Below are positions 1-41,404 of a stretch of 41,404 bases of DNA, one piece after another; the first letter of the stretch is position 1; every line of letters begins with the position of its first letter. The notes beneath the pieces were generated by a model. It searched no databases and was not told the DNA's origin. It worked only from the letters and a program-made list of their open reading frames with translations. The translations under genes were made by a program, and so were the position numbers. Origin of the DNA: Phytoamicus setariae (GTDB lineage: Bacteria; Pseudomonadota; Alphaproteobacteria; Rhizobiales; Rhizobiaceae); NCBI RefSeq assembly GCF_016722925.1, contig NZ_JAEQNC010000024.1, positions 1-41,404 of the forward strand, given 5' to 3'.

Positions 1-1
1 C

Positions 2-175
2 GGCCAGACCAGCACGTCAATCGACATCCTCGGCGGCAACCAGTCCGACGCGGTCAATATCCGCCAGATGCCAAAGCACCGCTTGCTTGGCTGCAGGTGG
101 CCGAAAACTGCTCTCAAAATCGAGACGATCACGACCGGCGGCAACGCAAAGCCGACCGATGGCAATGAAGCCTGA
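2..175 (+). CDS. C-terminal end of a phage-type endolysin-like protein (TIGR02594-like), partial
   Basis: The frame is open from the window edge to a TGA at 173-175 and encodes the last 57 residues. The segment with LGGNQSDAVNI followed by a basic stretch and RWP resembles, from memory, the conserved end of the TIGR02594 family, small NlpC/P60-like hydrolases used as endolysins by prophages and gene-transfer-agent-like elements. A holin-like gene starts 11 bases downstream, which fits a lysis cassette. The catalytic N-terminal part lies outside the window, so neither catalytic residues nor length can be checked. The family call rests on a short motif and on context. Confidence 0.5.
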   Translation, partial: GQTSTSIDILGGNQSDAVNIRQMPKHRLLGCRWPKTALKIETITTGGNAKPTDGNEA

Positions 176-186
176 AAGGATATCCT

Positions 187-390
187 ATGAAGCGCACTAT
201 CAACCCCGTATTTCTCCGCATCGCTCTCCGCTACGGTGCTGGCGCACTCGCCGGTTACTCGCTTCTGCCGAAGGACATCACCGACATGCTCGCGAACGAT
301 CCGGAACTTGTCGGCCTAGCTGCTGTCGTGGTGGGTGCCGGCGTCGAAGGCTTCTATGTCATCGCCAAGCGCCTCGGCTGGCGCACCTGA
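187..390 (+). CDS. small holin-like membrane protein
   Basis: This encodes 67 residues. ATG 187 has an AGGA ribosome binding site six bases upstream. A first hydrophobic segment (about residues 9-27) and a second, Gly/Val/Ala-rich one (about 42-58) frame a short polar loop. The protein ends in a basic tail (AKRLGWRT). Size, two membrane segments and position directly after an endolysin-like gene suggest a class II holin or a related phage membrane protein that lets the endolysin reach the murein. I recognise no specific holin family, so the function is inferred from topology and neighbours. It probably forms one transcript with the genes on either side. Confidence 0.5.
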   Translation: MKRTINPVFLRIALRYGAGALAGYSLLPKDITDMLANDPELVGLAAVVVGAGVEGFYVIAKRLGWRT

Positions 391-437
391 TCCACGCCGC
401 ATTACCATTTCCGCATCGTAGGCATGAAAGAGACCAA

Positions 438-722
438 ATGAGCCAGGTAGATGAGATGGAAGATCCAATCATATCACTGCGGAGCCGAATGCGGGACGTC
501 GAGAAGACGGTCATCATCCATGGCGAAAAATTGACAAGGCTGGACGAGTGGAAGCAAAAGCTCGATATCGATCAGGCTCGTCGCGACGAGCAGTTTCTCG
601 GGATCAAGGCCGACCTGAACTCGATCAAGAGCAACCTGTCGCGGATTGTCTGGCTGATCGGCAGCACACTTATCGTGGCTGTTGTCGGCTTCCTTGTGGC
701 GGGCGGATTTCAGGTCCCGTAA
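438..722 (+). CDS. small protein with coiled coil and C-terminal membrane anchor
   Basis: This encodes 94 residues from ATG 438; a purine-rich AAAGAG lies about seven bases upstream. The first 65 residues are highly charged with heptad-like spacing (MRDVEKTVIIHGEKLTRLDEW and on), consistent with a coiled coil. Residues about 70-90 form one hydrophobic helix (IVWLIGSTLIVAVVGFLVAGG), giving a tail-anchored topology. It lies 47 bases after the holin-like gene in the same direction. Such proteins are common at the end of phage lysis modules, where some act as spanins or accessory holins, but no family is recognised. A longer frame starting further upstream runs through the holin gene and is not needed. 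Confidence 0.5.
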   Translation: MSQVDEMEDPIISLRSRMRDVEKTVIIHGEKLTRLDEWKQKLDIDQARRDEQFLGIKADLNSIKSNLSRIVWLIGSTLIVAVVGFLVAGGFQVP

Positions 723-831
723 GAGGTAGCTGGCGCGTGGGGAAGTCACGGCGGGGAACGAAGGGTCGGGTGCAAATGTTGACCGGCGTTAGGAGACCTC
801 GCCCATTTACTGAAAGGCAACGGGTAGGCAC

Positions 832-857
832 GGAACCTTTTCGGGCGAGAGATTGTT
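832..857 (+). promoter_or_regulatory. possible EcfG-type promoter (GGAAC-N18-GTT)
   Basis: GGAAC at 832-836 and GTT at 855-857 are 18 bases apart. The general stress sigma factor EcfG of alphaproteobacteria recognises GGAAC-N16-18-GTT. No coding frame follows, but a strong hairpin terminator lies about 50-90 bases downstream, so the transcript would be a short RNA. The spacing is one base longer than the usual 17 and the match may be chance. Confidence 0.25.
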
Positions 858-903
858 ACCTCAAAGCGAGACTACCCAACCTTACTAGTTGTCTCGCGAA
901 CTT

Positions 904-946
904 GGCCGCTCCTTTTGACCAGAACAGGAGGGGCGGTCTCGTTTTG
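904..946 (+). terminator. hairpin followed by a T-rich stretch, probable Rho-independent terminator
   Basis: A 14-base stem (904-917 with 925-938, four G-U pairs when read as + strand RNA) encloses the loop ACCAGAA and is followed by TCGTTTTG. The pairs are GU rather than AC in this direction, which favours function on the + strand. It may end the phage lysis transcript or a short RNA from the promoter-like site at 832-857. Confidence 0.5.
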
Positions 947-961
947 AGCTCGCTAGATGCG

Positions 962-1204
962 TCAGTGTCTCGTGCTCCAAAACCCGTCCATAGCGCCAGC
1001 TCGACAATAATCCAACAGACCCCGGGTGTCTCGGAGGCCTGCCTGATAGCCACGCAAGAGCAATTGCGCGAGCCTGTTACATTTTTCGATGTCTGGTTCA
1101 CAGACGGTTTCTGCTGTTAATTTCTCGTACAGATCACGCAATAACAACATCTCTAGTGGTGTCAAAATCGTTCCATTGTACATAAGTAACTGCCTCAAGC
1201 TCAT
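962..1204 (-). CDS. small hypothetical protein, helical, unknown function
   Basis: This encodes 80 residues if it starts at ATG 1204 (MSLRQLLMYNG); ATG 1183 is an alternative. The body has regularly spaced Leu and charged residues (LTPLEMLLLRDLYEKL, then CNRLAQLLLRGYQAG) and looks like two or three amphipathic helices, as in many unnamed small rhizobial proteins. There is no membrane segment or signal peptide. A repeat shared with 8019-8103 ends right at its start codon, so that repeat may act as its leader. No family is recognised. The regular amino-acid pattern makes it more believable than the opposite-strand frames, but the gene call is tentative. Confidence 0.4.
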   Translation of the reverse strand: MSLRQLLMYNGTILTPLEMLLLRDLYEKLTAETVCEPDIEKCNRLAQLLLRGYQAGLRDTRGLLDYCRAGAMDGFWSTRH

Positions 1205-1282
1205 CGAGCGGAAGCAGCCATCTCCCCGTCGTCTGCGCCCGATATCTATGGCTGACGATGCGCGCAGTATGCGCTTGAGCCT
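1199..1282 (-). repeat. copy A of a two-copy leader-like element
   Basis: About 80% identical over some 75 bases to 8019-8103, including GGAAGCAG, GCGCCCG, ATGGCTGAC and TGCGCTTG blocks, with one indel. Both copies lie directly upstream of a small minus-strand reading frame. TCGTC and GACGA in this copy can pair at the same place where the other copy pairs GTCAGC with GCTGAC. It could be a cis-acting RNA leader or an intergenic mosaic repeat. Confidence 0.45.
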
Positions 1283-1325
1283 GTACATTAGCAAGGCAGC
1301 TATACACTTGGAGCTGCCGGTGTCG

Positions 1326-1577
1326 TCAAGTTGGGAGTCGAAGCATTTTGGAGGGGGGGTGAGCGTTTGCTACCATCCACAGTGCGACAATGATTTCGAC
1401 TTGGCCCCATCCGGCGGCCTTTCCCGCTTCAATCAAGCGAGTTTTGAATTCCTCTGTCGAACGTTGGGGGCCCGCGTAGAGCTCTTCTTGCTTTCGCCAC
1501 TCGGATTCAACTGCATCGCGACAATCCACGATGCGGCGAGTGTATTGGCCGGGTTTCTTGGGCGGGCAGATTTCCAT
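1326..1577 (-). CDS. small hypothetical protein, paralogue of the gene at 19196-19513
   Basis: This encodes 83 residues from ATG 1577 (MEICPPKKPG); a GTG 42 bases upstream with a GAGG site is an alternative start. It resembles the protein at 19196: both begin MEI, both have a Cys-x-x-Ala element near residue 20, and both have a C-terminal AGW-x-x-QEI/VEII-x-A helix (AAGWGQVEIIVALWMVANAH against RAGWERQEIIQAVLELGRLY). The start was chosen from this similarity, since no clear ribosome binding site precedes it. Function is unknown. The two copies lie 18 kb apart, both in accessory regions. Confidence 0.4.
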   Translation of the reverse strand: MEICPPKKPGQYTRRIVDCRDAVESEWRKQEELYAGPQRSTEEFKTRLIEAGKAAGWGQVEIIVALWMVANAHPPSKMLRLPT

Positions 1578-2098
1578 AACGAGGAAACGTGGCAGTATCA
1601 AATAAGTTGCGCACCGCACCTCTGCGCCTCACGACGGACTTTTGCTGCTCCACTATTTTGCAATTCTGTGCCGGAGTACCCGGATGGCAAAGCGACCTAG
1701 CCCCCCCTTGCGGGTTGATGATTATCCGCTCACCTCGCGGCCGATCGAAAGGCGTGATCCACGGCAGGTAGGCAGGCATTGTTGCTTGAGAGTAGGCTGG
1801 ACTTGATTCCTGGAGCCAAGCAGGACAGCCGCCAACCCTAAAGCGCGGGCTTGAAAACAATCATAGGTGGGATTCTTCCCACGGCGCTTTGGGCGTGACG
1901 TTGGACGCGAATGTTTTTCCACAGGCTGTCCAATGATGGACCTGACTAGGATGCATTGTCAGCCTCTCCAGCGCCCACGGGCGTTCGGCCGTTCCATCGA
2001 TAACCGCCTAAGAAAAATTCCCGCTAAATATATTTGTGCATCGCAACATAAATACCCACTTGTTAGCTTCATGCCCATCACGGGCATAGGAGATTGAT
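1578..2098. other. intergenic region without a convincing gene
   Basis: Short frames occur on both strands but none has a ribosome binding site, regular codon use or recognisable protein pattern. The final 100 bases are AT-rich (AAATATATTTGTGCATCGC) and probably carry the promoter of the esterase gene at 2099. The AGGAG at 2088-2092 is that gene's ribosome binding site. Confidence 0.5.
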
Positions 2099-3208
2099 GT
2101 GCGCCGAGACCAAGATTCACGCAGATTGGTTGAGCTTACAAACTTCGGGTCTAATCCCGGCGTGCTCAAGTGCTGGCTCTACCTGCCCACCATACTAGCC
2201 CCAAAAACACCTCTCGTAGTCGTAATGCATGGATGCGCTCAGAATGCGGCCGCATTTGATCTTGGTTCCGGCTGGAGCCAGTTGGCAGAAGAGAAGGGAT
2301 TCGCGGTGCTTTTCCCGGAGCAGCAGCGCGCCAACAACGCAAACCTGTGCTTCAACTGGTTCGAGCCCGGCGATACCCAATGCGGTGCGGGAGAAGCTCT
2401 GTCTATACGGGAGATGATAGGTCATTGCATCCTCTCGCATGGGATGGATGCGAGCAGGGTGTTCATAACCGGACTGTCGGCCGGAGGGGCCATGGCAAAT
2501 GTTATGCTGGCCACATACCCAGAGGTCTTTGCGGGCGGCGCGATTATCGGTGGGCTTCCCTACGGGGTGGCTTCAAACGTCGGTCAGGCGTTCGAACGAA
2601 TGCAGGGCCGTAACCCACCGAGTGTCACGCAACTGCGGTCGGCTCTGGCAACTGCGTCATCAAAACGAGCCCAATTGCCGAAAATTTCAGTCTGGCACGG
2701 GACGCACGATCAAACCGTCAGGCAGATTAATGCTGAACACACAGCAAGCCAGTGGCTTGGCATTCATGGTTTGTCCGGCACGCCGGGCACGGTGGAGGCG
2801 GTCAACGGCCACACCCGGAAGACCTGGCTAGACAAGAACGGCAAAGAAGCCGTCGAAATCTATCTAATCAGCGGAATGGCGCACGGCGTGCCCTTGTCAT
2901 CGGGCGCAAAGGTCCCCTTGGGAAATACCGGACCGTTCATGCTCGAGGCTGGGATTTCGTCCACCGCTCGAATTGCCCGGTACTGGGGTCTTGCCAAAGA
3001 CAACGATGTCAGCGACGCCGAGGGCGTGGTCAGGTCAGGCAATCAACACGAACCGATTCTGGAGGGTATTGAGGCTGTCATGGCGAAGGCAATGGGATAC
3101 GCGAAATCAACGGCGTTTACCGAACAATCCCAGTTCCAGGGACATACCACTCAAGGCGTCAGCAAGGTCATAAACGACGCGCTGCGCGCTGCGGGGTTGA
3201 CGCGATAA
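2099..3208 (+). CDS. PHB depolymerase family esterase
   Basis: This encodes 369 residues from GTG 2099, with AGGAG six bases upstream. It is an alpha/beta hydrolase of the Esterase_PHB (PHB depolymerase) family: the oxyanion-hole strand VVVMHGCAQNA (residues 40-50), the conserved FPEQQRANNANLCFNWF block (72-88) and the nucleophile elbow GLSAGG with Ser127. The late SGMAHG holds the likely catalytic His and the WHGTHDQTV segment the likely acid. The family cleaves short-chain polyhydroxyalkanoates or other esters such as feruloyl or aryl esters; the substrate cannot be told here. No signal peptide is seen, so a cytoplasmic or granule-associated role is possible. It stands alone, convergent with the stress operon at 3258-4198. 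The length is usual for the family. Confidence 0.85.
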   Translation: MRRDQDSRRLVELTNFGSNPGVLKCWLYLPTILAPKTPLVVVMHGCAQNAAAFDLGSGWSQLAEEKGFAVLFPEQQRANNANLCFNWFEPGDTQCGAGEALSIREMIGHCILSHGMDASRVFITGLSAGGAMANVMLATYPEVFAGGAIIGGLPYGVASNVGQAFERMQGRNPPSVTQLRSALATASSKRAQLPKISVWHGTHDQTVRQINAEHTASQWLGIHGLSGTPGTVEAVNGHTRKTWLDKNGKEAVEIYLISGMAHGVPLSSGAKVPLGNTGPFMLEAGISSTARIARYWGLAKDNDVSDAEGVVRSGNQHEPILEGIEAVMAKAMGYAKSTAFTEQSQFQGHTTQGVSKVINDALRAAGLTR

Positions 3209-3221
3209 TCCGAATGTTGGG

Positions 3222-3254
3222 AAAAAATGCCGGCGATCGTAAGATCGCCGGCAT
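3222..3254 (-). terminator. Rho-independent terminator of the YflT-like gene
   Basis: A perfect 12-base stem (3227-3238 with 3243-3254) with loop GTAA is followed on the minus strand by six T (A-run 3222-3227 on the + strand). It starts four bases after the stop codon of the minus-strand gene. The stem may also block read-through from the convergent esterase gene. Confidence 0.9.
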
Positions 3255-3257
3255 CAG

Positions 3258-3854
3258 TCAATCTGCGCGCGGATAGCGGGCGCGCTCCTGTTGGATCTGG
3301 TCAGTCTGGTAGGGAGAGAGCTCCGGGTCGAAGCCTTTCCAACCCTGTTGCTCGTAGGCATTGCGCCGAGCAATTGGGTCTACCCAGTTCGCACCCTTGA
3401 GAATGCTCTCGGCCTCGGCATAGCGGCTTTCGTCAACTCTTGCAGTCACGAGCGATCCACCACGGCGCACCCCCTCGGCATAGATATGCGCATCTTCCTC
3501 GGGAACGCCGGAGCTTGTCAGAGCACCGATAAGGCCACCCGTCGCACCACCCACTGCAGCCCCGCCGACAGCGCCGACAGCCAGAGCAGCAAGCCATCCT
3601 GCTGCAACGACCGGCCCGATGCCGGGAATAGCGAGAATACCCAAGCCTGCGAGCAGACCGCCTGCACCGCCCACCACTGCACCGACGCCTGCGCCGGTGC
3701 TCGCGTCCTCAGCGGCATTCGATTCGTTATAGTGCCCGTCGCCGTTGTTGGAGACAATGCTGATGTCATTATCAGAAATGCCCGCGCTTCTGAGGTTGGC
3801 GACGGCGTCAGTCGCATCTTCATAGGTGTCGAAAAGACCGGTAACTGTTTTCAT
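3258..3854 (-). CDS. YflT-like general stress protein with glycine-rich core
   Basis: This encodes 198 residues. The N-terminus MKTVTGLFDTYEDATDAVANLRSAG, about residues 1-45, matches the heat-induced stress protein YflT domain (PF11181), a small ferredoxin-like fold. A long Gly/Ala/Val-rich stretch (about 53-118) looks like glycine-zipper membrane-interacting helices. The C-terminal part (SGVPEEDAHIYAEGVRRGGSLVTARV) repeats the domain type in a second half, as in other rhizobial proteins of this kind. It follows the PepSY-like gene after 29 bases in the same direction and probably shares its EcfG-type promoter (4242-4266). The molecular role is unknown; the family is linked to general stress responses. 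Confidence 0.8.
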   Translation of the reverse strand: MKTVTGLFDTYEDATDAVANLRSAGISDNDISIVSNNGDGHYNESNAAEDASTGAGVGAVVGGAGGLLAGLGILAIPGIGPVVAAGWLAALAVGAVGGAAVGGATGGLIGALTSSGVPEEDAHIYAEGVRRGGSLVTARVDESRYAEAESILKGANWVDPIARRNAYEQQGWKGFDPELSPYQTDQIQQERARYPRAD

Positions 3855-3883
3855 GGGAGTACTCCTTGGTTATAGAATGCGGG

Positions 3884-4198
3884 TTATTGCGCGACGACAT
3901 TGCCTTGATAGTCCAGGCCAACGGCCATTGACTGGCCATCCTTCATTGCGGTGCCGCGCCAAACACCTTTGTCATCGAGCTTGAGGGCCCGTACGTCGGA
4001 ATAACCGCCTTGAGTGATGCGGTCCTTCGCCTGTGCCTCGGTGAACGAGTTTTCGCCTTCCACCGGCGCGTTTGCGCTCACGGTGTCGGGGTTGACGACT
4101 GCCGGGGTCTTGATGTCGGCGGTGGTTTGCGACGTCTGAGCGACGGCGTGCATAGACGCTGCGCTGAGCAGCGCCGCTGCGATCAAAATCATTTTCAT
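3884..4198 (-). CDS. periplasmic PepSY-like small protein
   Basis: This encodes 104 residues. A cleavable signal peptide is visible (MKMILIAAALLSAASMHAVAQ, cut near residue 21). The mature part has the pattern of a rhizobial family, from memory, related to PepSY domains: NSFTEAQAKDRITQGGYSDV, then KLDDKGVWRGTAMKDGQ and LDYQGNVV at the end. PepSY-like domains are small periplasmic modules often tied to protease inhibition or stress, and the exact function here is unknown. It is first in a two-gene operon with the YflT-like gene. An EcfG-type promoter (GGAAC-N17-GTT) lies 44-68 bases upstream, suggesting control by the general stress sigma factor. Confidence 0.75.
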   Translation of the reverse strand: MKMILIAAALLSAASMHAVAQTSQTTADIKTPAVVNPDTVSANAPVEGENSFTEAQAKDRITQGGYSDVRALKLDDKGVWRGTAMKDGQSMAVGLDYQGNVVAQ

Positions 4199-4241
4199 GG
4201 GATTTCCTCGTTAGCGAATCCGGTTGGGTTCGTGCAGGGTA

Positions 4242-4266
4242 AACGCGCACCGCTCGACAACGTTCC
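4242..4266 (-). promoter_or_regulatory. EcfG-type general stress promoter of the PepSY/YflT operon
   Basis: On the minus strand GGAAC (4266-4262) is followed after exactly 17 bases by GTTTACC (GTT at 4244-4242). This matches the GGAAC-N16/17-GTT promoter of EcfG/RpoE2-type sigma factors. The operon's first ATG is 44 bases downstream. A second inverted GGAAC at 4274-4278 on the other strand makes the -35 region partly palindromic. Confidence 0.65.
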
Positions 4267-4472
4267 TTTTTCAGGGAACGCGGCTACGTCAACGAAGCCA
4301 TGCTTTTAATGGAGAAGGTGGGCATTGCGGACACATTGGACGAAGGGAACTGCCGGACGAAGACTGCATCGCCGTATTCATCCAGAAACTCGGGAAACTC
4401 CGGGTTCGGGGGCGCGAGCCTTCCGTCAAACTGTAGACAGTGTTCCGAAGTGCACAATTAACGTTCTTGTTA

Positions 4473-4511
4473 CAATTCCCGGAGACTACTCTCGCTGATT
4501 GCCGGGAATTG
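4473..4511. repeat. perfect 10-base inverted repeat in intergenic DNA
   Basis: CAATTCCCGG (4473-4482) and CCGGGAATTG (4502-4511) are separated by 19 bases. No T-run follows on either side, so it is not an obvious terminator. It could be a regulator site or an RNA hairpin; no adjacent gene explains it. Confidence 0.4.
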
Positions 4512-4538
4512 AAAGAATCCCGTTGCCACGCGAACTCA

Positions 4539-4834
4539 TTGATGCCCCGAGCCCTTATGGCGAATGCCAGTGTCCACGTACACTTCGCTTTTTGAGGCTC
4601 TGAGAGGGAACTCCGGATGCTATGGTGCGTTATCCCACGATGCGGAGCATTGCTCGTTCGCTCCGCGCAAATTGGCCGTTCTTTGGTTTTTCTCCACATC
4701 AGGCCCGAAGAACGGCCCTCTCTGCTTCGGGAGTTCAGACTGGGGAACCATATTGATCATCGGGCGTTGAGAAGACGCGAAGACATTGGTGCCCCCCGCG
4801 CCTTTAGGGCGAACGCCATCGTCGACGTACACTT
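4539..4834. repeat. two diverged direct copies of a 47-49 base segment
   Basis: 4539-4585 and 4786-4834 align with about 80% identity and a two-base gap. On the minus strand both read as related peptides: VYVDTGIRHKGSG in the first and VYVDDGVRPKGAGG in the second. This suggests an old tandem duplication of a short coding segment, the first copy being frame-disrupted. Confidence 0.45.
4607..4631 (+). promoter_or_regulatory. possible orphan EcfG-type promoter
   Basis: GGAAC at 4607-4611 and GTT at 4629-4631 are 17 bases apart. No gene follows on the + strand for over 1 kb. It could drive a non-coding RNA or be a chance match. Confidence 0.25.
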
Positions 4835-4900
4835 GGCCGTTCTCCGGCGTTCTCCCCTGACAGAACAAGCCCGCCGGGGGACGGTCACGTTTGGCGGCAT
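4620..4900 (-). pseudogene. small gene with a probable frameshift near its start
   Basis: From 4868 to 4620 the minus strand is open and reads RTPENGQVYVDDGVRPKGAG, then NVFASSQRPMINMVPQSELP, a regular polar peptide. The only ATG with a sensible position (4900) is out of frame with it: one base seems missing in the A-rich stretch just after the start, where MPPKRDRPPAG would result if it were restored. Otherwise a TTG at 4868 without a ribosome binding site would have to serve. A degenerate second copy of its core lies at 4539-4585. No family is named with confidence. It may be a decayed or a poorly understood small gene. Confidence 0.35.
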
Positions 4901-5118
4901 TTTAGTCTTCTAACTTAAAAATCTCGGCAGGTGAGCGCTATTGCAACTGGAAGCCGACTTTTGTCAGGCATAGCCGATTGTTTGATGTGGCGTCAGGGAG
5001 GACCTGACTTTGCGCATATTTTGTTTCTTCCGTTACTCGCTATTTATCCAGAGAGCGGATGCAAGTGATCCAGCGCCAAAAGGGCCCCCGAGTGAATAAA
5101 CCACTAGAAAAAGACCCG

Positions 5119-5247
5119 CTAAGCTGTCCCCGGCGAGGCGCGAACCAGGCGCGTCAGGTTAAGATAGATGAGCATCAAGGCTGCTGCGGATCCAAGCAAA
5201 AAACCGTTGGCGAAATGCTTGACCATGAATGTATGGAGCGAGGACAT
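5119..5247 (-). CDS. 42-residue single-span membrane protein
   Basis: ATG 5247 has GGAG seven bases upstream and the frame ends at TAG 5119. The protein begins MSSLHTFMVKHF, has one hydrophobic helix (FLLGSAAALMLIYL, about residues 16-29) and a short basic tail. Small proteins of this layout are frequent in rhizobial genomes but I cannot assign a family. A GGAAC-N18-GTT promoter-like site lies 31-56 bases upstream, which would place it in the general stress regulon like its neighbours. The strong ribosome binding site and clean hydrophobic segment support a real gene. Confidence 0.5.
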   Translation of the reverse strand: MSSLHTFMVKHFANGFLLGSAAALMLIYLNLTRLVRASPGTA

Positions 5248-5277
5248 TGGCTTTCTCCGGTATGCTGCCAAGCGTTT

Positions 5278-5303
5278 AACACGTCGGGCTCGATATTGGT
5301 TCC
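5278..5303 (-). promoter_or_regulatory. EcfG-type promoter upstream of the small membrane protein
   Basis: On the minus strand GGAAC (5303-5299) and GTT (5280-5278) are separated by 18 bases, with the small gene's ATG 31 bases further on. The spacing is one base longer than the best consensus. Confidence 0.4.
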
Positions 5304-5440
5304 GGCAAGCTTATGAGGGCCGCTTGCCGGTAAACGAAAACAGCTGGGGCCAGGGCATTGGTCTCCGGAGCCACGTCATAGGAGAACTTGCGAACATTCA
5401 CGTGTTCTGCGTAGTCGCTAAAACAATTCTCGACATTTGC

Positions 5441-5465
5441 GGAACCATTGCGTTTCCCTGCGGTT
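5441..5465 (+). promoter_or_regulatory. EcfG-type promoter of hairpin RNA copy 1
   Basis: GGAAC 5441-5445 and GTT 5463-5465 are exactly 17 bases apart. The conserved structured element starts 11 bases after the first base of GTT, close to where transcription would begin. The second copy of the element has the same arrangement with an 18-base spacer. Confidence 0.65.
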
Positions 5466-5473
5466 TGAAATCG

Positions 5474-5560
5474 GCGGGATCGGACTAAGCGATCTCGCCG
5501 ACCGTCTTCCGGTGCATCCGGATTTCTTAGGAGCAGTCAGCCGGAAGACGGTCACCTGTA
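5474..5560 (+). ncRNA. candidate stress-induced small RNA, copy 1
   Basis: The element has a 5' hairpin (GCGGGATCG 5474-5482 with CGATCTCGC 5490-5498, one G-U pair) and a second, perfect 13-base-pair hairpin (5500-5512 with 5541-5553) with a 28-base apical region containing GGATTTCTTAGGAGCAGTC. The related copy at 8161-8250 keeps both hairpins. In the second stem a U-A pair here is C-G there and another U-A is U-G, so pairing is conserved rather than sequence. No reading frame is preserved between the copies. There is no poly-T tract after the stem, so the 3' end is uncertain. I do not recognise it as a known family. Confidence 0.6.
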
Positions 5561-5639
5561 GCTCCGCCCAGCCGGCACGAACCTTTGAAGCCGCTGGCGC
5601 GTGAAGCGCAAGGTTTGCAACAGACGACTAACCTGGATC

Positions 5640-5664
5640 GGAACGATTCAACTGGCAATACGTT
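5640..5664 (+). promoter_or_regulatory. EcfG-type promoter of the COG4315-like gene
   Basis: GGAAC 5640-5644, 17-base spacer, GTT 5662-5664. The start codon of the secreted protein gene is at 5727, leaving a leader of about 50 bases. Confidence 0.6.
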
Positions 5665-5726
5665 GGGTGAGCTTGGGCCCGGTGTTGCATGCATTCCGCC
5701 TGCACTCTCGGACCGGAGTAAGAATC

Positions 5727-6095
5727 ATGAAATCGATACTGATTGCGATCAGCCTATTGGCAGTCACAGCCGTATCAGCTTCCGCTGCTGATCCGGGCAA
5801 GATGATTGACACGAAGATGGGCAAGGCCATGGCCACAGAACAGGGGATGGTCCTCTATACCTTCGACAAGGACACGATGGGCAAGTCGAATTGCGACAAG
5901 ACATGTCTGAAGACCTGGCCGGCTTTCCATGCGAACTCCAAGGCCAAAGCAGAAGGCGAATGGTCTTTAGTCAAGGCTGCTGATGGCAAGAAGATGTGGG
6001 CCTATGAAGGCAAGCCGCTCTACATGTACGCCGACGACAAGGCCGGCGAGACAAAGGGAGATGGTGTAGGCGGGATGTGGCATATCGCCAAGTAA
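5727..6095 (+). CDS. secreted repeat protein of COG4315 / Lipoprotein_15 type
   Basis: This encodes 122 residues from ATG 5727 (MKSILIAISLL); the 42 in-frame codons upstream lack a start context and cover the promoter. Residues 1-20 form a signal peptide ending ASAAD. The mature part carries the family pattern twice: MVLYTFDKDTMGKSNCDKTCLKTWPAF and then KPLYMYADDKAGETKGDGVGGMWHI, typical of the PF03640 secreted repeat. No lipobox Cys is present at the cleavage site, so it is periplasmic or secreted rather than a lipoprotein. Family function is unknown. The EcfG-type promoter at 5640-5664 suggests stress-induced expression. Confidence 0.85.
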   Translation: MKSILIAISLLAVTAVSASAADPGKMIDTKMGKAMATEQGMVLYTFDKDTMGKSNCDKTCLKTWPAFHANSKAKAEGEWSLVKAADGKKMWAYEGKPLYMYADDKAGETKGDGVGGMWHIAK

Positions 6096-6109
6096 AGTCC
6101 ATGGCATCG

Positions 6110-6143
6110 ACGGGGAGGATCGTGTTGTCGCGATGCTCCCCGT
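6110..6143 (+). terminator. hairpin after the COG4315-like gene
   Basis: ACGGGGAG (6110-6117) pairs with CTCCCCGT (6136-6143) across 18 bases, starting 14 bases after the stop codon. There is no T-run, so termination may be weak or the stem may only protect the 3' end. Confidence 0.4.
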
Positions 6144-6314
6144 ACGCGTCGAATGTCAGATCGGGCTGCTGCCGCTACACTTTACCTCGATGAATCGGTG
6201 GAACGACTGTCGAAAGAGTATCGGAGACATTCCGACAACCAGATCGCACGGGCAAACTCGAGAGTTCTGCGACTGTTCAGCAGTCACTTTGCCGCGCTTA
6301 AATGAAGGAAATCG

Positions 6315-6512
6315 TCACTGCGGTTGTGCCGTGGCAATCCGAAACCTCGAATGCTTTCCCATAAACCGCGTTGTCAAGGAGGAAGCCATCCACACGGTAT
6401 CGTCGAGCTGCCGCAAGCCCTGCCATGCGATGACCAATTTCCGGCAGGCATCTTCGTTTTCGATGGTTCGGTCGAACCCCGCCCCCTGGATGGCAATCCC
6501 CGGCGGCGGCCA
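6315..6512 (-). pseudogene. possible DUF982-like remnant without a usable start
   Basis: The minus-strand frame ending in TGA at 6315 reads WPPPGIAIQGAGFDRTIENE, then DACRKLVIAWQGL. This has the spacing of the small rhizobial DUF982 family (W..P..I......R.I....A...L...W). There is no ATG, GTG or TTG upstream in this frame; the nearby ATG at 6513 is in another frame, so a frameshift is likely. The C-terminal half matches the family poorly. The frame follows in phase after the stop of the YfbU gene. The call is weak and based on pattern memory. Confidence 0.3.
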
Positions 6513-6536
6513 TGTCCCCCCGCCCCGCAGGACCGG

Positions 6537-7019
6537 TTATGAAGCGTGAATGATCGCCTCGGCTTCGGCTTCGCTCAATTCATATTTGTTCGCAGCTTTC
6601 CGCCAAATCCTCAGCATGCGCCGATAGCCTGGCAACGTACTTATGCTATGCGAATTCCTGTTGGGAGCAGATTCCGGGTAGAGCCTGCATTGATCAATAA
6701 GGTATTTGGCGAACGCAAAATGCGGATCGTTGTTGGCATCGAAGCCCTCGAATTTGGATGCCTTTTCATTGGACGGCGTCCATCCATTTTGCTTTGCGCT
6801 TCCCAGCGCACGGAACATTTCCAGGACATCGTAGACCTCCTTCTGCATTTCTTCAGACGCCTCCTCATCGTTGAACATGTGGTATAATTCGGAATAGCGG
6901 GACGTGTCCCCGGAGGCCAGAATCTCTTGCTGAGCCTGCAGATCGGCTACTTTGCCCGGATTGTGCTCCTTCAGAATTTCCAACTGGTTCCACAAAATCA
7001 GGCGTGTCGGGCGGTCCAT
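6537..7019 (-). CDS. YfbU family protein
   Basis: This encodes 160 residues from ATG 7019 (MDRPTRLILWNQLEIL), which has AGGAG seven bases upstream; a start nine codons earlier would overlap that site. The pattern RLILWNQLEIL..., a SRYSELYHMF block, EVYDVLEMFRAL, FEGFDANNDPHFAFAKYLI and a C-terminal YRRMLRIWRKA matches the YfbU family (PF03887). These are small helical cytoplasmic proteins; E. coli YfbU has been linked to cell death after mazF induction, but the biochemical role is unknown. The gene stands alone between the COG4315-like gene and the porin. Confidence 0.85.
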   Translation of the reverse strand: MDRPTRLILWNQLEILKEHNPGKVADLQAQQEILASGDTSRYSELYHMFNDEEASEEMQKEVYDVLEMFRALGSAKQNGWTPSNEKASKFEGFDANNDPHFAFAKYLIDQCRLYPESAPNRNSHSISTLPGYRRMLRIWRKAANKYELSEAEAEAIIHAS

Positions 7020-7090
7020 CGCTTCGCTCCTTCCAGGCTTGTTCAATTGTGTTTGGGCATGATGAGAATCTGCTGGGGGTTACCAAGGAC

Positions 7091-7125
7091 AAAACCCTAA
7101 AACCCCGCTGCCAAAGGCTGCGAGG
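7091..7125 (-). terminator. probable terminator of the outer-membrane protein gene
   Basis: On the minus strand CCTCGCAGCC (7125-7116) can pair with GGCAGCGGGG (7112-7103) with one G-U pair and one mismatch, around a three-base loop. TTTTAGGGTTTT follows. It lies 33 bases after the porin stop codon. Confidence 0.55.
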
Positions 7126-7157
7126 TTACTCGGTGTAAGGATTATACTCAGGACTGT

Positions 7158-7793
7158 TCAGAATTTGTAGGCGACGCCGATCGTGGCCTGGTGCTGGTCC
7201 AGCTCGACATCGACGCCGCGGACCGTCTTGTTGTCGTAATCGCTAAACCGATACTCCCCACGGACGAAGATGTTCTGGGTAACAGCCCAATCGATGCCGG
7301 CGCCGGCCGTCCAGCCGTTGAACGTGCGGTCCTCGTCGCCGAACGGAGTGTCGATGACGCCCCTGGTCGCCGCCCAGCCGCCCGTGGCGTAGATAAGCGT
7401 TTGATCGAACGCATAGCCGACACGTCCCCGCAGGGAGCCGGCCCAATCGGTGCCGATGTCACCATGGGTTCCGAAGGCGTGATACCTGTTGTCGTTCCAG
7501 TTGTAACTCACATCACCTTCGACGCCGATTACGAAGTTATCGAACGTGAAATTGTAGCCGCCGAACGTCCCCATGAGAAAGCCGTTGAAGTTTTCCGATG
7601 CGCTCGCTCCGGGGATGCTGAAATCACCGTTAAGCCAGCCGCCGCCCTTATGGATACCAATATAGGCACCGGTCCAGTCATACGCAGTCGCTTCCTCGAC
7701 GATAGGCGATGGTGTTGGCTCAGTAGCGATGTCCGCCGCAACTGCAGGCGACGCAACAAACACAGCAAGCACGGCTAAGGAAAATCTGTTCAA
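7158..7793 (-). CDS. outer-membrane beta-barrel protein (Omp25/porin-like)
   Basis: This encodes 211 residues. The signal peptide MNRFSLAVLAVFVASPAVAA is followed by a short Pro/Glu linker and YDWTGAYIGIHKGGGW, the opening strand of rhizobial/Brucella Omp25/Omp31-like eight-stranded barrels. Alternating strands follow (GGYNFTFDNFVIGVEGDVSY, GSLRGRVGYAF, FVRGEYRFSDYD). The protein ends HQATIGVAYKF with the terminal Phe needed for outer-membrane insertion. The role is structural, in outer-membrane stability or interaction with the outside. It is a single gene with its own downstream hairpin. Confidence 0.9.
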   Translation of the reverse strand: MNRFSLAVLAVFVASPAVAADIATEPTPSPIVEEATAYDWTGAYIGIHKGGGWLNGDFSIPGASASENFNGFLMGTFGGYNFTFDNFVIGVEGDVSYNWNDNRYHAFGTHGDIGTDWAGSLRGRVGYAFDQTLIYATGGWAATRGVIDTPFGDEDRTFNGWTAGAGIDWAVTQNIFVRGEYRFSDYDNKTVRGVDVELDQHQATIGVAYKF

Positions 7794-7818
7794 GTCACTC
7801 TCCTTTGTAATCTGCTTC

Positions 7819-8007
7819 TTAGGGAATTATAATATTAGAAGGGGGTAAATGAAGTATTACTGGTCGGATCACCCGATCGAGTGGGTAACGATGATGCGAC
7901 GTCGAATTGTCTTCTCCGGCGGTCGACCGGTATTGTAGCCGCTCACTAACAAACTTCAGGCGCGTGTCAGGGGCATATGTTGGCTTAGGCTTATTGTCTT
8001 TGGCCAC
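7819..8007 (-). CDS. 62-residue hypothetical protein
   Basis: GTG 8007 is preceded by GGAGG six bases upstream. The first half (MAKDNKPKPTYAPDTRLKF) is basic and Pro-rich; the C-terminal half is hydrophobic in places but has no membrane helix. No family is recognised. The repeat copy B ends just upstream of the ribosome binding site, the same position the related repeat has before the small gene at 962-1204. The ribosome binding site supports translation, but the amino-acid pattern is not typical of a conserved domain. Confidence 0.35.
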   Translation of the reverse strand: MAKDNKPKPTYAPDTRLKFVSERLQYRSTAGEDNSTSHHRYPLDRVIRPVILHLPPSNIIIP

Positions 8008-8018
8008 GCGCCGCCTCC

Positions 8019-8103
8019 ACTCACCGAACGGAAGCAGTCATCTTCCTGTCGTCAGCGCCCGGTCTCGATGGCTGACAATGTGGCATCATGCGCTTGTAGG
8101 TGC
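8019..8103 (-). repeat. copy B of the two-copy leader-like element
   Basis: Related to 1199-1282 at about 80% identity. It contains GGAAG...CTTCC and GTCAGC...GCTGAC inverted pairs, so it could fold as RNA. It is placed right before the GTG-started small gene at 7819-8007 and about 25 bases left of the promoter for the second hairpin RNA, which points the other way. Confidence 0.45.
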
Positions 8104-8126
8104 CGGAAAAAAATACGGAAAATTGT

Positions 8127-8152
8127 GGAACGTCTTGCCACTCCAGGTTGTT
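8127..8152 (+). promoter_or_regulatory. EcfG-type promoter of hairpin RNA copy 2
   Basis: GGAAC 8127-8131 and GTT 8150-8152 are separated by 18 bases (another GTT lies at N15). The structured element starts 11 bases after this GTT, exactly as in copy 1. Confidence 0.55.
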
Positions 8153-8160
8153 ATTATTCT

Positions 8161-8250
8161 GCGGGATCGATCTACGTGGATCTCGCACGGCCGTCCTCCG
8201 GTGCACCCGGATTTCTCACGGAGCAGTCAGCCGGGGGACGGTTGCAATTT
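8161..8250 (+). ncRNA. candidate stress-induced small RNA, copy 2
   Basis: Homologous to 5474-5560. The 5' hairpin is GCGGGATC with GATCTCGC. The main hairpin pairs CCGTCCTCCGG (8191-8201) with CCGGGGGACGG (8231-8241) and can be lengthened by two G-U pairs and one C-G pair. The apical region keeps CCGGATTTCTCACGGAGCAGTCAG. Downstream sequence is T-rich (GGTTGCAATTTAGC) but lacks a clean poly-T tract. It lies in a gene-free stretch between the porin region and the kinase gene. Confidence 0.55.
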
Positions 8251-8832
8251 AGCTGGGAACTATCCCGCTCAAAAGATGTTAAAGTAATGCGAAGATGCAG
8301 GTTTCCCCCGCGTGCCCATGGCGAAAGCTGCATTCAGCCAACTCGGCCGTCCCAGCAGAACAAGTTTGTGAATCGCCATCGCTGTGCCCCGTGATCGCAA
8401 TAGCCGGAAATATGTTGTTGCGGACTTGACAGCCTCGGCACATCAACGGTCAGATGCACAACCCGGAGCGCGGTCACGTTCGCGCGATTTGGCATAGTTG
8501 TCCATCGATTTCTCCTTTGCGGATGAGGCGGCAATTCAGACAGGTTGGGAGCTCGCCTGCCATTTCGTTGGCCACGGGGAGAAACCGGAAAAATCCACGT
8601 GTTCTCCATCCCTGTCACGTCCGGTTGACATGATCGCCAGCCTCCAAAGGCAAATGCTTGAGCCGGAGCATGGTTCCGAAATCGGGTAGCAGGCTTCTGC
8701 TTGCCCGCGACCCGCGAGTGCGATGAAGCTAACGACGATCAACGAGGCTTGACCCGATGCCCGAGTAGGTTAACGGTTGTGATGTCGAGACGGAAAAACC
8801 CGCCAAAACGCTGGTTTTGGCCGCATTTGGCA
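8251..8832. other. intergenic region, mostly without recognisable content
   Basis: Several frames exist on both strands without ribosome binding sites or protein-like patterns. The only translation signal seen is AAAGGAG before the 20-codon frame at 8443-8505 (minus strand). The region probably includes decayed genes. Confidence 0.4.
8443..8505 (-). CDS. 20-residue reading frame with a strong ribosome binding site, possibly a gene stub
   Basis: ATG 8505 is preceded by AAAGGAG with a six-base spacer and reads MDNYAKSRERDRAPGCASDR before a TGA. The good site with a very short, highly charged product suggests either a leader peptide or the start of a gene truncated by deletion. Nothing downstream continues it. 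Confidence 0.25.
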   Translation of the reverse strand: MDNYAKSRERDRAPGCASDR

Positions 8833-10500
8833 TTAACCCGTCTTCGAGAAAAGCTTCTCAATTTCTGTCGCGAGTTGCGATTGGCTATAAGGCTTTCCTA
8901 TTCGCGGAAGGTCGATTCCTGATCCTGAGGGTAGTTCGGCATACCCTGAGGCTACGAGGATAGGCAGTTTGGGGTGGAGCTTCCTCGCCGCACGTCCGAG
9001 TTCAGCCCCATTCATGCCGGGCATCGAATAATCGGTAATCATCAGATCGAACTCATGTCCTGTCTCAAGGAGGGCTAGTGCAGCGGCGCCTGAATTGGCT
9101 TCCGTCACTACATGACCGAGGTCTTCGAGCATGTCGACGGAACTCATGGCGATCAAAGCGTCATCGTCCACCATAAGAACCCGCAGCTGCGCCGTACTAC
9201 CGAGCATTTTCGGTGGAGCTTGGCCCTTGACCTCCTCAACAACCCGGGCCGTGGCTGGTAACCACAACTCCGCCGTGGTTCCTATTCCATAAGCACTAGA
9301 GAGCTTCAACGTGCCGTGAAGCTGGACAGCGAGGCCATGAGTCATGGAAAGGCCGAGGCCCGTGCCTTTTCCCAACTCCTTGGTCGAGAAAAAGGGTTCG
9401 ATCGCTTTTTCCAAAGTTTCCTTGTTCATTCCATGTCCGGTGTCTGAGACTCCGAGCACGAGGTATTTGCCGCGCTCCAGCTCTTTGGATGAATTGTTGA
9501 GAGTTTCCTCCCGCACGAATATCGAGAGAGTGCCACCTTCAGGCATCGCGTCACGTGCGTTAATCGCCAGGTTGAGAAGCGCGAGTTCCACCTGATTGGA
9601 GTCCGCCATCGCCATCGAGAGGCCAGCGGTCAGTCGTTTTTCAATCCGGATATTTGGATCAATTGACCTCGCGAGGAGCTCGTCCATGCCGTTGACCAAC
9701 CCCGGCAAGTCGACGGGCTTTACAGTCAGGTCTTGTCGCCGCCCAAAGGCTAAAAGGCGCTGGGTGAGTGCTGCGCCGCGCCTTGCGCCGCTTATTGCCC
9801 CGTCGAGAAGTCGACTTGCTTTAGGATTATCGACAAAGTGTTTGGCGAGGAGTTCGAGATTTCCCAGAACCGCCATGAGTAGGTTGTTGAAATCATGAGC
9901 GATACTGCCAGTGAGCTGGCCTATCGCCTCAAGTTTTTGGACCTGGCGCAGCTGATCCTCGGCTCGCTCGCGCTGGGCAATTTGGTCGACAAGAAAGCTG
10001 TGGGCCTTCTCCAGCTCGTTGGTACGTTGGAGGACACGTTCTTCCAGGGTCGCATTGAGACGACTGATCTCATCAAGGCTGGCGCGCGCCTCAAATTGTC
10101 TGTGTCGACCCTTCAGCGCGGATCGGGCGACGCTGATGAAGGTCGTTGCGTGAAACGGTCTCTCGACGAACGTGACATTTCCGAGAGTTTCGGACAGCCG
10201 CGCCGCCACCGGATTTTGTTCGGGGGGCCCACCTCTCTGGGTAAAAACAATAAACGGGAGATCGGACCACGTAGGTTGTTTCAGAAGCCACGCCGATAAC
10301 GCGTGCAGATCGCCCGTGCGCGCGGATTCCTCGGTCAACACGACGAAGGCGGTGGTATCATTGATGGACGAGACGACGGATGCCAAATCAGATTTTGAAA
10401 ATGACGCAACGCCGCTCTCTCGAAGAAGCGAGATCGCGATCTCGGCGTCCCGGCCTTCAGGCGCACATATAAGTGCGATTGGATGAGCGGTATTAGGAAT
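8833..10500 (-). CDS. hybrid sensor histidine kinase, probably started at an ATT codon
   Basis: This encodes 555 residues if counted from ATT 10500. The order is: an N-terminal pseudo-receiver-like region (IALICAPEGRDAEIAISLL, then VVLTEESARTGDL), a coiled coil (about 140-190), HisKA with His202 in GSIAHDFNN, a HATPase domain (NLAINARDAMPEGG, DTGHGM, KGTGLGLS), and a C-terminal receiver (LRVLMVDDDALIAM, LMITDYSMPGMNG with the phospho-acceptor Asp, and GKP with the switch Lys). No ATG, GTG or TTG exists in frame before TTG 10386, yet the 38 codons upstream clearly encode the domain. GGAGGG lies eight bases before ATT 10500, which overlaps the kaiC stop. No DNA-binding output domain is present. 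It is probably a partner of the KaiC-like ATPase. Confidence 0.85.
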   Translation of the reverse strand: MPNTAHPIALICAPEGRDAEIAISLLRESGVASFSKSDLASVVSSINDTTAFVVLTEESARTGDLHALSAWLLKQPTWSDLPFIVFTQRGGPPEQNPVAARLSETLGNVTFVERPFHATTFISVARSALKGRHRQFEARASLDEISRLNATLEERVLQRTNELEKAHSFLVDQIAQRERAEDQLRQVQKLEAIGQLTGSIAHDFNNLLMAVLGNLELLAKHFVDNPKASRLLDGAISGARRGAALTQRLLAFGRRQDLTVKPVDLPGLVNGMDELLARSIDPNIRIEKRLTAGLSMAMADSNQVELALLNLAINARDAMPEGGTLSIFVREETLNNSSKELERGKYLVLGVSDTGHGMNKETLEKAIEPFFSTKELGKGTGLGLSMTHGLAVQLHGTLKLSSAYGIGTTAELWLPATARVVEEVKGQAPPKMLGSTAQLRVLMVDDDALIAMSSVDMLEDLGHVVTEANSGAAALALLETGHEFDLMITDYSMPGMNGAELGRAARKLHPKLPILVASGYAELPSGSGIDLPRIGKPYSQSQLATEIEKLFSKTG

Positions 10501-11989
10501 TTTCTACGCCCTCCGTCGCCACCAGAGAGCCGCCGACCAGATTGGGCACACCGCGAAGAACGCCTTGGAAATCTGACAACGGTTTTCCTAACTCAAGGCC
10601 TCTATTAGAAATCTGGAATTCTCGGATTGTGTGCTCGTGGTTCCCAGTACGCTTCTTGATTACCGACACGGCGCGTCGGACCTTTCCAGGCGCCTCAAAG
10701 TACCGCAGCAGGATGACAGTGTCTGCAAGATAGGTCACGTCCACAGGAGATTTCATCTCGCCCACCAATCCATGCTGAGCGACCGTAAGAAATGTATTCG
10801 CACCTTGACGATTGAGGTACTGAAGTAGCTCGTGCATGTGAAGAATCAGCGACTGCTCGTCGGGCATCGATACCTGGTATCCGTTAATGCTATCGATGAT
10901 GACGGTTTTTGCGCCCGCACTGTCCACCCGCGAACGAACTCTGTGCGCAAATTCCCCGGGCGACAGTTCCGCAGCATCGAGCTGCTCGATGTGGAGGCTG
11001 CCCCTGTCTTTCATCGCTTCGAGGTCGATGCCCATCTGCTTCATGCGAGCGAAAAGCAATCCCAACTCTTCGTCGAAAATGAACGCCGCCACTTTTTCTC
11101 CGCGGCTGATGGCGGCTGCCAAGTACTGCATAACCCACGTGCTCTTTCCCGTTCCCGCAGGACCCAGAACCAGGGTGCTAGAGCCACGCTCGATGCCACC
11201 CCCTAGCAGCTCATCAATTTCCGGAATTCCGCTCTCGACACGATCGCGGTCAAATGAGGTCTTGTGTTCGCCTGCAATAAGACGGGGGAACACAACGACA
11301 CCACCAGTTCGTATTGTGAAATCATGATAGCCGCCGCGAAAGGCTTGGCCCCGGTATTTGAGGATACGCAACCTCCGGCGCTCCGAGCCGTAGGTTGGTG
11401 CAAGCTCCTCGAGATGGATAACCCCGTGCACCACACTGTGAACCGTCTTGTCGTTCAGTTCCGTTGTCATGTCATCCAAAAGTAGGACCGTGGCCGACTG
11501 GCGTGCGAAATAATGCTTGAGGGCGAGAATCTGCCTGCGGTAGCGCAGAGAGCTTTGCGCAAGCAGCCGTATTTCGGACAGGCTGTCGAGAACGATGCGT
11601 GTCGGCTTGACGCGCTCAACTGCGTCAAAAATCAGCTTCGTTGTTTCACCAAGCTCGAGATCGGAGGAATAGAGAAGGCTCTGCTGTTGACTCGCGTCTA
11701 GCAGGCTTTCCGGAGGCACGAGTTCGAATACTTCGATATTATTATCGAGCTGCATGCCGTGCGAAGCTGCACCCTCTCTTAATTCCTCCTCCGTCTCCGA
11801 AAGGGTCACGAAGAGGCATTTTTCTCCAAGTTTGGCACCCTCAATCAGGAACTGCAGTGCAATCGTCGTTTTCCCCGAGCCGGGGCTGCCTTCCAACAAG
11901 AAGAACCGGCTGCGCGCCAACCCGCCAACCAGAATCTCATCAAGACCAGCCACGCCCGTCTTAGCCTTGTCTCTAAGCCTTTCTTGCAT
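10493..11989 (-). CDS. KaiC-like double RecA-domain ATPase
   Basis: This encodes 498 residues from ATG 11989, with GAGGAG seven bases upstream; the ATG 15 bases earlier would include that site. The two KaiC domains have Walker A motifs GSPGSGKTT (34-42) and GPAGTGKST (276-284), followed by TLSETEEELR and FIFDEELGLLFAR with the catalytic acidic pairs, and Walker B strands RIVLDSLSE and TVIIDSING. At the place of the cyanobacterial CII phosphosites (Ser-Thr) this protein has Thr-Tyr (VTYLADTVILL), usual for non-cyanobacterial KaiC proteins. Known KaiC proteins are ATP-dependent hexameric timers or signalling switches; here a stress or light signalling role with the coupled kinase is inferred. 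No kaiB is seen nearby. Confidence 0.9.
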   Translation of the reverse strand: MQERLRDKAKTGVAGLDEILVGGLARSRFFLLEGSPGSGKTTIALQFLIEGAKLGEKCLFVTLSETEEELREGAASHGMQLDNNIEVFELVPPESLLDASQQQSLLYSSDLELGETTKLIFDAVERVKPTRIVLDSLSEIRLLAQSSLRYRRQILALKHYFARQSATVLLLDDMTTELNDKTVHSVVHGVIHLEELAPTYGSERRRLRILKYRGQAFRGGYHDFTIRTGGVVVFPRLIAGEHKTSFDRDRVESGIPEIDELLGGGIERGSSTLVLGPAGTGKSTWVMQYLAAAISRGEKVAAFIFDEELGLLFARMKQMGIDLEAMKDRGSLHIEQLDAAELSPGEFAHRVRSRVDSAGAKTVIIDSINGYQVSMPDEQSLILHMHELLQYLNRQGANTFLTVAQHGLVGEMKSPVDVTYLADTVILLRYFEAPGKVRRAVSVIKKRTGNHEHTIREFQISNRGLELGKPLSDFQGVLRGVPNLVGGSLVATEGVENS

Positions 11990-12319
11990 CCAGCAACTCC
12001 TCATACCCAGACGCTTACATGCAGTGCTAGAGCGCAGTGGTGACGGTGCGGGAATAGGTGATTTCGGTTCGTCTGCGCCATTAAACGCGTAGGAGCGAAT
12101 AAAGTTCAGATCATAGAGAGGAAATCTAACGGCATCGCGAGAGACTGTTGTAGTGCACTCAGGCGCCCGGCGCGCCTGCTTCTGGCGCGAAGCGAATCAC
12201 GAGCGAAAACCTCGACAATTCGGTTTTGGGCCAAGACGTGGTCGGCGGGTTACCACGAGCGGAACCAGTCGCGCGCGGCCACGTTGACTCTCCAGAGTGG
12301 ATAGTTGGAGTATTGAGTG

Positions 12320-12502
12320 ATGGGTATTCTTCAGCGCTGGGAGGTCTTGAGCAAGGCACGAACTCCGGTTGTCCTGCGCATCCGCCGTCGTATGAAGGAG
12401 TCGCTTAGCAGGTCGGCTGCAGTTGAACGCGCAGAGCGAAGGATGGATCGCTCAATGAAAAAGCTTCGCGTCAAACTGCTTGTGGAACGCTTCCAGCATT
12501 GA
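12320..12502 (+). CDS. 60-residue basic hypothetical protein, doubtful
   Basis: ATG 12320 has GGAG nine bases upstream. The product is rich in Arg/Lys and Leu (MGILQRWEVLSKARTPVVLR, then KKLRVKLLVERFQH) and might be helical. No family or conservation can be judged. It is kept only because the region otherwise holds no gene and the start context is acceptable. Confidence 0.25.
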   Translation: MGILQRWEVLSKARTPVVLRIRRRMKESLSRSAAVERAERRMDRSMKKLRVKLLVERFQH

Positions 12503-12614
12503 AGCATGGCGCATTTCATAGGTTACGGATGGCCCGGTTTGTACGCCGTCGGAGCTGTTCAAGATTCGTGAATACTGCATATAGGCGGTCTTCTAGCGAG
12601 GTGATAAAATGAGG

Positions 12615-12646
12615 TAGCAGCAAGTAAGCTTGTTAACTTGCTGCTA
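12615..12646. repeat. perfect 11-base inverted repeat
   Basis: TAGCAGCAAGT (12615-12625) and ACTTGCTGCTA (12636-12646) are separated by ten bases. A second small hairpin (CGAGCA-AAA-TGCTCG) follows directly. No T-run is seen. It could be a relic terminator, a regulator site or a recombination scar. Confidence 0.4.
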
Positions 12647-12837
12647 GTGTCGAGCAAAATGCTCGGCAGCACATACCCCACCAATTGGCGCTGCATACCT
12701 TGCGGCGCCCTTTCACAGGCTGAGTATTTATCATTACGGCCGGGAGAAGGTGCGAAGGATGGGCGCATGGTCGGTCAAATTGCATGCACCGCGACCTGAC
12801 GCCTCGCACGCGCGCTTTCAAAACATTTGTTGCGAAA

Positions 12838-13080
12838 CTATTTTCGTTTGGTAGGACCCGCAGAGGATCCTTGAGCCTGTTTCTGTTCCAAATGTTCACA
12901 AACGGCCCGAGATGCCGACAGTCCATGCCTGATCGTCGAAGCTGACGGCTGAGGACGCCGGATAGTGCTGCGTGTCGTCAGGTAGCCAACTGCTCGCCGC
13001 TTGAGCGCGAAAGACCGCAACACCCAGCACGGTAGCCCTGGCATCAGTGCGACGGCAAGGCTCTTGCGGTTCAATGTCAT
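12838..13080 (-). CDS. 80-residue hypothetical protein overlapping the end of the SRAP gene, doubtful
   Basis: Its ATG (13080) overlaps the TGA stop of the SRAP gene as ATGA, an arrangement typical of translational coupling. The product is basic and Ser/Arg-rich with no recognisable domain, and has no own ribosome binding site. The overlap may be accidental. Confidence 0.25.
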   Translation of the reverse strand: MTLNRKSLAVALMPGLPCWVLRSFALKRRAVGYLTTRSTIRRPQPSASTIRHGLSASRAVCEHLEQKQAQGSSAGPTKRK

Positions 13081-13748
13081 GCCGCAGCCGTCACGCCCGG
13101 ATCGCCGGCGAAACGCGAGGAGTTGACGTCACGCGAGACGCGGTGAAATTCTAGCTGGTGATCGATGTTGTGTCGCAGCAGCAGGGTCTTTAGCTCACCG
13201 TCTTCGGTATCGGGTGACAGCCAGGCGTCATAGACTTCCGGATTGAGGATGACCGGCATTCGACCGTGCAACATAGTCATAGGCTCGATCGCCTGCGCGG
13301 TGATTATGGTGCAACTGGTGATGTCGAGCGCGTCGTTATAGGCCCACAGGCCGGCAAAGGAAAAGGGCTTCGTCTCGGGTAAATGGATGAACCACGGATC
13401 TTTCGCCTTGTCCTCCGCTTCCGTCCATTCATAGAACCCGTCTGCCGGTATCAGGCAGCGCTTGCCGGCGAAGCTATGCTTGAAAGTACCCGAGATGTTG
13501 ACTGTCTCGATGCGCGCGTTGAACGTGGCGTAAGGTGGGACCTTATCCTTCACGTAGAAGGGCACCAGCCCCCAACGACCATCGTCGACAACCTGATTGC
13601 CTTCCTTGTCGAGTCTGACGAACGGTACCGTTTGCGTCGGCGCGATATTGTAACGGGGAGGAGTGTTGCGACCGATATAGGGATCGGTCAGGCGATAGAG
13701 TTTGACTAGCTCGGACCAGGGTAAGAATTGGGTGAACCGGCCGCACAT
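13077..13748 (-). CDS. yedK: SRAP / YedK-family abasic-site processing protein
   Basis: This encodes 223 residues from ATG 13748 (AGGAGG five bases upstream), which places the essential Cys at position 2 after Met removal (MCGRFTQF). SRAP proteins use this Cys to form a thiazolidine crosslink with abasic sites in single-stranded DNA, shielding them during replication. The other signature blocks are present: RYNIAPTQTVP, the DDGRWGLVPFY segment, FNARIET, RCLIPADGFYEW and HGRMPVIL with the active His. Length is usual. A degenerate SRAP fragment lies 450 bases upstream (14198-14366). It sits next to stress genes, in line with a DNA-damage role, although no LexA box is recognised upstream. Confidence 0.93.
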   Translation of the reverse strand: MCGRFTQFLPWSELVKLYRLTDPYIGRNTPPRYNIAPTQTVPFVRLDKEGNQVVDDGRWGLVPFYVKDKVPPYATFNARIETVNISGTFKHSFAGKRCLIPADGFYEWTEAEDKAKDPWFIHLPETKPFSFAGLWAYNDALDITSCTIITAQAIEPMTMLHGRMPVILNPEVYDAWLSPDTEDGELKTLLLRHNIDHQLEFHRVSRDVNSSRFAGDPGVTAAA

Positions 13749-13791
13749 GGAGACCTCCTCATGGGTCGCGCAAATCAGCGCCAACAGCCAA

Positions 13792-13813
13792 AGCCTGGCA
13801 CAAAGGCCAGGCT
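13792..13813 (-). terminator. hairpin after the PRC-barrel gene
   Basis: AGCCTGGC (13792-13799) pairs perfectly with GCCAGGCT (13806-13813) around ACAAAG, 18 bases beyond the PRC-barrel stop codon on the minus strand. Only a short T-rich stretch (TTGGCTGTT) follows, so the terminator is probably weak. Confidence 0.5.
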
Positions 13814-13830
13814 AGGTTGGAGGTTTCAAC

Positions 13831-14121
13831 TCAGTCGAGATGCTCGGGCATTTCGTCGAGCTGATCCTTGGTCCACGTCGTGACCGCGTGGACATCTCCG
13901 TCCTCATCGCGCATGAAGTCGAGATCCGCGAGCGGGACGGCGACTGGTTTCGACCCGATTCCTAGGAAACCGCCAACGTCGATGATCGCGGCCCCGCTTT
14001 CGCTGTGGATATGATCAACGGTACCAATCGTATCGTCATCGGGTCCGTATACGGTCGCGCCTTCTAGGACTCCCGACGTGAGTTCGGTGGAAGCGAGACG
14101 TTCGTGATTTGAGTGGTCCAT
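13831..14121 (-). CDS. PRC-barrel domain protein
   Basis: This encodes 96 residues. After a polar N-terminus (MDHSNHERLASTELTSGVLE) comes the PRC-barrel: GATVYGPDDDTIGTVDHIHS, AAIIDVGGFLGIGSKPVAVPLADLDF and VHAVTTWTKDQLDEMPEH. The GGFLGIGSKPVAVP block is the hallmark of the stress-linked rhizobial PRC-barrel group. These small beta-barrel proteins are thought to act as docking or RNA/photosystem-associated modules; the role here is unknown. The EcfG-type promoter 33-57 bases upstream indicates general stress control. Confidence 0.85.
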   Translation of the reverse strand: MDHSNHERLASTELTSGVLEGATVYGPDDDTIGTVDHIHSESGAAIIDVGGFLGIGSKPVAVPLADLDFMRDEDGDVHAVTTWTKDQLDEMPEHLD

Positions 14122-14153
14122 TTTCGGTTCTCCTTGTTCGTACCGACTAATGA

Positions 14154-14178
14154 AACCTATTTAAGCGCAAACTGTTCC
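14154..14178 (-). promoter_or_regulatory. EcfG-type promoter of the PRC-barrel gene
   Basis: On the minus strand GGAAC (14178-14174), 17 bases, GTT (14156-14154); the ATG is 33 bases downstream. This is one of the best matches to the general stress promoter in the window. Confidence 0.65.
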
Positions 14179-14197
14179 CACCTTCCGAGTTCGTCAC

Positions 14198-14366
14198 TTA
14201 AGCCGTCCTAAACCGCACCAGCCCCAGCGGCCCGTCGTCAACTATTTGCCACTCATTTTTGTCCAGACGAACGCGGCTCGATGTTATGTCGGGGTGGGGA
14301 TTCCGCCAGCCTATAAAGCCGGACAAGCTCGGGCCATGACAGGACCCGCGTAAAACGACGCCACTT
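14198..14366 (-). pseudogene. degenerate N-terminal fragment of an SRAP/YedK gene
   Basis: Read on the minus strand with frameshifts, the fragment gives RRFTRVLSWPELVRLYRL, then PPRHNIEP, then VRLDKNEWQIVDDGPLGLV. These match in order the intact SRAP protein's FTQFLPWSELVKLYRL, PPRYNIAP and VRLDKEGNQVVDDGRWGLV. The active Cys codon and the start are lost, and the rest of the gene (about 130 residues) is absent. It is a remnant of a second SRAP gene, diverged from and 450 bases away from the intact one. Confidence 0.75.
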
Positions 14367-14456
14367 GCGCGCTTTCTCGCGTTATTCATGGCAACCCTTC
14401 AGCGAGAATGATGTCAAGCTGCTAGCCGCGCCAAGGACGCTCGGGCCTGCGATTCC

Positions 14457-14543
14457 ATGTTGCATCCATGTTGCATGCATTCGCCGTCAGCTCAAGGAAC
14501 CCATTGGAAGTCAAGGGAATCCCGTTGCAACATGATGCAACAA
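14457..14543. repeat. inverted GTTGCA-rich repeats beside tRNA-Thr
   Basis: The left arm TGTTGCATCCATGTTGCA (from 14459) and the inverse of the right arm, TGTTGCATCATGTTGCA (about 14526-14543), differ by one inserted base and are separated by roughly 50 bases. Each arm itself has two GTTGCA units. The group lies 60-150 bases from the 3' end of tRNA-Thr, a place where tyrosine-recombinase arm sites of integrated elements occur. No integrase gene is visible. Confidence 0.45.
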
Positions 14544-14603
14544 GGTTGGCCTTGTTATTCAAGGCTCTCCAACGGGAAGATATTGAGTTTGCTTGAGAAT
14601 TTG

Positions 14604-14679
<76 letters not shown>

Positions 14680-14770
14680 ATTTCCGGGGTGGGAATTAGC
14701 ATATTTTCAGCCGCTGTAAAGCGAAAATTACGCAGATCGTCACATCCGGTCTGTTGCAGTGTGTTGAGCC

Positions 14771-14803
14771 TATGAAAACGCCGGCGGGGACATGCCGCCG
14801 GCG
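14771..14803 (-). terminator. Rho-independent terminator of the alpha/beta-hydrolase-like gene
   Basis: CGCCGGCGG (14779-14787) pairs perfectly with CCGCCGGCG (14795-14803) around seven bases. Reading on the minus strand TTTT follows at once. It starts 22 bases after the stop codon at 14826. Confidence 0.85.
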
Positions 14804-14825
14804 AAGAAAAGGCACCTTTGATCGC

Positions 14826-15755
14826 TCAGAGCAGCGAATCGACGAAGCTGGCCACGGTGTTTGTGTAGCTTGAGGCCAGGCCCAGCTTGGAATTGACTTC
14901 ACCCGAAGAAATCGGTTGCTGCGAGACGTTGATCGTGACGCCGGCATTGCCTGCCGCCTGGGCAAAGGCATTGGCCCTGGCACATGTGTTGGACGAGCTC
15001 TCGGTCGCGCAAACAACCATCATCGGCAGGCCGGAGGATGCCACGAGGTGACTCGGCGACGAATCCTCCCAGAACTCCACATTGCTGCCGAAAGCCGTGT
15101 CGTAAATCGAGGCGTGCTCGGACGACATGATCGCCGGAATATTCAGGGCGGGCGTTTCCAGAACGACTGCGCCGGCCCAAACCGAAGCGCCCTGGTCGGA
15201 TGCCAGCGACGGATTGGAGGACAGTAGCGCCACGAGGTGGCCACCGGCTCCGGCGCCCATCAGCACGATCTTGCTTTTGTTGGCGCTCCAGTTTGATGCG
15301 CTCTTCTGGATGTTGGCTATGGCAAGCGCGACGTCGGCAGCCTGAATGAGTGGATCCTTCTTCGGCAGCAGGCGGTAGTTGAGGGAGATGAAGATGTAAC
15401 CCTTCGCCACCCAGTAGCCGGCCTTGTCGGCTGCCACGCCTGAGTCCTGCTTGTCGCCGCTCTTCCAGTCGCCGCCATGGACCATGACGATCACCGGCGC
15501 GTTGGAGCGGTTTTCCGGCATATAGACGTCATACTTCTGCGCGTCGTCGAGGCCGTAAGGGACATCGACATTGACTGTTGCTCCGCTGACGCCGGAATAG
15601 GCTCCCCTGAATTCGGTTGTCAGTGGATCGGACTGAAAATCGAACAGCGGATTGGCAGACGCCGCCAAACTGGCCGGCGCGGTTGCAAATAGGGAGAGGA
15701 CGACAGCGGCCGTCATGCACTGTGCTGTCACGACCTTGAAGAGCTGGAAACCCAT
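14826..15755 (-). CDS. secreted alpha/beta-hydrolase-fold protein lacking the catalytic triad
   Basis: This encodes 309 residues from ATG 15755 (AAAGG upstream). A signal peptide runs to about residue 32 (TAPASLAASAN). The fold is that of the alpha/beta hydrolase-3 / carboxylesterase group: YDVYMPEN, VIVMVHGGDWKSGD with the oxyanion HGG (93-95), YWVAKGYIFISLNYRLLP, and DVALAIANIQ. The nucleophile elbow, usually GHSAGGH, is here GAGAGGH (167-173), with Gly169 in place of Ser. The places of the acid (MMVVCATESSSNTC) and the base His (ISSGEVNSK) also lack the expected residues. It is therefore probably a non-catalytic periplasmic protein, perhaps ligand-binding. A single gene, divergent from the MliC-domain gene. 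Confidence 0.8.
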   Translation of the reverse strand: MGFQLFKVVTAQCMTAAVVLSLFATAPASLAASANPLFDFQSDPLTTEFRGAYSGVSGATVNVDVPYGLDDAQKYDVYMPENRSNAPVIVMVHGGDWKSGDKQDSGVAADKAGYWVAKGYIFISLNYRLLPKKDPLIQAADVALAIANIQKSASNWSANKSKIVLMGAGAGGHLVALLSSNPSLASDQGASVWAGAVVLETPALNIPAIMSSEHASIYDTAFGSNVEFWEDSSPSHLVASSGLPMMVVCATESSSNTCARANAFAQAAGNAGVTINVSQQPISSGEVNSKLGLASSYTNTVASFVDSLL

Positions 15756-15873
15756 GTTCAACCTTTCCGGTTTGCGATATGGCTTTGGATGTTCGAATAG
15801 GAATATGGTTTTGGCTATTGCGCAACCGCTTCTGATCGGGATGGTTGCGGCGAAGTTTCTTGGAGGAGATTGA

Positions 15874-16929
15874 ATGGTGCCGCTGTATCGAAATGAGACA
15901 TCCGGAGCATGTTCGGCGAGCCGGAGGCGCATTTCCAGCCTTGTCGCGGCTTTCTTGGTGTTCGGTGTTGCCAACGCGGCATCGGCACAGGATGGAGAGC
16001 CGATGGATGAGCAGGATGGCGTCAGCGTCTCCTGCAACGATGGCACCGAGTTGCTCGCGCAGTTCACGGAAGAAGGCGTCGAGGTGACACTGACCGACGG
16101 ACAGAAAGTCAATCTCAAGCTGGAGCGTGACGACGACAAGGGCTATTCCTACACCAACGGCAAATTCACGCTCAGCGGCGACGATGCCGGCGCGAAATGG
16201 ACGGTGGGCAGGAAAGTGCCGATCGCCTGCGAGATGAAGGACGACAGCCAGCCATCGGCCTTCGATTCGCCTATTGCCATCGACGCCGACCCCCTTGCCG
16301 CCAACAAGGCCAATCCCGATGCCCAGCCGCAAGTCAACTGCTACCGGTTCCCGGGCTTCATGGTGAAAGAAGTCGATCTGGGCGAAAAGGGCGCCGAAAA
16401 GCTTGCGATCACGCCGCAGAATGCGGCCTGCAAAAAGGACGCAGGCAAGGACGAGAAGGTCATCAGCGATGAATCCGCCGGCTATTTCCTGGGTGCCAAG
16501 GGAAACCTTGTGTTTTTCCAGGCGCCGGACCAATCGAATGGCGGGCTGCCGTTCGTAGTCTATGACGCCACCACGGCCAAACGGCTTTTCGAGGATAATC
16601 TGGCCGGAGAGGACTTCGATTCTATCACGGGTGACGGTTCGAACCTGACGCTGACTTTCCGTCGCGTCTATACGGCCGATTGCTCGCTTTATCTCGATCG
16701 CAACGCATGCGGCGCTGCCGTGAAGAACGCGACCGGGCTAGGCCTTGTGGCGCCGTTGCCGGATTGTGGTCCAGCCTATGATGCCGAGAAGAAGCGTACG
16801 CCTGACTATGCCAAGGAAATTGAACAGCTACCGAGCGTGATTTCCTATCAGGCGGAGCTGAATTTCAGCGGCGGCAAGGTCAACGTGAAAGCTCTAGAGG
16901 GCGAAACCGCCTGCAGCGTTCCAAGCTGA
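15874..16929 (+). CDS. periplasmic protein with MliC-like (lysozyme inhibitor) domain
   Basis: This encodes 351 residues from ATG 15874, with GGAGGAG five bases upstream. After a basic N-terminus a signal helix (SSLVAAFLVFGVANAASAQ) ends near residue 39. Residues about 50-118 (VSCNDGTELLAQF, VTLTDGQKVNLKL, GYSYTNGKFTLSGDDAGAKW, IACEM) fit the MliC fold (PF09864), a beta-barrel that blocks c-type lysozyme in the periplasm. The remaining 230 residues have several Cys pairs (CYRFPGF, ACKKD, DCSLYLDRNACG, DCGPAYD) and belong to no domain I recognise. A role in envelope protection against lysozyme is inferred from the N-terminal domain only. The gene ends at a strong hairpin. Confidence 0.75.
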   Translation: MVPLYRNETSGACSASRRRISSLVAAFLVFGVANAASAQDGEPMDEQDGVSVSCNDGTELLAQFTEEGVEVTLTDGQKVNLKLERDDDKGYSYTNGKFTLSGDDAGAKWTVGRKVPIACEMKDDSQPSAFDSPIAIDADPLAANKANPDAQPQVNCYRFPGFMVKEVDLGEKGAEKLAITPQNAACKKDAGKDEKVISDESAGYFLGAKGNLVFFQAPDQSNGGLPFVVYDATTAKRLFEDNLAGEDFDSITGDGSNLTLTFRRVYTADCSLYLDRNACGAAVKNATGLGLVAPLPDCGPAYDAEKKRTPDYAKEIEQLPSVISYQAELNFSGGKVNVKALEGETACSVPS

Positions 16930-16937
16930 GCTGCTCA

Positions 16938-16980
16938 CCGGGCGCTATCGACAGCCAGAGGATGTCATGATAGCGCCCGG
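16938..16980 (+). terminator. hairpin terminator after the MliC-domain gene
   Basis: CCGGGCGCTATC (16938-16949) pairs perfectly with GATAGCGCCCGG (16969-16980). The loop is 19 bases and GGTTTT follows six bases later. It separates this gene from the PhnA-like gene. Confidence 0.65.
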
Positions 16981-17009
16981 GCCACGGTTTTGAACGAAGG
17001 AGCAGGAAT

Positions 17010-17222
17010 ATGGACGTCAGGGATTCGAACGGCACGATTCTCGCCGAGGGCGACAATGTTACGCTGGTCAAGGACTTGAAGGTGAAGGGCACCTCCGAGA
17101 CGCTGAAGCGCGGCACGATGATTAAGGGTATCCATCTCACCGACAATCCCGACGAAGTCGAGTGCCGCCATGCCAAGATCAAGGGACTGGTCCTGCGCAC
17201 CGAATTTCTGAAGAAGGCGTGA
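17010..17222 (+). CDS. PhnA/YjdM-like domain protein
   Basis: This encodes 70 residues, with AGGAG nine bases before ATG 17010. The sequence VRDSNGTILAEGDNVTLVKD, then LKVKGTSETLKRGTMIKGI, and HAKIKGLVLRTEFLKKA is the C-terminal PhnA domain (PF03831) of E. coli YjdM. The N-terminal zinc-ribbon half is absent, as in many alphaproteobacterial versions. The family was once annotated with alkylphosphonate use because of gene position, but its function is unknown. It probably forms a small SH3-like barrel. Single gene on its own transcript. Confidence 0.9.
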   Translation: MDVRDSNGTILAEGDNVTLVKDLKVKGTSETLKRGTMIKGIHLTDNPDEVECRHAKIKGLVLRTEFLKKA

Positions 17223-17292
17223 TCGCGCGCGCTTGAGCGCCGCTTTACGATATCGGGCAACAGGCGTAAACTTCCTGGACGGGAGCACGCCA

Positions 17293-17529
17293 ATGCCGTC
17301 GTTCCGAACGTTTTTTGTTGTTCTTGTGCTGTGTTTGGCTGCAGGCGATGCGGCATGGGCGCACAATTGCCGCTGCCGCAATCGCGGCGTGATGTTCGAA
17401 CTCGGGCAGCTTTCCTGCCTGCATGTCGATGGGACAAGCTATCTCGCACGGTGCGAGATGAAGCTCAATGTATCGTCCTGGACGAAAATCCAGGACGAAT
17501 GTCCGATCACCCAGATGATTCGCGGGTGA
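17293..17529 (+). CDS. small secreted Cys-containing protein
   Basis: This encodes 78 residues from ATG 17293 (GGGAG seven bases upstream); an in-frame start 60 bases earlier has no such site. A signal peptide (FFVVLVLCLAAGDAAWAH) leaves a mature part of about 55 residues with five Cys (NCRCRNRG, LSCLHV, ARCEMKL, DECPIT), which suggests a disulfide-stabilised periplasmic protein. The family is unknown to me. It lies 70 bases after the PhnA-like gene and convergent with rlmB, eight bases from its stop. Confidence 0.7.
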   Translation: MPSFRTFFVVLVLCLAAGDAAWAHNCRCRNRGVMFELGQLSCLHVDGTSYLARCEMKLNVSSWTKIQDECPITQMIRG

Positions 17530-17536
17530 TTCCCGG

Positions 17537-18400
17537 CTAGGCCTTGATATGGCTGCGCGCCGCATACAGCGCAATTGCCGCTGCATTCGAGACGTTCAGC
17601 GATTTGATTGCGCCGGGCATGTCGAGACGTGCGAGCGCCTTGCAGGTCGCGCGCGTCTTCTGGCGCAGGCCTTTGCCTTCCGCACCCAGCACCAGGGCAA
17701 TCTTGCTGCCGCTGAATGTCTGCTCCAGCGGTTCAGGTCCTTCCGAATCAAGGCCGATCGTCTGGAAACCCAGTTGATGGAGCTCTTCGAGCGCATCGGC
17801 GAGATTGGTAATCTGGATATAGGGAATGAGTTCCAGAGCGCCGGATGCGGATTTTGCCATCACGCCCGATTCTGTTGGCGAGTGTCTCTCTGTGGTGACA
17901 AGGGCGCCGGCGTCGAACGCCACGGCTGAACGCAGAATCGCCCCGACATTATGCGGGTCGGTGACCTGATCGAGCACCAGGATGAGCGGCTTGTCCTTGA
18001 GCGAATCGAGCTTTCGTACGGGCAAGGGGCGGGCCTCGACCAATGCTCCCTGATGGATGGCGTCCGGGCCGACCAGTTTGTCGATATCATGCGGCGCCAC
18101 GATTTCGACCGGGAAGGGCAGCCCGTCCGTCTCTCCCAGTTCCAGTCTTGCAAGCGCGTTCTGCGTCACCATCAGCCGCAGGATCTTGCGGGCGGGATTG
18201 GCAACGGTCGCCTTGATGGTGTGGATGCCGTAAAGCCAGACCGTGTCGGTCGGCTGGGGCGGCGCCTTCCAGTCTCCGGCGGGCTTTTTCCTGAAGGGAC
18301 TGGCTGGAGGCAACTCGCCACGCTCGCGCTTCTGGTCGCGATGGGCGCGGCGGAGGTTGGCGTAATGGGTGTCTTTGGGTGTCTTGCTGTCTTTGCTCAT
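17537..18400 (-). CDS. rlmB: 23S rRNA (guanosine-2'-O-)-methyltransferase RlmB (SpoU family)
   Basis: This encodes 287 residues. After a basic, low-complexity N-terminus (about 1-50) comes the substrate-binding region (DTVWLYGIHTIKATVANPAR) and the SpoU knot domain: LILVLDQVTDPHNVGAILRSA (motif 1, with Asn and Arg), KIALVLGAEGKGLR (motif 2) and LNVSNAAAIALY (motif 3). RlmB methylates the 2'-O of G2251 in the 23S rRNA P-loop using S-adenosylmethionine. In related genomes it lies before tRNA-Tyr, tRNA-Gly and tuf, as here apart from the insertion. The first 50 residues are longer than in E. coli RlmB, usual for rhizobia. Confidence 0.93.
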   Translation of the reverse strand: MSKDSKTPKDTHYANLRRAHRDQKRERGELPPASPFRKKPAGDWKAPPQPTDTVWLYGIHTIKATVANPARKILRLMVTQNALARLELGETDGLPFPVEIVAPHDIDKLVGPDAIHQGALVEARPLPVRKLDSLKDKPLILVLDQVTDPHNVGAILRSAVAFDAGALVTTERHSPTESGVMAKSASGALELIPYIQITNLADALEELHQLGFQTIGLDSEGPEPLEQTFSGSKIALVLGAEGKGLRQKTRATCKALARLDMPGAIKSLNVSNAAAIALYAARSHIKA

Positions 18401-18580
18401 GAAATTGCTTTATTCCTTCGGCGGGCGGTTGTCATGGGGCAAGTCGTAAGTCGGGCTGTGGAAGCTGGATTTTTTTCACGGGACCGTGTTGACAGGAAAG
18501 AATTGGCCGGTCATATAGCCGCCATCGCTGCAACAAACAGCGGTTCGAAGTACTTGGTCGCTTGATCCGGACGAAAGAAT

Positions 18581-18665
18581 GGAGAGATGCCCGAGTGGTT
18601 AAAGGGGACGGACTGTAAATCCGTTGGCTCAGCCTACGTTGGTTCAAATCCAACTCTCTCCACCA
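18581..18665 (+). tRNA. tRNA-Tyr (anticodon GTA), CCA encoded
   Basis: The acceptor GGAGAGA pairs with TCTCTCC, followed by A and CCA. The anticodon loop CTGTAAA holds GTA. A long variable arm (TTGGCTCAGCCTAC) is as expected for tRNA-Tyr, and the T arm is GTTGGTTCAAATCCAAC. Confidence 0.97.
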
Positions 18666-18686
18666 TTCGTCATCGGATCGAACGAA

Positions 18687-18760
18687 GCGGGTATAGCTCA
18701 ATGGTAGAGCAGCAGCCTTCCAAGCTGAATACACGGGTTCGATTCCCGTTACCCGCTCCA
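18687..18760 (+). tRNA. tRNA-Gly (anticodon TCC), CCA encoded
   Basis: The acceptor GCGGGTA pairs with TACCCGC, then T and CCA. The anticodon stem-loop is CAGCCTTCCAAGCTG, and the T arm CGGGTTCGATTCCCG. In related genomes tuf follows at once; here 22.4 kb intervene. Confidence 0.97.
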
Positions 18761-19195
18761 GTTTGGTTTCGCCTTAGTATTTGAAATCAAATAGCATTTT
18801 CGCATCTGCTGACCTTGCCTATTGAAGTTTTCGTAGTTTTTGAAGTACAAATTGTCCCACCGACGGTGCTGTTGACCATGAGGTCTAGAACAGAAACTAC
18901 CGCGCCAGACCCGATACGGGAATCGGTGGCATTGTATCAGGCGGGTACCGGTCCATTTCGCTCACATCGCCAAACGCGACAGAATCGAAACTTCCCCAAA
19001 AAAATCAAATCCCTGGACGTTGTGCAGATTCGCTGAGACGCGACGGAGCGTGCCGTCGAGCACCATAAGGGGCGCGGTATTCGCAAAATGAATGCCATGT
19101 CGACCATTGAGACTATGTGTTGACTCTGCACCCAATCGCTCGCAAAGTGCCTGCCCGAATAATAGGCGCGGGGGCACGCCATAGGAGGATACACT
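18761..19195. other. intergenic start of the insertion after tRNA-Gly
   Basis: There is no integrase, direct repeat of the tRNA end or recognisable gene. A short hairpin (TATTTGA-TCAAATA) lies about 17 bases after the tRNA. A minus-strand frame across 18962-19387 overlaps the gene at 19196 on the other strand and is not supported. Confidence 0.5.
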
Positions 19196-19513
19196 ATGGA
19201 AATTGCATCGCCGCGTCACAATTTCGACCATCCAGACCGTGGACTGGAGTGCGAGGAGGCACTTCAGAACGCATTCACCCGTGCCATCGAAAATGCAACA
19301 ACGGCATTCATTGATCTCGAGCACATTTTGGCCGAGATTTCTGATGATGCGACGAGGGCTGGCTGGGAAAGGCAAGAAATCATCCAAGCCGTCCTCGAGC
19401 TGGGTCGCCTGTACATGCTAAAAGTAAAAGCACCCCGGCACCAGGGGCGAAGCCTTTCGCTCGCTAGCCAACAGAGTCGTCAATCGCGGGCCACTCTCGA
19501 AGCATACTGGTGA
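19196..19513 (+). CDS. small hypothetical protein, paralogue of the gene at 1326-1577
   Basis: This encodes 105 residues. GGAGG lies seven bases before ATG 19196. The protein starts MEIASPRHNFDH, continues with an acidic helical stretch (EEALQNAFTRAIENATTAFI) and ends its core with TRAGWERQEIIQAVLELGRLYMLK, then a basic tail. It aligns along its length with the smaller protein at 1326, best at MEI...P, the Cys-x-x-Ala element and the AGW..QEII.A helix. Function is unknown; it looks like a helical cytoplasmic protein. It lies upstream of the end-joining genes in the same direction as the first ku but with its own start signals. Confidence 0.6.
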   Translation: MEIASPRHNFDHPDRGLECEEALQNAFTRAIENATTAFIDLEHILAEISDDATRAGWERQEIIQAVLELGRLYMLKVKAPRHQGRSLSLASQQSRQSRATLEAYW

Positions 19514-19693
19514 CAGACCGGAAACCTCTGCAAAGCGTGACCGTTTAGCATCGAGCAGAACGGACATTCGCGAAATTCGCACAGCCCCGGCTGAGTTAAA
19601 CTGGTAGTTGAGCCTGCCATTTTCATCAAAGGTGCCATCCGGGCATGCATTGGTTGCCGGTCGCACTTTTTATCTAAGGAACCACAAGGGACG

Positions 19694-19718
19694 GGAACAA
19701 AACTGCCTGCTGCCAGTT
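19694..19718 (+). promoter_or_regulatory. EcfG-type promoter of the first ku gene
   Basis: GGAAC 19694-19698, 17-base spacer, GTTTTC from 19716. The ku start codon follows at 19750. This puts end-joining under the general stress sigma factor, as has been reported for rhizobial ku/ligD genes. Confidence 0.65.
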
Positions 19719-19749
19719 TTCGCATCAGGCGATGCTTGGGAAGGTCCAC

Positions 19750-20541
19750 ATGGCGCCACGCAGTTTTTGGAAAGGCTATCTCAAGCTCTCGCTTGTCACT
19801 TGCCCCGTCACGATGATGCCGGCGACGAGCGAGTCCGGGAAGGTGCGGTTTCATACGCTGAACCGCAAGACCGGCAACCGCGTCGTTTCACGCTACGTCG
19901 ATAGTGTGACGCGCACGCTGGTGGATGAAGCTGACGAGGTGCGTGGCTATCAGCGCGACGAAGACGACTATGTCCTGCTGGAGGACGAAGACATCGAGGA
20001 CGTGGCGCTCGAAAGTACGCGTACGATCGACATCGAGATGTTCGTGCCGGCCGACGAGATCGGCTGGATCTGGTACGACAAGCCACACTACCTGGTGCCG
20101 GATGACAAGATCGGCGAGGAAGCCTTCGCTGTGATCCGCGAGGCCATGTCCGCCAGCAAGGTGGCCGGTATTTCACGGCTGGTCATGTATCGCCGGGAGC
20201 GAGCGGTGCTCCTCGAGCCGCGTGATGGTGGCATCGTACTGTGGACGCTCAGATACGGCGATGAAGTGCGCAACGCCGACGATTATTTTGCGGGTCTCGA
20301 CAACGGCGCTCCTGAAGCTGGGCAGCTTTCGCTGATGAACAAATATATCAAGGCGCACACGCGCAAATGGGACTCTTCGCTAGCAGAAGATCCTGTGCAG
20401 GAGCGGCTTCTTGAAATCATCGAATCCAGGAAAAAGAAGCAAAAAGGCCGTCCGGCCAAGCCGAAAGCGGAGCCGCCCGGTAACGTCATCAATATCATGG
20501 ACGCCTTGAAGGAGAGTCTCGCCAGAACCCGCAAGAAATGA
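19750..20541 (+). CDS. ku: Ku protein (non-homologous end joining), first copy
   Basis: This encodes 263 residues from ATG 19750 (GGAAGG five bases upstream); an ATG 18 bases earlier is possible. Bacterial Ku forms a homodimeric ring on double-strand DNA ends and recruits LigD. The Ku core is clear: RSFWKGYLKLSLVTCPVTM, RFHTLNRKTGNRV, VDEADEVRGYQ, TIDIEMFVPADEI, YDKPHYLVPDD, ALIREAM-type helix (FAVIREAMSASKVAGISR) and RRERAVLLEPRDGG. The C-terminus is Lys-rich (RKKKQKGRPAKPKAEPPG), the part that in other Ku proteins contacts DNA and ligase. It is convergent with ligD, four bases between the stops, and has an EcfG-type promoter. Confidence 0.95.
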   Translation: MAPRSFWKGYLKLSLVTCPVTMMPATSESGKVRFHTLNRKTGNRVVSRYVDSVTRTLVDEADEVRGYQRDEDDYVLLEDEDIEDVALESTRTIDIEMFVPADEIGWIWYDKPHYLVPDDKIGEEAFAVIREAMSASKVAGISRLVMYRRERAVLLEPRDGGIVLWTLRYGDEVRNADDYFAGLDNGAPEAGQLSLMNKYIKAHTRKWDSSLAEDPVQERLLEIIESRKKKQKGRPAKPKAEPPGNVINIMDALKESLARTRKK

Positions 20542-20545
20542 CAGG

Positions 20546-23074
20546 TTAGCGACCGGTATTCTTCGGCAACGGCTTTTCGGATGAACGGAAGGTCTCCCAC
20601 GGGTCGTTCGCAAGGGCGGCAAGGCGCTGGGTCGCATTGAGCACGGTAAAATAGGCCGGACCGATCGCACCCGAAAGCTCATCCCAGTCGAGCGGCATGG
20701 AGACCGGCGCGCCTTTGCGGGCACGCGAGGAATAGGCGGCCACCGCAGTCGCGCCGCGACCGTTGCGCAGATAGTCGACAAGGATCTTGCCCTTGCGTTT
20801 GGACTTGGTGATCGTCGAGACGTAGCGGTCGGGCTCATCCTCCGCCATGTCGTCGGCAATGCCCTTGGCGAAGGCCTTTACCGCTTCCCAGCCGGCGGAT
20901 GGCTTGAGCGGCGTCACCACATGCAAACCCTTGCCGCCCGAGGTCTTGACAAAAACGGGGAGCCCTGCGGCTTCCAACCGCCGCCTGACTTCGTACGCGG
21001 CATTTATGATCTGTGCCCATGAGACGCCTTCTCCAGGATCAAGATCCATGATGATCATGTCAGGTTTTTCGAGGTTTTTCGTTGTCACCCCCCAGGGATG
21101 GATTTCCAGTGCCGCCGACTGCACCAGGGCAAGTAGCCCGTCGAGGTCTTCGATAACGATGAGCTCGTCTGTCGGGTCGCTGGGGTCCTGGAGGAGTTTG
21201 ATCTCCTTGCTCATGCCCTTCCAGCCGTGCTTTTGAAAGAAGGTCTGGCCATCTATGCCCTCGGGCGCGCGTAGGAGTGCCAACGGACGCCCGGCCACGA
21301 AAGGTGCGATCTTGGGCCACACTTCGGCGTAATAGTCCGCCAGGCCCTCTTTTGTGACACCGGCATCCGGCCAATAGATGCGGTCGGGATGAGTCAGTTT
21401 CACTTTGCCCACCTCAGGCTTTGCAGTCCCGCCGGAGAGGGCGGACTCACGCTTGATATCTTTCGCCACCTTGTCCTCCCGCAGCCCACGGAACGCAGCG
21501 TGTCGCAATTTGCCGTCCGCCGTCCAGGCCGCAAATTCCACTTCCGCCACGAGTTCCGGCCGAACATAGGCGACGTCACGGGCAGCCACCCCCTTGAGCT
21601 TCTCGTCGAAGGGACTTTCGTCCGTTCGCAGTGCCTGCAACGTCCGAAACAGCGCCCGCGCCATGTCGGCACTATAGCCCGTGCCGACGCGACCCACATG
21701 CTGGAGCTCTCCCTTTTCGAAGACGCCCATTACCAGCGAGCCGATGGAATTCGCGGTCGCGCTAGAGGGCACATAGCCCGCAATGACGAATTCCTGGCGT
21801 GCCGAACATTTCGATTTCAGCCAGTCTTTGCTGCGGCCATGCCGGTAGGGAGCCTCGGCGAGTTTGGAGATAATACCTTCAAGCGACAGGCGGCAGGCGT
21901 GTTCGAACACAACAGGGCCCGGGTCGTCATAATGTTCACTGAAACGGAGGTTGGAGCCGCCCCTCAGCAGACCTCTCAGTACCCGCTTTCTCTCGAGCAG
22001 CGCTACGTTCCTCAGGTCATTGCCGTCTAGGTGCAGAATATCGAAGCCGTAATAAACGAAGCGGTCATTTCGTCCCACGCTAAGGTCTGCTTGCAAAGTG
22101 GAGAAATCCGAGCTTCCGGCACTGTTTTCCACCACCAGTTCTCCGTCGATCAATGCGTCCTTGACGGGTAGAGCAGCGAGCGCGTCCGTCAACACCTTGC
22201 CGAAGCGCTTCGTCCAGTCGAGGCCGTTGCGGGTTCTGAGCGTCGCCCGTCCCTTCGCGATACGGGCCTGCAGCCGGTAGCCGTCGAACTTGATCTCATG
22301 GATCCATCTCTCGCCCATTGGCGGCTTGTCGGCGAGAGTCGCAAGTTGTGGTTCGACGAATTCGGGCAGCGCGGCGCGGCGCGCCATTTTATGGCTGGAG
22401 ATGTCGGTGTAGGGAGCTTGGAGAGCTTTGCCCTTGGCGCGCTGGACAGCTTTCCGTCCACTCATGCCGATCGGTCCACCTTTCTTGGAGGACCAACCGG
22501 GATCCTCGCCTTTCAGATCCTTGATCGTTCGCCCTGACAGAACCGATTCCGGCCGCTCATCGAGAATGTCCGGTTCGTCCTCCGAGCGTGCCTCTTCGTC
22601 ATCGGCCTTGATCAACAACCAGTTCTCGTGCTTCTCCCGCGGCTTGGTCTGCATGCGGACCAGATGCCAGCGGCCGCGCAGCTTCTCGCCATGGAGCTCG
22701 AATTCGAGGTGGCCTTTCTTGTAGCCCTTTTCCAGATCGCCGACCGGCGTCCAGGTGCCGCGATCCCAGACAATGACCTCGCCGCCGCCATATTCGCCCT
22801 TCGGGATTGTTCCTTCGAAACCGCCATATTCCAGCGGGTGGTCCTCCACATGGACCGCAAGACGACGCTCACCGGGGACGAGGCTGGGACCGCGTGTCAC
22901 CGCCCAACTTTTCAACACGCCGCCCATTTCCAGGCGGAAGTCATAGTGCAGACGGGTGGCTGCATGTTGCTGGATGACAAAACTGTCGTGGCCCTTTTTG
23001 CGCACGGCCACTCGGCCGCGTGGCTCTCGCGTCCGGCTAAAGTCGCGTTTTGCGTGGTAGACGTCCAGCGCCAT
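20546..23074 (-). CDS. ligD: ATP-dependent DNA ligase LigD (phosphoesterase-ligase-polymerase)
   Basis: This encodes 842 residues. Three modules: the N-terminal 3'-phosphoesterase (about 1-160: HDSFVIQQHAATRLHYDFRL with its catalytic His/Asp residues, and VHVEDHPLEYGGFEGTIPKG); the ATP-dependent ligase (about 235-530) with the adenylated Lys262 in HEIKFDGYRLQ and downstream DGELV; and the primase-like polymerase (about 560-842: LTHPDRIYWPDAGVTK, PDMIIMDLDPGEG with metal-binding Asp, GKGLHVVTPL, KRKGKILVDYLRN). It trims, fills and seals broken DNA ends held by Ku. It starts three bases after the second ku stop, so the two genes form an operon. Full length, no disruption. Confidence 0.96.
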   Translation of the reverse strand: MALDVYHAKRDFSRTREPRGRVAVRKKGHDSFVIQQHAATRLHYDFRLEMGGVLKSWAVTRGPSLVPGERRLAVHVEDHPLEYGGFEGTIPKGEYGGGEVIVWDRGTWTPVGDLEKGYKKGHLEFELHGEKLRGRWHLVRMQTKPREKHENWLLIKADDEEARSEDEPDILDERPESVLSGRTIKDLKGEDPGWSSKKGGPIGMSGRKAVQRAKGKALQAPYTDISSHKMARRAALPEFVEPQLATLADKPPMGERWIHEIKFDGYRLQARIAKGRATLRTRNGLDWTKRFGKVLTDALAALPVKDALIDGELVVENSAGSSDFSTLQADLSVGRNDRFVYYGFDILHLDGNDLRNVALLERKRVLRGLLRGGSNLRFSEHYDDPGPVVFEHACRLSLEGIISKLAEAPYRHGRSKDWLKSKCSARQEFVIAGYVPSSATANSIGSLVMGVFEKGELQHVGRVGTGYSADMARALFRTLQALRTDESPFDEKLKGVAARDVAYVRPELVAEVEFAAWTADGKLRHAAFRGLREDKVAKDIKRESALSGGTAKPEVGKVKLTHPDRIYWPDAGVTKEGLADYYAEVWPKIAPFVAGRPLALLRAPEGIDGQTFFQKHGWKGMSKEIKLLQDPSDPTDELIVIEDLDGLLALVQSAALEIHPWGVTTKNLEKPDMIIMDLDPGEGVSWAQIINAAYEVRRRLEAAGLPVFVKTSGGKGLHVVTPLKPSAGWEAVKAFAKGIADDMAEDEPDRYVSTITKSKRKGKILVDYLRNGRGATAVAAYSSRARKGAPVSMPLDWDELSGAIGPAYFTVLNATQRLAALANDPWETFRSSEKPLPKNTGR

Positions 23075-23077
23075 AGA

Positions 23078-23905
23078 TCAGCCCGCCTTCCGCGTCGAAC
23101 CTGCCCCTTTGCGGCCTACGGCCGGCTTTTCAGGGCTCTTGGCGCTGCGCCGCAAGGCCTCGAGGAGGTCGGCGGACCTGGTTTCTTTCGGCTGATTCAT
23201 CTTGACGACCTTACGGCCCTCGATCTTTGCCTTGACGAGTTCGGCGAGCGCCGCTTCATAACGGTCGTCGAACTTTGCTGGATCGAAGTGACCCATCTTT
23301 GTCTGGATGATATGTCCCGCCAGATCCAGCATCTCTTTTTCGAGCTTCAGCTTCGGAATGCCGTGGAAGACCTCGATGGCACTTCGGATCTCGTAATTGT
23401 AGTGCAAAGTGCTCGCGACGAGGCCGTTTCCAAGAGCACGGATCAGGAGGGTGCGAAAACGCCGAAAGAGAACGGTACTGGCGATGGCCGTCATTTTATC
23501 CTTGGACAGCCGGTCGCGGATTAACGCGAACACCTCGATGGATTGTCTGTCGGCGGGCGCGAGGTAGTATGGCTTGTCAAAAAAAGTGTCATCAACATCC
23601 GAACAGGCGACAAAAACGTCGATGTCCAACGTCTTATCGCTTTCCGGAACCGCCGCGGCGATCTCTTCCGGCTCGATTTCGACATAGCGGCCATCGGCCA
23701 CCTCGTAGCCCTTCACCTGTTCGTCGTGCGGTACGATCGTACCCGTCTGAACATCGACGAACTCCCGATTGAGGCGGTTTCCTGTCTTGCGATTGACCAT
23801 ATGGAAGGAAACGCGGTCGGATGTGGAGGCTGCCGTATAGAGCGCTACTGCGCAGGTGAGCTCGCCGACTTTGAGATAGCCTTTCCAATTCGCCCTTGGT
23901 GACAC
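23078..23905 (-). CDS. ku: Ku protein, second copy, upstream of ligD
   Basis: This encodes 275 residues from GTG 23905 (GGAGG nine bases upstream), which gives MSPRANWKGYLKVGELTC; an ATG 54 bases earlier adds residues unlike Ku. Core motifs: ANWKGYLKVGELTCAVALY, SFHMVNRKTGNRL, DEQVKGYEV, TLDIDVFVACSDV, FDKPYYLAPAD, FALIRDRLSKDKMTAIAS and RRFRTLLIRALGNGL. The C-terminal tail (KSPEKPAVGRKGAG) is basic. It differs clearly from the first Ku (well under half identical by eye), so the two could form distinct homodimers or a heterodimer, as suggested for rhizobial Ku pairs. Cotranscribed with ligD. Confidence 0.95.
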   Translation of the reverse strand: MSPRANWKGYLKVGELTCAVALYTAASTSDRVSFHMVNRKTGNRLNREFVDVQTGTIVPHDEQVKGYEVADGRYVEIEPEEIAAAVPESDKTLDIDVFVACSDVDDTFFDKPYYLAPADRQSIEVFALIRDRLSKDKMTAIASTVLFRRFRTLLIRALGNGLVASTLHYNYEIRSAIEVFHGIPKLKLEKEMLDLAGHIIQTKMGHFDPAKFDDRYEAALAELVKAKIEGRKVVKMNQPKETRSADLLEALRRSAKSPEKPAVGRKGAGSTRKAG

Positions 23906-23931
23906 GGTCCGATTCCTCCAGCCTTGCGGAT

Positions 23932-23957
23932 AACCAGCCAGCGCACAGAAATGTTCC
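23932..23957 (-). promoter_or_regulatory. possible EcfG-type promoter of the ku-ligD operon
   Basis: On the minus strand GGAAC (23957-23953) and GTT (23934-23932) are 18 bases apart, 27 bases before the GTG start. The spacing is at the long end of the range. Confidence 0.4.
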
Positions 23958-24036
23958 ATTGCCTTTCGGCCGGTCGGTTCTTTCGCGCCTGAACCCGAGA
24001 CAGAGGATTATAAAGGAAAGTGGGCGTTGCTCCAAA

Positions 24037-24252
24037 CTAGCACGGTAACATTTCTTTCAGTCGGTTACCGGGAACGCCGCCTGTAATGATTGCCACCTTG
24101 TTCTCAAGTTTGCCGAGCCCGGATAAAAATGGCGCGTCATACATCGCGCTTGGGTCGAGTTGGGCCTCACGACCCGGCTTAGGTTGATACTGCTTAGGAA
24201 ACGGCGGCACCGGATATGCGTGACAGATCGGCCCGTAACACGGGTCGCGCAC
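24037..24252 (-). pseudogene. truncated short-chain dehydrogenase gene (N-terminal fragment)
   Basis: The minus-strand frame reads YPVPPFPKQYQPKPGREAQL, DPSAMYDAPFLSG, and GKLENKVAIITGG, then VPGNRLKEMLPC and stop. This is the N-terminus of the YhdF/YhxC-like SDR family (PPFP.Q.Q..PG.E..M.P......Y.G.GKL..KVA.ITGG), normally followed by D-SGIGRA and about 230 more residues. Here the frame is lost right after the GG of the nucleotide-binding turn and the rest is missing. It is a deletion remnant at the junction between the end-joining cassette and the catabolic cluster. Confidence 0.75.
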
Positions 24253-24553
24253 CGGGATGGTACAGATGGGTCGCGGGTAGTGTCTGTTCCAACGAGCCTT
24301 CGTATAACGGTGCGTGAGGATTTTCTTAACTTCGCAAGTCCGCTTGATAACTGCCGCGAATCAAGCTCAGCTTGGTTTGCCCGGCCTCAACGCAAGAACA
24401 GATGTGGCAGCCAAAGTAGTTCGTAGAGGTGGTTCGGTTCGTGCTCAAATTGGCAGAGCGTGTCGTTGTGAGACGCTTGTGCGCGGATTTTTCTAATCTC
24501 TGGCCGCGCCAGATCGCGGAAGCTATTGATCTAATTGGCATAGGGAAGTATTT
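24253..24553. other. intergenic stretch before the GntR gene
   Basis: No gene is recognised. The in-frame extension of the GntR gene across 24429-24578 lacks a start context and is unlike its family, so this stretch is read as non-coding and as the regulator's promoter region. Confidence 0.5.
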
Positions 24554-24569
24554 CTCTTGTCGACAAGAG
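24554..24569. promoter_or_regulatory. perfect 16-base palindrome, probable GntR operator
   Basis: CTCTTGTCGACAAGAG is its own reverse complement and contains TTGT-CG-ACAA, the layout of GntR/FCD operators. It ends nine bases before the regulator's ATG, overlapping the likely ribosome binding region, which suggests autoregulation. Confidence 0.65.
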
Positions 24570-24578
24570 GATTTCCAA

Positions 24579-25283
24579 ATGACCGACACCGAAACCAATT
24601 CCGTCCCCGAACGCAAGCGCGGCTCCGGCGTGAAGATGGTCTACGACCTTCTGCGTGACGAGATTCTCGATCTGGTTCTCCCTCCAGGCAGCCCGATCGA
24701 TGAGGTCCAACTGGCCGAACGCTTCAAGATGTCGCGCACGCCCATCCGCGAGGCGCTGGTGCGTTTGGCGGGCGAGGGGCTGATTGACACCTTGCCCAAT
24801 CGATCGACCATGGTGGCGAATATCGACTTCCTGAATATGCATACCTTCTTCGATGCGTTGGTGCTAATGTACCGCGTTACGACACGTCTGGCGGCCCAGT
24901 ACCACCGCCCGGAGGATTTGCAGGTGATCCGCGCTCATCAGGCCGAGTTTGCTGCGGCAGTCCAGGCGCAGGATGCGTTGGCGATGATCGCCACAAATGC
25001 CGCTTTCCATTCGGCGATCGCCGAGGCGGGCCGCAATCCTTACTTTGTCGCACTCTTCAACCGCATTCTCGATGAGGGGCGGCGAATCCTGCGGCTCTAC
25101 TACCAGTCTTATGAAGACCGGCTGCCGCAACAGTATGTCGACGAGCATGAGGAGATAATCGCCGTCATCGCCGCCCGCGATACTGAGGCGGCCGACCGTT
25201 TGGCGAAGACGCACGCCGAGCAGATCGTCCACCAGATACAAAAACTTTTCACCCGCGAGCAGCGGTTGGATATCGCATTGTGA
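24579..25283 (+). CDS. GntR-family (FCD) transcriptional regulator of the hydroxyproline cluster
   Basis: This encodes 234 residues from ATG 24579 (AGAGG eight bases upstream). The N-terminal winged helix is clear: VYDLLRDEILDLVLPPGSPI, DEVQLAERFKMSRTPIREAL and LAGEGLIDTLPNRSTMVA (about 20-80). The C-terminal FCD domain is all-helical, with metal-site residues spread as in the family: an early MYRVTTRLAAQ, an N-AFHSAIAEAGRNPYF block and a late EHEEIIAVIAARD. It probably represses the catabolic genes and is released by a pathway intermediate. Palindromes TTGTCGACAA before its own gene and before the DapA-like gene support this. Confidence 0.9.
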   Translation: MTDTETNSVPERKRGSGVKMVYDLLRDEILDLVLPPGSPIDEVQLAERFKMSRTPIREALVRLAGEGLIDTLPNRSTMVANIDFLNMHTFFDALVLMYRVTTRLAAQYHRPEDLQVIRAHQAEFAAAVQAQDALAMIATNAAFHSAIAEAGRNPYFVALFNRILDEGRRILRLYYQSYEDRLPQQYVDEHEEIIAVIAARDTEAADRLAKTHAEQIVHQIQKLFTREQRLDIAL

Positions 25284-25310
25284 ATTTCTGCGTGAATCTC
25301 TGTCGATTTC

Positions 25311-25320
25311 TTGTCGACAA
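25311..25320. promoter_or_regulatory. second TTGTCGACAA operator, before the DapA-family gene
   Basis: The ten-base palindrome is identical to the centre of the palindrome at 24554-24569. It lies 100 bases before the start codon at 25420, within an AT-rich promoter-like stretch. Confidence 0.6.
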
Positions 25321-25419
25321 ATAAAATGCAAGGTGTATTATAGTTCACGAAGGCACGGATTTGCCGTCTATGAAGGCGTGGCGATCTCCGGCCGTTCGAT
25401 AGGTCAATAGGAGTTTGTG

Positions 25420-26382
25420 ATGAAAGCCCAGATTTTTTCCGGCGTAATTCCCGCGCTGATGACCCCATGCAAGGAAGACCGTACCCCTGATTTCGATGCG
25501 CTTGTCCGCAAGGGTAAGGAACTGATTGCCCAGGGTATGTCGGCGGTTGTCTATTGCGGCTCGATGGGTGATTGGCCGCTTCTGACCGACGCGCAGCGTA
25601 TGGAAGGCGTAGAACGTCTGGTGAAGGCCGGTGTGCCGGTTATCGTCGGTACAGGCGCCGTCAACACTGCTTCGGCAGTGGCTCATGCTGCCCATGCCCA
25701 GAAGGTTGGCGCTCAGGGCCTCATGGTCATTCCGCGCGTTCTGTCGCGTGCGTCCGTCATTGCTGCCCAGAAGAACCACTTCAAAGCAATTCTGGCTGCT
25801 GCCCCGGACCTCCCGGCGGTCATCTACAACAGCCCGTATTACGGCTTCGCCACGCGTGCGGACCTGTTCTTCGCACTCCGCGCCGAGCATCCGAACCTCA
25901 TCGGCTTCAAGGAATTCGGTGGCGCGGCTGACATGCGCTATGCGGCCGAGAACATCACCAGCCGCGATGACGACGTGTCGCTGATGATCGGCGTCGATAC
26001 CTGCGTCTTCACCGGTTTCGTCGATTGCGGTGCGACCGGCGCGATCACGGGCATTGGCTGCGTTCTGCCGAAGGAAGTCCTGCATATGTGCAACCTGGCG
26101 CGGGCTGCCGGTGCCGGCGATGCAGATGCCCGCCAGCGCGCGCTGGAACTGGAGCAGGCGCTTGGCGTTCTCTCCTCCTTCGACGAAGGCCCGGATCTGG
26201 TTCTCTACTTCAAGCACATGATGGTGCTGAAGGGCGACAAGGAATACACGCTGCACTTCTACGAGACCGATGCACTGTCCGACAGCCAGCGCGGTTACGT
26301 CGAAGCCCAGCTCAAGCTCTTCGACACCTGGTATGCCGAATGGAGCAAGCTGCCGGGCGCGGTACAGAAGTGCAAGGCCTAA
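25420..26382 (+). CDS. hypD: DapA-family deaminase, probably 1-pyrroline-4-hydroxy-2-carboxylate deaminase
   Basis: This encodes 320 residues from ATG 25420 (AGGAG six bases upstream). It is a DHDPS/NAL-superfamily TIM barrel: FSGVIPALMTPCKEDRTPDF, CGSMGDWPLLTDAQR (in place of GT-GE), PVIVGTGAVNTASAV, VIYNSPYYG with the active-site Tyr, and LIGFKEFGG with the Schiff-base Lys. In hydroxyproline degradation such an enzyme deaminates 1-pyrroline-4-hydroxy-2-carboxylate to 2-oxoglutarate semialdehyde and ammonia. The assignment rests on its cluster, next to the semialdehyde dehydrogenase, epimerase and D-hydroxyproline dehydrogenase. The family alone could also fit other 2-keto acid lyases. A strong terminator follows. 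Confidence 0.85.
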   Translation: MKAQIFSGVIPALMTPCKEDRTPDFDALVRKGKELIAQGMSAVVYCGSMGDWPLLTDAQRMEGVERLVKAGVPVIVGTGAVNTASAVAHAAHAQKVGAQGLMVIPRVLSRASVIAAQKNHFKAILAAAPDLPAVIYNSPYYGFATRADLFFALRAEHPNLIGFKEFGGAADMRYAAENITSRDDDVSLMIGVDTCVFTGFVDCGATGAITGIGCVLPKEVLHMCNLARAAGAGDADARQRALELEQALGVLSSFDEGPDLVLYFKHMMVLKGDKEYTLHFYETDALSDSQRGYVEAQLKLFDTWYAEWSKLPGAVQKCKA

Positions 26383-26418
26383 CGGCCTGACGCCCGACTT
26401 TCCAGTTTGAAGTATTTG

Positions 26419-26454
26419 CGCCGCCCGTAGCCAATGCCGCGGGCGGCGTTCTTT
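26419..26454 (+). terminator. Rho-independent terminator after the DapA-family gene
   Basis: CGCCGCCCG (26419-26427) pairs perfectly with CGGGCGGCG (26440-26448) and is followed by TTCTTTT. It lies 37 bases after the stop codon. Confidence 0.85.
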
Positions 26455-26517
26455 TGCCATTGCCGCAACGGTCCGATTTTGCGAGTGTCGCGGTAAACCG
26501 GAACGAGAGAAATCGAG

Positions 26518-27150
26518 ATGGCCTCCCTGAATGTGCTGCTTGCCTTCGCCATCACTACGGCGATCTTCGCCTTCATTCCGGGTCCCGCCATGCTCTACGC
26601 CGCAGCCAGGACGATGGCTGGCGGTCGCTCAGCAGGCCTGATGGCCGTCCTCGGCATCCATCTCGGTGCCTATGCGCATATCATCGCGGCAGCTGCCGGT
26701 CTTTCGGCGCTGTTCCATGCCGTGCCGGTCGCCTATACCGTCGTCAAGTTCGCTGGCGCAGCCTACCTCGTCTGGCTTGGTTTCTCGCTCTTCCGTTCTA
26801 AGGATGTAAGCTTGGAAAGCGCAGTGGGCAACGCGCCGAAGGATCGGCGGCGGGCTTTCCTGCAAAGCGTCACCGTAGAAGTCCTCAATCCCAAAACGGC
26901 GATTTTCTTCCTCGCCTTCCTGCCGCAGTTCGCGAAGGACGGCGCCGGTCTGCCGATCTGGGTACAACTTGCTATTCTGGGAACGGTGGTGAACCTCATC
27001 TTCACCTTGGCCGATGTTGTCTCAGTGCTACTCGCGGATCTAATCCTTTCACGGCTGAAACAGTCTGGCGGGGTGCAAAGACTGGTGCGCAAGGCGGGCG
27101 GAACGATCCTGATCGGCCTTGGTGCCCATCTCGCTTTGCAAAAGGGCTGA
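26518..27150 (+). CDS. LysE/RhtB-family amino-acid exporter
   Basis: This encodes 210 residues. It has the LysE pattern: N-terminal FAFIPGPAMLYAAARTMAGG (the conserved PGP loop), GLMAVLGIHLGAYAHIIAAA, VVKFAGAAYLVWLGFSLFRS, a cytoplasmic loop, VEVLNPKTAIFFLAFLPQF and a C-terminal hydrophobic pair. About six membrane helices are expected in the inner membrane. LysE transporters export amino acids or related compounds, so here it may relieve accumulation of proline or hydroxyproline. The start ATG 26518 has a GAGAG site. It lies on the same strand as the DapA-like gene but after its terminator, and convergent with the Ldh-family gene. Confidence 0.92.
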   Translation: MASLNVLLAFAITTAIFAFIPGPAMLYAAARTMAGGRSAGLMAVLGIHLGAYAHIIAAAAGLSALFHAVPVAYTVVKFAGAAYLVWLGFSLFRSKDVSLESAVGNAPKDRRRAFLQSVTVEVLNPKTAIFFLAFLPQFAKDGAGLPIWVQLAILGTVVNLIFTLADVVSVLLADLILSRLKQSGGVQRLVRKAGGTILIGLGAHLALQKG

Positions 27151-27152
27151 GG

Positions 27153-27177
27153 GCCGCGGCGAACACTTCGCCACGGC
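27153..27177. terminator. hairpin between convergent genes
   Basis: GCCGCGGCGAA (27153-27163) can pair with TTCGCCACGGC (27167-27177) with one mismatch. It lies just after the LysE stop and 18 bases beyond the Ldh-family stop on the other strand. No T-run is present. Confidence 0.4.
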
Positions 27178-27194
27178 AAGTCGGATTGGATCCG

Positions 27195-28232
27195 TCAGGC
27201 GACCGCGTCCAGTCCGAGCGCGAGAAGACGGTCGAGCTGTTCAATCTCTGCGGCTGTCAGAGTGACGCCTTCCGTTTCCGATTTGCGACGGGCGACAAAG
27301 CGGCGTTGCGAGGGCAGGCGCGCACCCTGGCCGACGATTGCCTCGAACAGCACCTCGGCGCGTGCGAACGGATTGCCCGGCCGTCCGGCGGCGAAAGCTT
27401 CCGGCGAAAAGGCGATAATGAGTTCGCCGTGGAAAGGCGCCAGCGTCGTGGTGCCGAGATAGTCAAGCACTTCAGGGCTGGTCAGGTCGCCGATCATGAT
27501 GCCCGCCAGCAGTTCGATCATGGTGCCGATGGCCGAACCCTTATGACTGCCGAACGGCAGCATGGCCCCGGCGAGCGCAGCGTCCGGATCGGTCGTCGGA
27601 TTGCCTTCCGCGTCGATCGCCCAGCCTTCTGGCAACTGTTTGCCGGCGCGGCGATGCAGTTCGATTTCGCCTCGGGCAGCGACGGAAGTTGCGAAGTCGA
27701 AGACGTAAGGCGGGTTGCCAGTGCGCGGCCAGCCGAAGGCGAAGGGATTGGTGCCTAGCAGCGGCTTGTTGCCGCCAGCGGGCGCAACGGTCGAGTAGCT
27801 CGGACACATCACCAGCGCGGCGAGGCCCTGGTCCGTGACGCCTTCTACCTCCGGCCAGAGTGCCGAGAAATGGGTGCAGTCGTTGATCACCAGCGCGGCG
27901 AGGCCGCAGGACCGGGCGCGATCCGCCAGCACAGGAAGGCCGAGCTCGAAGGCCGGATTGGCGAAGCCGCCCTTGGCATTCACCTTGACGATGGCCGAGT
28001 TTTCCTGCGGCAGAAGTTCCGGCACGGCATCCGGATTGACCTTGCCAGCCTTCACCGTGCGCAGGGCGCCCTCAATTCGGTAGATGCCATGCGATTTGCA
28101 GGCATCACGTTCACCGGCCACGATCACCCGCGAAATGGCACCGGCCTGAACAGCGTTCAGCCCGCCCTTGAGGAAAATTGCCTCAACGCGTTCCTGCAGC
28201 GCGGTGATTGTCAGGGTCGTGGTTTGTGTCAT
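27195..28232 (-). CDS. Ldh/DpkA-family oxidoreductase, probably 1-pyrroline-2-carboxylate reductase
   Basis: This encodes 345 residues from ATG 28232 (GAGAG eight bases upstream); GTG 28247 is an alternative. It is a member of the malate/L-lactate dehydrogenase family (PF02615), NAD(P)H enzymes with a fold of their own: ERDACKSHGIYRI, DCTHFSALWPEVE, VMCPSYSTVAPAGGNKPLLGTNPFAFGWPR, and LPFGSHKGSAIGTMIELLAG. Members include DpkA, which reduces piperideine-2-carboxylate and pyrroline-2-carboxylate to pipecolate and L-proline. Beside an aconitase X dehydratase that makes pyrroline-2-carboxylate from cis-3-hydroxyproline, that reductase role is the best fit. It is divergent from the semialdehyde dehydrogenase gene, sharing an operator region. 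Confidence 0.88.
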   Translation of the reverse strand: MTQTTTLTITALQERVEAIFLKGGLNAVQAGAISRVIVAGERDACKSHGIYRIEGALRTVKAGKVNPDAVPELLPQENSAIVKVNAKGGFANPAFELGLPVLADRARSCGLAALVINDCTHFSALWPEVEGVTDQGLAALVMCPSYSTVAPAGGNKPLLGTNPFAFGWPRTGNPPYVFDFATSVAARGEIELHRRAGKQLPEGWAIDAEGNPTTDPDAALAGAMLPFGSHKGSAIGTMIELLAGIMIGDLTSPEVLDYLGTTTLAPFHGELIIAFSPEAFAAGRPGNPFARAEVLFEAIVGQGARLPSQRRFVARRKSETEGVTLTAAEIEQLDRLLALGLDAVA

Positions 28233-28282
28233 TGTAAATTCTCTCACGTCTCATCCTGGCCGAATGGCCAAGGTGGTTGATG

Positions 28283-28307
28283 TTTTGCATACATAGAGTA
28301 TACAAAA
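28283..28307. promoter_or_regulatory. inverted TTTTG(T/C)ATAC repeat in the divergent promoter region
   Basis: TTTTGCATAC (28283-28292) and GTATACAAAA (28298-28307) are near-perfect inverted halves separated by five bases, between the divergent reductase and dehydrogenase genes. TTGTATAC resembles the half-site of the TTGT-NN-ACAA palindromes near the GntR gene. Confidence 0.5.
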
Positions 28308-28382
28308 ATACGAAGAGTGCAAATCACCCGTGGGTCTATTCTGACCGAAGTGCGCCCCGGGTTCGAGAGAAAGGAAAGTCAA

Positions 28383-29900
28383 ATGGCCTTCATCCCCAAT
28401 GGAAAACACCTCGTCGCGGGCGAGTGGCTCGAAGGGGCAGGAACATTCGCTTCCGCCCCAGCGCACGGTCCTGTGCATCAATTCGCTGTCGGAACCGTGA
28501 ATCTGGTGGCGCGCGCCTGTGAAGCCGCCGAGGACGCCTCCTGGAGCTATGGCAATACGTCCCGCGCGGAGCGCGCCGCATTCCTGCGTGCCATCGCCGA
28601 TGAGATCGAATCCCGGGCAGAGGCGATTACTGAAATCGGCAGTCAGGAAACCGGCCTGCCGGAGGCGCGGCTTCAGGGCGAGCGAGGCCGCACGACCGGC
28701 CAGCTGCGGCTCTTTGCCGACCATATAGAGAAGGGTGAACACCTCGATCGCCGTTTTGACGCCGCGCTGCCAGATCGCCAGCCGGCTGCCCGGCCGGAGA
28801 TCCGGCTCATTCAGCGGCCGATTGGCCCCGTGGCAGTCTTCGGCGCCTCGAATTTCCCACTCGCGTTCTCGACGGCGGGTGGCGACACTGCGGCGGCACT
28901 GGCTGCCGGCTGCCCGGTGGTGGTGAAAGGGCATTCTGCTCATCCCGGCACCGGCGAGATCGTGGCGCAGGCCATTGAGGCCGCCATCCGCAAGACCGGC
29001 GTTCATCCGGGAGTCTTCTCGCTGATCCAGGGTGGCAATCGCGAGGTCGGCCATGCACTGGTGCAGCATCCACGCATCAAAGCAGTTGGCTTTACCGGAT
29101 CGCTTGCCGGAGGCCGTGCACTCTTCGATCTTTGTGCCGCTCGGCCGGAGCCGATCCCGTTCTTCGGTGAACTTGGCTCGGTCAATCCGATGTTCCTGTT
29201 GCCTGAGGCCCTTGAGGCGCGCTCCGTGGCGCTGGGGCAGGGATGGGCCGGTTCGCTCGTCATGGGCGCGGGGCAGTTCTGCACCAATCCCGGCATCGCC
29301 GTCGTGGTAGAAGGCGAAGCCGCCGACCGCTTTACCGCAGCCACGGTCGAGGCCCTGGGCAAGGTGGCGCCGCAGACAATGCTGACGGATGGCATTGCCA
29401 AGGCCTATCAGGCTGGGCAGGCGCGCTTTGCCACCCGCAACACACTCAAGCCGCTGCTGGTCACTGAATCCTCTGGTCGGGCTGCCAGCCCGAACCTGTT
29501 CGAAACGACAGGTGCACAGTTCCTTTCCGACCATGCGCTGGGCGAAGAAGTCTTCGGGCCGCTCGGACTCGTGGTCCGGGTGGGTTCGCTTGACGAAATG
29601 GAGCAACTCGCGCGCGGGTTCGAGGGTCAGCTGACCGCGACTATCCATATGGACGCGGCCGATCTGGAAGCCGCACGCCGCTTGCGTCCGGTGCTGGAAC
29701 GCAAGGCGGGCCGGGTGCTTGTTAACGGCTTCCCAACCGGCGTTGAGGTGGTGGATTCAATGGTGCATGGCGGGCCGTACCCGGCCTCGACCAATTTCGG
29801 CGCAACGAGCGTCGGCACGATGTCGATTCGACGTTTCCTTCGTCCCGTGGCATATCAGAACATGCCGGAAGGTCTTCTGCCTGAGGATTTCCTCGGCTGA
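28383..29900 (+). CDS. hypH: 2-oxoglutarate-semialdehyde dehydrogenase
   Basis: This encodes 505 residues from ATG 28383 (AAGGA upstream); the in-frame codons before it cover the promoter. It is an aldehyde dehydrogenase of the ketoglutaric-semialdehyde (KGSADH) type: FGASNFPLAFSTAGGDTAAALAAGCPVVVK in the N-terminal domain, general base Glu263 in FFGELGSVNP, and catalytic Cys300 in GQFCTNPG. The C-terminal HGGPYPASTNFGATSVG is typical of this subgroup. It oxidises 2-oxoglutarate semialdehyde to 2-oxoglutarate with NAD(P)+, the last step of 4-hydroxyproline degradation (the same step ends pentose and glucarate pathways). Context favours hydroxyproline. Confidence 0.92.
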   Translation: MAFIPNGKHLVAGEWLEGAGTFASAPAHGPVHQFAVGTVNLVARACEAAEDASWSYGNTSRAERAAFLRAIADEIESRAEAITEIGSQETGLPEARLQGERGRTTGQLRLFADHIEKGEHLDRRFDAALPDRQPAARPEIRLIQRPIGPVAVFGASNFPLAFSTAGGDTAAALAAGCPVVVKGHSAHPGTGEIVAQAIEAAIRKTGVHPGVFSLIQGGNREVGHALVQHPRIKAVGFTGSLAGGRALFDLCAARPEPIPFFGELGSVNPMFLLPEALEARSVALGQGWAGSLVMGAGQFCTNPGIAVVVEGEAADRFTAATVEALGKVAPQTMLTDGIAKAYQAGQARFATRNTLKPLLVTESSGRAASPNLFETTGAQFLSDHALGEEVFGPLGLVVRVGSLDEMEQLARGFEGQLTATIHMDAADLEAARRLRPVLERKAGRVLVNGFPTGVEVVDSMVHGGPYPASTNFGATSVGTMSIRRFLRPVAYQNMPEGLLPEDFLG

Positions 29901-29930
29901 TCTCTCTATCGGCTAATTTGGGGAGGGCTT

Positions 29931-29951
29931 TCCACAGGGTAAGGCCCTCCC
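29931..29951 (+). terminator. hairpin after the semialdehyde dehydrogenase gene
   Basis: GGGAGGGC (29931-29938) pairs with GCCCTCCC (29944-29951). There is no T-run directly after it, though an AT-rich stretch (AATAATTCC, then TTTTTG) starts 10 bases later. It lies 30 bases after the stop codon. Confidence 0.5.
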
Positions 29952-29982
29952 ACGGAGGAATAATTCCTTTTTGTTATATACC

Positions 29983-29992
29983 TTTTGTATAC
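29983..29992. promoter_or_regulatory. TTTTGTATAC site upstream of the ABC transporter operon
   Basis: The ten bases match one arm of the inverted repeat at 28283-28307. TTTGTATTTTT follows closely. The position, about 90 bases before the substrate-binding protein gene, fits an operator or promoter element. Confidence 0.45.
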
Positions 29993-30080
29993 TGTTTGTA
30001 TTTTTCTGTTGATTTGTGCTTTCCAAAGCGGAATAGTGATGCCGTCGTGAAACGAAAGACCAATTTTGGGAGAGAGACAA

Positions 30081-30887
30081 ATGAAAACCTCGGTATTCGT
30101 ATTCGGCCTCGTTGCCGCCACCGCACTGACCAGCACGGCTTACGCCGATAAGCTGGATGATGTCATCTCCTCGGGCACGCTGCGTTGCGCCGTGGTGCTC
30201 GACTTCCCGCCCATGGGCTCGCGTGATGCGAACAACAATCCGGTCGGCTTCGACGTGGATTACTGCAACGATCTGGCCAAGTCACTCGGTGTCACTGCCG
30301 AGATTGTGGAAACCCCGTTCCCCGAGCGTATTCCCGCGCTGATGTCGGGTCGCGTGGATGTGGGCGTCGCGTCGACCTCCGACACGCTTGAGCGCGCCAA
30401 GACCGTCGGCATGACGATTCCGTACTTCGCCTTCGAAATGGCGGTCACTTCCAATGACAAGACGGGTATCAAGACTTTCGAAGACATGAAGGGCAAGGTC
30501 GTGGGCGCCACCGCCGGAACCTTCGAAGCCATCGCGCTGGAAAAGCAGGTCAAGGAATGGGGTGCGGGCGAGTTCCGTCCTTATCAGACGCAGGCTGACG
30601 TGTTCCTGGCGCTGAGCCAGGGGCAGATCGATGCCACCGTCTCCACCTCGACCGTTGCTCAGGCCAATGTGAAGACCGGCAAGTTCCCCGGCGTCTCGGT
30701 CGTCGGCAAGGCGCCGTTTGACATCGACTATGTGGCCCTCTTCACCAACCGCGAAGAATACGGCTTCATCAACTACCTTAACCTGTTCATCAATCAGCAG
30801 GTCCGCACCGGCCGTTATGCTGAACTCTACGAGAAATGGGTTGGCGGCGAGCTGCCGGCTCTGTCGGTGAACGGCGTTTACCGCTAA
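30081..30887 (+). CDS. amino-acid ABC transporter substrate-binding protein
   Basis: This encodes 268 residues from ATG 30081 (GGGAGAG upstream). The signal peptide MKTSVFVFGLVAATALTSTAYAD is cut near residue 22. The mature protein is a type II periplasmic binding protein of the polar amino-acid family (SBP_bac_3): LDDVISSGTLRCAVVLDFPP, NPVGFDVDYCNDLAKSLGV, IPALMSGRVDVGVASTSDTLERAK, and VVGATAGTFEAIALEK. It catches an amino acid, here inferred to be hydroxyproline, and hands it to the permeases encoded next. A perfect hairpin separates it from them, which usually allows a higher level of the binding protein. First gene of the transporter operon. Confidence 0.93.
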   Translation: MKTSVFVFGLVAATALTSTAYADKLDDVISSGTLRCAVVLDFPPMGSRDANNNPVGFDVDYCNDLAKSLGVTAEIVETPFPERIPALMSGRVDVGVASTSDTLERAKTVGMTIPYFAFEMAVTSNDKTGIKTFEDMKGKVVGATAGTFEAIALEKQVKEWGAGEFRPYQTQADVFLALSQGQIDATVSTSTVAQANVKTGKFPGVSVVGKAPFDIDYVALFTNREEYGFINYLNLFINQQVRTGRYAELYEKWVGGELPALSVNGVYR

Positions 30888-30903
30888 TGTAACCGTTTCC
30901 CTG

Positions 30904-30930
30904 ACGGCGCGAGACAACCTCTCGCGCCGT
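30904..30930 (+). terminator. intercistronic hairpin between binding protein and permease genes
   Basis: ACGGCGCGAG (30904-30913) pairs perfectly with CTCGCGCCGT (30921-30930) around seven bases. There is no T-run, so it probably stabilises the upstream mRNA or gives partial termination, raising the level of binding protein over membrane components. Confidence 0.6.
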
Positions 30931-30959
30931 TGGTCCCCCTTCCGATAGGTGAAACGGCA

Positions 30960-31625
30960 ATGTTCAACTACACCTTCCACTGGAACCAGGCACTGAAGGC
31001 GCTGCCGCAGATGCTCGATGGAGCGCTGGTCACGCTGCAGATTGCGCTGCTATCCATGGCCATCGGACTGGCTTGCGCCATGGCCTTGACCTTGTTTCGG
31101 CTGTCAGGCAACCGCATCCTCGGCGGTTTCGCCACAGCCTGGGTCGAGGTCGCGCGAAACACGCCAGCGCTCTTCCAGATCTACATGGCCCATTTCGGCC
31201 TCGGCAATTTCGGCATTCACCTGAGCCCGTTCACCTCGCTGCTGATCGGTATTGCCTTCAACAATGCTGGCTATCTGGCCGAGAACTTCCGCGGCGCACT
31301 CAAGGCCATCCCCGACACCCAGGCCCGGGCCGGCCGTTCGCTCGGCATGACCTCCCTGCAAGCTTTCCGGCTGATCGTCCTTCCGCAGATGTTGCGCGTG
31401 GCCTTCCTGCCGATAATCAATCAGATGGTCTGGGCGATCCTGATGACTTCGCTGGGTGTCACCGTCGGCATGAATACCGACCTCGCCGGTGTTACGCAGG
31501 AGCTGAATGCGCGCTCTTTCCGCACCTTTGAATTCTTCGCTTTGGCCGCTGTGATATACTATCTCATCGCCAAAGCCGTCACGCTGGCAGCGCGGGCACT
31601 CGCCTCGCGTATGTTCCGCTACTGA
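30960..31625 (+). CDS. amino-acid ABC transporter permease, first subunit
   Basis: This encodes 221 residues from ATG 30960 (AGGTG upstream). It is a HisM/GlnP-type permease: N-terminal MLDGALVTLQIALLSMAIGL, VEVARNTPALFQIYMAHFGL, and the EAA loop GYLAENFRGALKAIPDTQARAGRSLG that contacts the ATPase, then FRLIVLPQMLRVAFLPIINQ. Five membrane helices are expected. It pairs with the second permease, 12 bases downstream, to form the channel for the amino acid delivered by the binding protein. Confidence 0.92.
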   Translation: MFNYTFHWNQALKALPQMLDGALVTLQIALLSMAIGLACAMALTLFRLSGNRILGGFATAWVEVARNTPALFQIYMAHFGLGNFGIHLSPFTSLLIGIAFNNAGYLAENFRGALKAIPDTQARAGRSLGMTSLQAFRLIVLPQMLRVAFLPIINQMVWAILMTSLGVTVGMNTDLAGVTQELNARSFRTFEFFALAAVIYYLIAKAVTLAARALASRMFRY

Positions 31626-31637
31626 GAGAGGTGAGAG

Positions 31638-32291
31638 ATGTTCAATACCGCCCTCAGCTGGAGCGATCTTGCTTTCCTTGCGCATGGCGCGGGGATGACG
31701 CTTGCGGTCACTGCCGTTTCTGTGGCCGCCGGCACTGTCCTCGGGATACTCTTCGGCGTCATCCGATTCCAGTTCCCGTCCTACTGGACCCTGCCGCTGA
31801 CTTTCGTGCTCGACGTGTTCCGCTCGGTACCGCTGTTGATCCAGTTGGTGCTCGGCAATGCCCTCCAGTCCATCTTGAAGCTGGGCTGGGCCCCCTTTAC
31901 CACCTCCTGCGTGGTGCTGTCCCTCTACACGGCGGCTTACTGCACCGAGATCGTGCGTGGCGGCATTTCTTCGGTGCCGCCGACCACCCGCCGTGCGGCT
32001 CGCTCGCTCGGCATGACCTGGTGGCAGGACATGCGCTATATCGTAGCGCCTCTGGCCACCCGCGTGTCGCTTCCGACCTGGATCGGATTGACGCTTGGCG
32101 TCATGAAGGATTCCGCGCTCGTGCTCTGGCTCGGCCTGATCGAGCTTCTGCGCGCCTCGCAGATCCTTGTTACCCGACTGCAGGAGCCGCTGTTCATCCT
32201 GTTGATCTGCGGTACCGTCTACTTCCTCATCAGCTTCCCCGTCGCCCGGCTTGGCGGGTATCTCGAAAAACGGTGGTCCCCCAATGATTGA
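31638..32291 (+). CDS. amino-acid ABC transporter permease, second subunit
   Basis: This encodes 217 residues. Same family as the preceding permease: MTLAVTAVSVAAGTVLGILF, VLDVFRSVPLLIQLVLGNAL, the EAA loop YCTEIVRGGISSVPPTTRRAARSLG, then MRYIVAPLATRVSLPTWIGL. Its last eight bases overlap the start of the ATPase gene, so translation of the two is probably coupled. It sits in the inner membrane as a heterodimer partner of the first permease. Confidence 0.92.
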   Translation: MFNTALSWSDLAFLAHGAGMTLAVTAVSVAAGTVLGILFGVIRFQFPSYWTLPLTFVLDVFRSVPLLIQLVLGNALQSILKLGWAPFTTSCVVLSLYTAAYCTEIVRGGISSVPPTTRRAARSLGMTWWQDMRYIVAPLATRVSLPTWIGLTLGVMKDSALVLWLGLIELLRASQILVTRLQEPLFILLICGTVYFLISFPVARLGGYLEKRWSPND

Positions 32292-33006
32292 GATTGAAAA
32301 CGTCCATAAATCCTTCGGTGCATTGCAGGTTCTAAAAGGAATCGACCTCACCGTGAAAAAGGGCGAGGTGGTCACCATTATCGGCGGCTCCGGCTCCGGC
32401 AAATCGACGCTGCTGACTTGTATCAACGGGCTTGAGCCCATTGATTCCGGTCGGATCAAGATCGATGGCACCGAGGTTCATGCGAAAGCCACCGACCTCA
32501 ACAAACTGCGCACCAAAGTTGGCATCGTGTTTCAGCAGTGGAACGCTTTTCCGCACCTGACCGTGGTGGAAAACGTCATGCTTGCGCCGCGCAAGGTGCT
32601 TGGCATGTCGAAGGAAAAGGCCGAGGAGATTGCAGTGAAGCAACTGACCCATGTTGGTCTCAGCGAGAAACTGTCAGTCTATCCGAACCGGATGTCGGGT
32701 GGCCAGCAACAGCGCATGGCGATTGCCCGGGCGCTTGCCATGCAGCCGGAATACATGCTGTTCGACGAGGTGACTTCGGCGCTGGACCCGATGTTGGTCG
32801 GCGAAGTGCTCGACACCCTGCGGATGCTGGCTTCCGAGGGCATGACGATGATCTGCGTGACGCATGAGATGAAGTTCGCGCGTGAAGTGTCTGACCGCGT
32901 GGCGTTCTTCCATCAAGGTGTCATGGCAGAGATTGCTCCGCCGGAGCAACTGTTCGACGCGCCGCAGCACGCCGAGACGAAAAAGTTCCTCTCGGCAACG
33001 CATTGA
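32284..33006 (+). CDS. amino-acid ABC transporter ATP-binding protein
   Basis: This encodes 240 residues from ATG 32284, inside the end of the second permease gene; an ATG 33 bases earlier is less likely. Domains: Walker A GGSGSGKST (about 34-42), Q-loop FQQWNAFPHLTVVENV, signature MSGGQQQRMAIARAL, Walker B YMLFDEVTSALDP, and the switch His in CVTHEMKFAREV. It is a GlnQ/HisP-type ATPase that drives import. Short C-terminus, no regulatory domain. Confidence 0.95.
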   Translation: MIEIENVHKSFGALQVLKGIDLTVKKGEVVTIIGGSGSGKSTLLTCINGLEPIDSGRIKIDGTEVHAKATDLNKLRTKVGIVFQQWNAFPHLTVVENVMLAPRKVLGMSKEKAEEIAVKQLTHVGLSEKLSVYPNRMSGGQQQRMAIARALAMQPEYMLFDEVTSALDPMLVGEVLDTLRMLASEGMTMICVTHEMKFAREVSDRVAFFHQGVMAEIAPPEQLFDAPQHAETKKFLSATH

Positions 33007-33013
33007 GGCCATG

Positions 33014-34264
33014 ATGCAGAACAAGACGCAGCCCGATGTCATCGTCATCGGTGCCGGTGTCGTGGGACTTTCCGCGGCATTGGCCCTACAGGCACGGGGA
33101 CTTTCCGTTACGGTGCTGGACCGAGAAGGTCCGGCCGCTGGTGCATCGGCGGGCAATGCCGGTGCTTTCGCCTTCACCGATATTCAGCCGCTTGCTTCGC
33201 CGGGTATCCTGAGAAAGGCGCCGAAGTGGCTGCTCGACCCGCTCGGGCCGCTGTCGGTGCCGCCCGCCTATGCGCTGCAGATCGCGCCCTGGATGCTCCG
33301 TTTCTGGCGGGCCTGCTCGCCCGGTCGCGTTGCCGCCTCGACGTCGGCGCAAACCGCACTGATGGATCTATCGAAGGCGGAGCTGGAACCCTTCCTGCAA
33401 CGAACTGGAACGGCTTCAATGCTGCGCAAGGAAGGCAACCTTCAGGTCTATGAAGGCGAGGCAGAGTTCAAGGCCTCGCTCGCAGGCTGGAAGGTGCGGG
33501 AGATGCACGGGATCGAGTTCCGTCACCTGGATGCCGCCGGCATGGCTGCAATTCAGCCCGGACTCGCACCGCGCTTCACGCATGGTACCTTTACCCCCGG
33601 CTGGTTCTCCATCGCTGATCCGAAACTCTACACTCTGGCCCTGGCGGAACGATTCCAGGCCACAGGTGGCGAGATCGATCGCGCTGAAGTGACGGCATTG
33701 CGTCCCGTCGAGGGTGGCGTCGACGTCGTGACGGCTGAGGGCAAAGTGCGCCGCGCCGCGCAGGTTGTACTGTCTGCAGGCGCATTTTCGCACCAGATCT
33801 CCCGGACCATCGGCGAGAGCATTCCGCTGGAGACCGAACGGGGTTATAATACGACACTTCCGTCCGATGCTTTCGATCTGCGCACGCAGGTCACCTTCGG
33901 CGGCCACGGCTTCGTCATCACCCGCCTGTCGACCGGAATTCGCGTCGGCGGGGCGGTGGAACTTGGTGGGCTCAAATTGCCGCCGAACTTCCGCCGGTCG
34001 GAGGCCATGCTGCAGAAGGCGCAGGCCTTCCTGCCGGGGCTGAAATCCCAGGGCGGGGTGCAGTGGATGGGCTTCCGCCCCTCGCTGCCCGACAGCCTGC
34101 CGGCCATCGGCCGCGCGCGCGCCACTCCACGGGTGGTTTACGCTTTCGGTCACGGCCATCTCGGCCTGACCCAATCGGCGGGCACGGCCCGGATCGTCGC
34201 CGATCTCTTGACCGGCCAGACCCCCGCCATCGACATCGCTTCTTTCTCGCCTCAAAGATTCTGA
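33014..34264 (+). CDS. hypO: FAD-dependent D-hydroxyproline dehydrogenase (DadA family)
   Basis: This encodes 416 residues from ATG 33014 (GAGG five bases upstream; ATG 33011 is the alternative). The N-terminal dinucleotide-binding motif is VIVIGAGVVGLSAALALQARG with the ribose-binding Asp in VTVLDREGPAAGASAGNAG. The middle and C-terminal parts follow the DAO/DadA family (GWFSIADPKLYTLALAERF, VVLSAGAFSHQI, and MGFRPSLPDSLPAIGRA, then FGHGHLGLTQSAGTARIVADLL). It probably oxidises cis-4-hydroxy-D-proline to 1-pyrroline-4-hydroxy-2-carboxylate and passes electrons to the respiratory chain. The gene lies between the transporter and the epimerase that makes the D-substrate, which supports the assignment. 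Confidence 0.9.
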   Translation: MQNKTQPDVIVIGAGVVGLSAALALQARGLSVTVLDREGPAAGASAGNAGAFAFTDIQPLASPGILRKAPKWLLDPLGPLSVPPAYALQIAPWMLRFWRACSPGRVAASTSAQTALMDLSKAELEPFLQRTGTASMLRKEGNLQVYEGEAEFKASLAGWKVREMHGIEFRHLDAAGMAAIQPGLAPRFTHGTFTPGWFSIADPKLYTLALAERFQATGGEIDRAEVTALRPVEGGVDVVTAEGKVRRAAQVVLSAGAFSHQISRTIGESIPLETERGYNTTLPSDAFDLRTQVTFGGHGFVITRLSTGIRVGGAVELGGLKLPPNFRRSEAMLQKAQAFLPGLKSQGGVQWMGFRPSLPDSLPAIGRARATPRVVYAFGHGHLGLTQSAGTARIVADLLTGQTPAIDIASFSPQRF

Positions 34265-34278
34265 CAAAGGTTTCGACC

Positions 34279-35280
34279 ATGGCCAATCATACCTTCTCCT
34301 GCATCGACGGACACACCTGCGGGAACCCCGTTCGCCTCGTTTCGGGCGGCGGCCCGCTTCTCGAAGGCAACAACATGCTGGAAAAGCGGGCGCATTTCCT
34401 GCGGGAGTTCGACTGGATCCGCACCGGTCTCATGTTCGAACCGCGCGGGCATGACATGATGTCGGGCTCGATCCTCTATCCCCCGACACGGCCCGACTGT
34501 GACGTGGCGGTGCTGTTCATCGAGACATCCGGCTGCTTGCCGATGTGCGGACACGGGACCATCGGCACGATCACGATGGCGATCGAAAACGGACTTATCA
34601 ACCCGCGCGAACCCGGCAAGCTGTCGATCGACGCTCCTGCGGGCAAGGTGGACATCACCTACCGTCAGGAGGGCCGTTTCGTCGAGGAAGTCCGCCTGAC
34701 CAACGTTCCGGGCTTCCTCTATGCGGAAGGGCTGACGGCCGAGGTCGAAGGTCTCGGAGAAATCGTGGTTGACGTTGCCTATGGCGGCAATTTCTACGCC
34801 ATCGTCGAGCCGCAGAAGAATTTCCGCGACATGGCCGACCATACTGCTGGTGAACTGGTGGGTTGGAGCCCGAAGCTTCGCGCCGCACTGAACGCCAAGT
34901 ACGAGTTTGTCCATCCCGAGCATCCGGAAATCCGTGGCCTCAGCCACATCCAGTGGACGGGTAAACCCACGCAAGCAGAGGCGCACGCCCGCAATGCGGT
35001 GTTCTATGGCGAAAAAGCCATCGACCGCTCGCCCTGCGGAACCGGGACGTCTGCACGCATGGCCCAGTTAGCCGCCAAGGGCAAGCTGAAGGTGGGCGAC
35101 GAGTTTGTGCATGAATCAATCATTGGCTCGTTGTTCAAGGGCCGCGTCGAAGCAGCGACGAAGGTCGCCGATCGCGACGCGATCATCCCTTCGATCGCAG
35201 GATGGGCGCGGATGACCGGCTACAACACGATCTTCATTGATGACCGCGATCCCTTCGCGCATGGCTTTGTTGTGAAATGA
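34279..35280 (+). CDS. hypRE: 4-hydroxyproline 2-epimerase (proline racemase superfamily, Cys/Cys)
   Basis: This encodes 333 residues from ATG 34279 (AAAGG eight bases upstream). Proline-racemase fold with both catalytic cysteines: Cys90 in [10 protein letters not shown] and Cys253 in [12 protein letters not shown]. Other marks are the N-terminal [13 protein letters not shown] and the [12 protein letters not shown] segment, as in hydroxyproline 2-epimerases. It interconverts trans-4-hydroxy-L-proline and cis-4-hydroxy-D-proline by two-base proton exchange at C2, the first step of the route. Its stop overlaps the start of the aconitase X gene (ATGA), showing one transcript. Confidence 0.93.
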
Positions 35281-36968
35281 GCCACCTAGCGCCCGCTCGC
35301 AGTATCCTTGGCGGCACGGCCAATGGTCCCATCATTGCCGCCCGGGAAGCCCTGAGCTTCTGGGGCGGGGTCGATCCCGCCACCGGATGCGTGATTGACG
35401 TGCACCATCCGCTACATGGGGTCTGTCTTACCGGCGGCATCCTGCTGATGCCGTCGAGCCGCGGATCCTGCACCGGTTCGGGCGTGCTTCTGGATCTCGT
35501 GCTGACGGGGCGTGCGCCGGCGGCGCTGGTGTTTTCCGAAGCCGAAGACGTGCTGACCCTTGGCGCGCTGATTGCGGCTGAAATGTTCGACAAGCCTTTG
35601 CCTGTGCTGCGCCTGGCGCCGGAGGCTTTCGCGGCGCTGTCGCGTGCGACGGCGGCTCGCATCAGCGAGACAGCGATCGAGGCCGAGGGCTTGACGATTC
35701 CTGTCACACCGCCTGCCACCACCGCGCTCCAGCTCACCGAGGCCGACCGCGCCATGCTGGACGGACGCGAGGGCGTCGCAGTGCAGCAGGCCATGCGCAT
35801 CATCTGCGCGATGGCTGCTCAACAGGGCGCGTTGGGACTCGTGGATGTGACACAGGCGCATATCGACGGCTGTATCTATGCGAGCCCCGCGAACCTGACC
35901 TTTGCTGAGAAAATGGCCGAGATGGGAGCACGCGTCCGTGTGCCCGCGACGATGAACGCCATCTCCGTGGACCGCGCCAATTGGCAGGCACAGGGCGTGC
36001 CGGCCTCGTTCGGCAACCCGGCCGCGCGTCTGGCCGACGCCTATGTCCGCATGGGATGCCGCCCGACCTTTACCTGCTCACCCTATCTGCTCGACACTGC
36101 GCCCACGGCGGGCGAATCCATCGCATGGGCGGAATCCAATGCAGTGATTTTCGCCAATACCGTGCTCGGAGCGCGGACGGCCAAGCACCCCGATTTTCTG
36201 GATCTCTGCATCGCGCTGACCGCACGTGCGCCGCTGTCCGGAGTCTATCTCGACAAGCATCGCAAAGCGCGCCGTGTCATTGACGTGGAACTGCCTGAGG
36301 GTGTGGACGATGCCTTCTGGCCGCTGATAGGCTATCTCGCAGGACGTGCGGCGCCCGACTGTATTCCGCTTCTGCGCGGGCTTGCTTCGGCGCAGCCGTC
36401 GCGTGACGACCTCAAGGCGCTCTGTGCGGCCTTCGGCACCACTTCTGCCGCGCCGATGTTGCATATTGAAGGGGTGACCACGGAGGCCGATGGCGCGATC
36501 GGCGAGACTGCCGACCACGCGACCATTTCCCGCTCAGACATGGCCGCGGCATGGACCGTGTTGAACGAAGGGCCCGAGGACGTGGAACTGGTCGCGATCG
36601 GCAGCCCCCACGCTTCGTTGGCCGAGTGTCGCGGATTGGCGAGTGCTTTGGCCGGACGCCGGCGCCATCCGGATGTCGCTGTAATCGTCACTGCCGGGCA
36701 ACAGGTTATTGCCGATGCAAAAGGCGAGGGCACCTTGGCCCTGTTGCAGGAATGCGGCGTCCAAGTGCTGCCAGACCTCTGCTGGTGCTCGATCTCCGAG
36801 CCGGTGTTTCCGACAAAAACCCGCGCCTTGATGACAAATTCGGGCAAATACGCCCACTACGGTCCCGGCCTATCCGGCCGTGCCGTCCGCTTCGGCAACC
36901 TTGCCGACTGCGTCACTGCGGCGTTGACCGGCCGGGTTCCGGTTCGCCTCCCAGACTGGCTTTCGTGA
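35277..36968 (+). CDS. acnX: fused aconitase X, probably cis-3-hydroxy-L-proline dehydratase
   Basis: This encodes 563 residues, with its start overlapping the epimerase stop. The N-terminal 130 residues are the small AcnX swivel domain (DUF126: [34 protein letters not shown]). From about 150 on is the large domain (DUF521: [69 protein letters not shown], and a C-terminal [13 protein letters not shown]). Two-domain fused aconitase X proteins have been shown to dehydrate cis-3-hydroxy-L-proline to 1-pyrroline-2-carboxylate using an iron-sulfur cluster; Cys residues such as those in GCIYAS and PTFTCSPY are candidate ligands. The Ldh-family reductase in the cluster would finish the route to L-proline. 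Confidence 0.9.
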
Positions 36969-36978
36969 GGAACTTTCT

Positions 36979-38007
36979 ATGCGTAGTACCAAGACCATTC
37001 ATGTGATTTCCGCGCATGCGGAAGGCGAGGTCGGCGACGTCATCGTCGGCGGTGTGAAGCCGCCACCCGGAGAAACGATCTGGGAACAGAGCCGCTGGAT
37101 CGCCAAGGACAATACCCTGCGCAATTTCGTCTTGAACGAGCCGCGCGGCGGGGTCTTCCGCCATGTCAACCTGCTGGTGCCACCCAAGCACCCGGACGCC
37201 GATGCTGCCTTCATCATCATGGAGCCGGAAGATACGCCGCCGATGTCGGGATCGAACTCGATTTGCGTCTCCACCGTGCTGCTGGACAGTGGCATTCTGC
37301 CGATGACGGAGCCGGTAACCGAAATTACACTTGAGGCCCCTGGCGGTCTCGTTCGCGTGCGGGCCGAATGCCGCAACGGCAAAGCCGAGCGGATCTTCGT
37401 ACAGAACCTGCCGAGCTTTGCCGAACGGCTGGATGCGAAGCTCGAAGTGGAGGGGTTGGGGACTTTGACTGTCGATACCGCCTATGGCGGCGACAGCTTC
37501 GTGATTGTCGATGCCGCCGCGATGGGTTTCAGCCTGAAGCCGGACGAGGCGCATGATATCGCGCGTCTCGGCGTTCGGATCACCAATGCAGCTAACGCTG
37601 CGCTGGGATTCCACCATCCGGAAAATCCAGACTGGAAGCATTTCTCCTTCTGCCTGTTCGCTGGTCCTGTCGAGCGTACCGCCGAAGGTTTGCGCGCAGG
37701 TGCGGCAGTTGCAATCCAGCCTGGCAAGGTCGACCGTTCGCCGACGGGTACAGCGCTTTCGGCCCGTATGGCAGTGCTGCACGCGCGCGGACAGATGAAC
37801 ATGGAAGACCGGCTAACCGCAGTATCGTTGATCGGCTCGACGTTTTCGGGTCGCATCCTTGGTACGACTGCAGTCGGTGACCGCCCGGCGATCCTGCCGG
37901 AAATCTCCGGCCGAGCCTGGATTACCGGGACACACCAGCACATGCTCGACCCGTCCGACCCCTGGCCCGAGGGCTACCGGTTGACCGACACCTGGGGCGC
38001 GCGCTGA
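36979..38007 (+). CDS. proline racemase superfamily protein with Ser/Thr instead of Cys/Cys
   Basis: This encodes 342 residues, beginning ten bases after aconitase X (AGGAA before the start). The fold is that of proline racemases and hydroxyproline epimerases ([46 protein letters not shown]). The two catalytic positions are Ser90 ([10 protein letters not shown]) and Thr256 ([12 protein letters not shown]). Known assignments in the superfamily are Cys/Cys or Ser/Cys for epimerases and Cys/Thr for trans-3-hydroxy-L-proline dehydratase; a Ser/Thr pair fits neither exactly. Its place after aconitase X suggests a part in 3-hydroxyproline use, perhaps a dehydratase or an epimerase variant, or an inactive relative. 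Last gene of the catabolic operon. Confidence 0.8.
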
Positions 38008-38124
38008 CCCAAAAAAGCAGGTGGATGCCGCTGTAAGAGATTGAGGTCGCCGCGAAAGTGGCGATCTCTGTTACTGGTAGGCAAGATCTGGGTAAACGCA
38101 CCCTGGTTTTGGGTAACTTTCACG

Positions 38125-39207
38125 TCATGAATTCGATAGCTCCGGATGCTCGGCATCCTCTTCGGCTGCCATCGCTTCCGGACGATGTCTTGGCCATAAG
38201 ATCGGGGCCAGTGTAAGTACGATCAGGATTGCCAGCACAATGCTGAATATCCGGGTGGAAAAAGTTTCCCCAGCTGTCCCCGGTATCGGTGAAATGGCTA
38301 TGCCCAATATCAGCAGGAAGATGGTGAACGCCCCGGCAAATACTTTTGCCGCGGGAATGTTCCTTGCGGCGTGGCCTCCAAACGTGAGGCCGGCAGTCAG
38401 CACCGTGAGAAACAAAAACGGCAGTGTCGGCCGCATTTCCAGGAAGCTGAAGGCGATGCAGGCGGCCAGTCCGCCGAGAAAGTTGACAAGCATCAAGCCG
38501 GTCGCAGCCTTTCCGCTTGCGGCGACATCGAGTTGCATCAGCAGCGATGCGACGGTGAGCGGGATCACCATCGCGGTGGAAAACCGATCGTTCGTCAGGC
38601 AGAGCAGCACGACAAGCAGTAGAATTGTGGTGTTTGCCAGCGCATGAGCGACGGGGCGAGGTGATTTCGGCGACGGAACAGGTGTGACATCTTTTTCCGC
38701 CCGCGCCGGCAATAGCGCATGTGCAAGCCACATCAGCAACAGGCCTGTTATCACGCCCTTGAGCAACAGTGACAGGATGGACTCGCCAAGGTCGCGGTTC
38801 AGGATGCCGAAAAGCGGCACCATGACCCCGACCATAAGGGCAAGCAACGCCACTGTGCCGCCTTTTCCTGACGCTTGAATGTAAAAGCAGCAGAAATACA
38901 GCCCGCCGAGCAACGGCATGATCACCAACGGGCGTTGACCGGCAATCGCCACAAGATATTCCAGCGATGTACCCAGCCCGACAATCAGAACGATCATTCC
39001 GATAGCCGTCGCAAGCGGCATCGGGCGGTTGCTCGACAGGAGGAACTGCGCGGCAAACAAAGGCCCGAGAAATGGCAGGATGGAGCCCACCGCAACGGCT
39101 ACGGTAAAGCCAAGGGCAGCAGCAAAAGCAGCCCGGAGGCCCTTCCGACCTTCATCGGAATTCCAAGCATATCCTGCAATCTTCTCGCCGGAAGCCGATT
39201 TGGTCAT
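38125..39207 (-). CDS. DUF2955 multi-span membrane protein, partner of the HlyD-type protein
   Basis: This encodes 360 residues. About ten hydrophobic helices in two halves are separated by a polar linker (PARAEKDVTPVPSPKSPRP). The pattern GLRAAFAAALGFTVAVAVG, LGPLFAAQFLLSSNRPMP, and a second half from NTTILLLVVLLCLTNDRFS matches the DUF2955 family (PF11168), relatives of the FUSC/AaeB aromatic acid exporters. It lies 24 bases after a HlyD-family adaptor gene, so the two probably form an efflux system in the inner membrane. The substrate is unknown. It is transcribed against the hydroxyproline operon, convergent with its end. Confidence 0.85.
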   Translation of the reverse strand: MTKSASGEKIAGYAWNSDEGRKGLRAAFAAALGFTVAVAVGSILPFLGPLFAAQFLLSSNRPMPLATAIGMIVLIVGLGTSLEYLVAIAGQRPLVIMPLLGGLYFCCFYIQASGKGGTVALLALMVGVMVPLFGILNRDLGESILSLLLKGVITGLLLMWLAHALLPARAEKDVTPVPSPKSPRPVAHALANTTILLLVVLLCLTNDRFSTAMVIPLTVASLLMQLDVAASGKAATGLMLVNFLGGLAACIAFSFLEMRPTLPFLFLTVLTAGLTFGGHAARNIPAAKVFAGAFTIFLLILGIAISPIPGTAGETFSTRIFSIVLAILIVLTLAPILWPRHRPEAMAAEEDAEHPELSNS

Positions 39208-39231
39208 TTTGCCCCGCTATATCAGTCCGGT

Positions 39232-40431
39232 CTAGTTGAGATAGGTCAGATACTTTAGAACGTTCATCCAGACTTGGCCCACCAGATTCGTCACCGGATG
39301 CTCACCGGTGTAAATGACCACATGAGCCTGCGCTCCATAGCGAACGCCCTTCGGCCGCTCACCTTGCAGGATAAGGCGCACGGGGAAACTCTGCGGTGTC
39401 CGAATCCAGCCGTTCTCGTTTGAAACTTTCGGCAGTCCGGTCTCTGGGTCGACGCTGCCTTGCGCGACCCCCAAGCCGACACTTTCTACCGTAGCCGGGT
39501 ACAACTTGCCCGGAAGCGCGTCGAACAAGATTTCGGCCTTGTTGCCGGGGGCGACGTTCTCGAGGCTGTTTTCCTTGAATGCTGCAGTGATCCACAGGGT
39601 TTGGGTGTCGATGAAAGTGATCGCATTCTTGCCGGCGGTAGCAAAACTGCCGATCGACAACTGGAGGTTAGTCACAACACCGTCAGATGGCGCCTTGACG
39701 GTCGAACGGATGACGTCCAGTTGGGCGCGGCCGAGCGCTGCAAGGGCTTCCTGTATCTGCGGATTGTCATTGCCAGCGGGACCTAGCTCTTCGCGCGCGC
39801 GTCGCAGGTCGGCTTCGGCGGCGAGCACGGTTGCTTGCATCTCTTTGAGGCGGGTTGCGTCTAATTCAGCTCTCTGGGCCGTAACCGCGCCTTTCTTGAG
39901 CAGTTCCGCGGAACGGTTCGCCTGTTCACGGGTATTGTCCAGCGTGGCGTTGGCCTCTACCAGCCTCGCTTGTGCAGCATCGACATTGGCTGTCGAAACG
40001 CCGATCTCCTGTCCAACGCGCCCAAGACGGGATTCGGCTTCCCGCACGGCTATCTCGAATTGTTCGGGATCGATACGAAAGAGCACCTGGCCCGCTTTCA
40101 CCCTGCTGTTGTCACTCACGGGTACGTCGACAACCCGGCCGTTCACTTCCGGCGCAATGCCAACGACATAGGCCTGTATGGTCGCCTGCGACGTGATCGG
40201 CGTCCTGCGCTCCATGAAAACGGAAAGCGCGAACAGCAGCGCCGTTATGATGAGTACGGAAAACGCTATTCCCCGGAGTGGATTTCCCTTCTGGATCTGC
40301 GGTTGTTCCTCCGGCAAATCAGACGTAGCTTTAAATGCTTCTTCAGACAAATCATTCGCCCCCTGATGCTTTGACCCGGAACCTTCAAGATCAACAGCTT
40401 GCCATCGTCGCCTTGGAAGTATCGGATACAT
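39232..40431 (-). CDS. HlyD/EmrA-family membrane fusion protein
   Basis: This encodes 399 residues as drawn; the true start may be TTG 40350, because the first 27 residues lack a ribosome binding site and look non-homologous. One membrane helix (GIAFSVLIITALLFALSVFM) anchors it in the inner membrane. The periplasmic part has a split biotinyl-lipoyl domain (VVGIAPEVNGRVVDVPVSDNSRVKAGQVLF and VKAPSDGVVTNLQLSIGSF), a long coiled-coil hairpin (REAESRLG to RRAREELG) and a beta-barrel (TLWITAAFKENSLENVAPG). It connects the DUF2955 pump to the outer membrane. No outer-membrane factor gene is seen nearby. Confidence 0.88.
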   Translation of the reverse strand: MYPILPRRRWQAVDLEGSGSKHQGANDLSEEAFKATSDLPEEQPQIQKGNPLRGIAFSVLIITALLFALSVFMERRTPITSQATIQAYVVGIAPEVNGRVVDVPVSDNSRVKAGQVLFRIDPEQFEIAVREAESRLGRVGQEIGVSTANVDAAQARLVEANATLDNTREQANRSAELLKKGAVTAQRAELDATRLKEMQATVLAAEADLRRAREELGPAGNDNPQIQEALAALGRAQLDVIRSTVKAPSDGVVTNLQLSIGSFATAGKNAITFIDTQTLWITAAFKENSLENVAPGNKAEILFDALPGKLYPATVESVGLGVAQGSVDPETGLPKVSNENGWIRTPQSFPVRLILQGERPKGVRYGAQAHVVIYTGEHPVTNLVGQVWMNVLKYLTYLN

Positions 40432-41197
40432 ATGCCGCTCGAACCAACACTCACTACCCGGACCTGCTCCCGGAAGTCCCCACCGGAGAAGGAACTCCCG
40501 CCGGAAACATCATGCTCTCAAGCAACTGGAACTTCCAGCAAATTGGAACGCTTTGGAAGCCCTAGCTGCAATTCCCCCCGTTGTCCGGCGCCGCCATCCG
40601 GTCATTTATGCAATTCACCGACAGAAGATTGCGTTAGTCAATCCCTCGGTTGCATTCTGTAGCTGAAACGCCTCTGCAGCAAAGTAAAAAGGAGGAGAAT
40701 GCTGGCTCTGCCAGTCTAAGTCATGAACCCTATATTTGACTTATGATTTCGTCAAACATGCAGCCTCCATCGATTCGAGCAGTTCTTTGTGGGGGGGCAT
40801 CGCGACCCCAAACGGCGCGCCGGGCAGTCCTGCCGCGGCAAACAGGAATCATGCGGCCAATCTCGCTGACGTGAGGACAAGCCGCGCCGTCAATCTGCCG
40901 GGCAAGGCAACACTCGCAGCGATCGCAACCTCCGAAAGCCATGTGCAAGATCCTCAAGAAAGTTCTTAAATAATGGTAATAACCGCTTGTCTATAAATTA
41001 GGAAACCCTCTTTTACCGCTGCGGCTGCGATTTCGGGGGCGCGTTCAGATGACGGGAAACTGCTCTACCCTATGGCGTTTACCGTTTTTCAAACAATTTC
41101 TCTTGCGCATCCCGGGCGAAAGCTCTAAACGGCTGCGCAAACCGGCAGCGCAACGCGCCGGCAAAGCCCGTCCTTTGATCTTGAGGTAGTAGTCACA
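40432..41197. other. intergenic region, right end of the insertion and tuf promoter region
   Basis: Small frames on both strands (for example 40736-40969 and its opposite strand) show no coherent protein pattern. CTGGAACTTCCAG near 40527-40539 is a short palindrome. From about 41050 on the sequence should be the native upstream region of tuf, with a C/G-rich leader and AGGTAG before the start codon. No copy of the tRNA-Gly 3' end was found here. Confidence 0.5.
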
Positions 41198-41404
41198 ATG
41201 GCAAAGAGCAAGTTTGAGCGGAACAAGCCGCACGTCAACATTGGCACGATCGGTCACGTCGACCACGGCAAGACGTCGCTGACGGCCGCGATCACCAAGT
41301 ATTTCGGCGAGTTCAAGGCGTATGACCAGATCGACGCCGCTCCGGAAGAAAAGGCACGCGGCATCACCATTTCGACGGCGCACGTCGAATATGAAACGCC
41401 GGCC
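41198..41404 (+). CDS. tuf: elongation factor Tu, N-terminal part (cut by the window end)
   Basis: From ATG 41198 (GAGG about ten bases upstream) 69 codons are seen. They read [20 protein letters not shown], then [19 protein letters not shown] and [18 protein letters not shown]. This is the G1 P-loop (GHVDHGKT) and switch I effector region (RGITI) of EF-Tu, the GTPase that brings aminoacyl-tRNA to the ribosome. The rest lies beyond the window. Its normal neighbour on the left in related genomes is tRNA-Gly. Confidence 0.98.

What the first reader, a model, noticed from the sequence alone, without database searches (positions are those of the whole stretch)
5441..5560. Two-copy structured RNA element with EcfG-type promoters
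5474-5560 and 8161-8250 are homologous non-coding elements. Both fold into a short 5' hairpin and an 11-14 base-pair main hairpin. Between copies one U-A pair in the main stem becomes C-G (both bases changed) and another becomes U-G, which indicates selection on RNA structure. Each copy begins exactly 11 bases after the GTT of a GGAAC-N17/18-GTT site, so each seems to have its own general stress promoter. The conserved apical region (GGATTTCT...GGAGCAGTC) could be a contact region with mRNA. Caulobacter has a stress-sigma small RNA (GsrN); whether this is related is unknown.
Basis: partly seen in the sequence, partly recalled or inferred. Interest (0 to 1): 0.85.

Follow-up and report, generated by a model that had tools for sequence, protein, structure and literature searches.

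The report
Stress-promoter small RNA gene family
An unnamed bacterium, probably a relative of rhizobia, carries a cluster of related small RNA genes that look switched on by its general stress regulator, and two of them have a loop that matches the ribosome-binding site of that regulator's own mRNA, which suggests a built-in brake on the stress response.

Summary
5473-5553 (E4) and 8160-8243 (E5) are homologous twin-hairpin elements with a compensatory change, each just downstream of a GGAAC-N17/18-GTT (EcfG-type) site. "Two-copy" is too small. The window holds three more elements of this design (promoters 832, 4607, 4744), a truncated copy (8256) and a relic (4505-4610); one more full copy lies on another contig. 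No convincing homologue was found in 393 other family genomes with either of two models, under strict filters. Three copies have the C-tract 5' loop described for GsrN. E4/E5 lack it. Their conserved apical loop instead pairs with the Shine-Dalgarno region of this genome's own ecfG (14 and 12 contiguous pairs, G-U included). Among 1,698 sampled start regions ecfG ranks first for E5 and second for E4, and the eight congeners' ecfG starts do not match; but shuffled loops find an equally strong site in 5-6 of 60 trials. Best reading: an expanded family of EcfG-driven small RNAs, E4/E5 perhaps repressing ecfG. Structure is well supported, promoters rest on motif statistics, the target is a prediction. 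There are no expression data.

The parts
832..857 (+). E1: EcfG-type promoter motif (GGAAC-N18-GTT)
866..938 (+). E1: 5' hairpin (866-897) and main hairpin (904-938)
   Evidence: 36.8 bits with R3, which contains it. No pairwise sequence match to the others above z 4
4505..4610 (+). Relic of an E3-type element, no EcfG-type site; directly upstream of E2
   Evidence: R2 20.6 bits, E 0.0042
4607..4631 (+). E2: EcfG-type promoter motif (GGAAC-N17-GTT)
4639..4717 (+). E2: 5' hairpin (about 4642-4666) and main hairpin (4674-4717)
   Evidence: 44.2 bits with R3, which contains it
4744..4768 (+). E3: EcfG-type promoter motif
   Evidence: aligned with the C19 copy
4782..4886 (+). E3: 5' domain with CCCCCC loop (about 4782-4823) and main hairpin (4835-4886)
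5441..5465 (+). E4: EcfG-type promoter motif (GGAAC-N17-GTT)
5473..5553 (+). E4 RNA core: 5' hairpin (5473-5499), main hairpin (5500-5553), apical loop 5517-5538 complementary to the ecfG ribosome-binding site
   Evidence: found by R2, which does not contain it (28.9 bits, E 3.9e-5)
8127..8152 (+). E5: EcfG-type promoter motif (GGAAC-N18-GTT)
8160..8243 (+). E5 RNA core: 5' hairpin (8160-8187), main hairpin (8189-8243), apical loop 8206-8228 complementary to the ecfG ribosome-binding site
   Evidence: found by R2, which does not contain it (18.3 bits, E 0.015)
8256..8280 (+). E6: EcfG-type promoter motif (GGAAC-N17-GTT)
8294..8335 (+). E6: 5' domain with CCCCC loop, homologous to C19/E3; the main hairpin is missing or degenerate
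   Evidence: (z 7.5 to C19)

Best explanation
E4 and E5 are genes for small trans-acting RNAs. They belong to a locally expanded family (E1-E6 and a copy on contig C19) in which each full member has a promoter motif of the general stress sigma factor EcfG, a 5' hairpin and a long closed main hairpin that presents a variable loop. Under stress, released EcfG would transcribe them and the loop would base-pair with mRNA start regions. The C-tract members (E3, E6, C19) would act like GsrN on G-rich sites. E4/E5 carry another loop, one that covers the ecfG Shine-Dalgarno sequence in the nepR-ecfG mRNA; [quoted passage not shown] Shown: structure, paralogy of E3-E6 and C19, promoter motif, complementarity. 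Inferred: transcription, EcfG dependence, pairing in the cell, direction of the effect. Family of EcfG-driven RNAs: about 0.8. ecfG as a true target of E4/E5: about 0.42.
For: Folds far better than shuffles. Main stem paired in 73 of 73 cells over six members, three pairs changed on both sides, 0 of 500 shuffles reach the pairing or covariation score. EcfG-type sites about six times denser in the window than in 1.52 Mb of the same genome. Twin hairpins follow 5 of 17 window sites, 1 of 10 near the C19 copy and 2 of 93 elsewhere. In all seven elements the first paired base comes after 7 or 8 bases from GTT. R2, built without E4/E5, finds both in the same register. Tandem promoter-plus-RNA units: promoters 137 bp (4607, 4744) and 129 bp (8127, 8256) apart. 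Target: 14 (E4) and 12 (E5) contiguous pairs over the ecfG Shine-Dalgarno sequence, 0 of 2000 shuffled targets as good for either loop, eight congeners' ecfG starts at -10.8 to -18.7 against -27.1 and -32.2 kcal/mol; ecfG first of 532 start regions for both loops, first (E5) and second (E4) of 1,698; -8.5 and -6.3 kcal/mol left after opening costs, main stem kept.
Against: No transcript data. No homologue outside this genome, so covariation rests on paralogues. E1 and E2 share little sequence with the rest (no pair above z 4); their membership rests on design and short stem motifs. No T-run follows the main hairpins in the two stretches scanned, so 3' ends are unknown. For the target: shuffled loops find an equally strong start region in 5 of 60 (E4) and 6 of 60 (E5) trials; L169:16949 beats ecfG for E4 in the larger sample; a coding-strand site at window 28750 is also strong (-27.1, -30.5); 72% of the genome was not ranked; the ecfG locus was in the sample because I had fetched it for nepR.
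Confidence: 0.7

Rival explanations
1. EcfG-driven small RNAs as above, but ecfG is not the target: the loop match is chance, and E4/E5 act on mRNAs not ranked here, pair with each other through the CCGG palindrome, or bind a protein. (Nested in the best explanation; it differs only in the target.)
For: Shuffled loops reach the same best energy in 5 and 6 of 60 trials. L169:16949 is better for E4. Only 28% of the genome was ranked.
Against: The top site falls on the ribosome-binding site of the sigma factor thought to drive the RNAs, for both copies, and not in the eight congeners, in which no E4/E5 was found.
Confidence: 0.4
2. E4 is the leader of the downstream lipoprotein gene (5727-6095), an attenuator rather than a free RNA.
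For: E4 ends about 174 bp upstream of that gene on the same strand. A UCCGG-loop-CCGGA hairpin followed by UUUCUU inside E4 looks terminator-like, at the chance rate.
Against: That gene has its own EcfG-type site at 5640. E5 has E6 next on its strand and the well-supported genes beyond run the other way; the C19 copy runs into a convergent response-regulator gene.
Confidence: 0.06
3. A palindromic DNA repeat without RNA function.
For: Long near-palindromic stem; several copies in one region.
Against: Few copies; each full copy has a promoter at a fixed distance; 11 of 73 pair cells are G-U, which fixes the + strand.
Confidence: 0.04

Closest known systems
GsrN of Caulobacter and the GsrN-like RNAs predicted at Rhizobiaceae ecfG loci (PMC5869019; outline and passages seen)
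   Same: Short RNA from an EcfG-type promoter; 5' hairpin with exposed loop; E3 and C19 have six C in a row in the 5' loop and E6 five, next to a small hairpin.
   Different: E4/E5 have no C-tract loop; the family is on contigs C17 and C19, not at the ecfG locus (contig C1); no intrinsic terminator found; several copies; predicted to act on ecfG, where GsrN activates katG.
SmelB126 of Sinorhizobium (PMC3927594 passages; PMC3616915 passages; table in PMC7143759)
   Same: Multi-copy small RNA (4, 3, 2 and 5 copies in four strains) with a sigma-E2 (RpoE2) motif; the motif I found lies 8 bases before the published 5' end.
   Different: Described with a typical terminator; no match to R2 or R3.
SmelB008 of S. 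meliloti (table in PMC7143759; sequence L105)
   Same: RpoE2 motif predicted; GGAAC-N17-ATT ends 7 bases before the published 5' end; long closed main hairpin with C-rich loop as folded, and a 5' hairpin with a C-rich loop read by eye.
   Different: No match to R2 or R3.
Bsr6 of Brucella (PMC12772402 passages)
   Same: Small RNA that requires the general stress sigma factor.
   Different: Its sequence was not compared; no effect on the sigma factor is reported in the passages seen.

Membership tests
GsrN / GsrN-like RNA | EcfG-type promoter motif directly upstream | tested here: met
   motif only, no expression
GsrN / GsrN-like RNA | C-rich exposed loop in the 5' hairpin | tested here: not met
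   Absent in E4/E5 (and no C tract of four or more in E1, E2); present in E3, C19 (six C) and E6 (five C). E4/E5 are therefore not filed as GsrN
GsrN / GsrN-like RNA | Sequence homology to Caulobacter GsrN | not tested
   GsrN sequence not fetched; no Rfam family reached its threshold at these elements
GsrN / GsrN-like RNA | Position near ecfG-nepR-phyR (C. crescentus itself is an exception) | tested here: not met
   nepR/ecfG on contig C1, elements on C17 and C19
GsrN / GsrN-like RNA | Intrinsic terminator at the 3' end | tested here: not met
   No terminator-like site after the main hairpins in 4500-5730 and 8000-8832; E1 and C19 not scanned
GsrN / GsrN-like RNA | Endonucleolytic processing, Hfq effect, target activation | not testable with these tools
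   needs RNA work
SmelB126 family | Sequence and structure match | tested here: not met
   Models R2 and R3 give no match in the SmelB126 locus L103
SmelB126 family | Multiple copies, each with a stress-sigma promoter | tested here: met
   (for the elements described here)
Dispersed palindromic DNA repeat | Many copies, independent of promoters | tested here: not met
   few copies; each full copy has the promoter
Rfam 15 families | Covariance-model score above gathering threshold | tested here: not met
   Whole window: only Atu_At1 (8534-8639, minus) and three tRNAs; relaxed search of 4590-5600: two matches far below threshold

The most novel reading that the evidence does not exclude
E4/E5 are a sigma factor's own RNA brake: EcfG-driven small RNAs, derived within a GsrN-type family by tandem duplication and loop replacement, that bind the ecfG ribosome-binding site inside the nepR-ecfG mRNA, shift the NepR to EcfG ratio and end the general stress response. 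The array would be a young case of riboregulators gaining new targets by changing the loop while stem design and promoter stay.
Probability: 0.42. Interest if true: 0.72.

Novelty: new variant of a known kind. Interest (0 to 1): 0.56.

Why it matters
[quoted passage not shown] This locus shows how such a family may grow: intact, truncated and decayed copies stand side by side with different loops on a similar stem and promoter. If the ecfG match is real, it adds a direct post-transcriptional negative loop to the PhyR-NepR-EcfG switch. Two searches of the paper library listed 3 and 5 papers; no title or abstract opening shown there reports such a loop, and the papers themselves were not read for it. 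One translational fusion could test it.

Tried and rejected
Rejected: mobile or palindromic DNA repeat; mRNA leader; membership of an Rfam family; SmelB126 membership; filing E4/E5 as GsrN (see rivals and membership test).

Led nowhere: DNA searches of 9 congeneric and 151 family genomes, own genome included. R1 and R2 over 394 family genomes, own included: strict filters with at most 11 and 8 candidates scored per genome, so weak homologues can be missed; four R2 hits at E 0.016-0.05 read as chance. R1 in the genus at E up to 10: weak hits in G007 (E 0.11) and G003 (E 2.4), read as chance. Plasmids, phages and viral contigs: none. One genome contigs pattern scan: two hits in Lachnospiraceae records, read as chance. 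KaiC-like gene in 81 genomes: present in 10 others, of which I fetched the surroundings in 5, plus one further G006 stretch: 16 EcfG-type sites, no twin hairpin, no R2 match, two weak R1 matches (E 0.24 and 0.61). Promoter-plus-stem pattern in the genus: below the reversed-pattern control in 8 of 9 genomes, own included (14 against 17), slightly above in G005 (6 against 5); 5 of the 14 own matches lie in the window. Of the eight loops compared with shuffled versions, five others (C19 both loops, E3 main, E1 main, E6 5') gave nothing better than 18-41 of 60 shuffles; E2's best is its own antisense. MAFFT on whole elements misaligned the promoters and was not used. The match at L092:18150 (-31.7 for both loops, better than ecfG for E4) lies opposite a 623-aa reading frame and was set aside as not mRNA.

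Caveats: start-region lists are crude ORF calls (at least 100 aa, 60 aa). The window scan covers 0.475 Mb. The twin-hairpin detector was set after seeing the elements; it misses E6 and the congeners' RNAs with shorter stems; anchored on any [CT]GTT it fires at 61 of 5,115 places in 400 kb of control and 16 of 599 in the window. Hits of R3 on E1-E5 and C19 and of R2 on E3, C19 and E6 are by construction. In one search the genome search did not list E1, so it can miss members.

Full report
CHECK. The two elements are real and alike: 84% over 82-85 nt, with no other match better than E 0.2 in the 5.6 Mb genome. Both fold far better than shuffles, on the + strand more than on the - strand, although the - strand also beats chance. 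The stated compensatory change is there, plus one-sided changes. Two sequences give little statistical weight (263 of 500 shuffles as good), so I looked for more members.

MORE MEMBERS. A covariance model of the two copies (R1) pointed to two further elements with the same main stem, one in the window at 4808-4886 and one on contig C19. Both have GGAAC-N17-GTT upstream. Folding the sequence downstream of the EcfG-type sites of the window gave five complete twin hairpins (promoters 832, 4607, 4744, 5441, 8127) and a truncated one (8256). In all seven elements, C19 included, the first paired base comes after 7 or 8 bases from GTT. A model of E3, C19 and E6 (R2) then found E4 and E5, neither of which it contains, at 28.9 bits (E 3.9e-5) and 18.3 bits (E 0.015) with promoter and main stem in register, and a decayed copy at 4505-4610 (20.6 bits). 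A model of the six main hairpins (R3) gave nothing further below E 0.7 in this genome or its eight congeners apart from the antisense strands of known members. E1 was not listed there but scores 36.8 bits when its locus is searched, so the genome search can miss members. E1 and E2 share too little sequence with the rest to prove descent.

STRUCTURE. Over the six main hairpins all 73 countable cells pair, three of 13 pairs change on both sides, 0 of 500 shuffles reach the pairing or covariation score, and slid registers pair at most 59%. Eleven of these cells are G-U, which on the other strand would be A-C mismatches; the RNA is therefore read from the + strand. In the C-tract group the enclosing 5' stem differs between C19 and E6 while the loop (CCCCCGCG and GGCGAA) is kept; two positions of this stem are mismatched in E3 and it is shifted by one base in E6.

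PROMOTERS. The window has 16 N17/18 sites against 2.4 by resampling. With N16-18 it has 17 in 41 kb, against 93 in 1.52 Mb of the same genome. Twin hairpins follow 5 of 17 window sites, 1 of 10 in the C19 region and 2 of 93 elsewhere, those two with the minimum of 10 pairs. Two RpoE2-linked RNAs of S. meliloti, SmelB008 and SmelB126, have published 5' ends 7 and 8 bases after the same kind of motif, which fits a start at the foot of the 5' hairpin here. This is motif evidence only. No T-run terminator follows the hairpins in the two stretches scanned.

DISTRIBUTION. Neither R1 nor R2 finds a convincing match in 393 other genomes of the family (strict filters). A pattern of the E4/E5 loop and stem gave two hits, read as chance, in the species collection, where records near this genome may be left out. 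The surroundings of the KaiC-like gene in five other genomes contain no such RNA. At the nepR-ecfG locus seven of nine genomes of the genus have a different RNA of this general design with C-rich loops: five as folded (G001, G003, G004, G006, G008), G002 by its near identity to G003 and G008, and G005 read by eye. G000 and G007 show none there, also with a relaxed promoter. So the family looks like a local expansion, with tandem units of 137 and 129 bp as the likely route.

TARGET. I compared the E4 and E5 apical loops with crude start regions. The best for both is the gene at L072 minus 6921 (434 regions; 532 regions), ahead of the next by 4.9 (E4) and 7.0 (E5) kcal/mol. It encodes an ECF sigma factor (passes NF009169) whose start overlaps the end of nepR; I take it to be EcfG from this position. 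E4 makes 14 and E5 12 contiguous pairs, G-U included, across the Shine-Dalgarno sequence, with further pairs beyond. No shuffled target of 2,000 is as good for either, and the eight congeners' ecfG starts give -10.8 to -18.7 kcal/mol. After paying for opening, -8.5 and -6.3 kcal/mol remain with the main stem intact. Against this: shuffled loops find something as strong in 5 and 6 of 60 trials. In 1,698 start regions (28% of the genome) ecfG is first for E5 but second for E4, behind L169:16949, which is also first if the weaker of the two energies is used. In 37,926 windows of 0.475 Mb on both strands, only ecfG and the antisense of the elements themselves reach both energies, but L092:18150 (antisense to a reading frame) and window 28750 (coding strand) come close. 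The ecfG locus was in the sample because I had fetched it for nepR. I read this as a good but unproven target, about 0.42.

MECHANISM. EcfG released under stress would transcribe the family. C-tract members would pair with G-rich leaders as GsrN does (PMC5869019, passages). E4/E5 would occlude the ecfG start and lower EcfG relative to NepR. Their CCGG palindrome could also let two loops kiss; this was not tested.

RELATION TO KNOWN RNAs. It works like GsrN and like stress-sigma RNAs of S. [quoted passage not shown] E4/E5 are not filed as GsrN, because the C-rich 5' loop was tested and is absent. The multi-copy habit has a precedent in SmelB126 (PMC3927594, passages). Hence: a new variant of a known kind.

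Noticed in passing
window 8534-8639 (-): Atu_At1 sRNA (RF02496, 100.9 bits), about 150 bp from the end of E6's remnant and on the other strand; GGAAC-N17-ATT lies 13 bases before its model start (about 8677-8653), so it may belong to the same stress regulon.
   Followed up: partly
L074 8906, L078 5699(-), L079 5600(-), L077 7673, L076 7954, L080 7583, L073 8202: GsrN-like RNAs with EcfG-type promoters and C-rich loops at the nepR-ecfG locus of seven congeners; G004 and G006 have a third hairpin whose loop holds six C.
   Followed up: partly
window 1-16000: Region rich in EcfG-type sites and in genes of stress type: YflT domain, KaiC-like ATPase, hybrid histidine kinase, SRAP, PRC-barrel, YfbU.
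   Followed up: partly
L062 (G000:C19:15000-34815): A second stress-type region with another copy of the RNA and a close YfbU-like reading frame (10478-11047), suggesting that segments were duplicated between C17 and C19.
   Followed up: partly
window 5508-5522: Alternative hairpin UCCGG-loop-CCGGA followed by UUUCUU inside E4 (also readable in E5); terminator-like, at chance frequency. It could be a folding intermediate.
   Followed up: no
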